Origin: Silicimonas sp.
GTDB taxonomy: Bacteria > Pseudomonadota > Alphaproteobacteria > Rhodobacterales > Rhodobacteraceae
Direction of reading: 5' to 3'
Assembly (NCBI GenBank): GCA_022820365.1
Contig: JAJEFO010000102.1
Span: forward strand, 1 to 43,704
DNA: 43,704 bases
Of this stretch, positions 1-43,704 are shown piece after piece. A program made the position numbers and the translations under genes. Each line of letters begins with the position of its first letter. Position 1 is the stretch's first letter. Below the pieces are notes generated by a model. The model saw only the letters and a program-made list of their open reading frames with translations, made no database searches and was not told where the DNA came from.

Positions 1-1
1 G

Positions 2-55
2 ACCTCGATCACCAGGGACAACGTCGACAACCCGGGTCTTTGGGGCAACCAGTAG
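2..55 (+). CDS. C-terminal end of a sugar ABC transporter substrate-binding protein (partial)
   Basis: Only the last 17 codons and the TAG stop are inside the window. The readable tail contains ITRDNVDNPGLWGNQ, which resembles the C-terminus of periplasmic ribose/fructose-type binding proteins (peripla_BP_4 family, from memory). The following genes are the matching ATPase (211-951) and permease (1016-2062), the usual order for this importer class. The protein would capture a sugar in the periplasm and deliver it to that permease. The start and signal peptide lie outside the window. Confidence 0.6.
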   Translation, partial: TSITRDNVDNPGLWGNQ

Positions 56-78
56 ACAACGGCCAGCACTGAGCCTGA

Positions 79-110
79 CGGAGAGCGCGACCGAGGCGTT
101 GCGCTCTCCG
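79..110 (+). promoter_or_regulatory. Intergenic hairpin after the binding-protein gene
   Basis: A perfect 10-bp inverted repeat (CGGAGAGCGC at 79-88, GCGCTCTCCG at 101-110) has a 12-nt loop and lies 23 nt after the binding-protein stop. No T-run follows, so it does not look like an intrinsic terminator. In ABC operons such hairpins are known to stabilise the upstream transcript or cut read-through, so that binding protein exceeds membrane subunits. That role is inferred here. Confidence 0.55.
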
Positions 111-210
111 ACGCTGGGAACAATCTTGGCACCAGCGCAATTGCTGACATAAGTGGATTAGAGTTGCGAGTTGGAAGGGTTCTTGACGCAGGGGTGCGCG
201 GATTCGAGCA

Positions 211-951
211 ATGAGCTATCTGGAATTAAAGAACGTCAAGAAGAGCTTTGGGGCTATCAATGCCTTGCAGGGCGTTGACTTTCAAATCGGGGCTGGCGAG
301 GCGGTTGGGTTGATGGGCGACAATGGCGCCGGAAAATCAACGCTAGTGAAGATCATCGCAGGAAATGTTCAGCCCACGTCTGGCCAAATTTTCGTTGACG
401 GCCAGGACACCGTTTTTGCTAGCCCGCTCGATGCCAGGAAACTTGGCATAGAGATCGTGTACCAGGACCTGGCGCTTTGCGACAACCTGACGGCAGCCGC
501 AAATGTCTTTCTTGGCCGGGAACTGCAAGCTGGATTCGGACAGTTCCACAAACTCAGTCACGCTGCGATGAACCGCCGAGCAGCCGAATTGTTCGGCGAA
601 CTGAAATCTGAAACGCGGCCACATGATCTGGTCGAGCGAATGTCGGGGGGGCAAAGGCAGGCGGTAGCGTTGGCGCGAACGCGGCTTTCCGATCCCAAGC
701 TGGTCCTGCTCGATGAGCCGACGGCGGCGATCTCGGTGCGACAGGTGGCTGAGGTGCTGGCAAGGATCGCGCAACTTCGGGACACGGGTCATGCGGTCAT
801 CCTCGTCAGTCATCGAATGGGGGACGTTTTCGAAGTGTGCGACCGCGTCGCGGTGCTCCGCAGGGGGCACAAAATAGCGGACAAGCCAATTGGCGATACC
901 AGCCCCGAAGAAGTTACCGGCCTGATCACCGGCGCTCTCGAAGAGGCGTAA
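211..951 (+). CDS. Sugar ABC transporter ATP-binding protein, single nucleotide-binding domain (FrcA-like)
   Basis: The 246-residue protein is a complete ABC ATPase. It has Walker A GDNGAGKST at residues 36-44, the signature MSGGQRQ near 144-150, Walker B LVLLDEPT followed by AAI, and the switch histidine in VSHR. A single domain of this length matches FrcA-type importers rather than the double-domain RbsA. It would energise uptake through the permease at 1016-2062 using the binding protein that ends at 55. The substrate is probably a monosaccharide or sugar derivative, but the sequence does not reveal which. It lies in a plus-strand operon. Confidence 0.88.
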   Translation: MSYLELKNVKKSFGAINALQGVDFQIGAGEAVGLMGDNGAGKSTLVKIIAGNVQPTSGQIFVDGQDTVFASPLDARKLGIEIVYQDLALCDNLTAAANVFLGRELQAGFGQFHKLSHAAMNRRAAELFGELKSETRPHDLVERMSGGQRQAVALARTRLSDPKLVLLDEPTAAISVRQVAEVLARIAQLRDTGHAVILVSHRMGDVFEVCDRVAVLRRGHKIADKPIGDTSPEEVTGLITGALEEA

Positions 952-1015
952 TGGATGATGCGGCAAGAGAGACTGGCAAGACAGATATCGGGCAACAACG
1001 GGGCGGAACGACCAA

Positions 1016-2062
1016 ATGCTATCTGACAAGCGGTTATCCCTTCTTATCGACAATATGATCTGGGTTATCCTTTTGGTCGTATTCACGTTTTTCGTTTTTC
1101 AGTCAGAGCATTTTCTGACAGAGCGAAACATCTCGAACATTCTGACCGCCGCTGCTGTTTTGGGGGTCTTGGTCATCGGGCAGACCTTTGTTCTGATAAG
1201 CGGCAATTTTGACCTGTCCACAGAGTCAACGCTCGGGCTGGCCGCCCTGATGGGGCTTTGGCTGATCGTTCCTGCCGGTGCGCCAACGTTCGGCGGCGGT
1301 GTCTTTCTCAACCCGTATCTTTCAATTGCGGCCACTCTCGCAACCGGTGCAGCCATCGGCTACGTCATTGGTGTGCTGATTACGTTTGGTCGCATGCACA
1401 ACTTCATCGTTACGTTAGCCGTCCTGTTGATAATTCGTGGTTTCATGCTGGCATTCTCCGAGGGTGCCCCGGTAAACGGTTTCAACAACCCGGATGCAGA
1501 CGTATTTTACTGGCTGGGCCATCAGACAGCATTCGTGGCCCCTGGCCTTGGAAAAATCACTGTTGCGGTGGTTACGACGGGCCTCCTGTTCTTGATTGGT
1601 CATTTCATCCTGCAACATCATCGCTTTGGTCGAGAGCTCTATGCCATCGGTGGCAACAGAGATGCCGCCGAAGCAATGGGCATCAATACCGAGCGCCGGA
1701 TCAGGCAGGTCTACATGATCAGCGGTCTGCTAGCGGCGTTGGCGGGTTGGATGTTGGCAGGCCGGGTCGTTTCCATTCAATCCAATCTCGGAGAGGGATT
1801 TATCTTCACCGTTTTCGCGGGCGCAGTCATCGGAGGCGTTAGTCTTCAAGGCGGCCGAGGCACGATGTTGGGTGCACTGGGCGGGGTCCTTTTGCTCTCA
1901 ACAATAGACCGTGGCCTCAATCTTATGCATGTTTCGGTATTTTGGGTGAAGGTCATCCAGGGTCTGATCATCCTGATCGCAATGTTCCTGGATGCGCAAC
2001 GCGCACGATTGAGCGAACTGAGCCTGTCCAAAGCAATAGAGAAATCGAGAGAGAGTGGGTGA
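1016..2062 (+). CDS. Sugar ABC transporter permease (BPD_transp_2, RbsC/FrcC-like)
   Basis: The 348-residue protein has about eight to ten hydrophobic segments. It carries the family's typical stretches, including an early LISGNFDLSTES region, FGRELYAIGGNRDAAEAMGIN in the cytoplasmic loop, and GGVSLQGGRGTMLGALGG near the C-terminus. These place it in the RbsC/AraH/FrcC permease family that forms the membrane channel with the upstream ATPase. ATG 1016 is the only sensible start: this frame has a stop at 956 and no other usual start codon before 1016. The 64-nt gap after the ATPase holds only a weak Shine-Dalgarno (GGGGCGGA). Confidence 0.88.
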   Translation: MLSDKRLSLLIDNMIWVILLVVFTFFVFQSEHFLTERNISNILTAAAVLGVLVIGQTFVLISGNFDLSTESTLGLAALMGLWLIVPAGAPTFGGGVFLNPYLSIAATLATGAAIGYVIGVLITFGRMHNFIVTLAVLLIIRGFMLAFSEGAPVNGFNNPDADVFYWLGHQTAFVAPGLGKITVAVVTTGLLFLIGHFILQHHRFGRELYAIGGNRDAAEAMGINTERRIRQVYMISGLLAALAGWMLAGRVVSIQSNLGEGFIFTVFAGAVIGGVSLQGGRGTMLGALGGVLLLSTIDRGLNLMHVSVFWVKVIQGLIILIAMFLDAQRARLSELSLSKAIEKSRESG

Positions 2063-2070
2063 GGTTCTGA

Positions 2071-2787
2071 ATGGAATTCAAGAGCGTTAGACGGCGCAAA
2101 GTCCACGAAGACGTAGCGGAGCAGATCGAAAGGGAAATTTTGTCGGGCGGTCTGGAGGAAGGAGATCGTTTGCCATCGGAGCGAAATCTCATGGAGGCGT
2201 TTAATGTTGGCCGCCCAGCCGTTCGAGAAGCACTTCTTCTGCTTCAGCGCAGTGGATTCGTTGAGGTTTCCAACACGGGAAGGCCAATCGTTGCGCGGCC
2301 AACAACGACCAAGGTGGTCGAACAGCTTTCCGGTTCGGCTCGCTTCTTGCTGTCGACGAAAGATGGCGAACGCGCCTTTCAGGATGCGCGTCGCCTGTTC
2401 GAGGCAGCCATTGCTCGAAACGCCGCTGAAATTGCAACGCCCCAGGACATTGAAACCCTGGAAGCCGCACTAGTTGCTAACCGAGACGGGATGGGAGACA
2501 CCGCCACGTTCGAGCGCACGGACGTCGAATTTCACCTTGCGATCGCCAAGATCGGAAACAATCCGGTTTTTACAGCACTACATTCGGCAATCGCAGAATG
2601 GCTTACAAATCAGCGTGCAGTCTCACTAAGGGTCCAGGGCGTTGAAGCCAGTGCATTTGAAAGTCATGAAAAGATCTTTCAGGCAATTGCGGCACATGAG
2701 CCAGAACAGGCCTGGCAAGCCATGGATCAACACCTGAGAGATATTATGCGGCGATTTGAAGAGGGAAGCCACCATGGTCGCGACTGA
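2071..2787 (+). CDS. GntR-family transcriptional regulator, FadR/FCD subfamily
   Basis: The 238-residue protein has an N-terminal GntR winged helix (about residues 8-75, with the characteristic GDRLPSERNLMEAFNVGRPAVREAL). A C-terminal FCD ligand domain follows at about 100-225. The FCD metal ligands appear intact as D151, H155, H199 and H221, so a metal-bound carboxylate ligand such as a sugar acid is likely (family knowledge). The gene starts 8 nt after the permease stop with GAGG upstream, so it is co-transcribed with the transporter and probably controls this operon by autoregulation. It is the only transcription-factor gene found in the window. Confidence 0.9.
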   Translation: MEFKSVRRRKVHEDVAEQIEREILSGGLEEGDRLPSERNLMEAFNVGRPAVREALLLLQRSGFVEVSNTGRPIVARPTTTKVVEQLSGSARFLLSTKDGERAFQDARRLFEAAIARNAAEIATPQDIETLEAALVANRDGMGDTATFERTDVEFHLAIAKIGNNPVFTALHSAIAEWLTNQRAVSLRVQGVEASAFESHEKIFQAIAAHEPEQAWQAMDQHLRDIMRRFEEGSHHGRD

Positions 2788-3094
2788 ACCATACGTGGTC
2801 ATTGTTGAGTTCGAACTGCTTCCGGACGCGTCAAAGGCGGATGCCAGGGAACTTCTGGCCCAAAATGCGTCTGCTTCCTTTCAGAACGAGCCAGGATGCC
2901 TGCGATTTGATGTCGTTGAAACCCATAGCGAGGCTGCTGCGTTCACCCTTTATGAAATCTATTCGGATGAGGCCGCTTTCACGGCGCATCTGAAAGCGCC
3001 GCATTTTTTGGCCTTTGACCAGGAGTCCCAGAATTTCTTTGGTGGAAGGAGCGTCCGTCTTGGCAGGCTGGCCACCGAAGCGTCGGCCACCTAG
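2774..3094 (+). CDS. ABM-domain (antibiotic biosynthesis monooxygenase-like) small protein
   Basis: The 106-residue protein fits the dimeric alpha/beta-barrel ABM family (YgiN, LsrG). Family-like features are the opening VVIVEFELLPD, then EPGCLRFDVVE, YEIYSDEAAFTAHLKAPHF, and a hydrophobic C-terminus. ATG 2774, preceded by GAGGG at 2761-2765, is preferred over an in-frame TTG at 2756. It overlaps the regulator gene by 14 nt, which indicates translational coupling. In sugar operons such proteins act as isomerases, like LsrG, or as quinol monooxygenases. Which applies here cannot be read from sequence. Confidence 0.75.
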   Translation: MVATEPYVVIVEFELLPDASKADARELLAQNASASFQNEPGCLRFDVVETHSEAAAFTLYEIYSDEAAFTAHLKAPHFLAFDQESQNFFGGRSVRLGRLATEASAT

Positions 3095-3106
3095 GGAATA
3101 TCGGCA

Positions 3107-3904
3107 ATGGCAGCAGTGAAGGTAAGATCCTTGGCCGCGTTGACGCGGTCACAAAGCCCGAAGATCGGCCACTATGTCGGTGAATTCGCAACACCTGGCA
3201 TTGGACACTTGCTCGCATCTGCAGGGTGCGAGTTTGTCTTCTTCGACATGGAACATTCCGGTTTTGGTTTCGAAACACTGAAGCAGGTACTTCGGTATTT
3301 TGAAGCTGCGGATATTCCGGCAATCGTGCGCACGCCTTCCAAGGACTATGACGGGATTGCTCGCCTCTGTGACGCAGGTGCCGAAGGGATCATGGCGCCG
3401 ATGATCGGCGATTCTGACGAGGCCGCACGGATCGTGCATCACATGAAGTATCCCCCGGCAGGCGGTCGCGGCGTCGCGTTGGGCATTGCTCATGACAACT
3501 TCCAGCACGGTGGCGCGCCTGTGGCTGAACGACTGGAGAACGCAAACAGGCGGACAACGTTCTTTGCTCTGATCGAGACACGTGAAGGAGCGGAGAATGC
3601 CGACGAGATTGCCGCAATACCCGGCGTCGATTGCCTGTGGGTCGGGCACTTCGACCTGTCCGTGTCGCTGGGCGTTCCCGGGCAATTCGACCACCCCGAC
3701 TATCTGGAAGCCTTGAATCACATCGTCGCAGCGGCAAAGAACCACGACCGGTCGTTGGGACGTTTGGTTGCCTCGCCGCAGGAGGGACTGCATGACATTG
3801 AGCAAGGATTTGATTTCATTTGCTACGGAACCGATACGGCAATTTACCAGGGCGCTCTGATCCACGGAATTTCGGCGCTGAAGGGTGCGGCGAAAGATGG
3901 GTGA
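3107..3904 (+). CDS. HpcH/HpaI-type class II aldolase
   Basis: The 265-residue protein is a metal-dependent aldolase of the HpcH/HpaI family. It cleaves 2-keto-3-deoxy sugar acids or 4-hydroxy-2-oxo acids to pyruvate and an aldehyde. Visible motifs are DMEHSGF, with the likely catalytic histidine H50, AEGIMAPMI, the metal-ligand region IETREGAENADEI, and VGHFDLSVSLG carrying the metal-binding aspartate. Length is normal for the family. It lies 12 nt after the ABM gene and overlaps the next gene, so it is part of the transporter operon and probably performs the cleavage step for the imported sugar derivative. Which of GarL-, RhmA- or HpaI-like substrates it uses is unresolved. Confidence 0.88.
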   Translation: MAAVKVRSLAALTRSQSPKIGHYVGEFATPGIGHLLASAGCEFVFFDMEHSGFGFETLKQVLRYFEAADIPAIVRTPSKDYDGIARLCDAGAEGIMAPMIGDSDEAARIVHHMKYPPAGGRGVALGIAHDNFQHGGAPVAERLENANRRTTFFALIETREGAENADEIAAIPGVDCLWVGHFDLSVSLGVPGQFDHPDYLEALNHIVAAAKNHDRSLGRLVASPQEGLHDIEQGFDFICYGTDTAIYQGALIHGISALKGAAKDG

Positions 3905-4943
3905 TTCCTTCCGCGTTGCACTCTCATCCGGATTCAGATCCCCGGATGGTGACATGACGTTTCCTTCGTTCGACCTGTCGCGTCTCGACGATGTCGAGGG
4001 AGTGGAGCTGAGTTTCCTGAATCCCGGCAGCCCGCTCTCCGCCGAGGACCTCGAGGACGTCGATGCGCTGATTTTGTTGTCAGACAAATTTACGTCAGAC
4101 AGCATTCCTTCATCCGGTCGTCTTTGTGTCGTTGCCAGATTTGGCGTTGGGTATGACACGGTTGATGTTGGCGCGTGCACGGCTAACGACATTGCGGTTT
4201 GCATAACGCCGGACGGTGTGAGGCGTCCGGTCGCTGTGTCAATTTTGACGTTGATGCTTGCACTTACTGGGAGGTTGATGGTCAAGGACCGGCTGACACG
4301 CCAAGGCCCCGAGGGCTTCAACGCGCGCAGCGATCACATGGGCATCGGTCTCGAAGGTCGCGTCCTTGGCTCGGTCGGCTTCGGGAACATTGGGGCGGAA
4401 ATGTACCGTATGGCGGCACCGCTTGGAATGAAATTCATCGCGCACGACCCCTTTGCTGCGACTTCCCTGGCATCAGAACTGAGTGTGGATCTCGTCGATC
4501 TCGATGCGGTTTTCACCCAGTCTGATGTGATTGCGATAAACTGCCCGCTGACGCCGGATACGCATCATCTGGTCAATGCAGACCGGCTCTCACAAATGAA
4601 ATCATCGGCGTTTCTGATCAATACAGCCCGCGGCCCAATCGTCGATCAGGCAGCTTTGACCGATGCGCTGCAAAACAACCGGATCGCAGGTGCAGGGCTT
4701 GACGTATTTGAAGTTGAACCGCCGGATGCCGACGATCCGATCCTGAAGCTCGACAACGTGATTGTCACTCCCCATGCGCTTTGCTGGACCGATCAGTGCT
4801 TTGGCGGCATTGGCGCGTCGGACATTGCTTCGGTTCTGGATATTCGGGCCGGCCAGTTGCCTGTAGGCCTCTTGAACCGTGACGTCGCAGAGCGTCCGGG
4901 TTTTCAAAGAAAGCTCGCTGCATATGCAGCCAGGAATGCCTGA
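3897..4943 (+). CDS. D-isomer-specific 2-hydroxyacid dehydrogenase
   Basis: The 348-residue protein has the two-lobe D-2-hydroxyacid dehydrogenase architecture. The Rossmann dinucleotide site is at GSVGFGNIGAEMYRMA with the acidic acceptor in AHDPF, the substrate arginine is in INTARGPIVD, the glutamate in FEVEPPDADDPIL, and the catalytic histidine in VTPHALCWTD. It would interconvert a 2-hydroxyacid and a 2-ketoacid with NAD(P). ATG 3897 is preferred over GTG 3885; it overlaps the aldolase stop by 8 nt and has AAGGG at 3881-3885. Co-transcription with the aldolase suggests it oxidises a sugar acid or reduces an aldolase-derived 2-keto acid. Confidence 0.87.
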   Translation: MGDSFRVALSSGFRSPDGDMTFPSFDLSRLDDVEGVELSFLNPGSPLSAEDLEDVDALILLSDKFTSDSIPSSGRLCVVARFGVGYDTVDVGACTANDIAVCITPDGVRRPVAVSILTLMLALTGRLMVKDRLTRQGPEGFNARSDHMGIGLEGRVLGSVGFGNIGAEMYRMAAPLGMKFIAHDPFAATSLASELSVDLVDLDAVFTQSDVIAINCPLTPDTHHLVNADRLSQMKSSAFLINTARGPIVDQAALTDALQNNRIAGAGLDVFEVEPPDADDPILKLDNVIVTPHALCWTDQCFGGIGASDIASVLDIRAGQLPVGLLNRDVAERPGFQRKLAAYAARNA

Positions 4944-4993
4944 GCGTGACGGCGAAGCCCTTTCCGGAAACAAGCAACTACCCGGCCGACGGA

Positions 4994-5394
4994 GAGGATG
5001 CCAACAAGAAGATCGCCCCAGTCACGTGAGCAGGAAGCGGGATCGGGTTTGCCGTTTCGAAAGGTCTCGCGCAGGACGGGTACCATGTCGAAGTGGCTGG
5101 TCGCAGACCCGAAACACTGAACCTCTGGCGGCGCGTATTGGTGAGATGGCACATGCGCTGGCCTTGGACATCTCAGACCCGAGAGGCGTTGCGACTGGTT
5201 TCGACCGGATCGAAGCGAGATTTGGGCGGCTTGCTCTCCTGCTCAAAAACGCAGGCGCAAGAGAGCCAAGCCAGACACTGTTGGAGGACGTTGATGCCGA
5301 ATCCTTCCAACGAGGTGTGGCAACCAACCTGAGCGGTGCATTCTGATATGTTCGAGGCGATTTTCGGCTGATGAAAGCCCCAAGCGCCGTGCGG
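4994..5394 (+). pseudogene. Degraded short-chain dehydrogenase/reductase (SDR) gene
   Basis: SDR homology can be followed through two reading frames. The first frame reads NKKIAPVT, a stop (TGA 5027-5029) where the first glycine of the GxxxGxG motif is expected, then AGSGIGFAVSKGLAQDGYHVEVAGRRPETLN. A frameshift near 5115-5130 moves the match to the other frame, LAARIGEMAHALALDISDPRGV, the NAG motif in LLLKNAGAREPSQ, and GVATNLSGAF. TGA 5344-5346 interrupts again before YVRGDFRLMKAP. The YxxxK active site and everything after it are missing. It probably was the last gene of the sugar operon. Confidence 0.82.
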
Positions 5395-5542
5395 TGTTCG
5401 CATTGCGATTGCTCGCCGTCCTGACGGACGGGGTCTAGCGGCGCAACTGGCGAGTCATGAGTGATTTTTCTCTATTTCCCAATGCCTGCTGACAAAATAG
5501 ACATTGCGCACAGGGACGCTTTCCAGCGATTAGGGGGAACCC

Positions 5543-6718
5543 ATGCCAGCACAGATCGACACCATTCTCGCCGCCGCCCGCGCTCACACGGACGAGGTGA
5601 TCAAGCCTAACGTAGACACTTGGAACAAGGCCGGTGTCTGGCCGCGCGATGCGTCCGACAAGGCGGCGGCGCTGGGGTTGACCGGATTGTATGCCCCCGA
5701 GGAGTTCGGCGGTCAGGGCTTGCCGCTGGGCGAAGGCATCCGCGTCTACGAGGAGCTGGGCAAGGGAGATGGCGCCTATGCCTTTGCGCTGTCGATGCAC
5801 AATATCTGCACTTATGCCTGTTGCGGCTTTGGAACCGACACCTTCAAGGAGAAATGGGGCCGCGAGCTGACCTCGGGCCGCAAGCTGGCCAATTTCGCGC
5901 TGACTGAGCCGCAGTCGGGCTCGGATGCGTCCAACATGTACTCGCGTGCGGTGATCAGCGGCGACGGCACCTGGACCATCAACGGCGCCAAGGCTTGGGT
6001 ATCGCTGGCCGGCGAGGCCGACATTTATTTCACCGTAGTCAAGACCACCGATGAGTCCGGCCACCACGACATGGCCATGATCGCCATTCCGGCGGATGCC
6101 AAAGGACTTTCTTTCGGACCGCGCTACGACACGCCGTCCTATGAATTCCTGCCGCTGAGCGAGATGTACATGACGGATGTGGTCGTCTCAGAGGACAACA
6201 TCATCTTGCCGGTGGGACAGGGCCTCCAGGGCTCGCTGATGGCGATCGATATCGCCCGGGTCTCGATTGCGTCTGGGTGCTGTGGACTTATGGAAGCCGC
6301 TTTGGACACGGCGTTGAGCTATTCCAGGAACCGCAAGATGTTCGGTGGCAAGACCCTTGATCTCGACGGCATCCAGTGGATGCTGGGTGATGTGGCGACG
6401 GATCTTGAAGTTTCGCGACTGCTCTATCGTGCGGCGGCCAATGCGCTTGGAACGCCCGAAGGTCCGGTCATGGCAGCCCATGCGAAACGCTTCGTGCCCG
6501 ACGCAGCGGTGAACGCGGCCAATACCTGCACGCAGGTGCTGGGCGGCATGGGGCTGCTCAAGCCCTATGGCTTGGATCGCCTTTCGCGCCTTAGCCAGAT
6601 GCTGCGCATCGTCGATGGCACCACCGAAATCAGCCGCGTTGTGATCGGCCGGGCCCTGCAGAAGCGCGCCAAGACCCTTCCGGACCTGCCAGTGCCCAAG
6701 GGGTTCGGCGAAAGCTGA
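5543..6718 (+). CDS. Acyl-CoA dehydrogenase family protein
   Basis: The 391-residue protein shows the standard three-domain acyl-CoA dehydrogenase fold. It has the FAD-domain signature [13 protein letters not shown] at 118-130, NGAKAWVS near 147-154, RNRKMFGGK near 262-270, and the C-terminal [12 protein letters not shown]. The residue at the usual catalytic glutamate position (the xEGTxE motif) is aspartate D358 in IVDGTTEIS. The protein would introduce a 2,3-double bond into an acyl-CoA made by the ligase encoded next (6764-8389). With the dmdA-like gene it may act on methylmercaptopropionyl-CoA, although characterised DmdC proteins are longer (around 600 residues), so the assignment stays open. 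Confidence 0.86.
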
Positions 6719-6763
6719 CGTTCGCAAACGCGCACCGCACTGGTCTTCTTGGGAGGAGCGACC

Positions 6764-8389
6764 ATGCAAGAGAACTATGAGAAGTTCGACAAGGTTTCAG
6801 CCAATTTCGTGCCGCTTTCGCCCGTGTCGTTCCTGAACCGGGCAGAAGCGCTGCATGGAGCCCGCACGGCTGTGATCTATGGTGATCTGCAGCGCAGCTG
6901 GGCGGAAATGGCGGCGCGCGTGCGTGCCGTTGCAGCCGGTCTTGTCGCGATGGGGATCGGCAAGGGCGACACCGTGTCGGTGCTCTGCCCGAACATCCCC
7001 GAGCTCTTCGAATTGCATTTCGCCCTTCCGCTGAGCGGGGCGGTGATAAACACGCTGAACACACGGCTCGAACCCAGTACGATTGCCTATATCCTCAGTC
7101 ACGCCGACACCAAGGTCGTGATCGTGGACCGGGAACTGATCCCGCTCTTGACCCGCGCCTTCGAGGAGTTGGGCCAGACTTTACCCGTCATTGAGATTGC
7201 CGATCCCAACGCGAACGTGTCGCACACAATGGGTGGTCAGGACTACGAGGACCTGTTGCGGGATGCGGAGCCCACTGGCTCCCTGGGTTTGCCGGATGAC
7301 GAATGGGATGCCATTACCCTGAACTACACCTCCGGCACTTCCGGGCGACCCAAGGGTGTGGTCTATCATCACCGTGGCGCCTACCTAATGGCGCTTGGAA
7401 CCGTGGCGGCTTGGCAGAACCCGCACTATCCGGTCTATTTGTCGGTCGTGCCGATGTTTCACTGCAACGGCTGGGGTCATCCCTGGGTGATCGCCATGCT
7501 GGGCGGAACCATGGTCTTTACCAGAACGCCCGCGCCGGATCTGATCCTGGACACCATCCGCACCCACGGCGTGACTCATTTTGGCGCTGCGCCAATTGTT
7601 CTGCAAATGCTCGCCGAAACCGCAACCGGTTTCACCGACCCGTTTGAACCGGCGATCAAGGTCCTGACTGCCGGTGCACCGCCGCCACCGTCGGTTTTGG
7701 AAAAGACCAAGGCAATGGGGTTTGAAGTAATGCAGGTCTACGGGCTGACCGAGACCTATGGACACATTTCCATGTGCCTCTGGCAGGACGGTTGGGAAGA
7801 GCTTGAGGCCAGCGAACAGGCGCAGCTTCAGGCGCAACAGGGCATTGCCCTTCCGATGGTCGAAGCCGTCTCGGTCATTGATGCTGAAACCGGCCAACCG
7901 GTTCGCATGGATGGCAAAACCCAAGGTGAGATCGCAGTGCGCGGCAACACCGTGATGAAGGGGTATTACAAGGATCCCGATGCCACGGCAAAAGCCTTCG
8001 AAGATGATTGGTTCTGGTCTGGCGACGCAGCGGTGGTGCATCCCGACGGATACATGCAGATCCGCGACCGGCTGAAGGACGTCATCATTTCAGGAGGCGA
8101 AAACATCTCGTCCGTCGAAGTAGAGGCTGTGCTGTTTCGCCACCCGGCTGTCCAGATGGCAGCCGTAGTCGCGATGCCTCACGAGAAATGGGGCGAAGTG
8201 CCCTGCGCTTTTGTTGAATTGCGGCCTGGAGCACAGGCAACCGCAGACGACATCATCAAGTTTTGCCGAGAGCATCTCGCCGGCTTCAAGACTCCGAAAG
8301 CTGTCGTATTCTCCGAACTTCCCAAGACCTCGACCGGCAAGATCCAGAAGTTTCAGCTTCGTGATGCCGCGAAGTCCATGAGCGCCTGA
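6764..8389 (+). CDS. AMP-forming acyl-CoA synthetase, DmdB-like
   Basis: The 541-residue protein belongs to the ANL superfamily. It has the P-loop YTSGTSGRPKGV, the FHCNGW motif typical of the DmdB/medium-chain group, QVYGLTETYGH, the SGDAAVVHPDGYMQIRDR hinge region, and the C-terminal catalytic lysine in KTSTGKIQK. Length and the YHHRGAYLMALG stretch match methylmercaptopropionate-CoA ligase (DmdB) as remembered. ATG 6764 is chosen over an upstream TTG 6749 because AGGAG ends 7 nt before it. It activates a carboxylic acid with ATP and CoA. Its position between an acyl-CoA dehydrogenase gene and a dmdA-like gene supports a role in the DMSP demethylation route. Confidence 0.85.
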   Translation: MQENYEKFDKVSANFVPLSPVSFLNRAEALHGARTAVIYGDLQRSWAEMAARVRAVAAGLVAMGIGKGDTVSVLCPNIPELFELHFALPLSGAVINTLNTRLEPSTIAYILSHADTKVVIVDRELIPLLTRAFEELGQTLPVIEIADPNANVSHTMGGQDYEDLLRDAEPTGSLGLPDDEWDAITLNYTSGTSGRPKGVVYHHRGAYLMALGTVAAWQNPHYPVYLSVVPMFHCNGWGHPWVIAMLGGTMVFTRTPAPDLILDTIRTHGVTHFGAAPIVLQMLAETATGFTDPFEPAIKVLTAGAPPPPSVLEKTKAMGFEVMQVYGLTETYGHISMCLWQDGWEELEASEQAQLQAQQGIALPMVEAVSVIDAETGQPVRMDGKTQGEIAVRGNTVMKGYYKDPDATAKAFEDDWFWSGDAAVVHPDGYMQIRDRLKDVIISGGENISSVEVEAVLFRHPAVQMAAVVAMPHEKWGEVPCAFVELRPGAQATADDIIKFCREHLAGFKTPKAVVFSELPKTSTGKIQKFQLRDAAKSMSA

Positions 8390-9495
8390 ATGGCACACCT
8401 TGTCTCTCATTCCCGCCGCTTGCGCGATACGCCGTTTACACCCGGTGTCGAAGCTGCCGGCGTCAAGGCCTACACCGTCTACAATCGCATGCTTCTGCCG
8501 ACGGTCTTCGAAGATATGGAATTTGACTACCACCATCTGAAAGAACATGTGCAGGTCTGGGACGTATCGGTGGAACGTCAGATCGAACTGAACGGCCCGG
8601 ACGCCGCGCGGCTGATGCAGATGCTAACGCCGCGCGATCTGCGCAAGATGCAATCGGATCAGTGCCACTATGCGCCGATCGTTGATGAACGCGGCAAAAT
8701 GCTGAACGATCCGGTTGCGATCAAGCACAGCGACACGCGCTGGTGGATCTCGATTGCCGACAGCGACCTGCTCTTCTGGGTCAAGGGGCTGGCACTTGGC
8801 GCGGGGCTTGACGTCAACGTGTTCGAGCCGGACGTGTCGCCTCTGGCCGTGCAAGGGCCGAAATCGGGCGCCCTGATGGAGCGGGTCTTTGGTCCTGATG
8901 TGCAAGACATCCGCTTTTTCAGCCAGAGGCGGCTGGCCTTCCTGGACACCTCGTTCATCGTCGCGCGTTCGAGCTATTCGAAAAAGGGCGGTACGAAATC
9001 TATGTTGAAGGCAGTCAACATGGCATGCCGCTCTGGGATGCGCTTTTCAAGGCTGGAGAAGACCTGAACGTCCGCCCGGGCTGCCCGAACCTGATCGAGC
9101 GGATCGAGAGCGGGTTGTTGAGCTACGGCAATGACATGACCATGGACAACACACCGTTGGAATGCGGTCTTGGCAAGTACTGCAAGCCCGCGGAAGGGCT
9201 GGAGCACATCGGCCGGGAGGCGCTCGCGGTGGAAGCCGCACAGGGCCCCGCACGCCAGATTCGCGCGATTTCGATCGCGGGAGAGGCGCTCAGCCACGCC
9301 CGCACGGGCTGGCCGTTGACGAAGAACGGTGCGAGGGTCGGTCAGGTGACATCGGCGGCCTGGTCGCCAGATTTCCAGACCAACGTTTCGATCGGGATGG
9401 TGGATGCGGGCTATTGGGATCCGGGCACAGAACTGATCGTCGAGACGCCACAAGGGCTGCGAGAGGCGCGCGTGCAAAATTGCTTTTGGAACTAG
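8390..9495 (+). pseudogene. dmdA: dmdA-like DMSP demethylase (GcvT family) split by a one-base frameshift
   Basis: The start codon directly follows the ligase stop. The first 201 codons read like DmdA: GVEAAGVKAYTVYNRMLLPT, HVQVWDVSVERQIELNGPDA and EPDVSPLAVQGPK. At 8987-8991 one base is missing; the frame then runs 24 codons to TGA 9065-9067. From 8992 the other frame continues the homology without a break: YEIYVEGSQHGMPLWDALF, IERIESGLLSYGNDMT, and NVSIGMVDAGYWDPGTE to TAG 9493-9495. Restoring one base gives 368 residues, the normal length. DmdA moves a methyl group from dimethylsulfoniopropionate to tetrahydrofolate. A sequencing error next to AAAAAGGG is possible. A relative within the DmdA-like GcvT proteins cannot be excluded. 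Confidence 0.8.
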
Positions 9496-9754
9496 CGCGC
9501 CCTGATCGAGCATCACTGCAGGGCACGCGCTGCCGTATTGGCGGCAGCTGGACACGGACATTGAAGCCTTGGCAACGGGAATGTAACACGATTCTGGGCG
9601 CGCGCGGCGAGCTGCCGGATTCCCGCCGTATTTGCGCAGTTGTCAACAAGAACCAAATGCATGTACGCCTTTCAACAAATTGCCGCACCTTTCCATCGCG
9701 ACTTCGCACGCATTCCAGGTTGATTGGACGAATCCGTTCGTCCAGTTTAGATGT

Positions 9755-10096
9755 ATGATTTCGGCTGAGATTTCGTCCGCCAGGATGTTTGGCAAGTGCC
9801 TTTCGACACTGGTAGAACTGTGTCGCGCGGAATTGCGCGCGGAGGAGGCCTGGCTGTTCGGCAGCCGCGCAAGAGGCGATTGTCACGATGACTCCGATTG
9901 GGATGTCATGTCGATCATTGATGACCTAGCCCCCGATGACATGACGGATCCGATGACGCTTTGGCAAGTCAAGAGACGTGTCGACCTTCCGCTGGACTTG
10001 CTCGCAGTCAAAAAGTCGGACTTTCTGTCAGCGCAGAATGCCGTGACGACCTTGAGCCACGAGGTGAAGCGGGAAGGCGTCCGCCTCGATGTCTAA
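9755..10096 (+). CDS. MNT-type nucleotidyltransferase (MNT-HEPN module)
   Basis: The 113-residue protein has the minimal nucleotidyltransferase signature: FGSRARGDCHDDSDWDV combines the GS motif and the DxD metal site. ATG 9755 is preferred; the frame is open further upstream, but that part has no family character. The gene overlaps the HEPN-domain gene by 8 nt. In such pairs the MNT protein is the antitoxin and can AMPylate the HEPN RNase (known for HepT/MntA, a type VII system). The 259 nt before it (9496-9754) hold no recognisable gene. Confidence 0.8.
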   Translation: MISAEISSARMFGKCLSTLVELCRAELRAEEAWLFGSRARGDCHDDSDWDVMSIIDDLAPDDMTDPMTLWQVKRRVDLPLDLLAVKKSDFLSAQNAVTTLSHEVKREGVRLDV

Positions 10097-10568
10097 GACG
10101 CGGGCCATCGGCTCGCATGTCAAGCTCGCATTTCACGGCGTCAACAGTGCGAGAAAGCTTGGTCCTGATGATCGTCAGACGGCCATGCTCTGGTTCTACG
10201 CTGTTGAGAACTTGGTTATGGCGACGCTTGCATCCGAGGAAATTTCGAGAAGGGAATGGAGGGCGGCCGCGGGAGATCATCAGATTGACAGGATGATTGC
10301 CATCCTGCCTTCGGACTGTGCCATCAAAGGCGATCTCGACAATTTCTCACCTCTCACGGTCTATTCGACTGGATTCCGGTATCCGACTCCTTCCGGCAAG
10401 ATCATGAAGGCTCCCGAAGAAGACTTGACACGTAAGTGGATCGAACAAGCAACGGAGTTCGTTACCATGTTCGGCAGGCATTTCCAGGTTGATGTCTTGA
10501 ACGACGATGCCGTTGCTGGCTCCACGACTCCGTTCAGATCGAAGGATCATGGTAAGTTCGAACCGTAA
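10089..10568 (+). CDS. HEPN-domain protein, partner of the MNT nucleotidyltransferase
   Basis: The 159-residue, mostly helical protein is encoded immediately after and overlapping the MNT gene. MLWFYAVENLVMATLASEE near residues 33-51 and FRYPTPSGK with TRKWIEQATEFVTMF near the C-terminus resemble HEPN-domain proteins that accompany MNT proteins. One R-x5-H arrangement (RAAAGDH) is present, but whether it is the catalytic HEPN RNase motif is uncertain from its position. The likely role is the toxin or RNase half of a toxin-antitoxin pair. Family assignment rests mainly on gene arrangement and helical pattern. Confidence 0.6.
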   Translation: MSKTRAIGSHVKLAFHGVNSARKLGPDDRQTAMLWFYAVENLVMATLASEEISRREWRAAAGDHQIDRMIAILPSDCAIKGDLDNFSPLTVYSTGFRYPTPSGKIMKAPEEDLTRKWIEQATEFVTMFGRHFQVDVLNDDAVAGSTTPFRSKDHGKFEP

Positions 10569-10692
10569 TTGCATGCCGCCGGGCCTCTTTGCACCAGGGC
10601 TGGTGTACGGTCACACGAGCAAGATCCTAAAATCCAACGGAAATTTCCAGCTACAGCCGGATTGGGCGACGTGATTTTTGATGGCAGATGGC

Positions 10693-10778
10693 GGAGACGA
10701 AGGGATTCGAACCCTCGAGACGGTTCCCCGTCTACTCCCTTAGCAGGGGAGCGCCTTCGACCACTCGGCCACGTCTCC
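10693..10778 (-). tRNA. tRNA-Ser (anticodon GCT)
   Basis: Read on the minus strand, the sequence folds as a class II tRNA. The acceptor arms GGAGACG and CGTCTCC pair. A D arm contains GCCGAGTGGTCGAAGGC, and an anticodon stem CTCCC/GGGAG encloses CTGCTAA (anticodon GCT, reading AGC/AGU serine codons). A long variable arm and a T arm GAGGG-TTCGAAT-CCCTT follow. The 86-nt length and long variable arm are typical of tRNA-Ser. CCA is not encoded. Confidence 0.96.
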
Positions 10779-11255
10779 GTCGTCGGGTCTATCGGAGCGG
10801 TCAATGTGCGGCAAGCGCGAATTCCCGTTGATCTTGTCCCGATATGGCAATGTTCTCGAATTGAAGTCGTCGCGTGGCACTGCGATCACTCCCGGTCGCC
10901 ACGCGAGGTGTGATCGAAATGGCCGCTCCAGTTGGATCGGTTGCACGCGCATCAATCTCGCTCTGGCTTGGGACGGAATCCGCGCTCTTGCAAACTGGAT
11001 TCGTGTTGCAATTCGGGTTAACTCGCTAGACGTGCTTGCGTCCGGCAACGAAGCAGGGGGTTTTGGAGAGGGGACCCGCATCCCGCATTGACCGGACATT
11101 CAGGGTTTGACCAGAAGGCGTGAAGGCTATCTTCAACCACCTGCTTACAAATGCGTTTTTTGCAAATTGCGATGGTGCCCATCGGCGCAGGCAAGAGGCG
11201 TGCATGATCCGCCGACTTGGCCGTCGTTCCGGACCTTGTATGAAGTGGCTATCTG
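10779..11255. other. 477-nt gap with no recognised gene
   Basis: This stretch lies between tRNA-Ser and the helicase gene. Open frames in it are short and show no family-like motifs, and I see no strong hairpin followed by a T-run. It should hold the promoters for the minus-strand tRNA and for the plus-strand helicase gene, but no convincing -35/-10 pair could be identified. Confidence 0.5.
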
Positions 11256-13475
11256 ATGGCTGACGCGGCGCAAGCGGAGGTTCTTTCCGGGCTCGTCGAG
11301 CGTGTCACTTTCCATTCCTCCGAGAGCGGGTTCTGCGTTCTGCGCGTGAAGGCGCGCGGCCATCGCGACGTCGTCACCGTCGTAGGCAGTGCGGCGATGA
11401 TCTCCGCAGGTGAATGGGTCACGGCATCGGGTTCCTGGAACAACGACCGAAACTATGGCCTCCAGTTCAAGGCACGCTTCCTGAAAGCCTCTGCACCGAC
11501 GACGCTCGAAGGCATCGAGAAGTACCTTGGCTCTGGCATGATCCGGGGGATCGGGTCGGTTTACGCCGAAAGGTTGGTCAAGCACTTTGGCAAGGACGTC
11601 TTTGACGTCATCGAGGCGAATCCCGAACGATTGCGCGAGGTGGAAGGAATTGGGCCCATTCGTGCCGACAAGATCACGGAAAGCTGGGCAGACCAAAAGA
11701 TCGTCAGGGAAATCATGGTCTTCCTCCACCAGCACGGCGTCGGAACCGCACGGGCCGTCAGGATCTACAAGACCTACGGTGCCGACGCCGTGCAGGTGCT
11801 GAGCGAGAATCCATATCGGCTGGCGAAAGACATCCGTGGCATCGGGTTCCGTACGGCGGACACGATCGCAGAGAAGATCGGCATCGAAAAGACCGCCATG
11901 ATCCGGGTGCGTGCAGGAATCACGTTCGCGCTGAGCGAGGCAATGGGCAACGGTCACTGCGGCTTGCCTAGCGGCGAACTGCATTCTCTGGCGGAGGAGT
12001 TGCTGGACGTGCCCGGTTCCCTTGTCGAGACAGCAATGGCGCTGGAACTCGGGGATGGCAACGTCACGGCCGATCAGGTTGGTGAGACTGACTGCATCTT
12101 TCTGGCAGGCCTCTACCAGGCGGAGCGCGGCATCGCGCGCCACGTGCGTCGGATCATTGCAGGCACACTGCCTTGGCCGTCAATCGATGCGGACCGGGCC
12201 TTGCCCTGGATCGAGGGCAGGACCGGGTTGACGCTTGCGTCCAGCCAGGCCGAGGCAATTCGCCTCGCGCTTACATCCAAGGTGCTGATCATCACCGGTG
12301 GTCCTGGTGTCGGCAAGACTACCATCGTGAACTCCATCCTTCGCATTCTAGCGGCGAAGAGGATGAAGCTGGTGCTGTGCGCACCGACGGGACGCGCCGC
12401 AAAGCGAATGACCGAAGCCACCGGGATGGAAGCCAAGACGATTCACCGAACCTTGGAATTCGACCCCATGAAATTCGGCTTCAAGCGAAACGAGGACAAC
12501 CCGCTCGACTGCGATCTGCTCGTTCTGGACGAGGCCTCGATGGTCGACGTTCCCCTGATGCAATCGTTGCTCAGGGCCTTGCCGAGCACGGCAGCCCTTC
12601 ATGTCGTGGGCGACATCGACCAGTTGCCCTCCGTCGGACCCGGCCAGGTGCTGGCCGACATCATGAATTCCGGGGCCGTCCCGGTTGTGCGGCTTACGGA
12701 GGTGTTTCGACAGGCTGCACAGAGCAAGATCATCACGAGTGCTCACAGGATCAACGAAGGACGCGTGCCGGACCTTTCCACGGCGGATGGCGATGCCGAC
12801 TTCTATTTCGTGCCGGCCGAGACTCCAGAGCAGGCCGTTATTCGCATCACCGAGCTCGTCAGGAACCGAATCCCGAAGCGGTTCGGCATGGATCCGATCA
12901 GGGACATCCAGGTGCTTTGCCCGATGAATCGGGGCGGCGTGGGCGCGAACTCGCTGAACATCGAGTTGCAGTCCGTCCTGAACCCGCCCGGCGAACTCAA
13001 GGTCGAGCGCTTTGGCAGGACCTTCGGGAACGGCGACAAAGTCATGCAGATCGCAAACGACTACGACAAGGACATATTCAACGGCGACATTGGCATGATC
13101 ACGTCCGTTGATCTGGACGAGAGCGAGATGGCCGTGGAGTTCGATGGCCGATCCGTCAAGATTGGATTCGGGGAACTCGACGCGCTGGTGCCGGCCTACG
13201 CTGCGACGATCCACAAGAGCCAGGGCTCTGAATACCCGGCCGTCGTCATCCCGGTAATGACGCAGCATTACGTGATGCTGCAGCGGAACCTCATCTATAC
13301 TGGCGTCACACGCGGCAAGAAGCTCGTCGTCCTGGTTGGACAGAAAAGGGCGGTCGCAATGGCCGTCAAGAACGCCTCGGCACGGCGGAGGTGGTCAAAG
13401 CTGCATGACTGGCTTTCCGGCCAAGCGACCGACGGAAGCCTGCCAGTGACTCGACCAAGAGACGACGGAATCTGA
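11256..13475 (+). CDS. RecD2-like ATP-dependent DNA helicase (SF1B)
   Basis: The 739-residue protein matches the RecD2 family. An N-terminal domain (about 1-90) precedes helix-hairpin-helix segments containing LGSGMIRGIGSVYAERLV, VEGIGPIRADKI and IRGIGFRTADTIAEKIGI. The SF1 motor has Walker A GGPGVGKT at 348-355, motif II LLVLDEASMVD, GDIDQLPSVGPGQ, and the late motif ATIHKSQGSEYPAVVIPV near 650-665. It is a stand-alone 5'-3' helicase, not a RecBCD subunit; no recB or recC is nearby. The gene is monocistronic between the tRNA and a convergent operon. RecD2 is linked to replication-fork and DNA repair functions. Confidence 0.9.
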   Translation: MADAAQAEVLSGLVERVTFHSSESGFCVLRVKARGHRDVVTVVGSAAMISAGEWVTASGSWNNDRNYGLQFKARFLKASAPTTLEGIEKYLGSGMIRGIGSVYAERLVKHFGKDVFDVIEANPERLREVEGIGPIRADKITESWADQKIVREIMVFLHQHGVGTARAVRIYKTYGADAVQVLSENPYRLAKDIRGIGFRTADTIAEKIGIEKTAMIRVRAGITFALSEAMGNGHCGLPSGELHSLAEELLDVPGSLVETAMALELGDGNVTADQVGETDCIFLAGLYQAERGIARHVRRIIAGTLPWPSIDADRALPWIEGRTGLTLASSQAEAIRLALTSKVLIITGGPGVGKTTIVNSILRILAAKRMKLVLCAPTGRAAKRMTEATGMEAKTIHRTLEFDPMKFGFKRNEDNPLDCDLLVLDEASMVDVPLMQSLLRALPSTAALHVVGDIDQLPSVGPGQVLADIMNSGAVPVVRLTEVFRQAAQSKIITSAHRINEGRVPDLSTADGDADFYFVPAETPEQAVIRITELVRNRIPKRFGMDPIRDIQVLCPMNRGGVGANSLNIELQSVLNPPGELKVERFGRTFGNGDKVMQIANDYDKDIFNGDIGMITSVDLDESEMAVEFDGRSVKIGFGELDALVPAYAATIHKSQGSEYPAVVIPVMTQHYVMLQRNLIYTGVTRGKKLVVLVGQKRAVAMAVKNASARRRWSKLHDWLSGQATDGSLPVTRPRDDGI

Positions 13476-13657
13476 ACTGATTGCATCGCCACTGTGCCTG
13501 GCACCTCCGCGGCCACTGATGTCGCGGAATGTCATGCACGATGCGGGTGAACGGGGGCCGTCAACGGGTGCCTCGAACTGCAGGGGTGCCTTTCCGAAAG
13601 GGGCAGCTCGGTCGTTTCCTTCGACACTTGCTCTCGGAGCGCTGGGTCGCGGCCGGC

Positions 13658-14710
13658 CTATGGATGCCCGCCGCCTGAGGTTATCAGGCCAAGATTGCGT
13701 GCCTTGTTGAACTCCCGAAGCCTGGCGAGCACGTCGACGCCGAGCTGCCGAAAGGCGTCGAGTATGTCCACCATCACCCAGTTCTCGCGGATCTTGCCGT
13801 TTTCGATGCGCCAGAAATCCAGCGAGCGCATGGTGATTTCCTTGCCCGACGGAGCGATGCCCAGCCAACCGTCATGCGTCACCGTCTGGATCATGTTGGG
13901 CCATCCGGTCACGGCACAGTAGTTGTTGTCGCCGAAGAAATGGTACGTGACCTGATCTGCCTTGGATCCGCGGTCCGGCATGGCGTTCAGGAACGGGATC
14001 TGGTGCCAGTTGCGAAATCCGTCGATTCCCCGGCCAGTGCCTATCCCTGCAGGACCGTACCAGTTCATGCGTGCATCCCAGAATCGAGGCATCTCCATTA
14101 CCTCAGGGCCGCCTTGAGAGGGGTGCCGTTTCATGTGCTGCAACATGTCCACGACAATGTCCTTGCCGGCCTTGCTCTCCACGTCGTCCCTCGGCGGGCG
14201 GATCAGTCCGTCCCCTGATGCCGGGCCGGGAATGCAGAACTCGCGACCGAGTGACGGTGCCATCGGCCATGCATTCGCTTGCATCATGACTTCGGGGACA
14301 TCCCAAAGCGCCTGGTATTCGACGACCTTGCCGGATTCGAACCGGTAGAACTCGTGAAATCGCATATGCGCCAGATGGCCCGTCGGCGGGATGTCGAGAA
14401 ACGGCGCCACGAACGTGCCCATGAAATGGCCGCCGCAGCCTACCCAATCATGCCCGTGATCGTCGTTGCCTGCCATCACGATCCAGTCACGCCGTTCTAC
14501 GTCGGGCCACGCGGACTTGAGCAATGACAGCGCCCGGTCGTGAAACTCATCCGGTCCCGTCATGTCCCCGAACGGATGGGCAAGGTAACACGCCGCTTCG
14601 GGGGCAAGGACCTCGCCGAGCGCACGGCGCAATGTCGCCTCGCCCCAGTTCCGCTGAGCCGCGCGCAGCGGCTCGAGGGCAGCGCGATTCAACTCGTGAA
14701 TGCTGGTCAT
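13658..14710 (-). CDS. Tandem SnoaL/NTF2-like domain protein (copy 1)
   Basis: The 350-residue protein contains two SnoaL-like (NTF2-fold) halves. The first is near 1-150 (KSAWPDVERRDWIVMAGNDD, then HEFYRFESGKVVEYQALWDVP); the second is near 205-335 (MNWYGPAGIG, TGWPNMIQTV, DFWRIENGKIRENWVMVDILD). It shares WYGPAGIG-, GWPN- and ENW-type motifs with the proteins at 34569-35591 and 35588-36595. Single SnoaL domains catalyse cyclisations, hydrolysis or isomerisations in a hydrophobic pocket; no function is known to me for this double form. It is the last gene of the ABC importer operon (60 nt after the permease), so it probably acts on the imported compound. No signal peptide is seen, so it is cytoplasmic. 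Confidence 0.75.
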   Translation of the reverse strand: MTSIHELNRAALEPLRAAQRNWGEATLRRALGEVLAPEAACYLAHPFGDMTGPDEFHDRALSLLKSAWPDVERRDWIVMAGNDDHGHDWVGCGGHFMGTFVAPFLDIPPTGHLAHMRFHEFYRFESGKVVEYQALWDVPEVMMQANAWPMAPSLGREFCIPGPASGDGLIRPPRDDVESKAGKDIVVDMLQHMKRHPSQGGPEVMEMPRFWDARMNWYGPAGIGTGRGIDGFRNWHQIPFLNAMPDRGSKADQVTYHFFGDNNYCAVTGWPNMIQTVTHDGWLGIAPSGKEITMRSLDFWRIENGKIRENWVMVDILDAFRQLGVDVLARLREFNKARNLGLITSGGGHP

Positions 14711-14771
14711 TGCAACTTCTCTTCTAGGATCCCGAGCTGCGGACAGCGCCGCGCATTGTCAGTTGATGGGT

Positions 14772-15653
14772 TCAACCCTTGACCGCGCCCGCCGTCAGTC
14801 CGCTGACGATCTGCCGCTGGAAGAACAGGATCAGTATGAAGAGCGGTGCTGTGGCCGAGACAACGGCTGCGACCGCAAACATAATGTTGCCCTGCACCTG
14901 AACCGAGCCGAGGAAGCTGGCGACCGCCGGGACCATCGTCTCGTTCGGTTTGCTCAGTAGCATCGAGGTGACAGCATAGTCATTGTAGGCTAGCAGGAAG
15001 CTGAAGAGGCCCGTGGTAATCACCCCTGGCCACATGACCGGCACGATGACGTTCCAGAAAGCCTGGAATCGGGTGCAGCCGTCGACCATGGCACTTTCGT
15101 CCATGTCTTTCGGGATGTTCAGGAAGAACGAGTGCAGCATCCAGAGCGTGAATGGCTGGTTGATCGCCACAAGCACGATGACGGTTGTCGCCTTTAGTCC
15201 CCAGATGTTCCACTCGAAGAACGGCAGCATATAACCCGAAACCAGCGTGATGTGCGGCATTGCGCGGAACGCGAGGGCTGCCATCAGAACCCAAAAGGCA
15301 TAGCGGAAGCCGGAGCGGGCCAGCGCGTACCCACCGAGCGTTCCGAAGGTGAGCGAAATGCAGACGGTGAAGAAAACGATGACCAAGGTGTTGAATACGT
15401 TTCTCCAGAATTCCTCCTGGATCCACGCGCCGAAATAGCCATTAAGCGTAAAGGCACTACCGGTTTCACGGGTCGTGAGGATGCCGTAGATGGCGTTGGT
15501 CCAGTCCGCCTTCGAGAAGAAGTCGCCCTGCACCTTGAAGCTGCCCCAAACCGTCCAAAGGAAGGGAAAGGCCGCGATGATCAGCCAGGTGATCACGAGC
15601 GCATAGGAAACAACTCTTAGCGTTGTGAGACGGGATTCTGCCTTCGTCGCCAT
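14772..15653 (-). CDS. Carbohydrate-type ABC transporter permease, MalG-like (importer 1)
   Basis: The 293-residue membrane protein has about six transmembrane segments. Its BPD_transp_1 EAA loop is DESAMVDGCTRFQAFWNVIVPV, followed by MWPGVITTGLFSFLLAYND. An extended region between the first two helices contains SFKVQGDFFSKADW. It pairs with the MalF-like subunit at 15667-16698, 13 nt upstream in the operon. The protein at 37732-38613 is a close paralogue of identical length, roughly four-fifths identical by eye. The C-terminus QRQIVSGLTAGAVKG is the typical MalG/UgpE tail that contacts the ATPase. Confidence 0.92.
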   Translation of the reverse strand: MATKAESRLTTLRVVSYALVITWLIIAAFPFLWTVWGSFKVQGDFFSKADWTNAIYGILTTRETGSAFTLNGYFGAWIQEEFWRNVFNTLVIVFFTVCISLTFGTLGGYALARSGFRYAFWVLMAALAFRAMPHITLVSGYMLPFFEWNIWGLKATTVIVLVAINQPFTLWMLHSFFLNIPKDMDESAMVDGCTRFQAFWNVIVPVMWPGVITTGLFSFLLAYNDYAVTSMLLSKPNETMVPAVASFLGSVQVQGNIMFAVAAVVSATAPLFILILFFQRQIVSGLTAGAVKG

Positions 15654-15666
15654 GATTGTCGTCTCC

Positions 15667-16698
15667 TCAATGTACCTTGGCGTTGAAATCGCGCCAGGTG
15701 CGGATCAGCACGGGTGTCAGCAGGATCACAACGCCGAGGATCGTCAGCATCGAGGTCGCACCGGCAGAGGCGTAGAGCGGATTGCCGGCTTCACGAAGGT
15801 CGCTGACGATGAAGGTACTCAGTGACTGAGCGTGAGCCTCCGCCTGGAAACTTACCAGCGGTTCGAACACCCGGAAATTGTCCATCAGAAGCATCAGCGT
15901 GACGAAGGACACGAGCGGCATCAGGTGTGGAACCACGACGCTGATCATCGTCTGCCACTTGTTGGCTCCATCCACACGCGCAGCCTCCAACGTGTCCTGT
16001 GGCACCGTTTGTAGCCCGGCATAAAACGTGATGAAGGCGAAAGGCAGGGTGTGCCAGACCCCGTAGACCATCAGCATGATCCACATGAGTGGCGTCGAGG
16101 CTTTGATGCTGAGGGACGGGTCGTTGAAGATATTCTGAAGCGTTGCGCCGATGATGCCTTCACCATCGACCATCCAGGAAAGGATCATCGAGCCGACAAT
16201 CGTCGCGACAAGGAAAGGCAAGAGCGAGATGAAAATCGCCACGCCACGAAACGCCTTGGGCAGGTTGTTTACGCCGACGGCAACGGCCAGTCCGAAAATC
16301 AAAACCAGAGGTGTCACAACAAAGGTGTAGGTCAGCGTAAAGACCAGGGCCTTGTAGAATTTCAGGTCCATTATGCCATCAATGAAGGATGACAATCCGG
16401 TTGATGTGCGCCAGACCTCAGCGATCTCTGCGGACGCGAGGTGGGAGCGGTCAAAATATGTGGCTAGGCCGTTGAATTGACCAAGAGGCCGCTCTTCACG
16501 CAGTTTGGCAGTCGCTTCTGTATCGACCTGGGTTTCCTCAACACAGCCGAAGGGGCCACAGCTTTCCGAGACCACCAGGACCTGTTCGTGCTGCACAAAC
16601 AGCGACTGGATGAAGACTGAGACAATGGGCAGGGCGATAAAAAGTACCATCGCCGAGAGTGTCGGCAAGATGAACCAAAAAAACGTGCGGTGTTTCAT
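15667..16698 (-). CDS. Carbohydrate-type ABC transporter permease, MalF-like (importer 1)
   Basis: The 343-residue permease has an N-terminal membrane helix. A periplasmic stretch of roughly 100 residues follows (containing SCGPFGCVEETQVDTEA, with two nearby cysteines), then five more hydrophobic segments. The EAA motif reads EAARVDGANKWQTMISVVVP. It forms the heterodimeric channel with the MalG-like subunit. The paralogue at 38617-39648 has the same length and the same periplasmic cysteine pair (NCTPFKCES), suggesting a conserved disulfide. A GC-rich hairpin separates it from the binding-protein gene. Confidence 0.92.
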   Translation of the reverse strand: MKHRTFFWFILPTLSAMVLFIALPIVSVFIQSLFVQHEQVLVVSESCGPFGCVEETQVDTEATAKLREERPLGQFNGLATYFDRSHLASAEIAEVWRTSTGLSSFIDGIMDLKFYKALVFTLTYTFVVTPLVLIFGLAVAVGVNNLPKAFRGVAIFISLLPFLVATIVGSMILSWMVDGEGIIGATLQNIFNDPSLSIKASTPLMWIMLMVYGVWHTLPFAFITFYAGLQTVPQDTLEAARVDGANKWQTMISVVVPHLMPLVSFVTLMLLMDNFRVFEPLVSFQAEAHAQSLSTFIVSDLREAGNPLYASAGATSMLTILGVVILLTPVLIRTWRDFNAKVH

Positions 16699-16732
16699 CG
16701 CATGTGCCCCGTCGTGAAATCCAATGCGTTGC

Positions 16733-16752
16733 AGGGGCCCCGAGGGGCCCCT
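16733..16752 (-). promoter_or_regulatory. GC-rich hairpin between binding-protein and MalF-like genes (importer 1)
   Basis: A perfect inverted repeat (AGGGGCCCC at 16733-16741, GGGGCCCCT at 16744-16752) lies 12 nt after the binding-protein stop and before the permease gene. The innermost bases cannot all pair, so a 7-bp stem with a 6-nt loop is likely. No T-run follows on the minus strand. Its placement fits an mRNA-stabilising or read-through-limiting element. Confidence 0.55.
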
Positions 16753-16764
16753 TCACGGGAGAGG

Positions 16765-18009
16765 CTACTGCAGGAAGCCTGCTTCCTTCGCAGCGGTCCG
16801 GTATGCCGCTTCAACGTCAGCCAGAGCCTCTTCTGCGCTCTCGTCACCCTTGTAGAAGTCCACCAGTTCGGAACCCAGTGCGTTGTGCATCAGGTTGATG
16901 AACGGGATCATCGGGTAAGGCTTGGCACCAGCTGCTGCTGTTGCTGCAACACCTGCTGCTGCCGGGCCGGCCCGGAAGCCGTCAATCAGCCAGATGGCTT
17001 TGTCGTTGTGCTCATCCATCAGATCAGGGGTCAGACCGCTGACCAGAGCCGCAAAGGTGGCCTCCGCGTCTTCATCCGGAATGTTCTTGGCGACGGTCAC
17101 GCCATCCCACCACAGGGTTGCGGCCGGTGTCGATCCGCCACCTGCTGTGGGTGCTGCAGACAAAACGGTGTTTGACGTGACTTCGTCGCTCGAACCTTCA
17201 TCGTCAAGAACCGCACCACCGCGCGACCCCCACATGACGGCCATGGCCGCCTTTCCGGCTTCCCACAGGCCCTGGGTCTCATTCGAGGCATGGCTCAGGT
17301 GATCCGGGTGCGAGTACTCGAGCAGCGACTTGATTGTCCCCAGAGCGGCAATGCCTTCTGGCGAGTTGACGTTTGGCTCAGCCGAACCCGGCTTGAACAG
17401 CTCACCTCCGTTGGCGAAGAAGAACAGGTTGAATATTTCGCCGACGTTCCAGCCAACCTTCATGTTCATCACGATCGGATGTTCCATGATGCCTGCGGCG
17501 CGGACTTTCTCGGCCGCTGCAACGATCTCTTCAACGGTTGCCGGGATCCCTTCGACACCAGCCTGCTCGAGGATGTCGGTGCGCGAATACAGGTGCTGGG
17601 AGTTCGCCATGAATGCCACAGCCATGACTTTGCCGCCGATGGTGATCAGCTGCGACGGCTTCAGGTGCTGGCCGTATTTTGCAACATATTCGTCCAGCGG
17701 GCGGACCAGGTCGTCGTTCATCAGCTGGGTCAGGGTCGAGTTGGCGACTATGACCGAGGTGTACTCTGCCGGGTTCGGGGTCAGAGCCTGGTTCATCATG
17801 TCACGCGTGTTGTCGCGCAGGTTGATGGTGAACTCGCCGGCATTTGCCGCGCAATTGGCTTCGGCGGCGCCAGCAACGGCCTGAATGGCCGGGAAGTCGG
17901 AGCCGAGGATCCGGACCGATTTGCCGGACGGACCACAGTCTGCCGCGAATGCTGTCGAACCCATTAGGCCAGCTACGGCACCCGCGAGGGCTACTTTCTT
18001 CAGTAACAT
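16765..18009 (-). CDS. Extracellular solute-binding protein of ABC importer 1
   Basis: The 414-residue protein begins with a Sec signal peptide (MLLKKVALAGAVAGLMGSTAFA, predicted cleavage before ADCG). The mature part resembles family 1 (MalE/UgpB-type) solute-binding proteins, for example in IGGKVMAVAFMANSQHLYSRTDIL, the cue for a two-lobed periplasmic receptor. The C-terminus (ESAEEALADVEAAYRTAAKEAGFLQ) closely matches its paralogue at 39755-40999, which is also 414 residues long. The gene is second in the operon, after the ATPase. The ligand cannot be deduced; MalE-type receptors bind sugars and glycosides but also glycerophosphodiesters and other polar solutes. Confidence 0.9.
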   Translation of the reverse strand: MLLKKVALAGAVAGLMGSTAFAADCGPSGKSVRILGSDFPAIQAVAGAAEANCAANAGEFTINLRDNTRDMMNQALTPNPAEYTSVIVANSTLTQLMNDDLVRPLDEYVAKYGQHLKPSQLITIGGKVMAVAFMANSQHLYSRTDILEQAGVEGIPATVEEIVAAAEKVRAAGIMEHPIVMNMKVGWNVGEIFNLFFFANGGELFKPGSAEPNVNSPEGIAALGTIKSLLEYSHPDHLSHASNETQGLWEAGKAAMAVMWGSRGGAVLDDEGSSDEVTSNTVLSAAPTAGGGSTPAATLWWDGVTVAKNIPDEDAEATFAALVSGLTPDLMDEHNDKAIWLIDGFRAGPAAAGVAATAAAGAKPYPMIPFINLMHNALGSELVDFYKGDESAEEALADVEAAYRTAAKEAGFLQ

Positions 18010-18035
18010 TTAATTCTCCTTGGTTTCTGTTGGTT

Positions 18036-18089
18036 CGGTGCGCCTTGCAACCGCGCACCGCTTGGTGAACCACGGCCCTTGCCGGGCCG
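18036..18089 (-). promoter_or_regulatory. Two consecutive hairpins between the ATPase and binding-protein genes
   Basis: Two inverted repeats occupy the 96-nt gap. The first has arms CGGTGCGC (18036-18043) and GCGCACCG (18053-18060) with a 9-nt loop. The second has arms CGGCCC (18073-18078) and GGGCCG (18084-18089) with a 5-nt loop. On the transcribed minus strand they follow the ATPase gene and precede the binding-protein gene. They may allow separate expression levels for the two. No T-run follows either stem. Confidence 0.45.
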
Positions 18090-18105
18090 AGGTCATGGCT
18101 TCGGG

Positions 18106-19155
18106 TCAGTCCCCGGCTCGCTCTCCCGTCTTCGCATCGAAGAGGTGGCAGTGATCTGTTGAGATGCGGATCGAAACCGTGTCGTCGATTTCGGCGCGAT
18201 AGTTCTTGTCGGCCTTCACGGATACCAGAGAGCCGCCGATACGGACGGACACCATGGTTGCGTCCCCCAGGAGTTCCATCGTGTAGATCGGGGCGTTGAT
18301 CTGGCCGCCTTCGGAGACCACCTCTGCATCCTCGGCGCGGAAGCCAAGGGTCAGAGGGCCTTCCGGCGCCGAAAGGCCTTCGATCAATGCGTTTTCGGCC
18401 TTGAAGGAACCGCCGCCCATCTCGCCATCAACAAGATTCATGGCCGGGTTGCCGATGAAGCTCGCCACGAATGCGTTGGCGGGTTTGTCGTAAATCTCAG
18501 TCGGGGTGCCAACCTGCTGCACGACACCTTGCTTCATGACCACAACGCGGTCGGCGAGTGTCATGGCTTCGATCTGGTCGTGGGTCACGTAAACCGTTGT
18601 CACGGCCAGCTCATGGCTGAGGTTCTTGATCTGGGCCCGGGTGGAGACCCGGAGCTTGGCGTCAAGGTTCGAGAGCGGTTCGTCCATCAGGAAGACGTTA
18701 GGTTCCCGCACGATCGCCCGGGCGAGCGCGACACGCTGCCGCTGGCCACCCGACAGTTCCGCCGGCTTTCGGTGCAGGAACTCATCCAGCTCCACCATGG
18801 TAGAGGCGCGGCGCACCCTTTCGTCATGTGTAGATGGATCGACACCGCGAACCTTCAGAGGAAAGCGGATGTTCTCGTAGACGTTCATGTTGGGGTAGAG
18901 CGCGTAGGACTGGAACACCATGGCGACGTCGCGGTCCTTTGGCTCAAGGTCATTGACGACACGGCCGTCAATCGAGATTTTGCCCGACGAAGGATCCTCA
19001 AGCCCCGCGACCATGCGCATCGTTGTCGTCTTGCCGCAGCCCGAGGGGCCGAGAAGAACGAGAAACTCGCGATCTGCAATTGTCAGATCAAAATCATGTA
19101 CGCCAACGAAGCTGCCCCACCGTTTGGTGATGTTGCTCAACACGATTTCGGCCAT
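18106..19155 (-). CDS. ABC transporter ATP-binding protein, MalK/UgpC family (importer 1)
   Basis: The 349-residue ATPase has Walker A GPSGCGKTT at 36-44, Q-loop AMVFQSYALYP, signature ELSGGQRQRVALARA, and Walker B VFLMDEPLSNLDAKLR. A C-terminal regulatory/TOBE region from about 240 contains GFRAEDAEVV and VSIRISTDHCHLFD. It is the first gene of the five-gene minus-strand operon. MalK-type ATPases can serve more than one importer, and the paralogous importer at 37732-40999 has no ATPase gene nearby, so this protein may energise both. An inverted repeat at 19238-19259 lies about 80 nt upstream. Confidence 0.93.
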   Translation of the reverse strand: MAEIVLSNITKRWGSFVGVHDFDLTIADREFLVLLGPSGCGKTTTMRMVAGLEDPSSGKISIDGRVVNDLEPKDRDVAMVFQSYALYPNMNVYENIRFPLKVRGVDPSTHDERVRRASTMVELDEFLHRKPAELSGGQRQRVALARAIVREPNVFLMDEPLSNLDAKLRVSTRAQIKNLSHELAVTTVYVTHDQIEAMTLADRVVVMKQGVVQQVGTPTEIYDKPANAFVASFIGNPAMNLVDGEMGGGSFKAENALIEGLSAPEGPLTLGFRAEDAEVVSEGGQINAPIYTMELLGDATMVSVRIGGSLVSVKADKNYRAEIDDTVSIRISTDHCHLFDAKTGERAGD

Positions 19156-19237
19156 GCTCTCCCTCCCACGGCGGTTGCAGGCAGAACCGCAGCAGACACT
19201 TTTACGGTAAACTCAGGGCTGGCGATTCGGCAAGCAA

Positions 19238-19259
19238 TTTTTGCATGCGTATGCAAAAA
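19238..19259. promoter_or_regulatory. Perfect inverted repeat upstream of the importer 1 operon (probable operator)
   Basis: Arms TTTTTGCAT (19238-19246) and ATGCAAAAA (19251-19259) flank a GCGT spacer. The site sits in an AT-rich patch (about 19236-19300) that contrasts with the GC-rich surroundings, 83 nt upstream of the ATPase start. TTGCAT/ATGCAA half-sites with short spacing resemble operators of LacI- or GntR-family repressors. On the minus strand, AT-rich TATATG/TTATAT motifs lie just upstream of the repeat, so a repressor bound here would block the promoter. No regulator gene is adjacent. Confidence 0.6.
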
Positions 19260-19324
19260 AACATATAAGGTGCTGACATATAATACAAAACCAAGAAAAA
19301 CACGGATGGAAGCGAGCCAGAACT

Positions 19325-19783
19325 TCACAGCGCGGCCCACTCCCTTGCGGTGATCTGCATGATCTCTCCTGTCTTGCGGGTGAACCCGTTCGACGCCTCT
19401 TCGACAGTCTCCCTGACATGCTCGGCGCTTTCGAACACGCGGTTGGCGAATTGGCGATGTTTCAGGACCGAAAACGGCGTCTCGACGGGGTTCAACTCCT
19501 GACTGCAGGATTGCAGCTTGAGCAGGGAGACGTTGGCGGGGATTTCCAGTTCTCTGGATTGGTGCCAGCCCGCACTGTCGAGGACGACGAGGGCATGCTT
19601 GCACGCAGGAACCTGCGCTCCCATCTTCTCGAGAAGGCGGTTCATCTCTTCGGTGTTGCCCTTTGCACTGACATGCCTGACCGCGGTCCCGGTTTCGGGG
19701 CAGGCTGTGGAGAACAGGTAGGCGTATCCGTAGCGGTAGTCCCGCACGATGCGCGGGCGCGTTCCCTTCCGGGCCCTGACCCT
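19325..19783 (-). pseudogene. Fragment of an IS630-family transposase (C-terminal half)
   Basis: An open stretch of about 150 codons matches the C-terminal part of IS630-type DDE transposases: ARKGTRPRIVRDYRYGYAYL, then HALVVLDSAGWHQS with the second catalytic aspartate, and SQELNPVETPFSVLK with the catalytic glutamate. A TAA at 19784-19786 ends the homology upstream. The N-terminal helix-turn-helix and the first catalytic aspartate are missing; full-length members have roughly 340 residues. It is therefore a dead remnant. It lies just beyond the probable promoter region of the importer 1 operon. Confidence 0.82.
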
Positions 19784-19960
19784 TTAAAGCATGCCTTTCT
19801 GATCAATTCTCACTTCGCCTTGAAAGTGTTCAGCTCAGCAAGCCTGATTGGGTCGAAATCTTGTGATTGTGTGTCAAGCAAATGAGTCCAAACGTAACTG
19901 CTCGGGCCATTTTTGCGGAAGTTGCCAAATTTTACGAAGGTAGAGAGAGTGCGCTTCCTG

Positions 19961-20650
19961 TCAATCAAGGCTTGCGACTCGGTCGAGCAGGTCCCGTGCG
20001 CGGGCAAGATCGTCCGGCGTCGTGACCTTGAAATTGGCCTCGGAGCCCTCGACGACCCGCACATCGAGCCCGGCGGCACGGGCCACTTCGACATCGTCGG
20101 CTGCGTCGCCCGGGAAGTTTCGGTGCGCGTCCAGGATGCGCTTGAAATTGAACCCTTGCGGCGTCTGTGCGCGCCAGAGATCGTTCCGGGACCGCGCTTC
20201 CAGCGCGATGCCGTCCTTCGCAAACCAGAGCGCGTCGACGACGGGCAGGGCAGGAAAGGCGCCGTCGTGCCTGGCGAGTGCAGTGATGACCCCGCGGATG
20301 ATGCGAGGGGTCACGAAGGGTCGGGCCGCATCGTGGATCAGGACGTTTCCCGGTGCCATGGGGACCAGCGCCTCAAGGCCGGCGCGAACCGATTGCGCCC
20401 GGGCTTTGCCACCAACGACCGGATCAAGCAGGCGATCCCGATCCATCCCTTCCATCGCCGCGTCATACAACTCGCCGTCTCCGTTGCCGATGACGACCAG
20501 GACGCAGGAAGTCTCCGGGAGAGCGAGGACGCATTCGATTGTGTGCCTCAACAGCGCCTTGCCACCTAGATCGGCGTATTGCTTCGGCACATCGCCGCCG
20601 ATGCGCACACCGCGCCCGGCCGCGACGATCAGGAAGGCAGTCGCAGTCAT
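19961..20650 (-). CDS. ispD: IspD-family cytidylyltransferase
   Basis: The 229-residue protein starts MTATAFLIVAAGRGVRIGG and carries the IspD family marks: PKQY in the CTP-binding loop, HDAARP, AQTPQGF, and FKVTTPDDLARA near the C-terminus. IspD couples CTP with 2-C-methyl-D-erythritol 4-phosphate in isoprenoid synthesis. Related enzymes make CDP-ribitol or CDP-glycerol-type compounds. Many alphaproteobacteria have a fused IspDF; this one stands alone. It is 4 nt downstream of a sugar dehydrogenase gene rather than next to ispF, so a polyol- or sugar-phosphate substrate is possible. The family is certain, the pathway less so. Confidence 0.8.
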   Translation of the reverse strand: MTATAFLIVAAGRGVRIGGDVPKQYADLGGKALLRHTIECVLALPETSCVLVVIGNGDGELYDAAMEGMDRDRLLDPVVGGKARAQSVRAGLEALVPMAPGNVLIHDAARPFVTPRIIRGVITALARHDGAFPALPVVDALWFAKDGIALEARSRNDLWRAQTPQGFNFKRILDAHRNFPGDAADDVEVARAAGLDVRVVEGSEANFKVTTPDDLARARDLLDRVASLD

Positions 20651-20654
20651 GGCG

Positions 20655-21578
20655 TCACCACTCGAAAGGAGGGGCCACCTGGCGGTGGGCCACTGCCATT
20701 GCATCAGACACGATGCGCATTGGTGACAAGTCCACGTCGCTCGACCCCGACTCGATCAGTGCCGAAAGGCGTTCGTAGAGCGCATGGTATTCCCGATCCG
20801 GACCCGACACTGCTTCCACGCCATCGACCAAGAGCCGTGCCCCGCCGTTGCACAGCAGTGCCACTTCTTCGTCCGCAAGAATCCTGATGTCCCATTTCGG
20901 CGGTCCTTTTCCCAGCCAGTCGAATTCCACGGACACCTCTAAACCTTCCGGATCACGCAGGGACATCCGCGCGGCGACCGGAGTGTCGCGATTCTCGGGA
21001 ATCGAAAGGGTGGCCTCGGACACGACAAGCTTGCTCGGGTGGATTGCCGTCAGGATGGACAGCGCATTGATTCCGGGATCGAGAACGCCGAAGCCGTCCA
21101 CCTGCCAGATCCAGTCCTGGCCTGGATGCCAGAACCGGACATCCTCCCTCCAGTCGATTCTCACGTCCCGGATCCGCTTGCCTTTCAGCCAGTCCCTGGT
21201 CGTCCGCACGGCGGCGGCTTCGCGCGAGTGCCAAGATGCAAACAGCGTGACGCCCGCCCTTTCGGCGAGCGAAGCAAGATCCCGCACTTCCGCCAGCGTC
21301 TTTCCGGGCGGCTTTTCCAGCATCACGTGGCATCCGGCCTCGATTGCCAGCCTTGCGTCGGGATAGCGTGCTGCCGGTGGCGTGCACAACGACACGCAAG
21401 CGATGTCAGGCGTATTGTCGAGAAGGGTCGCCAGGTTGCGAAAGGCGGGAATGCCGGCCACCTCAGCGTTTCGACTGGCCGTCGCAGCAAGCGCGAAGTC
21501 GGCACTGGCTTCGATCGCCGGAATGTGCTGGTCCCGGGCGATCTTGCCGATTCCGACGAGCGCTGTCCTCAGGGCCAC
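20655..21578 (-). CDS. Gfo/Idh/MocA-family oxidoreductase, galactose 1-dehydrogenase-like
   Basis: The 307-residue protein begins at GTG 21578 (AAAGGA upstream) with the NAD(P)-binding turn ALVGIGKIARDQHIPAI. It contains the family EKP motif (VMLEKPPGKTL, lysine in the active site) and the C-terminal stretch WREDVRFWHPGQDWIWQVDG. The latter and GVLDPGINALSIL resemble bacterial D-galactose 1-dehydrogenases, which oxidise galactose to galactonolactone. The gene sits between a small unrecognised gene (11 nt upstream) and the IspD-family gene (4 nt downstream), all minus strand. Substrate assignment to galactose, arabinose or a related aldose is tentative. Confidence 0.8.
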   Translation of the reverse strand: MALRTALVGIGKIARDQHIPAIEASADFALAATASRNAEVAGIPAFRNLATLLDNTPDIACVSLCTPPAARYPDARLAIEAGCHVMLEKPPGKTLAEVRDLASLAERAGVTLFASWHSREAAAVRTTRDWLKGKRIRDVRIDWREDVRFWHPGQDWIWQVDGFGVLDPGINALSILTAIHPSKLVVSEATLSIPENRDTPVAARMSLRDPEGLEVSVEFDWLGKGPPKWDIRILADEEVALLCNGGARLLVDGVEAVSGPDREYHALYERLSALIESGSSDVDLSPMRIVSDAMAVAHRQVAPPFEW

Positions 21579-21589
21579 ATGGCGTCCTT

Positions 21590-21964
21590 TCAAATCGGCC
21601 GGGGCTGGACGATCCTGACCGCCCGTTCGCCGATCCCCTCAATCGCGACAGCTATCCCACCAGTCGTGTTTCCAGTGATGCCGGACCGCGTGCTGGTGAG
21701 GATGACATCGTGCCCCGCAGGCAGGATGTGGCGCGAGGGCAAGGCAGTCGTCTCAGGGGTCTTCCAAGTCATCAGGTCTGCGTCGCCGTCCTCACGCAAT
21801 ACCCCGTCGATGTTCAGGGAGTTCCTGCCCTTGTCTGCGTGCGCCGCGCGACTGCGCCATATGCAACCGACCCTGCGCTGCGGAAACGACGCACCGGCGC
21901 CGGTTGCCGGAGCGCACACGGTTGGCAACACATTGACAACATGCGCAGACATGCCTTCATTCAT
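21590..21964 (-). CDS. Unrecognised 124-residue protein at the head of the dehydrogenase operon
   Basis: ATG 21964 is preceded by GGAGGGA at a good distance, and the gene ends 11 nt before the dehydrogenase start, so it looks genuinely translated. The protein has no obvious signal peptide or membrane helix. Two patches look structured: NSLNIDGVLREDGDADLMTW and GIAVAIEGIGERAVRIV near the C-terminus. I do not recognise a family. It could be a small accessory protein of the dehydrogenase or a fragment of a larger enzyme. Confidence 0.5.
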   Translation of the reverse strand: MNEGMSAHVVNVLPTVCAPATGAGASFPQRRVGCIWRSRAAHADKGRNSLNIDGVLREDGDADLMTWKTPETTALPSRHILPAGHDVILTSTRSGITGNTTGGIAVAIEGIGERAVRIVQPRPI

Positions 21965-22094
21965 TGATGTCCCTCCCTCCGTCATGCGTTACGACGGAAA
22001 CTTGCTGCCCGCAACGGGACATTGCCAGACGGGATCTTGCCGGACGGAATGGGGACGTGCAGTGTGAAACGGTGCCTATCGCGAGGATCTGTCA

Positions 22095-23177
22095 ATGATT
22101 GAACGCGACTACGACTTGCTGGGAGAGAGCGGAAAGCGGGCCGTGGAAATCGGCTTGGCTGCCGCCGAGTGGTACCATACCGACGTTCCGCGCAAGGAAA
22201 TGGTCGCGCTGATGAAGCGCAGGGACGGACCGGCGATCCGGGACAGCATTCTCTATTACGGGGCGATGGTCGTTCTCGCGGCAACCGGAGTCTTTCTCTG
22301 GCCGGACTGGTGGTCGGTTCCTTTCCTGCTGGCCTATGGGGTGCTCTATGCAAGCGGCGCGGACAGCCGTTGGCATGAAGCGGGCCATGGCACCGCGTTT
22401 CGTACGCCCTGGATGAATGACGTCGTGTATCACGTCGCAAGCTTCATGCTCGTGCGCAACCCTACGATCTGGCGCTGGAGCCACGCACGTCACCATACCG
22501 ACACGATCGTCGTCGGCCGCGATCCGGAGATCATTACCATGCGACCTCCGGACATCGTTCGGGCGACGCTTCTTTTCGTGGGCCTTGATTCAATCCGGTC
22601 GTTCTTCAAGATGTTTCGCTACGCAGTTTCAGGTCCGAATGCAGCTGAAAGGAGCTTCGTGCCTGAGCACGAGCACTGGAAAGTCGCCGCTGCGGCGCGG
22701 ACATGGATCGCAATTTACGCGGTTGTTGTTCTCCTGGCTTTCTACACGGGATCGGTCCTGCCGCTTCTCCTGGTCGGAGGGCCGGTCGTCTACGGATCGT
22801 GGCACTACGTGATGACGGGGCTGCTTCAGCATACCGGTCTTGCGGACAACGTGATCGACTATCGCCTGAACACGCGGACAGTCTACATGAACCCGGTCAG
22901 CCGGTTCATATACTGGAACATGAACTATCACATTGAGCATCACATGTTCCCCATGGTACCCTATTACGCGCTTCCGGCACTTCACGAGAGGATAAGGCAC
23001 GACCTTCCGGAGCCAAACCACTCGATCACCGAGGGTTTCGGCGAAGTCATCCATGCCTTGAAGCGGCAGCTCACGGACAAGGAATATCGTGTCAGAAAGG
23101 TGCTTCCCGAAACCGCGCGTCCGTACCGGATGGACTTGCATGCCGAGGCGCTGGGACTGCCGTCTGCAGCCGGCTGA
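22095..23177 (+). CDS. Membrane fatty acid desaturase family protein
   Basis: The 360-residue integral membrane protein has the three histidine boxes of the FA_desaturase superfamily: HEAGH at 94-98, HARHH at 130-134 and HIEHH at 279-283. H237 and H246 in HYVMTGLLQHTG complete the di-iron ligand set. Hydrophobic segments lie near 52-90, 155-175 and 200-235. Members insert double bonds or hydroxyl groups into acyl or alkyl chains using O2 and a reductant. The gene stands alone on the plus strand, divergent from the dehydrogenase operon. Neighbours do not specify a substrate; lipid, carotenoid or small-molecule hydroxylation all remain possible. Confidence 0.85.
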   Translation: MIERDYDLLGESGKRAVEIGLAAAEWYHTDVPRKEMVALMKRRDGPAIRDSILYYGAMVVLAATGVFLWPDWWSVPFLLAYGVLYASGADSRWHEAGHGTAFRTPWMNDVVYHVASFMLVRNPTIWRWSHARHHTDTIVVGRDPEIITMRPPDIVRATLLFVGLDSIRSFFKMFRYAVSGPNAAERSFVPEHEHWKVAAAARTWIAIYAVVVLLAFYTGSVLPLLLVGGPVVYGSWHYVMTGLLQHTGLADNVIDYRLNTRTVYMNPVSRFIYWNMNYHIEHHMFPMVPYYALPALHERIRHDLPEPNHSITEGFGEVIHALKRQLTDKEYRVRKVLPETARPYRMDLHAEALGLPSAAG

Positions 23178-23462
23178 GTTGCCTCCGGCAATCACGTCGC
23201 CATCCATCCGTTTCCACGCTGTTCGCAGGACGGCCACGGATGCGTGCCGGCCGTCGTTCGCCGTTTCATCAATGATCGTTGTCCGGCCGGACGGATGCTC
23301 TATTGCAAGCGTCCTTGATTGCCTGTTGGAATCATCCGTCTGTTCCGTCGCGGGCAATCCCGGGATCTGATCGGCGGCGACGTTGACCACGGCCCTGAGT
23401 GCAAGTGCTGGCATGACCGCTTGACCCACGCCAGCGTGTTCGAGCGACCAGGCGTCACGGCT
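23178..23462 (-). pseudogene. C-terminal remnant of a PrpF-family isomerase gene
   Basis: A minus-strand reading frame of about 95 codons resembles the C-terminus of PrpF-family enzymes (2-methylaconitate isomerase, 4-oxalomesaconate tautomerase). It has a VVNVAADQIPGL segment, IEHPSGRTTI, and the family-like end VAVLRTAWKRMDGDVIAGG. A TGA stops the frame at its upstream end. The N-terminal two thirds are missing, and on its 3' side the frame runs into the desaturase gene without a stop. It is a truncated leftover. The recognition is by eye and moderate. Confidence 0.55.
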
Positions 23463-23713
23463 TCATGGCTGAGAAAGCGCAGGTGATTCTGAGTGAGGAC
23501 GCGACGAAGCGAGGGCTGCGTCCGAGGACTTCGCAACTGTCACGCGAGACTGTCTTGCACCTTTCGGCGTCGCCGTACTGGCACGCCCCGGCGCAATGAC
23601 CAACGGATCCCTTCTTGCGCCTCTCATAGTGAAGACGGTGCCAGCCCGGTCAGGAATTTCGCATGTCGCCGCAATCTGATAACCAAGCGGCGGAAATCTC
23701 GGAGTAGTCGGAA
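23463..23713. other. Intergenic stretch with no recognised gene
   Basis: Together with the PrpF-like remnant this makes a 536-nt gap between two plus-strand genes. A 44-codon frame at 23465-23599 starts with ATG but shows no family features or convincing ribosome binding site. The last 20 nt carry the GGAG that serves the dehydrogenase start at 23714. Confidence 0.4.
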
Positions 23714-24616
23714 ATGACGCAAGAGGACACGGTCAATCGCCTGCGGGTGACTTTCCTGGGCTATGGCGAAGCTGCACGCGCGTTCGTGCAGGGTTGGTCG
23801 GCGACCGGAAAGCCGCATGCTTCGGCCTATGACATAAAGACCGAGAATGCGGGATCCGTGCGCGACGGAAAGTGCGCCGACTACAGAGCCGATGGCATTC
23901 AGGGATGCGAAGATCTGCGCGAAGCCATCTCGAGCGGCGGCGTCGTTTTTTCCATGGTCACGGCGGATCAATCTCATGCTGCCGCTGAAGCCGCGGCAAG
24001 GTCCGGCATCGAAGACCGCCTGTTCCTCGATTGCAACTCGTCCGCGCCCCAGACCAAGCAGGCGTCCAGCGACGTCATCGAGGCGGCTGGCGGAAAGTAC
24101 GTGGACGTCGCGGTCATGACTCCGGTTGATCCCGCATTGCACAGAACGCCAGTGCTGGCCTGTGGACCCCATGCCGAGGAAGCCGAGCGGGTCATGAAAG
24201 GGCTGGACATGAACGTTTCCGTTGTCGATGGCCCCGTGGGCAGAGCATCGGCGATGAAGCTCGTCCGCTCAATTGCCGTGAAGGGGATGGAGGCGCTGTC
24301 CGCCGAAATGCTTGCTGCCGGACGAAAGCTCGGCGTCTCGAATGAAGTCCTTGCATCCCTGGATGCTACCTATCCCGGATTTGGCTGGGCGGAGCGAGGC
24401 GCCTATGGCCTGGATCGCATGATGGTCCACGGCGAAAGGCGGGCAGCCGAGATGGAGGAGGCGGCGAAGATGGTGGCAGGCCTTGGTTTGCCTGCCGCGA
24501 TGTCTGAATCCGCTGCCCGGTGGCAGGCACTTGTTGGTGCAATGGGGCTTGATCCGGGTGAGCCGGACGCCAACAGGAGAGCCGATCTCGTGATCGCGGC
24601 GCTTGATCGGGATTGA
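23714..24616 (+). CDS. NAD(P)-dependent beta-hydroxyacid dehydrogenase-like protein (NAD_binding_2 plus DUF1932)
   Basis: The 300-residue protein opens with a Rossmann motif, FLGYGEAARAFVQGW, as in 6-phosphogluconate/3-hydroxyisobutyrate dehydrogenases. Its N-terminal domain ends with FLDCNSSAPQTK and VDVAVMTPVDP, where canonical members have a D/S-AP-VSGG element. The C-terminal helical half contains SAMKLVRSIAVKGMEAL, with the catalytic lysine position (K in MKLVRS), and resembles DUF1932. It would oxidise a 3-hydroxyacid with NAD(P). It is a single plus-strand gene with GGAG about 13 nt upstream. Substrate is unknown. Confidence 0.78.
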   Translation: MTQEDTVNRLRVTFLGYGEAARAFVQGWSATGKPHASAYDIKTENAGSVRDGKCADYRADGIQGCEDLREAISSGGVVFSMVTADQSHAAAEAAARSGIEDRLFLDCNSSAPQTKQASSDVIEAAGGKYVDVAVMTPVDPALHRTPVLACGPHAEEAERVMKGLDMNVSVVDGPVGRASAMKLVRSIAVKGMEALSAEMLAAGRKLGVSNEVLASLDATYPGFGWAERGAYGLDRMMVHGERRAAEMEEAAKMVAGLGLPAAMSESAARWQALVGAMGLDPGEPDANRRADLVIAALDRD

Positions 24617-24711
24617 AGCAGGTCGCACCTTCCGCCGAGGCGCACATACGCGCCCGCCCGTGATGACCTGATCGCCATGAACGTGGTGCTTTCGGAGGCG
24701 GAGCTCCTGCT

Positions 24712-25140
24712 TCAGCTTGGTACGACCGGCCAGCGGGTGCCAAGGTCACGCAGGCCCGCTGCGATCAGTTCACGCAGGACGTCTTCATCCACAGCGTCGA
24801 GCCTGTTGATGTACAGGCATGACCGTCCGGTCCTGTGCTTTCCAAGTCGTTTCAGAAAGTCTCCGAAGTCGGCGTAGCCGGGCATGATGTAGATCGTCAG
24901 GCTGGTCTTGCGCGGACTGAATCCCGTGGCCAGGAAGTCACCCTCTCGACCTGACTTGTAGACGTAGTGATAGGAACCGTAGCCGACGATGCTGGCTCCC
25001 CACATGACCGGCTCGAAGCCGGTAACCTCCCGGAAGATCTCGTTGAGCCGCAACGCGTCAATTCTGCGCCTCTCAGGCTCGACGGCGCTCAGAAACGCCA
25101 AGACGTTCGCATCGCTGGGCTTTGTCTTGTTCTCGGACAT
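24712..25140 (-). CDS. DUF1801 domain-containing protein
   Basis: The 142-residue protein starts at MSENKTKPSDANV, chosen over an upstream GTG at 25164. Family-like features are the region FREVTGFEPVMWGASIVGYGSYHY and the GFSPRKTSLTIYIMPGY core, followed by CLYINRLDAVDEDVLRELI. This domain is a small alpha/beta fold related to YdhG/SufE-like pockets, without a settled biochemical role. It lies alone on the minus strand, convergent with the dehydrogenase gene at 23714-24616. No operon partner is evident. Confidence 0.75.
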   Translation of the reverse strand: MSENKTKPSDANVLAFLSAVEPERRRIDALRLNEIFREVTGFEPVMWGASIVGYGSYHYVYKSGREGDFLATGFSPRKTSLTIYIMPGYADFGDFLKRLGKHRTGRSCLYINRLDAVDEDVLRELIAAGLRDLGTRWPVVPS

Positions 25141-25558
25141 TTCCGTTTCCAATTGCCAATTCACTTATCGCGGCGATTCGAATGGCGCACAAGGACCTCT
25201 CCCATTCTCGGCTACACTGGACGACGGCAAGGGTTCGAAGAAGCGCCGGCGCCGGGCGCATTCCGCTGCCGGTTGGCACTTGCCGTACCGACGGTGGTTG
25301 TCGCGGCGCGGAGAACGCACGGTTTCTTGATGATCGGCGAAGATCAGGCATGTCCGGACCGCCGCAGCGCGGCCGCGAAGTCCGCCGACTGCCGGATCCC
25401 GGCCGAGGTCATGCGCTTCGAGGCGAAGTCACTGCATCCCTCGCCTCAATTGTGGCAGGATACTGGAATGCAGGGGGCGAAGACGGCAGCTGCGCATGGC
25501 TGGCACTTCCGCACTGCGGGGCGTCGCATGGCGGATTTCCCGTGCGGCAGGCCCCTCT

Positions 25559-27013
25559 CTACCCGGTGACGACCGGATCGACAGGTCCGAACGGGCCTCC
25601 GACCGCCATCTCGACGGCCCGTGCGACTGCCAGCACCGTCGCCTCTCCCCTAGGCGGTCCAACAAGCTGGATGCCGATGGGCAGGCCGTCGGTCGAGACC
25701 GCAACCGGAACCGAAGCCGCAGGCAGCCCGGTGGTCGTGGCAAGAAACGCGAACTTCATCCATCCAAGGTAATCGTCGAAGGCTTCACCCTCGATCTCGT
25801 CTATCCATTCGATGTCCGAATTTCTCGGCATGCAGCCAACGGTCGGGCAGGCAAGCACGTCGAAGTTCTCAAGAAAGCCCTGCATCGCCAGAAAGAGCCT
25901 CGTCCGGTCGATGTTGGCGTCTGCAAAGTCCTCGATCGTCAGGGTTCGTGCAAATGCCCAGTTGTCGCGCAGCGCAGGCTTGAAGTGGCGATGGATGTCT
26001 TTCGGCAGGCGCGAGAACGATGCCACGAAGCCGAGTGCCCGCAGCTTGCGGTAGGTGTCTTCCAGTCCGGTCAGGTCCGGACAATCCTCTATGACCGTTC
26101 CGCCTGCGGCCTCGACATTCTCGACGGCCGATACGAGAGCATCGCGGATCGGAGGTTCCACCGGGCAGAGGCCGTCAAGGTCGGGAGCGAAGGCGATCCG
26201 CACTCTTGGCGTCGCTTTCGCAACGGAGTCCTGAAAGGACGACTCTGGTGACGGCAGGGACAGCGGAAATCGCGGTTCGAATCCCGAGAGGGAGTCCAGA
26301 AACAGCGCACAATCCCGAACCGAGCGCGCCATGGGGCCGATCACGCCATCGGCGATGTGGCCTGCGCTGACGCCAGCCAAGAGGGTCGTCGGCACCCGTC
26401 CAGGCGTGGTGCGAAGCCCGACAACGCCGCAATAGGCCGCTGGCGTGCGCAGTGAGCCGCCGTGATCGGAGCCCTGGCTGAGCCACGTTTCTCCCGTGGC
26501 CAGCGAGGCTGCCGCCCCTCCCGAGGATCCGCCGGGGTTGAGGGCCGTGTTCCATGGGTTCCTTGTCGCGCCGAAGACGGCGTTGAAGGTGTTGCCGCCC
26601 GCTCCCATCTCGGGCGTGTTGGTCTTGCCGACGACAAGCCCGCCGCGCCGCTCCAGCCTTTCGACGAAATGGTCCGAGAAGTCGGGGACGTGATCCGCAA
26701 AGCCCAAGGTTCCGAACGTTGTCCGGACACCCTTGACCCGATCCAGATCCTTGATTCCGAGGGGAAGGCCGCCGAGCCAGCCCGGGTGGTTCGCTTGCTC
26801 ATTCGAGAGCGCGCTGATGGCCGCGCGGGCGCGATCGGAACATACGGTGGGCATGGCGTTGACCGCTGGCTCGACCGCCTCGATTCTGGTCAATGACGCT
26901 TGGAGAAGTTCTTCTGAGGAAATTTCCCGCCTTTTGAGGAGGTCCACGACCTCGTGTGCTTCCAAAGCGCAGAGTTCCGGTCCAGTGAAGACCGGGAGCA
27001 TGTCATTGCTCAT
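25559..27013 (-). CDS. Amidase signature family hydrolase
   Basis: The 484-residue enzyme has the amidase-signature catalytic triad: K88 in PLGIKDLD, the cis-serine in the GGSSGG loop (161-166), and nucleophile S187 in GSDHGGSLRTP. The length is typical of AS-family amidases, which hydrolyse carboxamides to acid and ammonia or amine. ATG 27013 is preferred over an upstream TTG at 27070 because GAGG precedes it. It is divergent from the carnitine-type operon starting at 27153, with a 139-nt shared promoter region. One possibility, unproven, is that it releases a carboxylic acid (such as from carnitinamide) that enters that operon's pathway. Confidence 0.88.
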   Translation of the reverse strand: MSNDMLPVFTGPELCALEAHEVVDLLKRREISSEELLQASLTRIEAVEPAVNAMPTVCSDRARAAISALSNEQANHPGWLGGLPLGIKDLDRVKGVRTTFGTLGFADHVPDFSDHFVERLERRGGLVVGKTNTPEMGAGGNTFNAVFGATRNPWNTALNPGGSSGGAAASLATGETWLSQGSDHGGSLRTPAAYCGVVGLRTTPGRVPTTLLAGVSAGHIADGVIGPMARSVRDCALFLDSLSGFEPRFPLSLPSPESSFQDSVAKATPRVRIAFAPDLDGLCPVEPPIRDALVSAVENVEAAGGTVIEDCPDLTGLEDTYRKLRALGFVASFSRLPKDIHRHFKPALRDNWAFARTLTIEDFADANIDRTRLFLAMQGFLENFDVLACPTVGCMPRNSDIEWIDEIEGEAFDDYLGWMKFAFLATTTGLPAASVPVAVSTDGLPIGIQLVGPPRGEATVLAVARAVEMAVGGPFGPVDPVVTG

Positions 27014-27152
27014 GGCTTGCCTCGAAATTGCTGCCTGCGTCGGCGGACAGGTGCTGAGATTTCTTCGCATTCGGCATGGAATTGTCGGATTCCGCTTGGT
27101 TCAGAAAGGGAAGTAACGCTACCACTGCCGGGCGCACAAGGGGGGCGAGGAC

Positions 27153-28313
27153 ATGGAATTCGGGTTGGACGAAGAGCAGGAGATGATCGTCTCCACCGTC
27201 CGGAGCTTTGTCGAAAACGAGATCTACCCCCACGAGGCCGAGATCGAGCGAACTGGGCATGTCCCGCGCGAACTGGGCGACGAGATCAGGAACAAGGTCA
27301 TCGACCTCGGATTCTATGCCTGCAATTTCCCGGAGGAGGTGGGTGGCGCCGGGCTTTCCCATGTCGATTTCACGCTCGTGGAGCGGGAACTGGGGCGCGG
27401 TTCCATGGCCCTCACGCATTTCTTCGGACGACCCCAGAAGATCCTGATGGCGTGCAATGGAGACCAGCGGGAGCGCTACCTCCTGCCTGCTGTCCGCGGC
27501 GAACGAATGGACGCGCTGGCAATGACCGAGCCGGATGCTGGCTCCGACATTCGCAGCATGAAGTGCTCGGCGGTCCGCGACGGGAGCGACTGGGTCGTGA
27601 ACGGATCCAAGCACTTCATTTCCGGCGCGGAACATGCGGACTTCTTCATCGTCTTCGTGGCGACCGGAGTCGACGAGACCCCGAAGGGCGCGAAGAAGCG
27701 GATCACCGGGCTCCTTGTCGACCGAGGCCATCCGGGCTTCGAAGTGCGGGACGGATACAACTCGGTCAGCCACAGGGGCTACAAGAACTGCATCCTGACT
27801 TTCGAAGATTGCCGACTGCCCGAGTCCCAGGTGCTGGGCGAGGTCGACAACGGGTTTGCCGTGATGAACGATTGGCTCTACGCGACCCGGCTGACGGTCG
27901 CGGCGTCTTCGGTCGGTCGGGCGCGGCGCTGTCTCGACTATGCCGTGAACTACGCCGCCGAGCGCCGGCAGTTCGGTCAGCAAATCGCGAAATTCCAAGG
28001 CGTGAGCTTCCAGATCGCCGACATGATCACCGAAATCGATGCTGCCGACTGGCTGACATTGGCGGGGGCCTGGCGGCTGGACAGGGGATTGCCGGCGAAC
28101 CGCGAGATTGCCTCTGCTAAGCTCTATGCATCCGAGATGCTCGCACGAGTGACAGATGCGACGCTGCAGGTCTTTGGCGGCATGGGCCTCATGGACGACT
28201 TGCCGATCGAGCGATTCTGGCGCGACGCCCGGGTCGAGCGTATCTGGGACGGCACTTCGGAAATCCAGCGACACATCATCAGCCGCGAACTCTTTCGGCC
28301 GCTTGGCGCATGA
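27153..28313 (+). CDS. Acyl-CoA dehydrogenase, first gene of a carnitine-type operon (CaiA-like role)
   Basis: The 386-residue protein has the complete acyl-CoA dehydrogenase fold: LAMTEPDAGSDIRSMK near 122-137, NGSKHFISGAE, RRQFGQQIAKFQ near 271-282, and QVFGGMGLMDDLPIER. As in the other acyl-CoA dehydrogenase here, the usual catalytic glutamate is replaced by aspartate (D366 in RIWDGTSEIQ). It overlaps the acyl-CoA synthetase gene by 4 nt (ATGA). Next to a CaiD orthologue, the probable reaction is gamma-butyrobetainyl-CoA to crotonobetainyl-CoA or a similar quaternary-amine acyl-CoA, as by CaiA. That substrate is inferred from context only. Confidence 0.85.
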   Translation: MEFGLDEEQEMIVSTVRSFVENEIYPHEAEIERTGHVPRELGDEIRNKVIDLGFYACNFPEEVGGAGLSHVDFTLVERELGRGSMALTHFFGRPQKILMACNGDQRERYLLPAVRGERMDALAMTEPDAGSDIRSMKCSAVRDGSDWVVNGSKHFISGAEHADFFIVFVATGVDETPKGAKKRITGLLVDRGHPGFEVRDGYNSVSHRGYKNCILTFEDCRLPESQVLGEVDNGFAVMNDWLYATRLTVAASSVGRARRCLDYAVNYAAERRQFGQQIAKFQGVSFQIADMITEIDAADWLTLAGAWRLDRGLPANREIASAKLYASEMLARVTDATLQVFGGMGLMDDLPIERFWRDARVERIWDGTSEIQRHIISRELFRPLGA

Positions 28314-30385
28314 ACCATGCAGAACCGGAACTCAGGGAAGTGCGCATGGGTGGTCTCCAACGCCTTCTGAAACCGCGATCCATTGCCGTGATTGGCGGCG
28401 GAACGTGGTGCGCGAACGTGATCCGCGAATGCCGAAAGATTGGATTTGATGGCGAGGTCTGGCCCGTGCATCCGACTCGGGACGAAATCGACGGGCTGCC
28501 CGCGTACAGATCTGTCGAGGCTCTTCCTTCACCCCCGGATGCAAGCTTTGTCGGAGTCAATCGCGAGGCAACGATCGAGGTGGTGCGCAGCTTGAGGGAA
28601 GCGGGAGCAGGCGGGGCGATTTGCTTCGCATCCGGCTTTCGCGAGGCAGAGGCCGAAACGGGCGACGGGGGCGACATGCAGGAGTCCCTGCTGGTGGCGG
28701 CGGGCGACATGCGCTTCCTGGGCCCCAATTGCTATGGGCTGCTCAACCTTCTCGACGGGGCGGCGCTTTGGCCCGACCAGCACGGTGCGAGGCGGACCGG
28801 GCGGGGCGTGGCCGTGATCACCCAATCATCCAACATGGCCCTGAACCTGACCATGCAGACGCGCGGCCTACCCCTGGCCTACGTGGTCGCAGGCGGCAAC
28901 CAAGCGCAGACGGACCAGGCCGAAATCGGAACGATCTTGCTGGAAGACGAGCGTGTGACGGCACTTGGCCTGCATGTCGAGGGCATCGGAGACGTTCGCC
29001 GCTTTGAGACCATGGCAAACACGGCGCGGTCACTTGGCAAGCCGATCGTTGCCCTGAAGGTCGGCGCGTCCGAGCAGGCTCAGGCCGCAACCGTGTCCCA
29101 TACCGCCTCGTTGGCAGGCAGCGCGGCTGGAGGGCGAGCGATCCTCGCGCGGCTTGGAATCGGGCAGACGGAGAGCCTTCCGGTGTTTCTGGAAGCGCTT
29201 AAGCTCCTCCATGTTGCCGGTCCCCTCGCGTCGAACCGCATCGCCTCGATGTCATGCTCGGGCGGCGAGGCGTGCCTTGTTGCGGACATGGCGCTGTCCA
29301 CCGGGCTGGAGTTTCCGCCATTGTCCGAATGGCAACGCGCGGATCTCGCCAATGTGCTCGGCCACAAGGTCGCGCTCTCCAATCCCCTAGACTATCATAC
29401 CTACATTTGGAGGGACGGCGCGGCCCTTGCGGCTTGCTTCACGGCGATGATGCAGGGAGACCTTGGCATTGGCATGGTCATTCTTGACATGCCGCACCCA
29501 GACCGTTGCGACCGGACTGAATGGGGCAGGGCGCTGGACGCCGTCGAGACAACGAGAAAAGCGACGCGGATTCCCATGGCCGTCGTTTCCACCCTCCCGG
29601 AAAACATGCCGGAGGAGGTGTCAGACCGGCTCGTTGCAAGTGGCGTCGCGCCCCTTGCCGGCATTCAGGAAGCACTGGCCGCGATGGACATCGCAGCGCA
29701 ACTTGGCAGGCCACGGTCGGCAGCTTCGCCGCTCCTTTTACCTGGACCTGACGGTCCGCCCCGTGTCATCGCCGAGGCCGAAGCGAAATCCGCACTGGCC
29801 GCGCACGGCCTGAACGTTCCCCGGGGCGCACATGCGGATTCACCGGAGGAAGCCGAAGAGACGGCACGGACGATCGGGTTTCCCCTGATCCTGAAGGGAG
29901 AGGGCATTGCGCACAAGACCGAGGCCGGTGCCATTGCCCTGGACCTGCGTGATGCCGCTGCAGTCGGCCGCGAGGCACGCGCCATGGGGACCGACGGCTT
30001 TCTTGTTGAGGAGATGGTCACGGGCACGGTCGCCGAACTGCTTGTCGGAGTGGTCGCCGATCCCGCCCACGGGTTTGTCCTGACAGTTGGGGCCGGCGGC
30101 ACGATGACCGAGATTCTCGATGACACAACGTCGCTCCTTTTGCCGGTGACGGAAGAAGATGTTCACGCTGCGCTCGATCGGCTCCGCATTGCCCCGGTGC
30201 TCTCAGGCTATCGAGGCGCGCCCGACGCAGATTGCAGCGAGATTGCATCTGCGGTTCTCGCGGTTCAGGACTATGTGATCGCCAATGCGGAGATCGTGCG
30301 CGAGGTTGAGGTCAATCCGCTCCTCGCGACCCCAACCCGGGCGGTGGCGGCGGATGCGCTGATTCGATTGAGGGAAGAGAGATGA
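28310..30385 (+). CDS. ADP-forming acyl-CoA synthetase (acetate-CoA ligase family, fused alpha/beta)
   Basis: The 691-residue protein combines a CoA-binding domain (about 10-135, starting LLKPRSIAVIGGG), a succinyl-CoA ligase-like domain with the phosphorylated histidine region TVSHTASLAGS near 260-270, and a C-terminal ATP-grasp domain from about 480 (IGFPLILKGEGIAHKTEAGAI and VEEMVTGTVAELLVGV). It makes acyl-CoA with ATP, yielding ADP and phosphate. ATGA overlaps at both ends couple it to the dehydrogenase and CaiD genes. In the enterobacterial carnitine pathway this step is done by the AMP-forming CaiC, so this would be an alternative ligase for carnitine or butyrobetaine. Confidence 0.88.
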   Translation: MNHAEPELREVRMGGLQRLLKPRSIAVIGGGTWCANVIRECRKIGFDGEVWPVHPTRDEIDGLPAYRSVEALPSPPDASFVGVNREATIEVVRSLREAGAGGAICFASGFREAEAETGDGGDMQESLLVAAGDMRFLGPNCYGLLNLLDGAALWPDQHGARRTGRGVAVITQSSNMALNLTMQTRGLPLAYVVAGGNQAQTDQAEIGTILLEDERVTALGLHVEGIGDVRRFETMANTARSLGKPIVALKVGASEQAQAATVSHTASLAGSAAGGRAILARLGIGQTESLPVFLEALKLLHVAGPLASNRIASMSCSGGEACLVADMALSTGLEFPPLSEWQRADLANVLGHKVALSNPLDYHTYIWRDGAALAACFTAMMQGDLGIGMVILDMPHPDRCDRTEWGRALDAVETTRKATRIPMAVVSTLPENMPEEVSDRLVASGVAPLAGIQEALAAMDIAAQLGRPRSAASPLLLPGPDGPPRVIAEAEAKSALAAHGLNVPRGAHADSPEEAEETARTIGFPLILKGEGIAHKTEAGAIALDLRDAAAVGREARAMGTDGFLVEEMVTGTVAELLVGVVADPAHGFVLTVGAGGTMTEILDDTTSLLLPVTEEDVHAALDRLRIAPVLSGYRGAPDADCSEIASAVLAVQDYVIANAEIVREVEVNPLLATPTRAVAADALIRLREER

Positions 30386-31167
30386 CTGAACTGCCGATCA
30401 AGACGACCCGCAGGGGACATGTACTTGAAGTGACGCTCGACAGGCCCAAGGCCAATGCGATCGACCTTGTCACGAGTCGGGTCATGGGAGACGTGTTCAC
30501 GGAGTTTCGCGACGACCCGGACCTGCGGGTGGCGCTGGTGACGGCTGCCGGCGAGAAGTTCTTCTGCCCGGGATGGGATCTCAAGGCGGCGGCTGAAGGC
30601 GACGCGGTCGACGGGGACTATGGTGCGGGCGGTTTTGGCGGCCTCCAGGAACTGCGCGGCCTGAACAAGCCGGTCATCATGGCGGTGAACGGCATCTGCT
30701 GCGGCGGCGGCCTGGAACTGGCGCTTTCGGGTGACATCATCCTTGCAGCGGATCATGCGACATTTGCTCTCCCCGAAATTCGCTCCGGCACCGTGGCCGA
30801 TGCGGCGAGCGTCAAGCTTCCCAAGCGGATTCCCTATCATGTCGCGATGGAGATGCTGTTGACGGGCCGGTGGATCGATGCGGAAGAGGCGGCGCGCTGG
30901 GGGCTTGTCAATCAGGTGCATTCCAAGGTCGAGCTCATGGACAAGGCACGCGAGATGGCGGATCTCCTTGCCGATGGCCCACCGCTTGTGCATGCGGCGA
31001 TCAAGGAGATCGTGCGCGAAGCCGAAGACATGAAGTTTCAGGACGCGATGAACCGCATCACCAAGAGCCAGTTCGCAACGGTCGAAAGGCTCTATCGATC
31101 AGAAGACCAGATCGAAGGAGCGCGCGCATTTGCGGAAAAGCGCGACCCGGTCTGGAGAGGGAGGTAA
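30382..31167 (+). CDS. caiD: Carnitinyl-CoA dehydratase (crotonase family)
   Basis: The 261-residue protein equals E. coli CaiD in length and, from memory, aligns with it nearly throughout: TLDRPKANAID, AGEKFF.GWDLKAAAEG, and the C-terminus SEDQIEGARAFAEKRDPVWRGR. The oxyanion-hole loop is CCGGGLELAL, and both crotonase acids appear present (E112 and E132 in LPEIRSG). CaiD hydrates crotonobetainyl-CoA to L-carnitinyl-CoA reversibly. It overlaps the acyl-CoA synthetase gene by 4 nt and is followed 3 nt later by a BKACE gene. Together these support a route for carnitine or a close analogue. Confidence 0.86.
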   Translation: MTELPIKTTRRGHVLEVTLDRPKANAIDLVTSRVMGDVFTEFRDDPDLRVALVTAAGEKFFCPGWDLKAAAEGDAVDGDYGAGGFGGLQELRGLNKPVIMAVNGICCGGGLELALSGDIILAADHATFALPEIRSGTVADAASVKLPKRIPYHVAMEMLLTGRWIDAEEAARWGLVNQVHSKVELMDKAREMADLLADGPPLVHAAIKEIVREAEDMKFQDAMNRITKSQFATVERLYRSEDQIEGARAFAEKRDPVWRGR

Positions 31168-31170
31168 CGT

Positions 31171-32082
31171 ATGCCGCTTGCCATGAATCACGAGGTCTTC
31201 ATCACCTGTGCCGTCACTGGCGCGGGCAGCACCCAGGACCGCAGCCCGCATGTGCCCAGGTCGCCGGAGGAGATCGCAGGCTCCGCCATCGACGCGGCAA
31301 AGGCCGGGGCGGCCGTGGTCCATTGTCACGTGCGTGATCCTGAGACGGGCGCACCCTCGCGCAAGACGGAGCTGTACCGGGAAGTGACCGACCGCATCAG
31401 GTCGGCCGACGTGGATGTTGTCCTGAACCTGACTGCCGGCATGGGGGGTGACCTGAAGTTTGGCTCGCCCGACGAGCCGCTGCCATTGCGGGACGGCACG
31501 GACATGGCGAGCGCCGAAGAGCGCGTGGTCCACATTGCCGAGTGCCGGCCCGAGATCTGCACGCTGGATTGCGGCACCATGAACTTTGCCGAGGCCGACT
31601 ACGTGATGACCAACACGCCCGGAATGCTTCGCGCCATGGGCGGGCTGATGACCGAACTTGGCGTGACGCCCGAAATCGAGGCCTTCGATACCGGTCACCT
31701 CTGGTTCTCCAGCGCGCTCGTGGATGAAGGCGTGCTGAAGGCGCCGGCCTTGGCGCAGCTTTGCATGGGCGTGCCCTGGGGTGCGCCCGATGACCTGAAC
31801 ACGTTCATGGCCATGGTCAACAACGTGCCGGAGGGATGGACCTGGTCCGCCTTTTCGCTCGGCAGGCATCAGATGGCCTATGTCGCGGCTTCGGTGTTGG
31901 CGGGCGGCAACGTGCGCGTCGGCCTTGAAGACAATCTCTGGCTCGAAAAGGGCGTTCTCGCGACAAACGCGCAGCTGGTCGAGCGGGCCGTGCGCATCAT
32001 CGAGAACATGGGCGCGCGCGTGATCGGACCCGGCGAGGTGCGCAGCAAGCTCGGTCTGACCAAGCGGGCGCCCGTGGCGTGA
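31171..32082 (+). CDS. Beta-keto acid cleavage enzyme (BKACE, DUF849), copy 1
   Basis: The 303-residue TIM-barrel protein carries the zinc-binding HCHVRDPETG motif (H51, H53). Further family-like patches are LNLTAGMGG, CTLDCGTMNFAEADYVMTN, PEIEAFDTGHL and VRVGLEDNLWLEKG. BKACE enzymes condense a beta-keto acid with acetyl-CoA and release acetoacetate plus a new acyl-CoA; one known group cleaves 3-dehydrocarnitine to betainyl-CoA. In this operon, after a CaiD orthologue, that activity is the best guess, but no carnitine 3-dehydrogenase is present in the window. A GGGAGG site precedes ATG 31171. Confidence 0.85.
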   Translation: MPLAMNHEVFITCAVTGAGSTQDRSPHVPRSPEEIAGSAIDAAKAGAAVVHCHVRDPETGAPSRKTELYREVTDRIRSADVDVVLNLTAGMGGDLKFGSPDEPLPLRDGTDMASAEERVVHIAECRPEICTLDCGTMNFAEADYVMTNTPGMLRAMGGLMTELGVTPEIEAFDTGHLWFSSALVDEGVLKAPALAQLCMGVPWGAPDDLNTFMAMVNNVPEGWTWSAFSLGRHQMAYVAASVLAGGNVRVGLEDNLWLEKGVLATNAQLVERAVRIIENMGARVIGPGEVRSKLGLTKRAPVA

Positions 32083-32221
32083 CCGGAGTGTCGTTGCGGG
32101 CGGTTGAGTTCAGGAGCCATGGGCCGGAAGGCCGCGCAATCGTTGAACAATGCCAATTCGGGAGCCATTGCGTTTGGCGCTTTTGGGGCGCCGCATTAGA
32201 CGGAACAACAGGAGCATTGGG

Positions 32222-33763
32222 ATGCAAAAACCCAACATCGTTGTCATAATGGCCGATCAGTTGGCGCCGCAGTTCACGGGCGCCTATGGCCATCCGGCAG
32301 CGAAGACGCCGCACATGGATGCGCTGGCCGCGCGGGGAATGCGGTTTGACGCGGCGTATTGCAATTCGCCGCTTTGCGCGCCCTCGCGCGCCGCGTTCAT
32401 GTCCGGTCAATTGATCAGTCGGATCGGAGCATTTGACAACGCCAGCGAGTTTCCTGCCAGCGTTCCGACCTTCGCGCACTACCTGAAGGGCTTGGGCTAC
32501 CGCACCTGTCTTTCGGGCAAGATGCACTTTGTCGGTCCCGATCAGAAACACGGCTTCGAGGATCGCGTCACCACCGATATTTACCCGTCGGACTTTGCAT
32601 GGACACCAAATTGGAACGCCAACGAGGAGCGGATCGACAAGTGGTATCACAACATGCAGACGGTGAAGGAGAGCGGCGTCGCCGTCGCGACCTTCCAAAC
32701 TGACTACGATGACGAGGTCGAGTTTGCCGCACAACGGTGGCTGATCGATCGGGGTCGCGACCGTGGTGCAGGCGACAATGCGCCGTTCTGCCTGGTGGCA
32801 AGTTTCATTCACCCGCACGATCCTTACGTGGCGAAGCAAGAATTCTGGGATATATATGCTGAGGACAAGATCGAAATGCCTGGGACGACGCTTGGCCCGG
32901 ACGAGCAGGATCCGTTTTCGCGGCGCGTCATGGACGGCATCGAGGCAAGCAAGATTCCCTTGACGGACGAAGAAGTTCGGCGGGCGCGCCGCGCCTATCT
33001 GGCGAATGTCAGCTATTTTGACAGCAAGATTGGTGCGATCGTTAAGGCGCTGGAGGACATTGGCGAACTTGACAATACCATCGTCATCGTCACCTCGGAT
33101 CATGGCGACATGCTGGGCGAGCGCGGGCTATGGTACAAGATGACGTTCTTCGAATACTCCGCGCGAGTGCCGCTCATCATGGCAGGCCCGGGAGTGGCGC
33201 GTGGCGTGGCCCGGAATGCATGCTCGCTGATCGATCTCTTGCCCACGTTCCTCGAAATTGCAGGCGGGAAGGAGTTCATTCCGGATGGGAATCTCGACGG
33301 GCGTTCGCTGATGCCGCTCGCGCGAGGCGAGACCGATCCAGTGAACGAGGCCATTGGCGAGTATTGCGCCGAAATGACACCATCGCCCGTGTTCATGATC
33401 AGGCGGGGCAACCTGAAGTTCATTCATTGCGATGCCGATCCTCCGCAGCTCTTCGATCTTTCGTCGGACCCAAGCGAGATCGAGAATTTGGCAGAGCGTC
33501 CTGAATGGTCCGTCACCGTCAGGAGCTTTGCCGAAGAGGTTGCAGCGCGCTGGGACAGCGAGGCGCTTCGCCGGCAGGTTGTGGATTCGCAGCGATCGCG
33601 TCAATTGCTGAACGCGGCGATGGAGGCGGGGGCGGGCGAAGCGTGGGACTTCAACCCGCGTCGCGATGCGTCAAACGAATACGTGCGCAACCACATGGAC
33701 TGGACAATGGCGGCCGCGCGTTATCGCTTTCCACCAATGGATGTCGCGTCCAAGGCAGAATGA
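32222..33763 (+). CDS. betC: Choline sulfatase (type I sulfatase)
   Basis: The 513-residue enzyme begins at ATG 32222 (AGGAG at 32210-32214). It has D12 in IMADQL as a metal ligand, the formylglycine motif CAPSRAAFMSG with C52, the substrate-site stretch LSGKMHFVGPDQKHGFEDR, and SDHGDMLGERGLWYKM. The C-terminal EYVRNHMDW region is characteristic of BetC, and the length matches rhizobial choline sulfatases (about 512). It hydrolyses choline-O-sulfate to choline and sulfate in the cytoplasm, feeding glycine betaine synthesis. It lies 139 nt after the BKACE gene, on the same strand; joint transcription is possible. No betAB or betI is in the window. Confidence 0.87.
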   Translation: MQKPNIVVIMADQLAPQFTGAYGHPAAKTPHMDALAARGMRFDAAYCNSPLCAPSRAAFMSGQLISRIGAFDNASEFPASVPTFAHYLKGLGYRTCLSGKMHFVGPDQKHGFEDRVTTDIYPSDFAWTPNWNANEERIDKWYHNMQTVKESGVAVATFQTDYDDEVEFAAQRWLIDRGRDRGAGDNAPFCLVASFIHPHDPYVAKQEFWDIYAEDKIEMPGTTLGPDEQDPFSRRVMDGIEASKIPLTDEEVRRARRAYLANVSYFDSKIGAIVKALEDIGELDNTIVIVTSDHGDMLGERGLWYKMTFFEYSARVPLIMAGPGVARGVARNACSLIDLLPTFLEIAGGKEFIPDGNLDGRSLMPLARGETDPVNEAIGEYCAEMTPSPVFMIRRGNLKFIHCDADPPQLFDLSSDPSEIENLAERPEWSVTVRSFAEEVAARWDSEALRRQVVDSQRSRQLLNAAMEAGAGEAWDFNPRRDASNEYVRNHMDWTMAAARYRFPPMDVASKAE

Positions 33764-34059
33764 ACTATCGCCTTGCAAGTGCCGGCATCGCTGCGACTGG
33801 CAATTCGGGCAGAAGAGGTTTGACGGCAGCGCCTGCGTGGCGGCGTGTGCGGGTTCAATCGCAGCCAGCATCGAAGGCGCAATAGACACGATCGCGCCAA
33901 CTCGGACGGAACGGCTCGACGGATTTGTCCCGATGACGTGCAATGCCGACTTTCGAGTTCGACCGGCAATGTCGGGCAGGGGCATCCGTGGCCGCAGCCG
34001 CAGCGAAAGAGCGTTCCTTGCCGTGCACGACTGGATCTATAGGGGTTGCTGGCCACTGG
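33764..34059. other. 296-nt gap between convergent genes, nothing recognised
   Basis: The stretch separates the plus-strand choline sulfatase gene from the minus-strand acetyltransferase gene, so both ends are 3' ends. Short open frames exist but none shows family features or a ribosome binding site. I see no stem-loop followed by a T-run. Confidence 0.5.
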
Positions 34060-34530
34060 CTACCTGCCTTCGCCAATCCGGAAGCTCATGACTGTGCGTT
34101 TCTCTATTCCGTAGCCAAGACTTTCGTAGAAGCGGCGCACTTCCTCGTTGTCCTCGCGGATCATCAGCATGACCTTGCGGGCGCCGAGTTTCCGCAGCCA
34201 AGTTTCAGCATGGCGCATCAGTCGTTTGCCCAATCGTTGCGCGCGATACTCCGGCGCAACTGCGACATAGTAGACCCAGCCCCGATGGCCGTCATATCCG
34301 GCCATGACGCTGCCTGCGATTCCACCACCATCACTCGTGATTGCTAGGAAAATTTCTGATGAGACACTTGTACGCGCGCTTCCGATGTCGTCGTACGGGT
34401 CGTTCCAGGGTCGTGTCAACCCACAGTCGCTCCAAAGTTCCGCAACCGCTTCCTCGTCCCCGTTTCGAATCCGGCGAATGGTGAACCCTGCCTGTCCATC
34501 GCTTGTCTTGTAAGGCGAAATTCCTGTCAT
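34060..34530 (-). CDS. GNAT-family N-acetyltransferase, YpeA-like
   Basis: The 156-residue protein starts at MTGISPYKTS (GGGAGA upstream). It has the GNAT core: CGLTRPWNDPYDDI near the N-terminus and AGSVMAGYDGHRGWVYYVAV, as in E. coli YpeA. The acetyl-CoA loop is YRAQRLGKRLMRHAETWL and the end is REDNEEVRRFYESLGYGIE. It would transfer an acetyl group from acetyl-CoA to an amine of a small molecule or protein. It follows the SnoaL-like gene at 34569-35591 by 38 nt on the minus strand, so it may be the last gene of the importer 2 operon. Its substrate is unknown. Confidence 0.85.
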   Translation of the reverse strand: MTGISPYKTSDGQAGFTIRRIRNGDEEAVAELWSDCGLTRPWNDPYDDIGSARTSVSSEIFLAITSDGGGIAGSVMAGYDGHRGWVYYVAVAPEYRAQRLGKRLMRHAETWLRKLGARKVMLMIREDNEEVRRFYESLGYGIEKRTVMSFRIGEGR

Positions 34531-34568
34531 TACTGTCTCCCAAGTAAACTTGGCTTCGGCGGCAATGT

Positions 34569-35591
34569 TCACATTGTCGCGGGCACGGGTTCAATCATGG
34601 CCATCCGTCCGAGGACATCGAGGCCCTGAGTGTTCCAGAAGTGCAGAAGGTCGATGAATATCCAGTTTTCGGTCAGCTTTCGTCCCTCGCGGCGGTACAT
34701 GTCGATTACGCGCATGTCGCCCTCGCGATCAGTCGCAGGCATGCCCATGAATCCGCCGTCGTGTTTCAGGGTCAGGTTGGGCCAGCCCACAAGACCGCCG
34801 TATCGGCCTTCGGCAATCATGGCGAGGTCCCCGTTGAATCGCCGTGTCCGGAAGGCGCTGCGAAACGGGCCGGAATGCTGCTCGGCATAACGCGAAATGG
34901 TGTAGGTTGCTCCGATCCCCGCAGGACCCCACCAGACCATGTCTTCGTTCCAGGTCCAGCGCAGTTCATCAACCAACGGCTCCTTACGCTCCGTGTCCCA
35001 GCTGCAGATGTCGTCAAGCATCGCGTTGATGGCTGACAGCGTCGCCTCTCCCTCTGACGGCTCCTGGGGGTCGTAGAGCAGGCCGTCGTGTGTCATGGGC
35101 CCCGGCTGTACCAGATGTGCGCCTGTCTGCGGAGCGAAGTGGTTCACGCCTGCCTGCAGCATCAGGTGCGGGATGTCGAAATACATCGCGGTCTCGGCAA
35201 TGCGGTCGGCAGCAATCCTGTGAAAGGCCGCGTATCGGAGCAACACGACTTTGCCAGTGGGCCGAATGCCAACCCATGGCTCGTCAAACAGCCCCATCAG
35301 GTGGCCCATCGCTCCGACCCAGACCGTCTCGAATCCGTCGATCTGGTTGCGCCCGGCAAAGAACAGGTCGAGACGGCGCTGCAAAGACGTCAACGAGATT
35401 TTCAGCGGCACCCAGAACTGTTTAGCCACCCGCTCGCTCCCGATGATCTCGTTGGACGGATGAAATCCTCGCCACACGAGGTTGGGCGTGCAGTGCTTGG
35501 CCATGGCATCGGCCGTGTCAGACGGTCCGGCGCAATCGAGTGCGTCATAAACCGCGCGCACGACTGCCTTCGCAGTCTGCAGTTCGCTCAA
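34569..35591 (-). CDS. Tandem SnoaL/NTF2-like domain protein (copy 2)
   Basis: The 340-residue protein has two SnoaL-like halves: one from about 1 to 150 (NLVWRGFHPSNEIIGSE, then AFHRIAADRIAETAMYFDIP) and one from about 210 to 330 (MVWWGPAGIGATYT, VGWPNLTLKHDGGFMGMP, KLTENWIFIDLLHFWN). It is clearly paralogous to the protein encoded just before it in the operon (35588-36595), sharing WRG.HP, GIGA, GGFMGMPA.DR and ENWIFIDLLHF, and more distantly to copy 1 (13658-14710). It overlaps that gene by 4 nt. Its role is probably enzymatic conversion of the ligand of importer 2; no reaction can be assigned. Confidence 0.76.
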   Translation of the reverse strand: MSELQTAKAVVRAVYDALDCAGPSDTADAMAKHCTPNLVWRGFHPSNEIIGSERVAKQFWVPLKISLTSLQRRLDLFFAGRNQIDGFETVWVGAMGHLMGLFDEPWVGIRPTGKVVLLRYAAFHRIAADRIAETAMYFDIPHLMLQAGVNHFAPQTGAHLVQPGPMTHDGLLYDPQEPSEGEATLSAINAMLDDICSWDTERKEPLVDELRWTWNEDMVWWGPAGIGATYTISRYAEQHSGPFRSAFRTRRFNGDLAMIAEGRYGGLVGWPNLTLKHDGGFMGMPATDREGDMRVIDMYRREGRKLTENWIFIDLLHFWNTQGLDVLGRMAMIEPVPATM

Positions 35592-36595
35592 GTGCGGGGC
35601 ACTTCGCGGAGGCGTTCGAGTATGTCGATGCCCTGCATGGCAAAAAAATGCAGAAGATCGATGAATATCCAGTTCTCGGCCAGCAGGTCGCCTTCGCGCC
35701 TGTAAAGGTCGACGATGCGCATGTCGCTCGGCCTGTCGTTGGCAGGCATGCCCATGAACCCGCCCGTCGGACGCATGGTCATGCTCGGCCAGCCGAAAAA
35801 GCCGCCAAAATTGCCCTCGGCCAGCCTTGTCACATGTCCGTTATGCCTGATGAACTCCAATCCCTCTTCGAAAGGAATCGTGTGGCCGCGATGATAACCC
35901 TTGAAGAACGCGCTTGCGCCAATCCCGCCCGGGCCGAACCAGCACATGTCAGGCGTCCACCAGCGCTTGAGATGCTCGATCGGCGAAGCAGCCCCGAGGT
36001 CTATCAGTTCGTCGATCATGCCGTCGATGAGCTCGATCGTCTTTTGCCCGTCTGCCGGATCCTGCACGCCATGGAGCAACCCGTCATGGGTTCGCGGTCC
36101 CGGCGTCAGGATCGCCGCCCCGGTCTGCGGCGGGAGCGGCTGGAGTCCGGCCTGGTAGGCGAGGGCGATGAGGTCGGTGAAGCAGGCCGCTTCCATGATC
36201 GCTCCGTCTTCGACCCTGTGGAAGTCCACGTATCTCAGGAACGCGATTTTGCGGCTTGGCGGCATGCCGAGAAACGGCTGGTCCCAAAGGCCCATGAGAT
36301 GGCCCATTTGCACCACCCAGAGACCGCGCTTGCCCGCCATGCGGTTCATGCCTGCAAAGAAGATGTCCGGTCGCCGCTGCCACGGTCCCATGGCACCTGC
36401 CAAGGGTTCAAGAAACACCTCTGCGACCGCGTCGGCCCCGGTCTGCTCGTTGAAAGGATGCATGCCGCGCCAAAGCATGTCTGGCACCGTGTTTTGGGCG
36501 TAGGCCGTGGCCAGCTGGCCCGGGGCCGCGGCATCGACCGCTTCGTAGTGGTCAAGGACGAGCCGCTTGGCGTCCTGCAGGGCGTGCTCATCCAT
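35588..36595 (-). CDS. Tandem SnoaL/NTF2-like domain protein (copy 3)
   Basis: The 335-residue protein has the same double SnoaL-like plan as copy 2: MLWRGMHPFNEQTG and VDFHRVEDGAIMEAACFTDL in the first half, CWFGPGGIGASAFF, FFGWPSMTMRPTGGFMGMP and AENWIFIDLLHFFAMQGID in the second. Its start overlaps the end of the 379-residue gene by 8 nt, and its stop overlaps copy 2 by 4 nt, so three genes are translationally coupled. Two adjacent but divergent paralogues suggest a heteromeric enzyme or two related substrates. No signal peptide is visible. Confidence 0.76.
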   Translation of the reverse strand: MDEHALQDAKRLVLDHYEAVDAAAPGQLATAYAQNTVPDMLWRGMHPFNEQTGADAVAEVFLEPLAGAMGPWQRRPDIFFAGMNRMAGKRGLWVVQMGHLMGLWDQPFLGMPPSRKIAFLRYVDFHRVEDGAIMEAACFTDLIALAYQAGLQPLPPQTGAAILTPGPRTHDGLLHGVQDPADGQKTIELIDGMIDELIDLGAASPIEHLKRWWTPDMCWFGPGGIGASAFFKGYHRGHTIPFEEGLEFIRHNGHVTRLAEGNFGGFFGWPSMTMRPTGGFMGMPANDRPSDMRIVDLYRREGDLLAENWIFIDLLHFFAMQGIDILERLREVPRT

Positions 36596-37727
36596 GGCGG
36601 GCTCCCTCTATCTGCATCATCAGGTCAAATTCGTTGAAGAGCTGCCACTCCCGCACAATTCGCCCGTCCTCGACACGCCACTGCGTGATCCCCCATATCT
36701 GGCAGTGCTTGCCGGTCGGCTCGCGGTAGATCGTGTTGCCGGAGTGCGTGCCTTCCGCGCTCCACCTCGTGGAAATCAGCCAGCCGTCGGCGTCATTCCC
36801 CATCCAGTAGACTTCATCGACCTGCAGCGCGAGATCCGGAAAGGCGCCGCGCAGCTCCTTCACATATTCACGATAGGCGCCAGTGCCTGTGAATTCTCGA
36901 TCGGTCGTGCCCTCGAAGCGCATGTCGGCGTCATAGTGCTCCACGACGGCGGAGCCGTCCCCGTTCCAGACGTTGTCATGGATCGATCGTGCGAAGGCAT
37001 CGGGGTCGAATCCATCGACCGGCTCGGTCTGTGACAGTGGCCTAGCGGGCGCCGCGGCAGTTCGCAAACCGTCCCAGACCATCTGGTCCCGAGGCCAGCC
37101 CGGAGGCGGGTCAGCGGCAAGTCGTGCGGCCTCTTCCCAGAGGTCGAGGCCAAGCTGCTTGAGCATTGCCGACGTGTTGTACAGCACATGCTCAAGAAAG
37201 ATGTCGTTTTCGAGCGCTACGCAATTGGCGATGACCGGGACGCTGACCCGAGTTCCTGTCGGCGGCCCGTAGCGGCTCGGATTGGTGTTGGTCCCTGTAA
37301 TTCGAGTCAGATGGGATGTGTGGAATCCCGCCGTGTCATCGCCGGCCCAGACCACCTCTTCCGCATCGAGAATGATGTCGGGGAAGGCGCCGGTCGTGTG
37401 ATGCGTGTCGTCGATGATCTTCCTGCTGCCCCGCTGCAGCCCGTAGTCGTCGTATACCATTGAATTCGGCGCGTAGCAGGCGTCGATGTATTCCACGTCG
37501 CGAGGTGCGCCTGCGTGATCTGCGCTCTCCCAGATCCTGTGGGTGATCCGCACGATGTAATCGATGACGTTGCGGTAGCCGTCAAAGCCGCGCATGTCCT
37601 GTTCAGGCCCGTAGTCGTTCGGAATCCGCACGCGCCTGCCGCCAGTGTATTTCTCGATGGATATGTCGAAATTCGAGGGCATGTGCCGACGTGCGAGCGG
37701 TCTCGCAGGGTGATGGTCGCGCGACAT
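36588..37727 (-). CDS. Tandem SnoaL/NTF2-like domain protein (copy 4, divergent)
   Basis: The 379-residue protein has two repeated SnoaL-like modules, each with the classical pattern. The first has TGAFPDIILDAEEVVWAGDD near 119-138; the second has RGAFPDLALQVDEVYWMGND near residue 300, then CQIWGITQWRVEDGRIVREW. It is more like canonical SnoaL polyketide cyclase-like proteins than copies 1-3, which lack the GAFPD repeat. It begins 4 nt after the permease gene of importer 2 and overlaps copy 3 by 8 nt, so uptake and processing genes are tightly coupled. Function is unknown; hydrolase, cyclase, isomerase or dehydratase are all seen in NTF2-fold enzymes. Confidence 0.78.
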   Translation of the reverse strand: MSRDHHPARPLARRHMPSNFDISIEKYTGGRRVRIPNDYGPEQDMRGFDGYRNVIDYIVRITHRIWESADHAGAPRDVEYIDACYAPNSMVYDDYGLQRGSRKIIDDTHHTTGAFPDIILDAEEVVWAGDDTAGFHTSHLTRITGTNTNPSRYGPPTGTRVSVPVIANCVALENDIFLEHVLYNTSAMLKQLGLDLWEEAARLAADPPPGWPRDQMVWDGLRTAAAPARPLSQTEPVDGFDPDAFARSIHDNVWNGDGSAVVEHYDADMRFEGTTDREFTGTGAYREYVKELRGAFPDLALQVDEVYWMGNDADGWLISTRWSAEGTHSGNTIYREPTGKHCQIWGITQWRVEDGRIVREWQLFNEFDLMMQIEGARHG

Positions 37728-37731
37728 TTCT

Positions 37732-38613
37732 CTACCCTTTGACGGCGCCCGTAGTCAGGCCGCTGACGATCTGGCGCTGGAAGAAAAGCACGAGGAAGAA
37801 CAGCGGCACCATGGCCGAAACTACCGCGGCGACGGCGAACATGACCTGGCCCTGCTGGCGCACGGTGCCGAGGAAGCTGGCGATCTTGGGCACCATCGTC
37901 TGGTTTTCCTGGCTAAGCAGCACCGAGGTTACCGCGAAGTCGTTGTAGGCCAGAAGGAAGCTGAACAGGCCCGTGGTGATGACGCCGGGCCACATCACCG
38001 GGATGATGACGTGGCGAAACGCCTGGAGGCGCGTGCAGCCGTCGACCAGCGCGCTTTCGTCCATGTCCTTTGGAATGTTCAGGAAGAAGGAATGCAGCAT
38101 CCAGAGCGTGAAGGGCTGGTTGATGGCAACGAGCACGATGATCGTAGTCGGGAGATGTCCCCAGAGATTCCACTCGAAGAAAGGGAGTAGGTAGCCGGAG
38201 ACCAGAGTGATGTGCGGCATCGCGCGGAAGACCAGCGCCGCCATCAGCAGCCAGAACGCGTAACGGAATCCCGACCGCGCAAGGGCGTATCCCCCGAGCG
38301 TGCCCATGGTCAGCGAGATGATGACCGTGAAAGTGACGACGATCACCGTGTTGAACGCGTTTCTCCAGAATTCCTGCTGGATCCATGCGCCGAAATATCC
38401 GTTCCCGGTGAATGCGTCGCCGGTTTCGGTGATCGTGCGGACGCCGTAGAGCGCGTAGCGCCAATCGGTCTTGGAGAAGAAGTCGCCTTGCACCTTGAAC
38501 GAGCCCCAGACCGTCCAGATGAAAGGGCCAGTCGCGATCATCAGCCAGAAGACGATGAAAGCAGTGGAGAAGAAAATGAGGCCGGGAGATCGGCGTTGTG
38601 CTACGGAGGCCAT
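37732..38613 (-). CDS. Carbohydrate-type ABC transporter permease, MalG-like (importer 2)
   Basis: The 293-residue permease is nearly superimposable on the importer 1 subunit at 14772-15653, including TVWGSFKVQGDFFSK, ALARSGFRYAFW, AMPHITLVSGY and the EAA loop DESALVDGCTRLQAFRHVIIPV. The C-terminal FQRQIVSGLTTGAVKG is almost unchanged, so it should contact the same kind of ATPase. It lies 3 nt after the MalF-like gene and 4 nt before a SnoaL-like gene. Clear divergence in the first 25 residues shows that this is an old rather than recent duplication. Confidence 0.92.
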   Translation of the reverse strand: MASVAQRRSPGLIFFSTAFIVFWLMIATGPFIWTVWGSFKVQGDFFSKTDWRYALYGVRTITETGDAFTGNGYFGAWIQQEFWRNAFNTVIVVTFTVIISLTMGTLGGYALARSGFRYAFWLLMAALVFRAMPHITLVSGYLLPFFEWNLWGHLPTTIIVLVAINQPFTLWMLHSFFLNIPKDMDESALVDGCTRLQAFRHVIIPVMWPGVITTGLFSFLLAYNDFAVTSVLLSQENQTMVPKIASFLGTVRQQGQVMFAVAAVVSAMVPLFFLVLFFQRQIVSGLTTGAVKG

Positions 38614-38616
38614 CCT

Positions 38617-39648
38617 TCAAACCACCTTTCTGCCGAATTCCTGCCAAGTGCGGATCAGGACCGGCATCAGCAGGACGACGACGCCAAGGATTGTCAGCAG
38701 TGACGTTGCCGCGGCGCTGCCGAACAGCTGTATGTCCCCGCCGCGCAGGTCGTTGAAGATGATCCAGGAAAGCGATGTCGCCTTGGCCGAGGCCGAGAAG
38801 CCCACGATCGGCTCGAAGACCCGGAAATTGTCCATCAGTTGCATCAGCGTGATGAAGACGACGAGCGGCGTCATGTAGGGCACCACCACGTAACGCACGC
38901 GCTGCCATCTCGTGGCGCCGTCGATCTGAGCGGCTTCCAGCGTTTCCTGCGGCACGGTTTGCAGCCCGGCATAGAACACGATGAAGCTGAACGGCGCAGA
39001 ATGCCAGATGCCGTAGACGATCAGCATGATCCATGTCAGTGAATGGGACGCTTTCAATGACAGCTGGTCGTCGTCGAAGATCCTCTGCAGCGCAGCCCCC
39101 AAGATGCCATCGGCATCCACCATCCAGAACAGGATCAGCGATCCGATGAGCGGGGTCACGATCATCGGCAAAAGCGAACAGAATATGGTCGGGCCCTTCA
39201 CGAGTTGCGGCAACGCGTTGACGCCGAGGGCGATCGCCAAGCCCAGCACGATGACAAATGGCGTCACCACTGCCGTATAGGTTATCGTGAAGGCCAGGGC
39301 CTTGTAGAAGGGCAGATTCATCAGTTGCGCGCCGAATTCGTACAGGCTCCCGGAGGCGTTCCAGGCCTCGCGAACTTCGGCAAAGGCGAGGTGGCTGCGA
39401 TTGGTGTATGTGCCGAGTGCGTTGAACTGGCCGAGCGGGCGCTCTTCGCGGAGCGCTGCCGTTGCCTCTTGGTCCACGGCCACTGAAGATTCGCATTTGA
39501 ACGGCGTGCAGTTCTCGACCTCAATCAGAACCTGGTCGTGCTCGACGAAGAGCGACTGGATGGCGACGGACACGAGCGGCATCGCGATGAACAGAAGCAT
39601 CGCGGCAAGCGAGGGCAGTATGAACCAGAAGAAGGTCTTGTGCTTCAC
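38617..39648 (-). CDS. Carbohydrate-type ABC transporter permease, MalF-like (importer 2)
   Basis: The 343-residue protein has the same architecture and length as the importer 1 subunit at 15667-16698: MKHKTFFWFILPSLAAM at the start, a periplasmic domain with the NCTPFKCES cysteine pair, LREERPLGQFNALGTY, and EAAQIDGATRWQRVRYVVVP as the EAA loop. It forms the channel with the MalG-like subunit encoded 3 nt downstream. A GC-rich hairpin precedes the gene, separating it from the binding-protein gene. Confidence 0.92.
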   Translation of the reverse strand: MKHKTFFWFILPSLAAMLLFIAMPLVSVAIQSLFVEHDQVLIEVENCTPFKCESSVAVDQEATAALREERPLGQFNALGTYTNRSHLAFAEVREAWNASGSLYEFGAQLMNLPFYKALAFTITYTAVVTPFVIVLGLAIALGVNALPQLVKGPTIFCSLLPMIVTPLIGSLILFWMVDADGILGAALQRIFDDDQLSLKASHSLTWIMLIVYGIWHSAPFSFIVFYAGLQTVPQETLEAAQIDGATRWQRVRYVVVPYMTPLVVFITLMQLMDNFRVFEPIVGFSASAKATSLSWIIFNDLRGGDIQLFGSAAATSLLTILGVVVLLMPVLIRTWQEFGRKVV

Positions 39649-39721
39649 TGAATCCGTCCAGCCTCCGGGGCCTGAAAGGAGCGTGCGTCTCGGAATTCCC
39701 AGGCGGACCGGTTTTGGGTGC

Positions 39722-39743
39722 CGGGGCCGGCATGCCGGCCCCG
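39722..39743 (-). promoter_or_regulatory. GC-rich hairpin between binding-protein and MalF-like genes (importer 2)
   Basis: A perfect 10-bp inverted repeat (CGGGGCCGGC at 39722-39731, GCCGGCCCCG at 39734-39743) with an AT centre lies 11 nt after the binding-protein stop. Its position equals that of the hairpin in importer 1, though the sequence differs. No T-run follows on the minus strand, so a role in transcript stability or partial attenuation is more likely than full termination. Confidence 0.55.
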
Positions 39744-39754
39744 ACGATCAAGGT

Positions 39755-40999
39755 CTATTGCAGGAAGCCCTTTTCCTTGGCTGCCGTGATGTAGGCGGCT
39801 TCAATGTCGGCAAGCGTCTGCTCGGCACTTTCGTTGCCCTGCAGGAAGTCCGGCAGTTCTGCAAAGAACGCACCGTGCAGAAGCCCCATGTAGGGCAGCA
39901 TCGGATAGGGATCGGCACCTGCCGCAGCCGTCGCGGCAATGCCGGCCGCGGCGATGCCGGGCTTGTAGGCGTCCATCAGCCAGACGGCCTTGTCGTTGTT
40001 GCCTTCTTCCATGACCATCTCGTTGGAGATGCCGTTCAGCATCGCCAGGAACGTCGCTTCGGCATCTTCGTCAGAAATGTTCACGGCGATGGTGAATCCG
40101 TCCCACCAGAGGCTCGACGCCGGCGTGGTTCCACCGGCAACGGTCATTGCGCCGACTGGAAGCGTGCCTGAGACGACCTCTTCCGTGGATCCTTCGTCGT
40201 CAAGCAACTGGCCCATCGACGAACCCCACATCTGCGCCATGGCGAGATTGCCCGACTCCCAGATCGGTGCGACGACTCCCGTGTTGTAGGTCAGGAAGTC
40301 GGGATTCGAGTATTCGACCAGCGCCTTCAGCATGTTGAGGGTCGCGATGCCCTTCTCGTTGTTGACTGCGGGTTCCGCCGTGCCTGGCTTGAAGAACTCG
40401 CCGCCATGGCCAAGGTACATGTTCACGAATTCCTCGCCGAGATTCCAGTCAGACATCGTCAGCATTGCGAACGGATGTTCCATGACTCCGGCTGCCTCGA
40501 TCGCCTCGGCTGCGGCCAGAACGTCCTCGTAGGTCTCGGGAACGTCAAGTCCGACCTCGTCCAGGATGTCCTTGCGCACCACGAGGTGCTGGGCGTTGGC
40601 CATGAACGCGATCGCCATGATCTTGCCGTCGATGGTGATCAGCTGGTTCTTCTTGAGGTTCTGCCCGTGCTTGGCGACCAGATCGTCAAGCGGCCGGATG
40701 AGCCCTCCGTTCAGGAGCGGCACGACGGACGAGTTGGCAACGATCGCCGTCGTGTATTCCGACGGATTCGCTGTCATGGCCGCGACCTGTATGTCGCGAT
40801 GCTCGGTCGTGTGGTTCTTCGAAAACGTGACCGTTGAACTGGCGCACTCCTCGGCCTTGCTGACCACCGCGTGAAGCGCCGGAAAGTCGTTCGCAAGGAC
40901 GCTGACGTTGCCGCTCGCGATCCCGCAATCGGCATGGGCCGCAGTCGCGACGCCGATGGTGACGGCTGCTCCGGCCGCCATTGTCTTCATCATGTTCAT
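39755..40999 (-). CDS. Extracellular solute-binding protein of ABC importer 2
   Basis: The 414-residue protein starts with a Sec signal peptide (MNMMKTMAAGAAVTIGVATAAHA, cleavage before DCG). It is paralogous to the importer 1 receptor along its whole length: ITIDGKIMAIAFMANAQHLVVR, GHGGEFFKPGTAEPAVN, DEGSTEEVVSGTLP, and ESAEQTLADIEAAYITAAKEKGFLQ. Ligand-lobe residues differ in many places, so the two receptors may bind different but related compounds. It is the first gene of the second importer operon; GGGGAGG precedes the start. Unlike importer 1, no ATPase gene lies before it. Confidence 0.9.
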   Translation of the reverse strand: MNMMKTMAAGAAVTIGVATAAHADCGIASGNVSVLANDFPALHAVVSKAEECASSTVTFSKNHTTEHRDIQVAAMTANPSEYTTAIVANSSVVPLLNGGLIRPLDDLVAKHGQNLKKNQLITIDGKIMAIAFMANAQHLVVRKDILDEVGLDVPETYEDVLAAAEAIEAAGVMEHPFAMLTMSDWNLGEEFVNMYLGHGGEFFKPGTAEPAVNNEKGIATLNMLKALVEYSNPDFLTYNTGVVAPIWESGNLAMAQMWGSSMGQLLDDEGSTEEVVSGTLPVGAMTVAGGTTPASSLWWDGFTIAVNISDEDAEATFLAMLNGISNEMVMEEGNNDKAVWLMDAYKPGIAAAGIAATAAAGADPYPMLPYMGLLHGAFFAELPDFLQGNESAEQTLADIEAAYITAAKEKGFLQ

Positions 41000-41224
41000 T
41001 GGATTACTTCCTCCCCAAAATTATACTAGCGGACTAAAGCACGATGCGCAGTACTTGACAACGCGTTCATGACCCGTGTTCGGTCAGCTCTGCATGCGAC
41101 GCGTCCTGGCAGTTGAGCGATACATTTGCGACATCGAAATGGCAGCATTTCCGGATGGTTTGGCTGCTTCCGTCCAGATCTCGATTCGCGTACAGGGAAA
41201 TTCTTCGGCAAAAGGAGCGGCGGC

Positions 41225-42157
41225 ATGCCCAAATCAGTGATCATCACCTGCGCACCGACCGGCGGCATCCATACGCCGACCATGTCCGAATACCTGCCGG
41301 TCACGCCAGCCGAAATCGCGCGTGCGAGCATCGATGCGTCCGAGGCCGGGGCGTCGATCATTCATCTCCATGCACGTGACCCCGAGACCGGCAAGCCCGA
41401 TCCGCGGCCCGAGACGTTTTGGCAGTTCCTGCCGGTCATCAAGCAGTCGAGCGAAGCCGTCATCAACATTTCGACCGGAGGCGGGCTTGGCATGTCGATG
41501 GACGAGCGCCTAGCTGCCGCCACCTCCGCAAGCCCGGAAATGGCGTCCCTCAACATGGGTTCCATGAACTTCGGCATTTTCCCGATGCTGGAGAGGTACA
41601 AGGAGTGGAAGTTCGACTGGGAGCCGGAATTCCTGGCCATGACGCGGGATTTCATCTTCCCGAACACGTTTGCCACCATCGAATACGCGCTGAAGGAACT
41701 TGGGGAGAAGCACGGGACGAGGTTCGAGTTCGAGTGCTACGACCTTGGCCATCTTTACAACGTCAAGTGGTTTGTCGACCAGGGAATGATCAAGCCGCCT
41801 TTTTTCATCCAGTTCGTGCTCGGAATTCTCGGGGGTGCAGGAGCGGAGCTGGAAAACCTGCAGCACCTGAACCGGATGGCCGACAAGCTTTTCGGGCCGG
41901 AGAACTACGAATGGTCGGTGCTGGGAGCTGGACGGCAGCAGATGAACATGGCCACGCAAGCCGCCCTGCTTGGCGGCAATCTTCGCGTGGGGCTCGAGGA
42001 CAGCCTCTACATCGGCAGAGGCGAACTCGCGGTATCGAATGCCCAACAGGTCGAGAAGATTCGCACGATTGTCGAAGCACTGGGCCTGGAAGTTGCTTCG
42101 CCTGACGAAGCGCGCGAAAGGCTCGGGCTCAAGGGCGGCGACAAGGTCGCGTTCTGA
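41225..42157 (+). CDS. Beta-keto acid cleavage enzyme (BKACE, DUF849), copy 2
   Basis: The 310-residue protein starts at ATG 41225 with AAAGGAG at 41211-41217. It has the BKACE zinc motif HLHARDPETG (H47, H49) and the opening ITCAPTGGIHTPTMSEYLPVTP. Further family-like patches are ASLNMGSMNFGIFP, FECYDLGHLYNVKWF and VGLEDSLYIGRGELAVSNA. Compared with copy 1 (31171-32082) it has a longer middle section (LERYKEWKFDWEPEFL), so it belongs to a different BKACE subgroup with another substrate. It is divergent from importer 2, sharing a 225-nt promoter region, and precedes a tricarboxylate-type transporter that may bring in its substrate. Confidence 0.87.
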   Translation: MPKSVIITCAPTGGIHTPTMSEYLPVTPAEIARASIDASEAGASIIHLHARDPETGKPDPRPETFWQFLPVIKQSSEAVINISTGGGLGMSMDERLAAATSASPEMASLNMGSMNFGIFPMLERYKEWKFDWEPEFLAMTRDFIFPNTFATIEYALKELGEKHGTRFEFECYDLGHLYNVKWFVDQGMIKPPFFIQFVLGILGGAGAELENLQHLNRMADKLFGPENYEWSVLGAGRQQMNMATQAALLGGNLRVGLEDSLYIGRGELAVSNAQQVEKIRTIVEALGLEVASPDEARERLGLKGGDKVAF

Positions 42158-42278
42158 GGCCCTAAAGCTCCAACGCCCAAAACTCCAACATCTCGCATTG
42201 CGGTCATCGGGCCAAACAGTGTAATGCGCGATTTGCGATTGGATGCACGTGCACCAGTCCAACAGGGAGAGAGAGAAA

Positions 42279-43382
42279 ATGAACCCAAAGACTATTGTGC
42301 GCCGCGCGGCGCTTGGCCTTGTTACGGCCGTATCTGCGACCCTTGCCATGGTCGCCATGGCCACCAGCCAGGGCATCGACCTGAAAGGCAAGACGGTGGA
42401 ATGGATCATCCCGTTCTCGGAAACCGGCGGGTCGGCCAAATGGGCCAACTTCTATGCACCGCTCTTGAGCGAGGCGCTCCCCGGCAGTCCCACGGTCGTG
42501 GTCAAGTTCATGCCGGGCGCGGGCTCGACAAAAGGCGCAAACTGGTTCCAGAACCAGTCCTACAAGGACGGTACGCTGATCTTCGGTTCCTCAGGTTCCA
42601 CGCAGTTTCCGTATCTCCTGGGCGACCCCCGGGTGCGTTTCGAGTACAGTGACTGGAACGTTGTCCTGGCTTCCGGCACGGGAGGCGTCGCCTACCTGCC
42701 GCCGGACCTGGCCGGGATGATGAGCGGGCTTGATGCCAGCGGTCTCAAAGGCACCGACTTCATCTACGGGAGCCAGGGCGCGACCCGGCTTGATCTCGTC
42801 CCGCTTCTGGCGTGGGAGATGCTTGGCCTTGACGTGGAGCCAGTTTTCGGAATCAAGGGGCGCGGCGACGGCAGGCTCATGTTCGAGCGTGGCGAGGCCA
42901 ACATCGACTACCAGACCTCGTCCTCCTATCTGAAAGGCGTGACCCCTCTGGTCGAGGCCGGCACCGCCGTTCCGATGATGAGCTGGGGCGCCCTCGACGC
43001 AAGCGGCAACATCGTGCGCGATCCGACCTTCCCGGACATGCCGACTTTCAAGGAGGTTTGCGACGCGACACCTGGCTGCGAGACCAGCGGCGAACAGTGG
43101 GACGCGTGGAAGGCATTTTTCGTGGCAGGCTTCCCGGCCCAGAAGATGGTCTTCCTGCCGGCAGGCGCGCCCGATGACGCGATCGCCACCTATTCGGAAG
43201 CGTTTGAAGCCGTGAAGGCCCGCGCGGACTTTGCCGAGATCTCGATGGGCCGTCTTGGCGTCTATCCGCAGATGACCGGCGCTGAGGCAGCAGGCGCGCT
43301 CGCGAGCGCGACCCAAGTGCCGGAATCGGCAAAGGCATTTGTCGTGAAGTGGCTGCTGGACCGCTACGGCGTCTCGCTGTAG
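42279..43382 (+). CDS. Tripartite tricarboxylate transporter substrate-binding protein (TctC/Bug family)
   Basis: The 367-residue protein has a positively charged signal peptide (MNPKTIVRRAALGLVTAVSATLAMVAMA), and ATG 42279 has GGGAGAGAGAG just upstream. The mature part begins GKTVEWIIPFSETGG, where Bug proteins have a VP(F/W)xPGG loop, then FMPGAGSTKGANWFQ. Members are periplasmic receptors for carboxylates. This one is longer than most and lacks the usual PGG, so it belongs to a divergent subgroup. It is followed by a tctA-type permease gene 85 nt later. The 121-nt gap before it holds a TGCACGTGCA palindrome at 42244-42253. Confidence 0.82.
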   Translation: MNPKTIVRRAALGLVTAVSATLAMVAMATSQGIDLKGKTVEWIIPFSETGGSAKWANFYAPLLSEALPGSPTVVVKFMPGAGSTKGANWFQNQSYKDGTLIFGSSGSTQFPYLLGDPRVRFEYSDWNVVLASGTGGVAYLPPDLAGMMSGLDASGLKGTDFIYGSQGATRLDLVPLLAWEMLGLDVEPVFGIKGRGDGRLMFERGEANIDYQTSSSYLKGVTPLVEAGTAVPMMSWGALDASGNIVRDPTFPDMPTFKEVCDATPGCETSGEQWDAWKAFFVAGFPAQKMVFLPAGAPDDAIATYSEAFEAVKARADFAEISMGRLGVYPQMTGAEAAGALASATQVPESAKAFVVKWLLDRYGVSL

Positions 43383-43398
43383 GGGCTCCGGCCTTGCA

Positions 43399-43423
43399 CC
43401 CCGGCCGGCGATTCCGGCCGGGG
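43399..43423 (+). promoter_or_regulatory. GC-rich hairpin between tctC-like and tctA-like genes
   Basis: A perfect 10-bp inverted repeat (CCCCGGCCGG at 43399-43408, CCGGCCGGGG at 43414-43423) with the loop CGATT lies 16 nt after the receptor stop codon and 44 nt before the permease start. The sequence after it (CGTGTTCCTG) is not a T-run. As with the other three receptor genes in this window, it probably shapes the ratio of receptor to permease transcript. Confidence 0.6.
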
Positions 43424-43467
43424 CGTGTTCCTGAATTCTAGGGGCAACAGGACCGAAAGACGGATTC

Positions 43468-43704
43468 ATGGACATTCTGTCAGTCGCGCTTCCCGCCCTC
43501 GGCAGCGCCGCAGGCCTGATCCTGCAGCCGATTGTCCTGGGCTACCTCGTGCTCGGCGTCGTTATGGGGCTGTGTGTCGGCGTCTTTCCAGGTCTTGGCG
43601 GAATTGCGGGGCTTTCGCTTCTCCTGCCTTTCATGTTCGGAATGGACCCGGTCCTGGGTCTCGCGCTGATGATCGGCATGGTCGCAGTAGTGCCGACGTC
43701 TGAC
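43468..43704 (+). CDS. Tripartite tricarboxylate transporter large permease, TctA family (5' part)
   Basis: Seventy-nine codons from ATG 43468 run off the window end. Hydrophobic segments carry the TctA N-terminal pattern: a first helix with LGYLVLGVVMGLCVGVFPGLGG, then LLLPFMFGMDPVLGLALMIGM, and VVPTSD at the edge, as in the TctA subgroup with a TSD motif after the second helix. A full TctA has about 500 residues and 11-12 helices. It forms the channel for the substrate delivered by the upstream receptor. A TctB partner is not seen between the two genes. Confidence 0.85.
   Translation, partial: MDILSVALPALGSAAGLILQPIVLGYLVLGVVMGLCVGVFPGLGGIAGLSLLLPFMFGMDPVLGLALMIGMVAVVPTSD

Follow-up and report, generated by a model that had tools for sequence, protein, structure and literature searches.

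The window analysed here, a stretch of 43,704 nt from Silicimonas sp., contains two importer operons on the minus strand, both carrying genes of tandem-SnoaL proteins (Table 1). The labels SnoA, SnoB, SnoC and SnoD were assigned in this analysis and are not published names. SnoA starts 4 nt past the stop of the MalG-type permease gene (37732-38613). The reading frames, the overlaps, this short gap and the Pfam scores all agree with the preliminary description, which had placed three overlapping double-SnoaL genes behind a MalG-type permease. The PF07366 (SnoaL) scores are 90.3 bits for SnoA, 46.3 for SnoB and 44.5 for SnoC against a Pfam cut-off of 28.4, and those for PF12680 (SnoaL_2) are 77.7, 32.9 and 38 bits, respectively, against a cut-off of 27. 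SnoC is 46% identical to SnoB. The codon differences from the congener L087 are 48 synonymous and 48 non-synonymous in SnoA, 35 and 16 in SnoB, and 84 and 34 in SnoC. The three genes are intact and adjacent.

Table 1. Features of the two importer operons in the window.
Feature	Position	Strand	Description
SnoD	13658-14710	minus	Fourth tandem-SnoaL protein, 350 aa; PF07366 89.4 bits; last gene of second importer operon
Paralogous MalG-type permease	14772-15653	minus	77% identity to product of 37732-38613
Paralogous MalF-type permease	15667-16698	minus	63% identity to product of 38617-39648
Paralogous solute-binding receptor	16765-18009	minus	52% identity to product of 39755-40999
MalK-type ATPase	18106-19155	minus	PF00005 and PF08402
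Palindromic LacI-type operator (predicted)	19241-19256		Upstream of MalK operon; one mismatch to consensus
SnoC	34569-35591	minus	Tandem-SnoaL protein, 340 aa; TTG start; 4-nt overlap with SnoB
SnoB	35588-36595	minus	Tandem-SnoaL protein, 335 aa; ATG start; 8-nt overlap with SnoA
SnoA	36588-37727	minus	Tandem-SnoaL protein, 379 aa; ATG start
MalG-type permease	37732-38613	minus	293 aa; PF00528; query of reverse survey
MalF-type permease	38617-39648	minus	343 aa; PF00528
Periplasmic solute-binding receptor	39755-40999	minus	414 aa; PF01547

A GNAT gene (34060-34572) overlaps SnoC by 4 nt. Three congeners differ in its placement: it adjoins the trio in L022 but is separated from it by about 1 kb in L087 and by about 2 kb in L088. 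It was not found in L101-L105, L098 and L182, some of whose contigs end nearby. The gene was rejected as a part of the system because its adjacency to the trio is not kept across relatives. Choline sulfatase, BKACE and acyl-CoA genes are also present in the window, outside the 54-protein reference set used for the recurrence analysis.

The receptor, the two permeases and the ATPase are all of the Pfam families expected for a MalFGK-type ABC importer. Like the MalEFGK/UgpABCE-type importers (CUT1), the system has an SBP_bac_1 receptor and a pair of BPD_transp_1 permeases; its second operon adds a MalK-type ATPase that includes a TOBE domain. Unlike them, its permease forms a distinct subfamily, far under the MalG and UgpA cut-offs and accompanied by SnoaL genes; the score for the NCBIfam equivalog of MalG, the maltose importer proper, is 78 bits versus a cut-off of 261. 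The second, paralogous importer operon (13658-19155), which the preliminary description of the trio does not mention, ends with the gene of SnoD, which is 29-32% identical to SnoB and SnoC. No ATPase gene was seen beside the operon at 34569-40999; the window contains an ATPase only at the second importer, and the operon at 34569-40999 may use this MalK-type protein.

Recurrence of the SnoaL genes with one importer subfamily

The preliminary description had named a neighbourhood survey without a recurrent SnoaL-importer link as one of its refutations. In the survey, mechanical open reading frames received their names from BLAST matches to a set of 54 reference proteins (E <= 1e-8, covering half or more of the reference), and the counts cover genes of this set; organism names taken from MAGs are subject to possible binning errors. 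The reverse survey annotated every one of the 72 loci outside the window that were found with the permease 37732-38613 alone. At least one SnoaL gene of this family is present in 68 of the 72 and in none of 20 UgpE-type control loci from the same bacterial family (the best 20 of 30 matches), and the link is therefore recurrent. Two or more SnoaL genes occur in 52 of the permease-defined loci, a tandem-type match in 67 and a histidinol-dehydrogenase-like gene in 48. Among the four permease loci that lack SnoaL genes, three are not short: L199, which is from the window's own genome, L211 and L248. The importer subfamily is present in 53 of 149 genomes, sampled one per genus from the bacterial family of the window.

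The forward survey started from the SnoaL proteins and covered the best 80 of at least 583 relatives, a set in which L110/L121 and L145/L150 are near-duplicates and six loci overlap in DNA with permease-defined ones. Of these best 80, 58 have two or more SnoaL genes; a permease with 40% identity or more is present in the analysed flanks of 50, and 30 have none in the analysed DNA. For 46 of 52 such permease genes, the recognised gene that comes next on that strand, at most 254 nt away, is a SnoaL gene. Among the 30 permease-less loci, 15 have at least 20 kb of DNA, and several (L118, L128, L131, L135, L141, L154 and L178) show a single SnoaL gene, so some members of the tandem-SnoaL family work without such an importer. 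The SnoaL family recurs with one importer subfamily.

Enzyme islands and their operator

In its fullest form the locus is an island in which the importer is joined by as many as four or five SnoaL genes, a histidinol-dehydrogenase-like enzyme, an SDR, a LacI regulator and a cupin. Often there are also MetE-like, hydrolase and RraA-like genes, the hydrolases including an alpha/beta hydrolase and an amidohydrolase; all of these are less frequent than the dehydrogenases, the cupin and LacI. RraA-like genes were found in 6 and MetE-like genes in 18 of the 72 permease-defined loci, minority counts that are partly due to short flanks. The MetE-like protein keeps the H-x-C, E and C pattern. The two island dehydrogenases scored against TIGR00069 are above its cut-off, and in place of the HisD motif G-S-A-P-L, 35 of 36 island dehydrogenases read G-K/R-F/Y-P-M/L, the remaining one not being caught by the pattern.

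Islands are found on plasmids in several isolates. On a plasmid of the haloarchaeon Halobellus limi, an importer of a different class has five SnoaL genes in its vicinity, together with a MetE-like gene. An island of the window's own genome lies on another contig, C76; its dehydrogenase shares 79% identity with the one in the Ruegeria island. The conserved unit is this larger island and not the trio, and the operon at 34569-40999 is a related smaller operon type.

The SnoaL and importer genes are often divergent around a promoter that contains a palindromic operator. One such site is predicted upstream of the MalK operon, in a search for which 0.08 matches were expected at up to three mismatches. 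At a score of 1 or less the operator occurs in 46 of 72 and 39 of 86 loci versus 0 of 20 controls; laxer scores give 2 of 20 controls at 1.5 or less and 3 of 20 at 2 or less. The strict pattern is present in three of six whole genomes, and all five sites lie inside the coordinates of island loci. An operator common to the operon at 34569-40999 was rejected, as neither the 16-base motif nor any palindrome upstream of 40999 matched. In L098 and L182, which have operons of the same type, a related palindrome precedes the receptor gene.

Fold and conserved residues of the tandem-SnoaL proteins

When the two halves of a protein class are aligned as profiles by hhalign, the 379-aa class reaches a probability of 99.2% and the 335/340-aa class one of 97.7%. 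A structure prediction without an NTF2 fold had been named in the preliminary description as the other refutation of the proposed system. The AlphaFold2 models of SnoA (pLDDT 89.4, pTM 0.90) and SnoB (pLDDT 94.9, pTM 0.93) each consist of two alpha+beta domains, and both halves of both modelled proteins match NTF2-fold structures; two NTF2 domains are thus predicted with high confidence, and neither of the two refutations came about. By eye, the tandem-SnoaL proteins have no signal peptide.

The best Foldseek matches spanning both domains are 3rga, 4rzm, 9kw6 and 9kw8 for SnoB and 3rga for SnoA. These are Lsd19 and MonBI-MonBII, epoxide hydrolases with the NTF2 fold that take part in polyether biosynthesis and are not known to act beside importers; Lsd19 has two NTF2 domains in one chain. 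Whole-chain superposition is poor (TM 0.29-0.33 by query, rmsd 15.5-17.3 Å, 13-16% identity), and the predicted models of SnoA and SnoB do not reproduce the two-domain arrangement of Lsd19/MonB. Single halves superpose on single-domain SnoaL-type structures with TM of about 0.6-0.8 by target. These proteins (SnoaL2 2gex/8r2b, IdmH 6hnn, 3kkg and 8ysb) belong to the Pfam family for which the Sno proteins score above the cut-off, but have one domain as opposed to two in the Sno proteins.

SnoaL-type polyketide cyclases use a catalytic His-Asp pair, and the aligned SnoaL relatives show E-H-W...D. In the C-half of SnoB-type proteins E-H-W is replaced by E-N-W; in A3 (46 rows) the Asp of this half is kept and the His position is an invariant Asn. 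Polar residues of the tandem-SnoaL proteins are strongly conserved, and each half has an invariant Asp (D141 and D313). Such residues are by themselves no proof of catalysis. In 14 of 86 loci, no more than 30 nt separate a SnoA-type gene from a SnoB/C-type one, which is the only point in favour of a candidate heteromer.

Proposed function and alternative explanations

The tandem-SnoaL genes are probably part of an uptake-and-catabolism system in which their products would catalyse steps, a reading to which we assign a probability of about 0.7. The receptor in the periplasm would bind a small polyhydroxylated solute for import. In the cytoplasm the tandem-SnoaL proteins, each a putative fused two-domain NTF2 enzyme, would carry out non-redox chemistry, for instance isomerisation, dehydration or hydrolysis. 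Alcohols would be oxidised by the SDR and the histidinol-dehydrogenase-like enzyme, and the hydrolase and aldolase would cleave the product to central metabolites. In Silicimonas sp. the operons at 34569-40999 and 13658-19155 may represent two importers supplying the single enzyme island on C76. Of the catabolic system proposed in the preliminary description, the recurrent importer link stands, and the catabolic role, which we infer, is supported by the island enzymes and by the operator, which lies close to the importer and SnoaL genes.

Alternatively, the tandem-SnoaL proteins might be non-enzymatic cytoplasmic binders that hold, buffer or hand over the ligand, or sense it beside the LacI regulator. 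This would fit the several paralogues per island, none with an assigned reaction, and the E-N-W of the SnoB-type C-half; it appears unlikely given the conserved polar residues with their invariant Asp per half, the close relatives of single halves, which are enzymes, and the remaining island genes, which also encode enzymes. The imported compound could also be modified otherwise than for growth, in detoxification or salvage, for example of a scavenged osmolyte or vitamin-like compound. The operon at 34569-40999 is of the small type, with no dehydrogenases beside it, and the 15 long SnoaL-defined loci without a permease, among the best 80 of at least 583, point in the same direction; however, islands contain at least two dehydrogenases together with a hydrolase and an aldolase-like protein, a typical set for carbon use, which renders salvage quite improbable.

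Biosynthesis of a secondary metabolite by polyketide-type cyclases or two-domain epoxide hydrolases, with an incidental transporter, is suggested by the origin of the name of PF07366 in polyketide cyclases and by Lsd19 and MonBI-MonBII as best two-domain matches. Yet the transporter has a receptor and is therefore an importer, the LacI regulator with its dedicated operator points to inducible use of an imported compound, and no polyketide synthase is annotated in the island and plasmid stretches examined, where gene tables are incomplete; biosynthesis is very improbable. Least credible is degradation of DHPS or another sulfonate, in which the histidinol-dehydrogenase-like gene would be HpsN and the SnoaL proteins accessory. 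DHPS dehydrogenases are indeed the nearest solved structures to the island dehydrogenase (383 bits versus 240 for a histidinol dehydrogenase), and HpsN (DHPS-3-dehydrogenase) and the Ruegeria island enzyme, when aligned, both keep the catalytic Glu-His and Asp. However, the motif G-R-Y-A/S-H with a sulfonate-binding His, as given for DHPS dehydrogenases in excerpts of PMC11382572, is found in 0 of 36 island dehydrogenases, 35 having the G-K/R-F/Y-P-M/L sequence instead, and in the annotated islands that were inspected no known gene for sulfonate cleavage was noticed. The sulfonate reading was rejected on this motif.

The most far-reaching reading, an unlikely one, is that a family of tandem-NTF2 enzymes operates a new pathway for breaking down a marine metabolite of wide occurrence. 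One possible substrate, a long shot, is the ring of a mycosporine or mycosporine-like amino acid, an O-methylated polyhydroxy-cyclohexenone bearing a tertiary alcohol as well as a hydroxymethyl group. The dehydrogenase would turn the hydroxymethyl group into an acid; release of the substituents and ring opening would fall to the SnoaL proteins, and acceptance of the methyl group to the MetE-like protein. The tertiary-alcohol keto acid so formed would be cleaved by the RraA-like aldolase.

The gene set is recurrent and apparently undescribed, and many marine bacteria, as well as at least one halophilic archaeon, seem to use it for the uptake and breakdown of a small molecule. No description of the arrangement was found in the open-access literature searched for it, for mycosporine breakdown and for HpsN, or in the excerpts of PMC11382572, PMC11131964, PMC3083659 and PMC6165330. 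If the island is catabolic, it would point to an undescribed degradation route for a common marine metabolite and to a new use of the NTF2 fold. Being compact, plasmid-borne in several isolates and equipped with its own operator, the system is experimentally tractable. Public records label the double-SnoaL genes mostly as ‘ester cyclase’ or ‘nuclear transport factor 2 family protein’; the former label, which stems from polyketide work, is probably misleading.

Recurrence of the SnoaL-importer module

The attachment of SnoaL genes to an importer noted in the preliminary description recurs, as shown by a comparison that started from the permease. To collect loci, an alignment (A1) was initially used to scan a single genome of each species, giving at least 583 relatives, the best 80 of which were kept. 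Among these best 80, 58 loci contained two or more SnoaL genes and 50 had, in the examined flank, a permease at least 40% identical to that of the window. The examined flank was free of such a permease at the other 30; 15 of these had at least 20 kb of DNA, and several of the 15 carried one lone SnoaL gene.

Because these loci had been chosen by SnoaL, a reverse test was made with the MalG-type permease. A search of 240 genomes from the class gave 14 with a match, among them that of the window; in the family, where 149 genomes each represented one genus, 53 matched. All 72 non-window permease loci were annotated: 68 contained at least one SnoaL gene of this family and 52 at least two, as opposed to none of 20 control loci, which have UgpE-type permeases, come from the same bacterial family and were treated in the same way. 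No SnoaL gene was found at the remaining four: L194, a 4.4-kb contig; L199, which belongs to the same genome as the window; L211; and L248.

The recurrent module, which has its own operator, is real, and the kind of system it would represent, in which catabolic enzymes accompany an importer, is known. The open-access papers searched contained no description of the module, and no known role was found for the tandem-SnoaL proteins, the enzyme family at its centre.

Island anatomy and operator

The fullest gene set, the island, is exemplified by a Ruegeria plasmid. Its importer side reads ATPase, receptor, two permeases, single-domain SnoaL, histidinol-dehydrogenase-like, SnoD-type, SDR, LacI, short SnoA-type, cupin, methyltransferase, MetE-like, alpha/beta hydrolase and RraA-like; on the other side, amidohydrolase and SnoC-type genes point away from it. 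The island of Paracoccus alcaliphilus is similar without the amidohydrolase, methyltransferase and MetE-like genes, and so is that of Marinovum algicola, where SDR, methyltransferase and amidohydrolase are not among the annotated genes. Octadecabacter arcticus has the portion from the ATPase and dehydrogenase on, located behind an operon resembling the receptor-permease-SnoABC operon of the window. Counts among the 72 permease-defined loci, many with islands cut by short flanks, were 48 for the dehydrogenase, 48 for LacI, 33 for cupin, 31 for SDR, 18 for MetE-like, 10 for alpha/beta hydrolase, 9 for amidohydrolase and 6 for RraA-like genes.

The window's SnoABC operon is of a smaller type (receptor, two permeases, optional SnoaL, long-type SnoA, SnoB) also present in Octadecabacter and in Ruegeria conchae. 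In R. conchae, an 8-nt overlap like that in the window joins the final two SnoaL genes. A Vibrio pelagius plasmid (L097) carries sarcosine oxidase genes and purU downstream of its SnoaL genes.

The operator is a 16-base palindrome. Across 68 promoter regions from which SnoaL and importer genes diverge, two of its half-sites recur in 13 and 10 regions; over 50 rounds of shuffling, no half-site at all exceeded two regions. At a score of 1 or less it was detected at 39 of 86 SnoaL-defined, 46 of 72 permease-defined and none of 20 control loci, and at the laxest score at 48, 57 and 3, respectively. Paired sites 54–56 bp apart are common (L095, L108, L110, L148, L168 and others), while in L116, L133, L134, L153 and L177 the spacing is about 122–125 bp; such pairs suggest LacI-mediated looping. 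Of six whole genomes, three contain the strict pattern, at five sites that all fall inside island-locus coordinates; in the other three it was not found. One copy precedes the window's MalK operon; none was found at the receptor-permease-SnoABC operon. The next-best operator of this genome lies by a SnoaL island (C76:65812), with three weaker ones elsewhere.

Features of the window and of compared loci
Feature	Position	Strand
Operator copy, upstream of MalK operon	19241-19256	
Second operon: MalK-type ATPase, receptor, two permeases, tandem-SnoaL protein SnoD	13658-19155	
Three overlapping genes	27153-31167	+
Beta-keto acid cleavage enzyme	31171-32082	+
Choline-sulfatase	32150-33763	+
Beta-keto acid cleavage enzyme	41126-42157	+
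Sarcosine oxidase genes and purU	L097 16815-22981	
Thiamine-pyrophosphate enzyme	C76, L017 6076-7821	+
Third importer	C55, L199 ~9.4-12.9 kb	

Tandem-SnoaL proteins and the possible substrate

SnoA (379 aa), SnoB (335 aa) and SnoC (340 aa) are labels coined here. The three frames are as previously described, with lengths of 335–379 aa, overlaps of 8 and 4 nt and 4 nt to the permease gene. The two SnoaL-like halves ascribed to each protein are likewise confirmed: SnoaL and SnoaL_2 both exceed the Pfam cut-offs in all three, profile comparison finds the halves homologous within each protein class (99.2% and 97.7%; 2–56% across classes), and AlphaFold2 gives two domains with high confidence in both proteins modelled, SnoA and SnoB. 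SnoB and SnoC share 46% identity, SnoD is 29–32% identical to either, and SnoA belongs to a class distant from these three. Relative to a congener, synonymous changes predominate among the codon differences of SnoB and SnoC; in SnoA the two kinds are equally frequent.

The top structural matches covering both domains are Lsd19 and MonBI-MonBII, although whole-chain superposition is poor, and each half matches single-domain SnoaL proteins. The C-half of the SnoB type shows E-N-W...D where aligned relatives have E-H-W...D. The proteins would therefore be expected to have a distinctive active site that performs acid-base chemistry on a carbonyl compound, cyclic or polyhydroxylated. A heteromer is possible; SnoA-type and SnoB/C-type genes are at most 30 nt apart, overlaps counted, in 14 of 86 loci.

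The nearest solved structures to the island dehydrogenase are those of DHPS dehydrogenases. The DHPS motif occurs in none of 36 island dehydrogenases and another near-constant motif in 35; the enzyme looks like a third branch oxidising another alcohol. Histidinol-dehydrogenase-like genes near the importer in L219 and L093 are just 44% and 47% identical to it. In the MetE-like protein, His-x-Cys, Glu and Cys, presumably zinc ligands, are conserved at 95% or more (16 sequences), and the RraA-like protein is a member of PF03737 (Aldolase/RraA). The island enzymes would suit a hydroxylated substrate, perhaps also O-methylated, that is broken down to small acids; mycosporine-type rings are one speculative and rather improbable candidate.

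Further copies, spread and neighbouring genes

The permeases of the second operon are 77% and 63% identical to those of the SnoABC operon, and the receptor 52%. More tandem-SnoaL frames occur on contigs C59, C66 and C76 of the same genome, those of C76 together with a MalK 80% identical to the window's and with histidinol-dehydrogenase-like, LacI, cupin and amidohydrolase genes. The thiamine-pyrophosphate enzyme of the table (NF006203, 641 bits against 456) is encoded beside this island. The third importer, of the same subfamily, has no SnoaL neighbours, and L248 is similar.

Of the 46 SnoB/C-type proteins placed in a tree, 35 come from Pseudomonadota, three from Actinomycetota form one supported clade, and four with a Bacteroidota label are scattered; since all four are MAGs, these may be binning errors. 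Named isolates include Ruegeria, Phaeobacter, Vibrio, Glaciecola, Zobellella and the haloarchaeon Halobellus limi. The latter has five SnoaL genes (four tandem, one single) and one MetE-like gene near an importer with a receptor of another Pfam family (SBP_bac_8) and permeases of about 20–37% identity over partial alignments. At this one locus the SnoaL set is accompanied by an importer despite the different importer class.

The choline-sulfatase gene (TIGR03417, 702 bits against 433) adjoins the SnoABC operon. Of the two beta-keto acid cleavage enzymes, the one at 41126-42157 matches NF053538 (3,5-dioxohexanoate:acetyl-CoA acetone transferase) with a score of 507.5, above the cut-off of 430, and its true start is probably internal. 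The other follows the three overlapping genes, which by eye resemble genes for an acyl-CoA dehydrogenase, an acyl-CoA synthetase and an enoyl-CoA hydratase.
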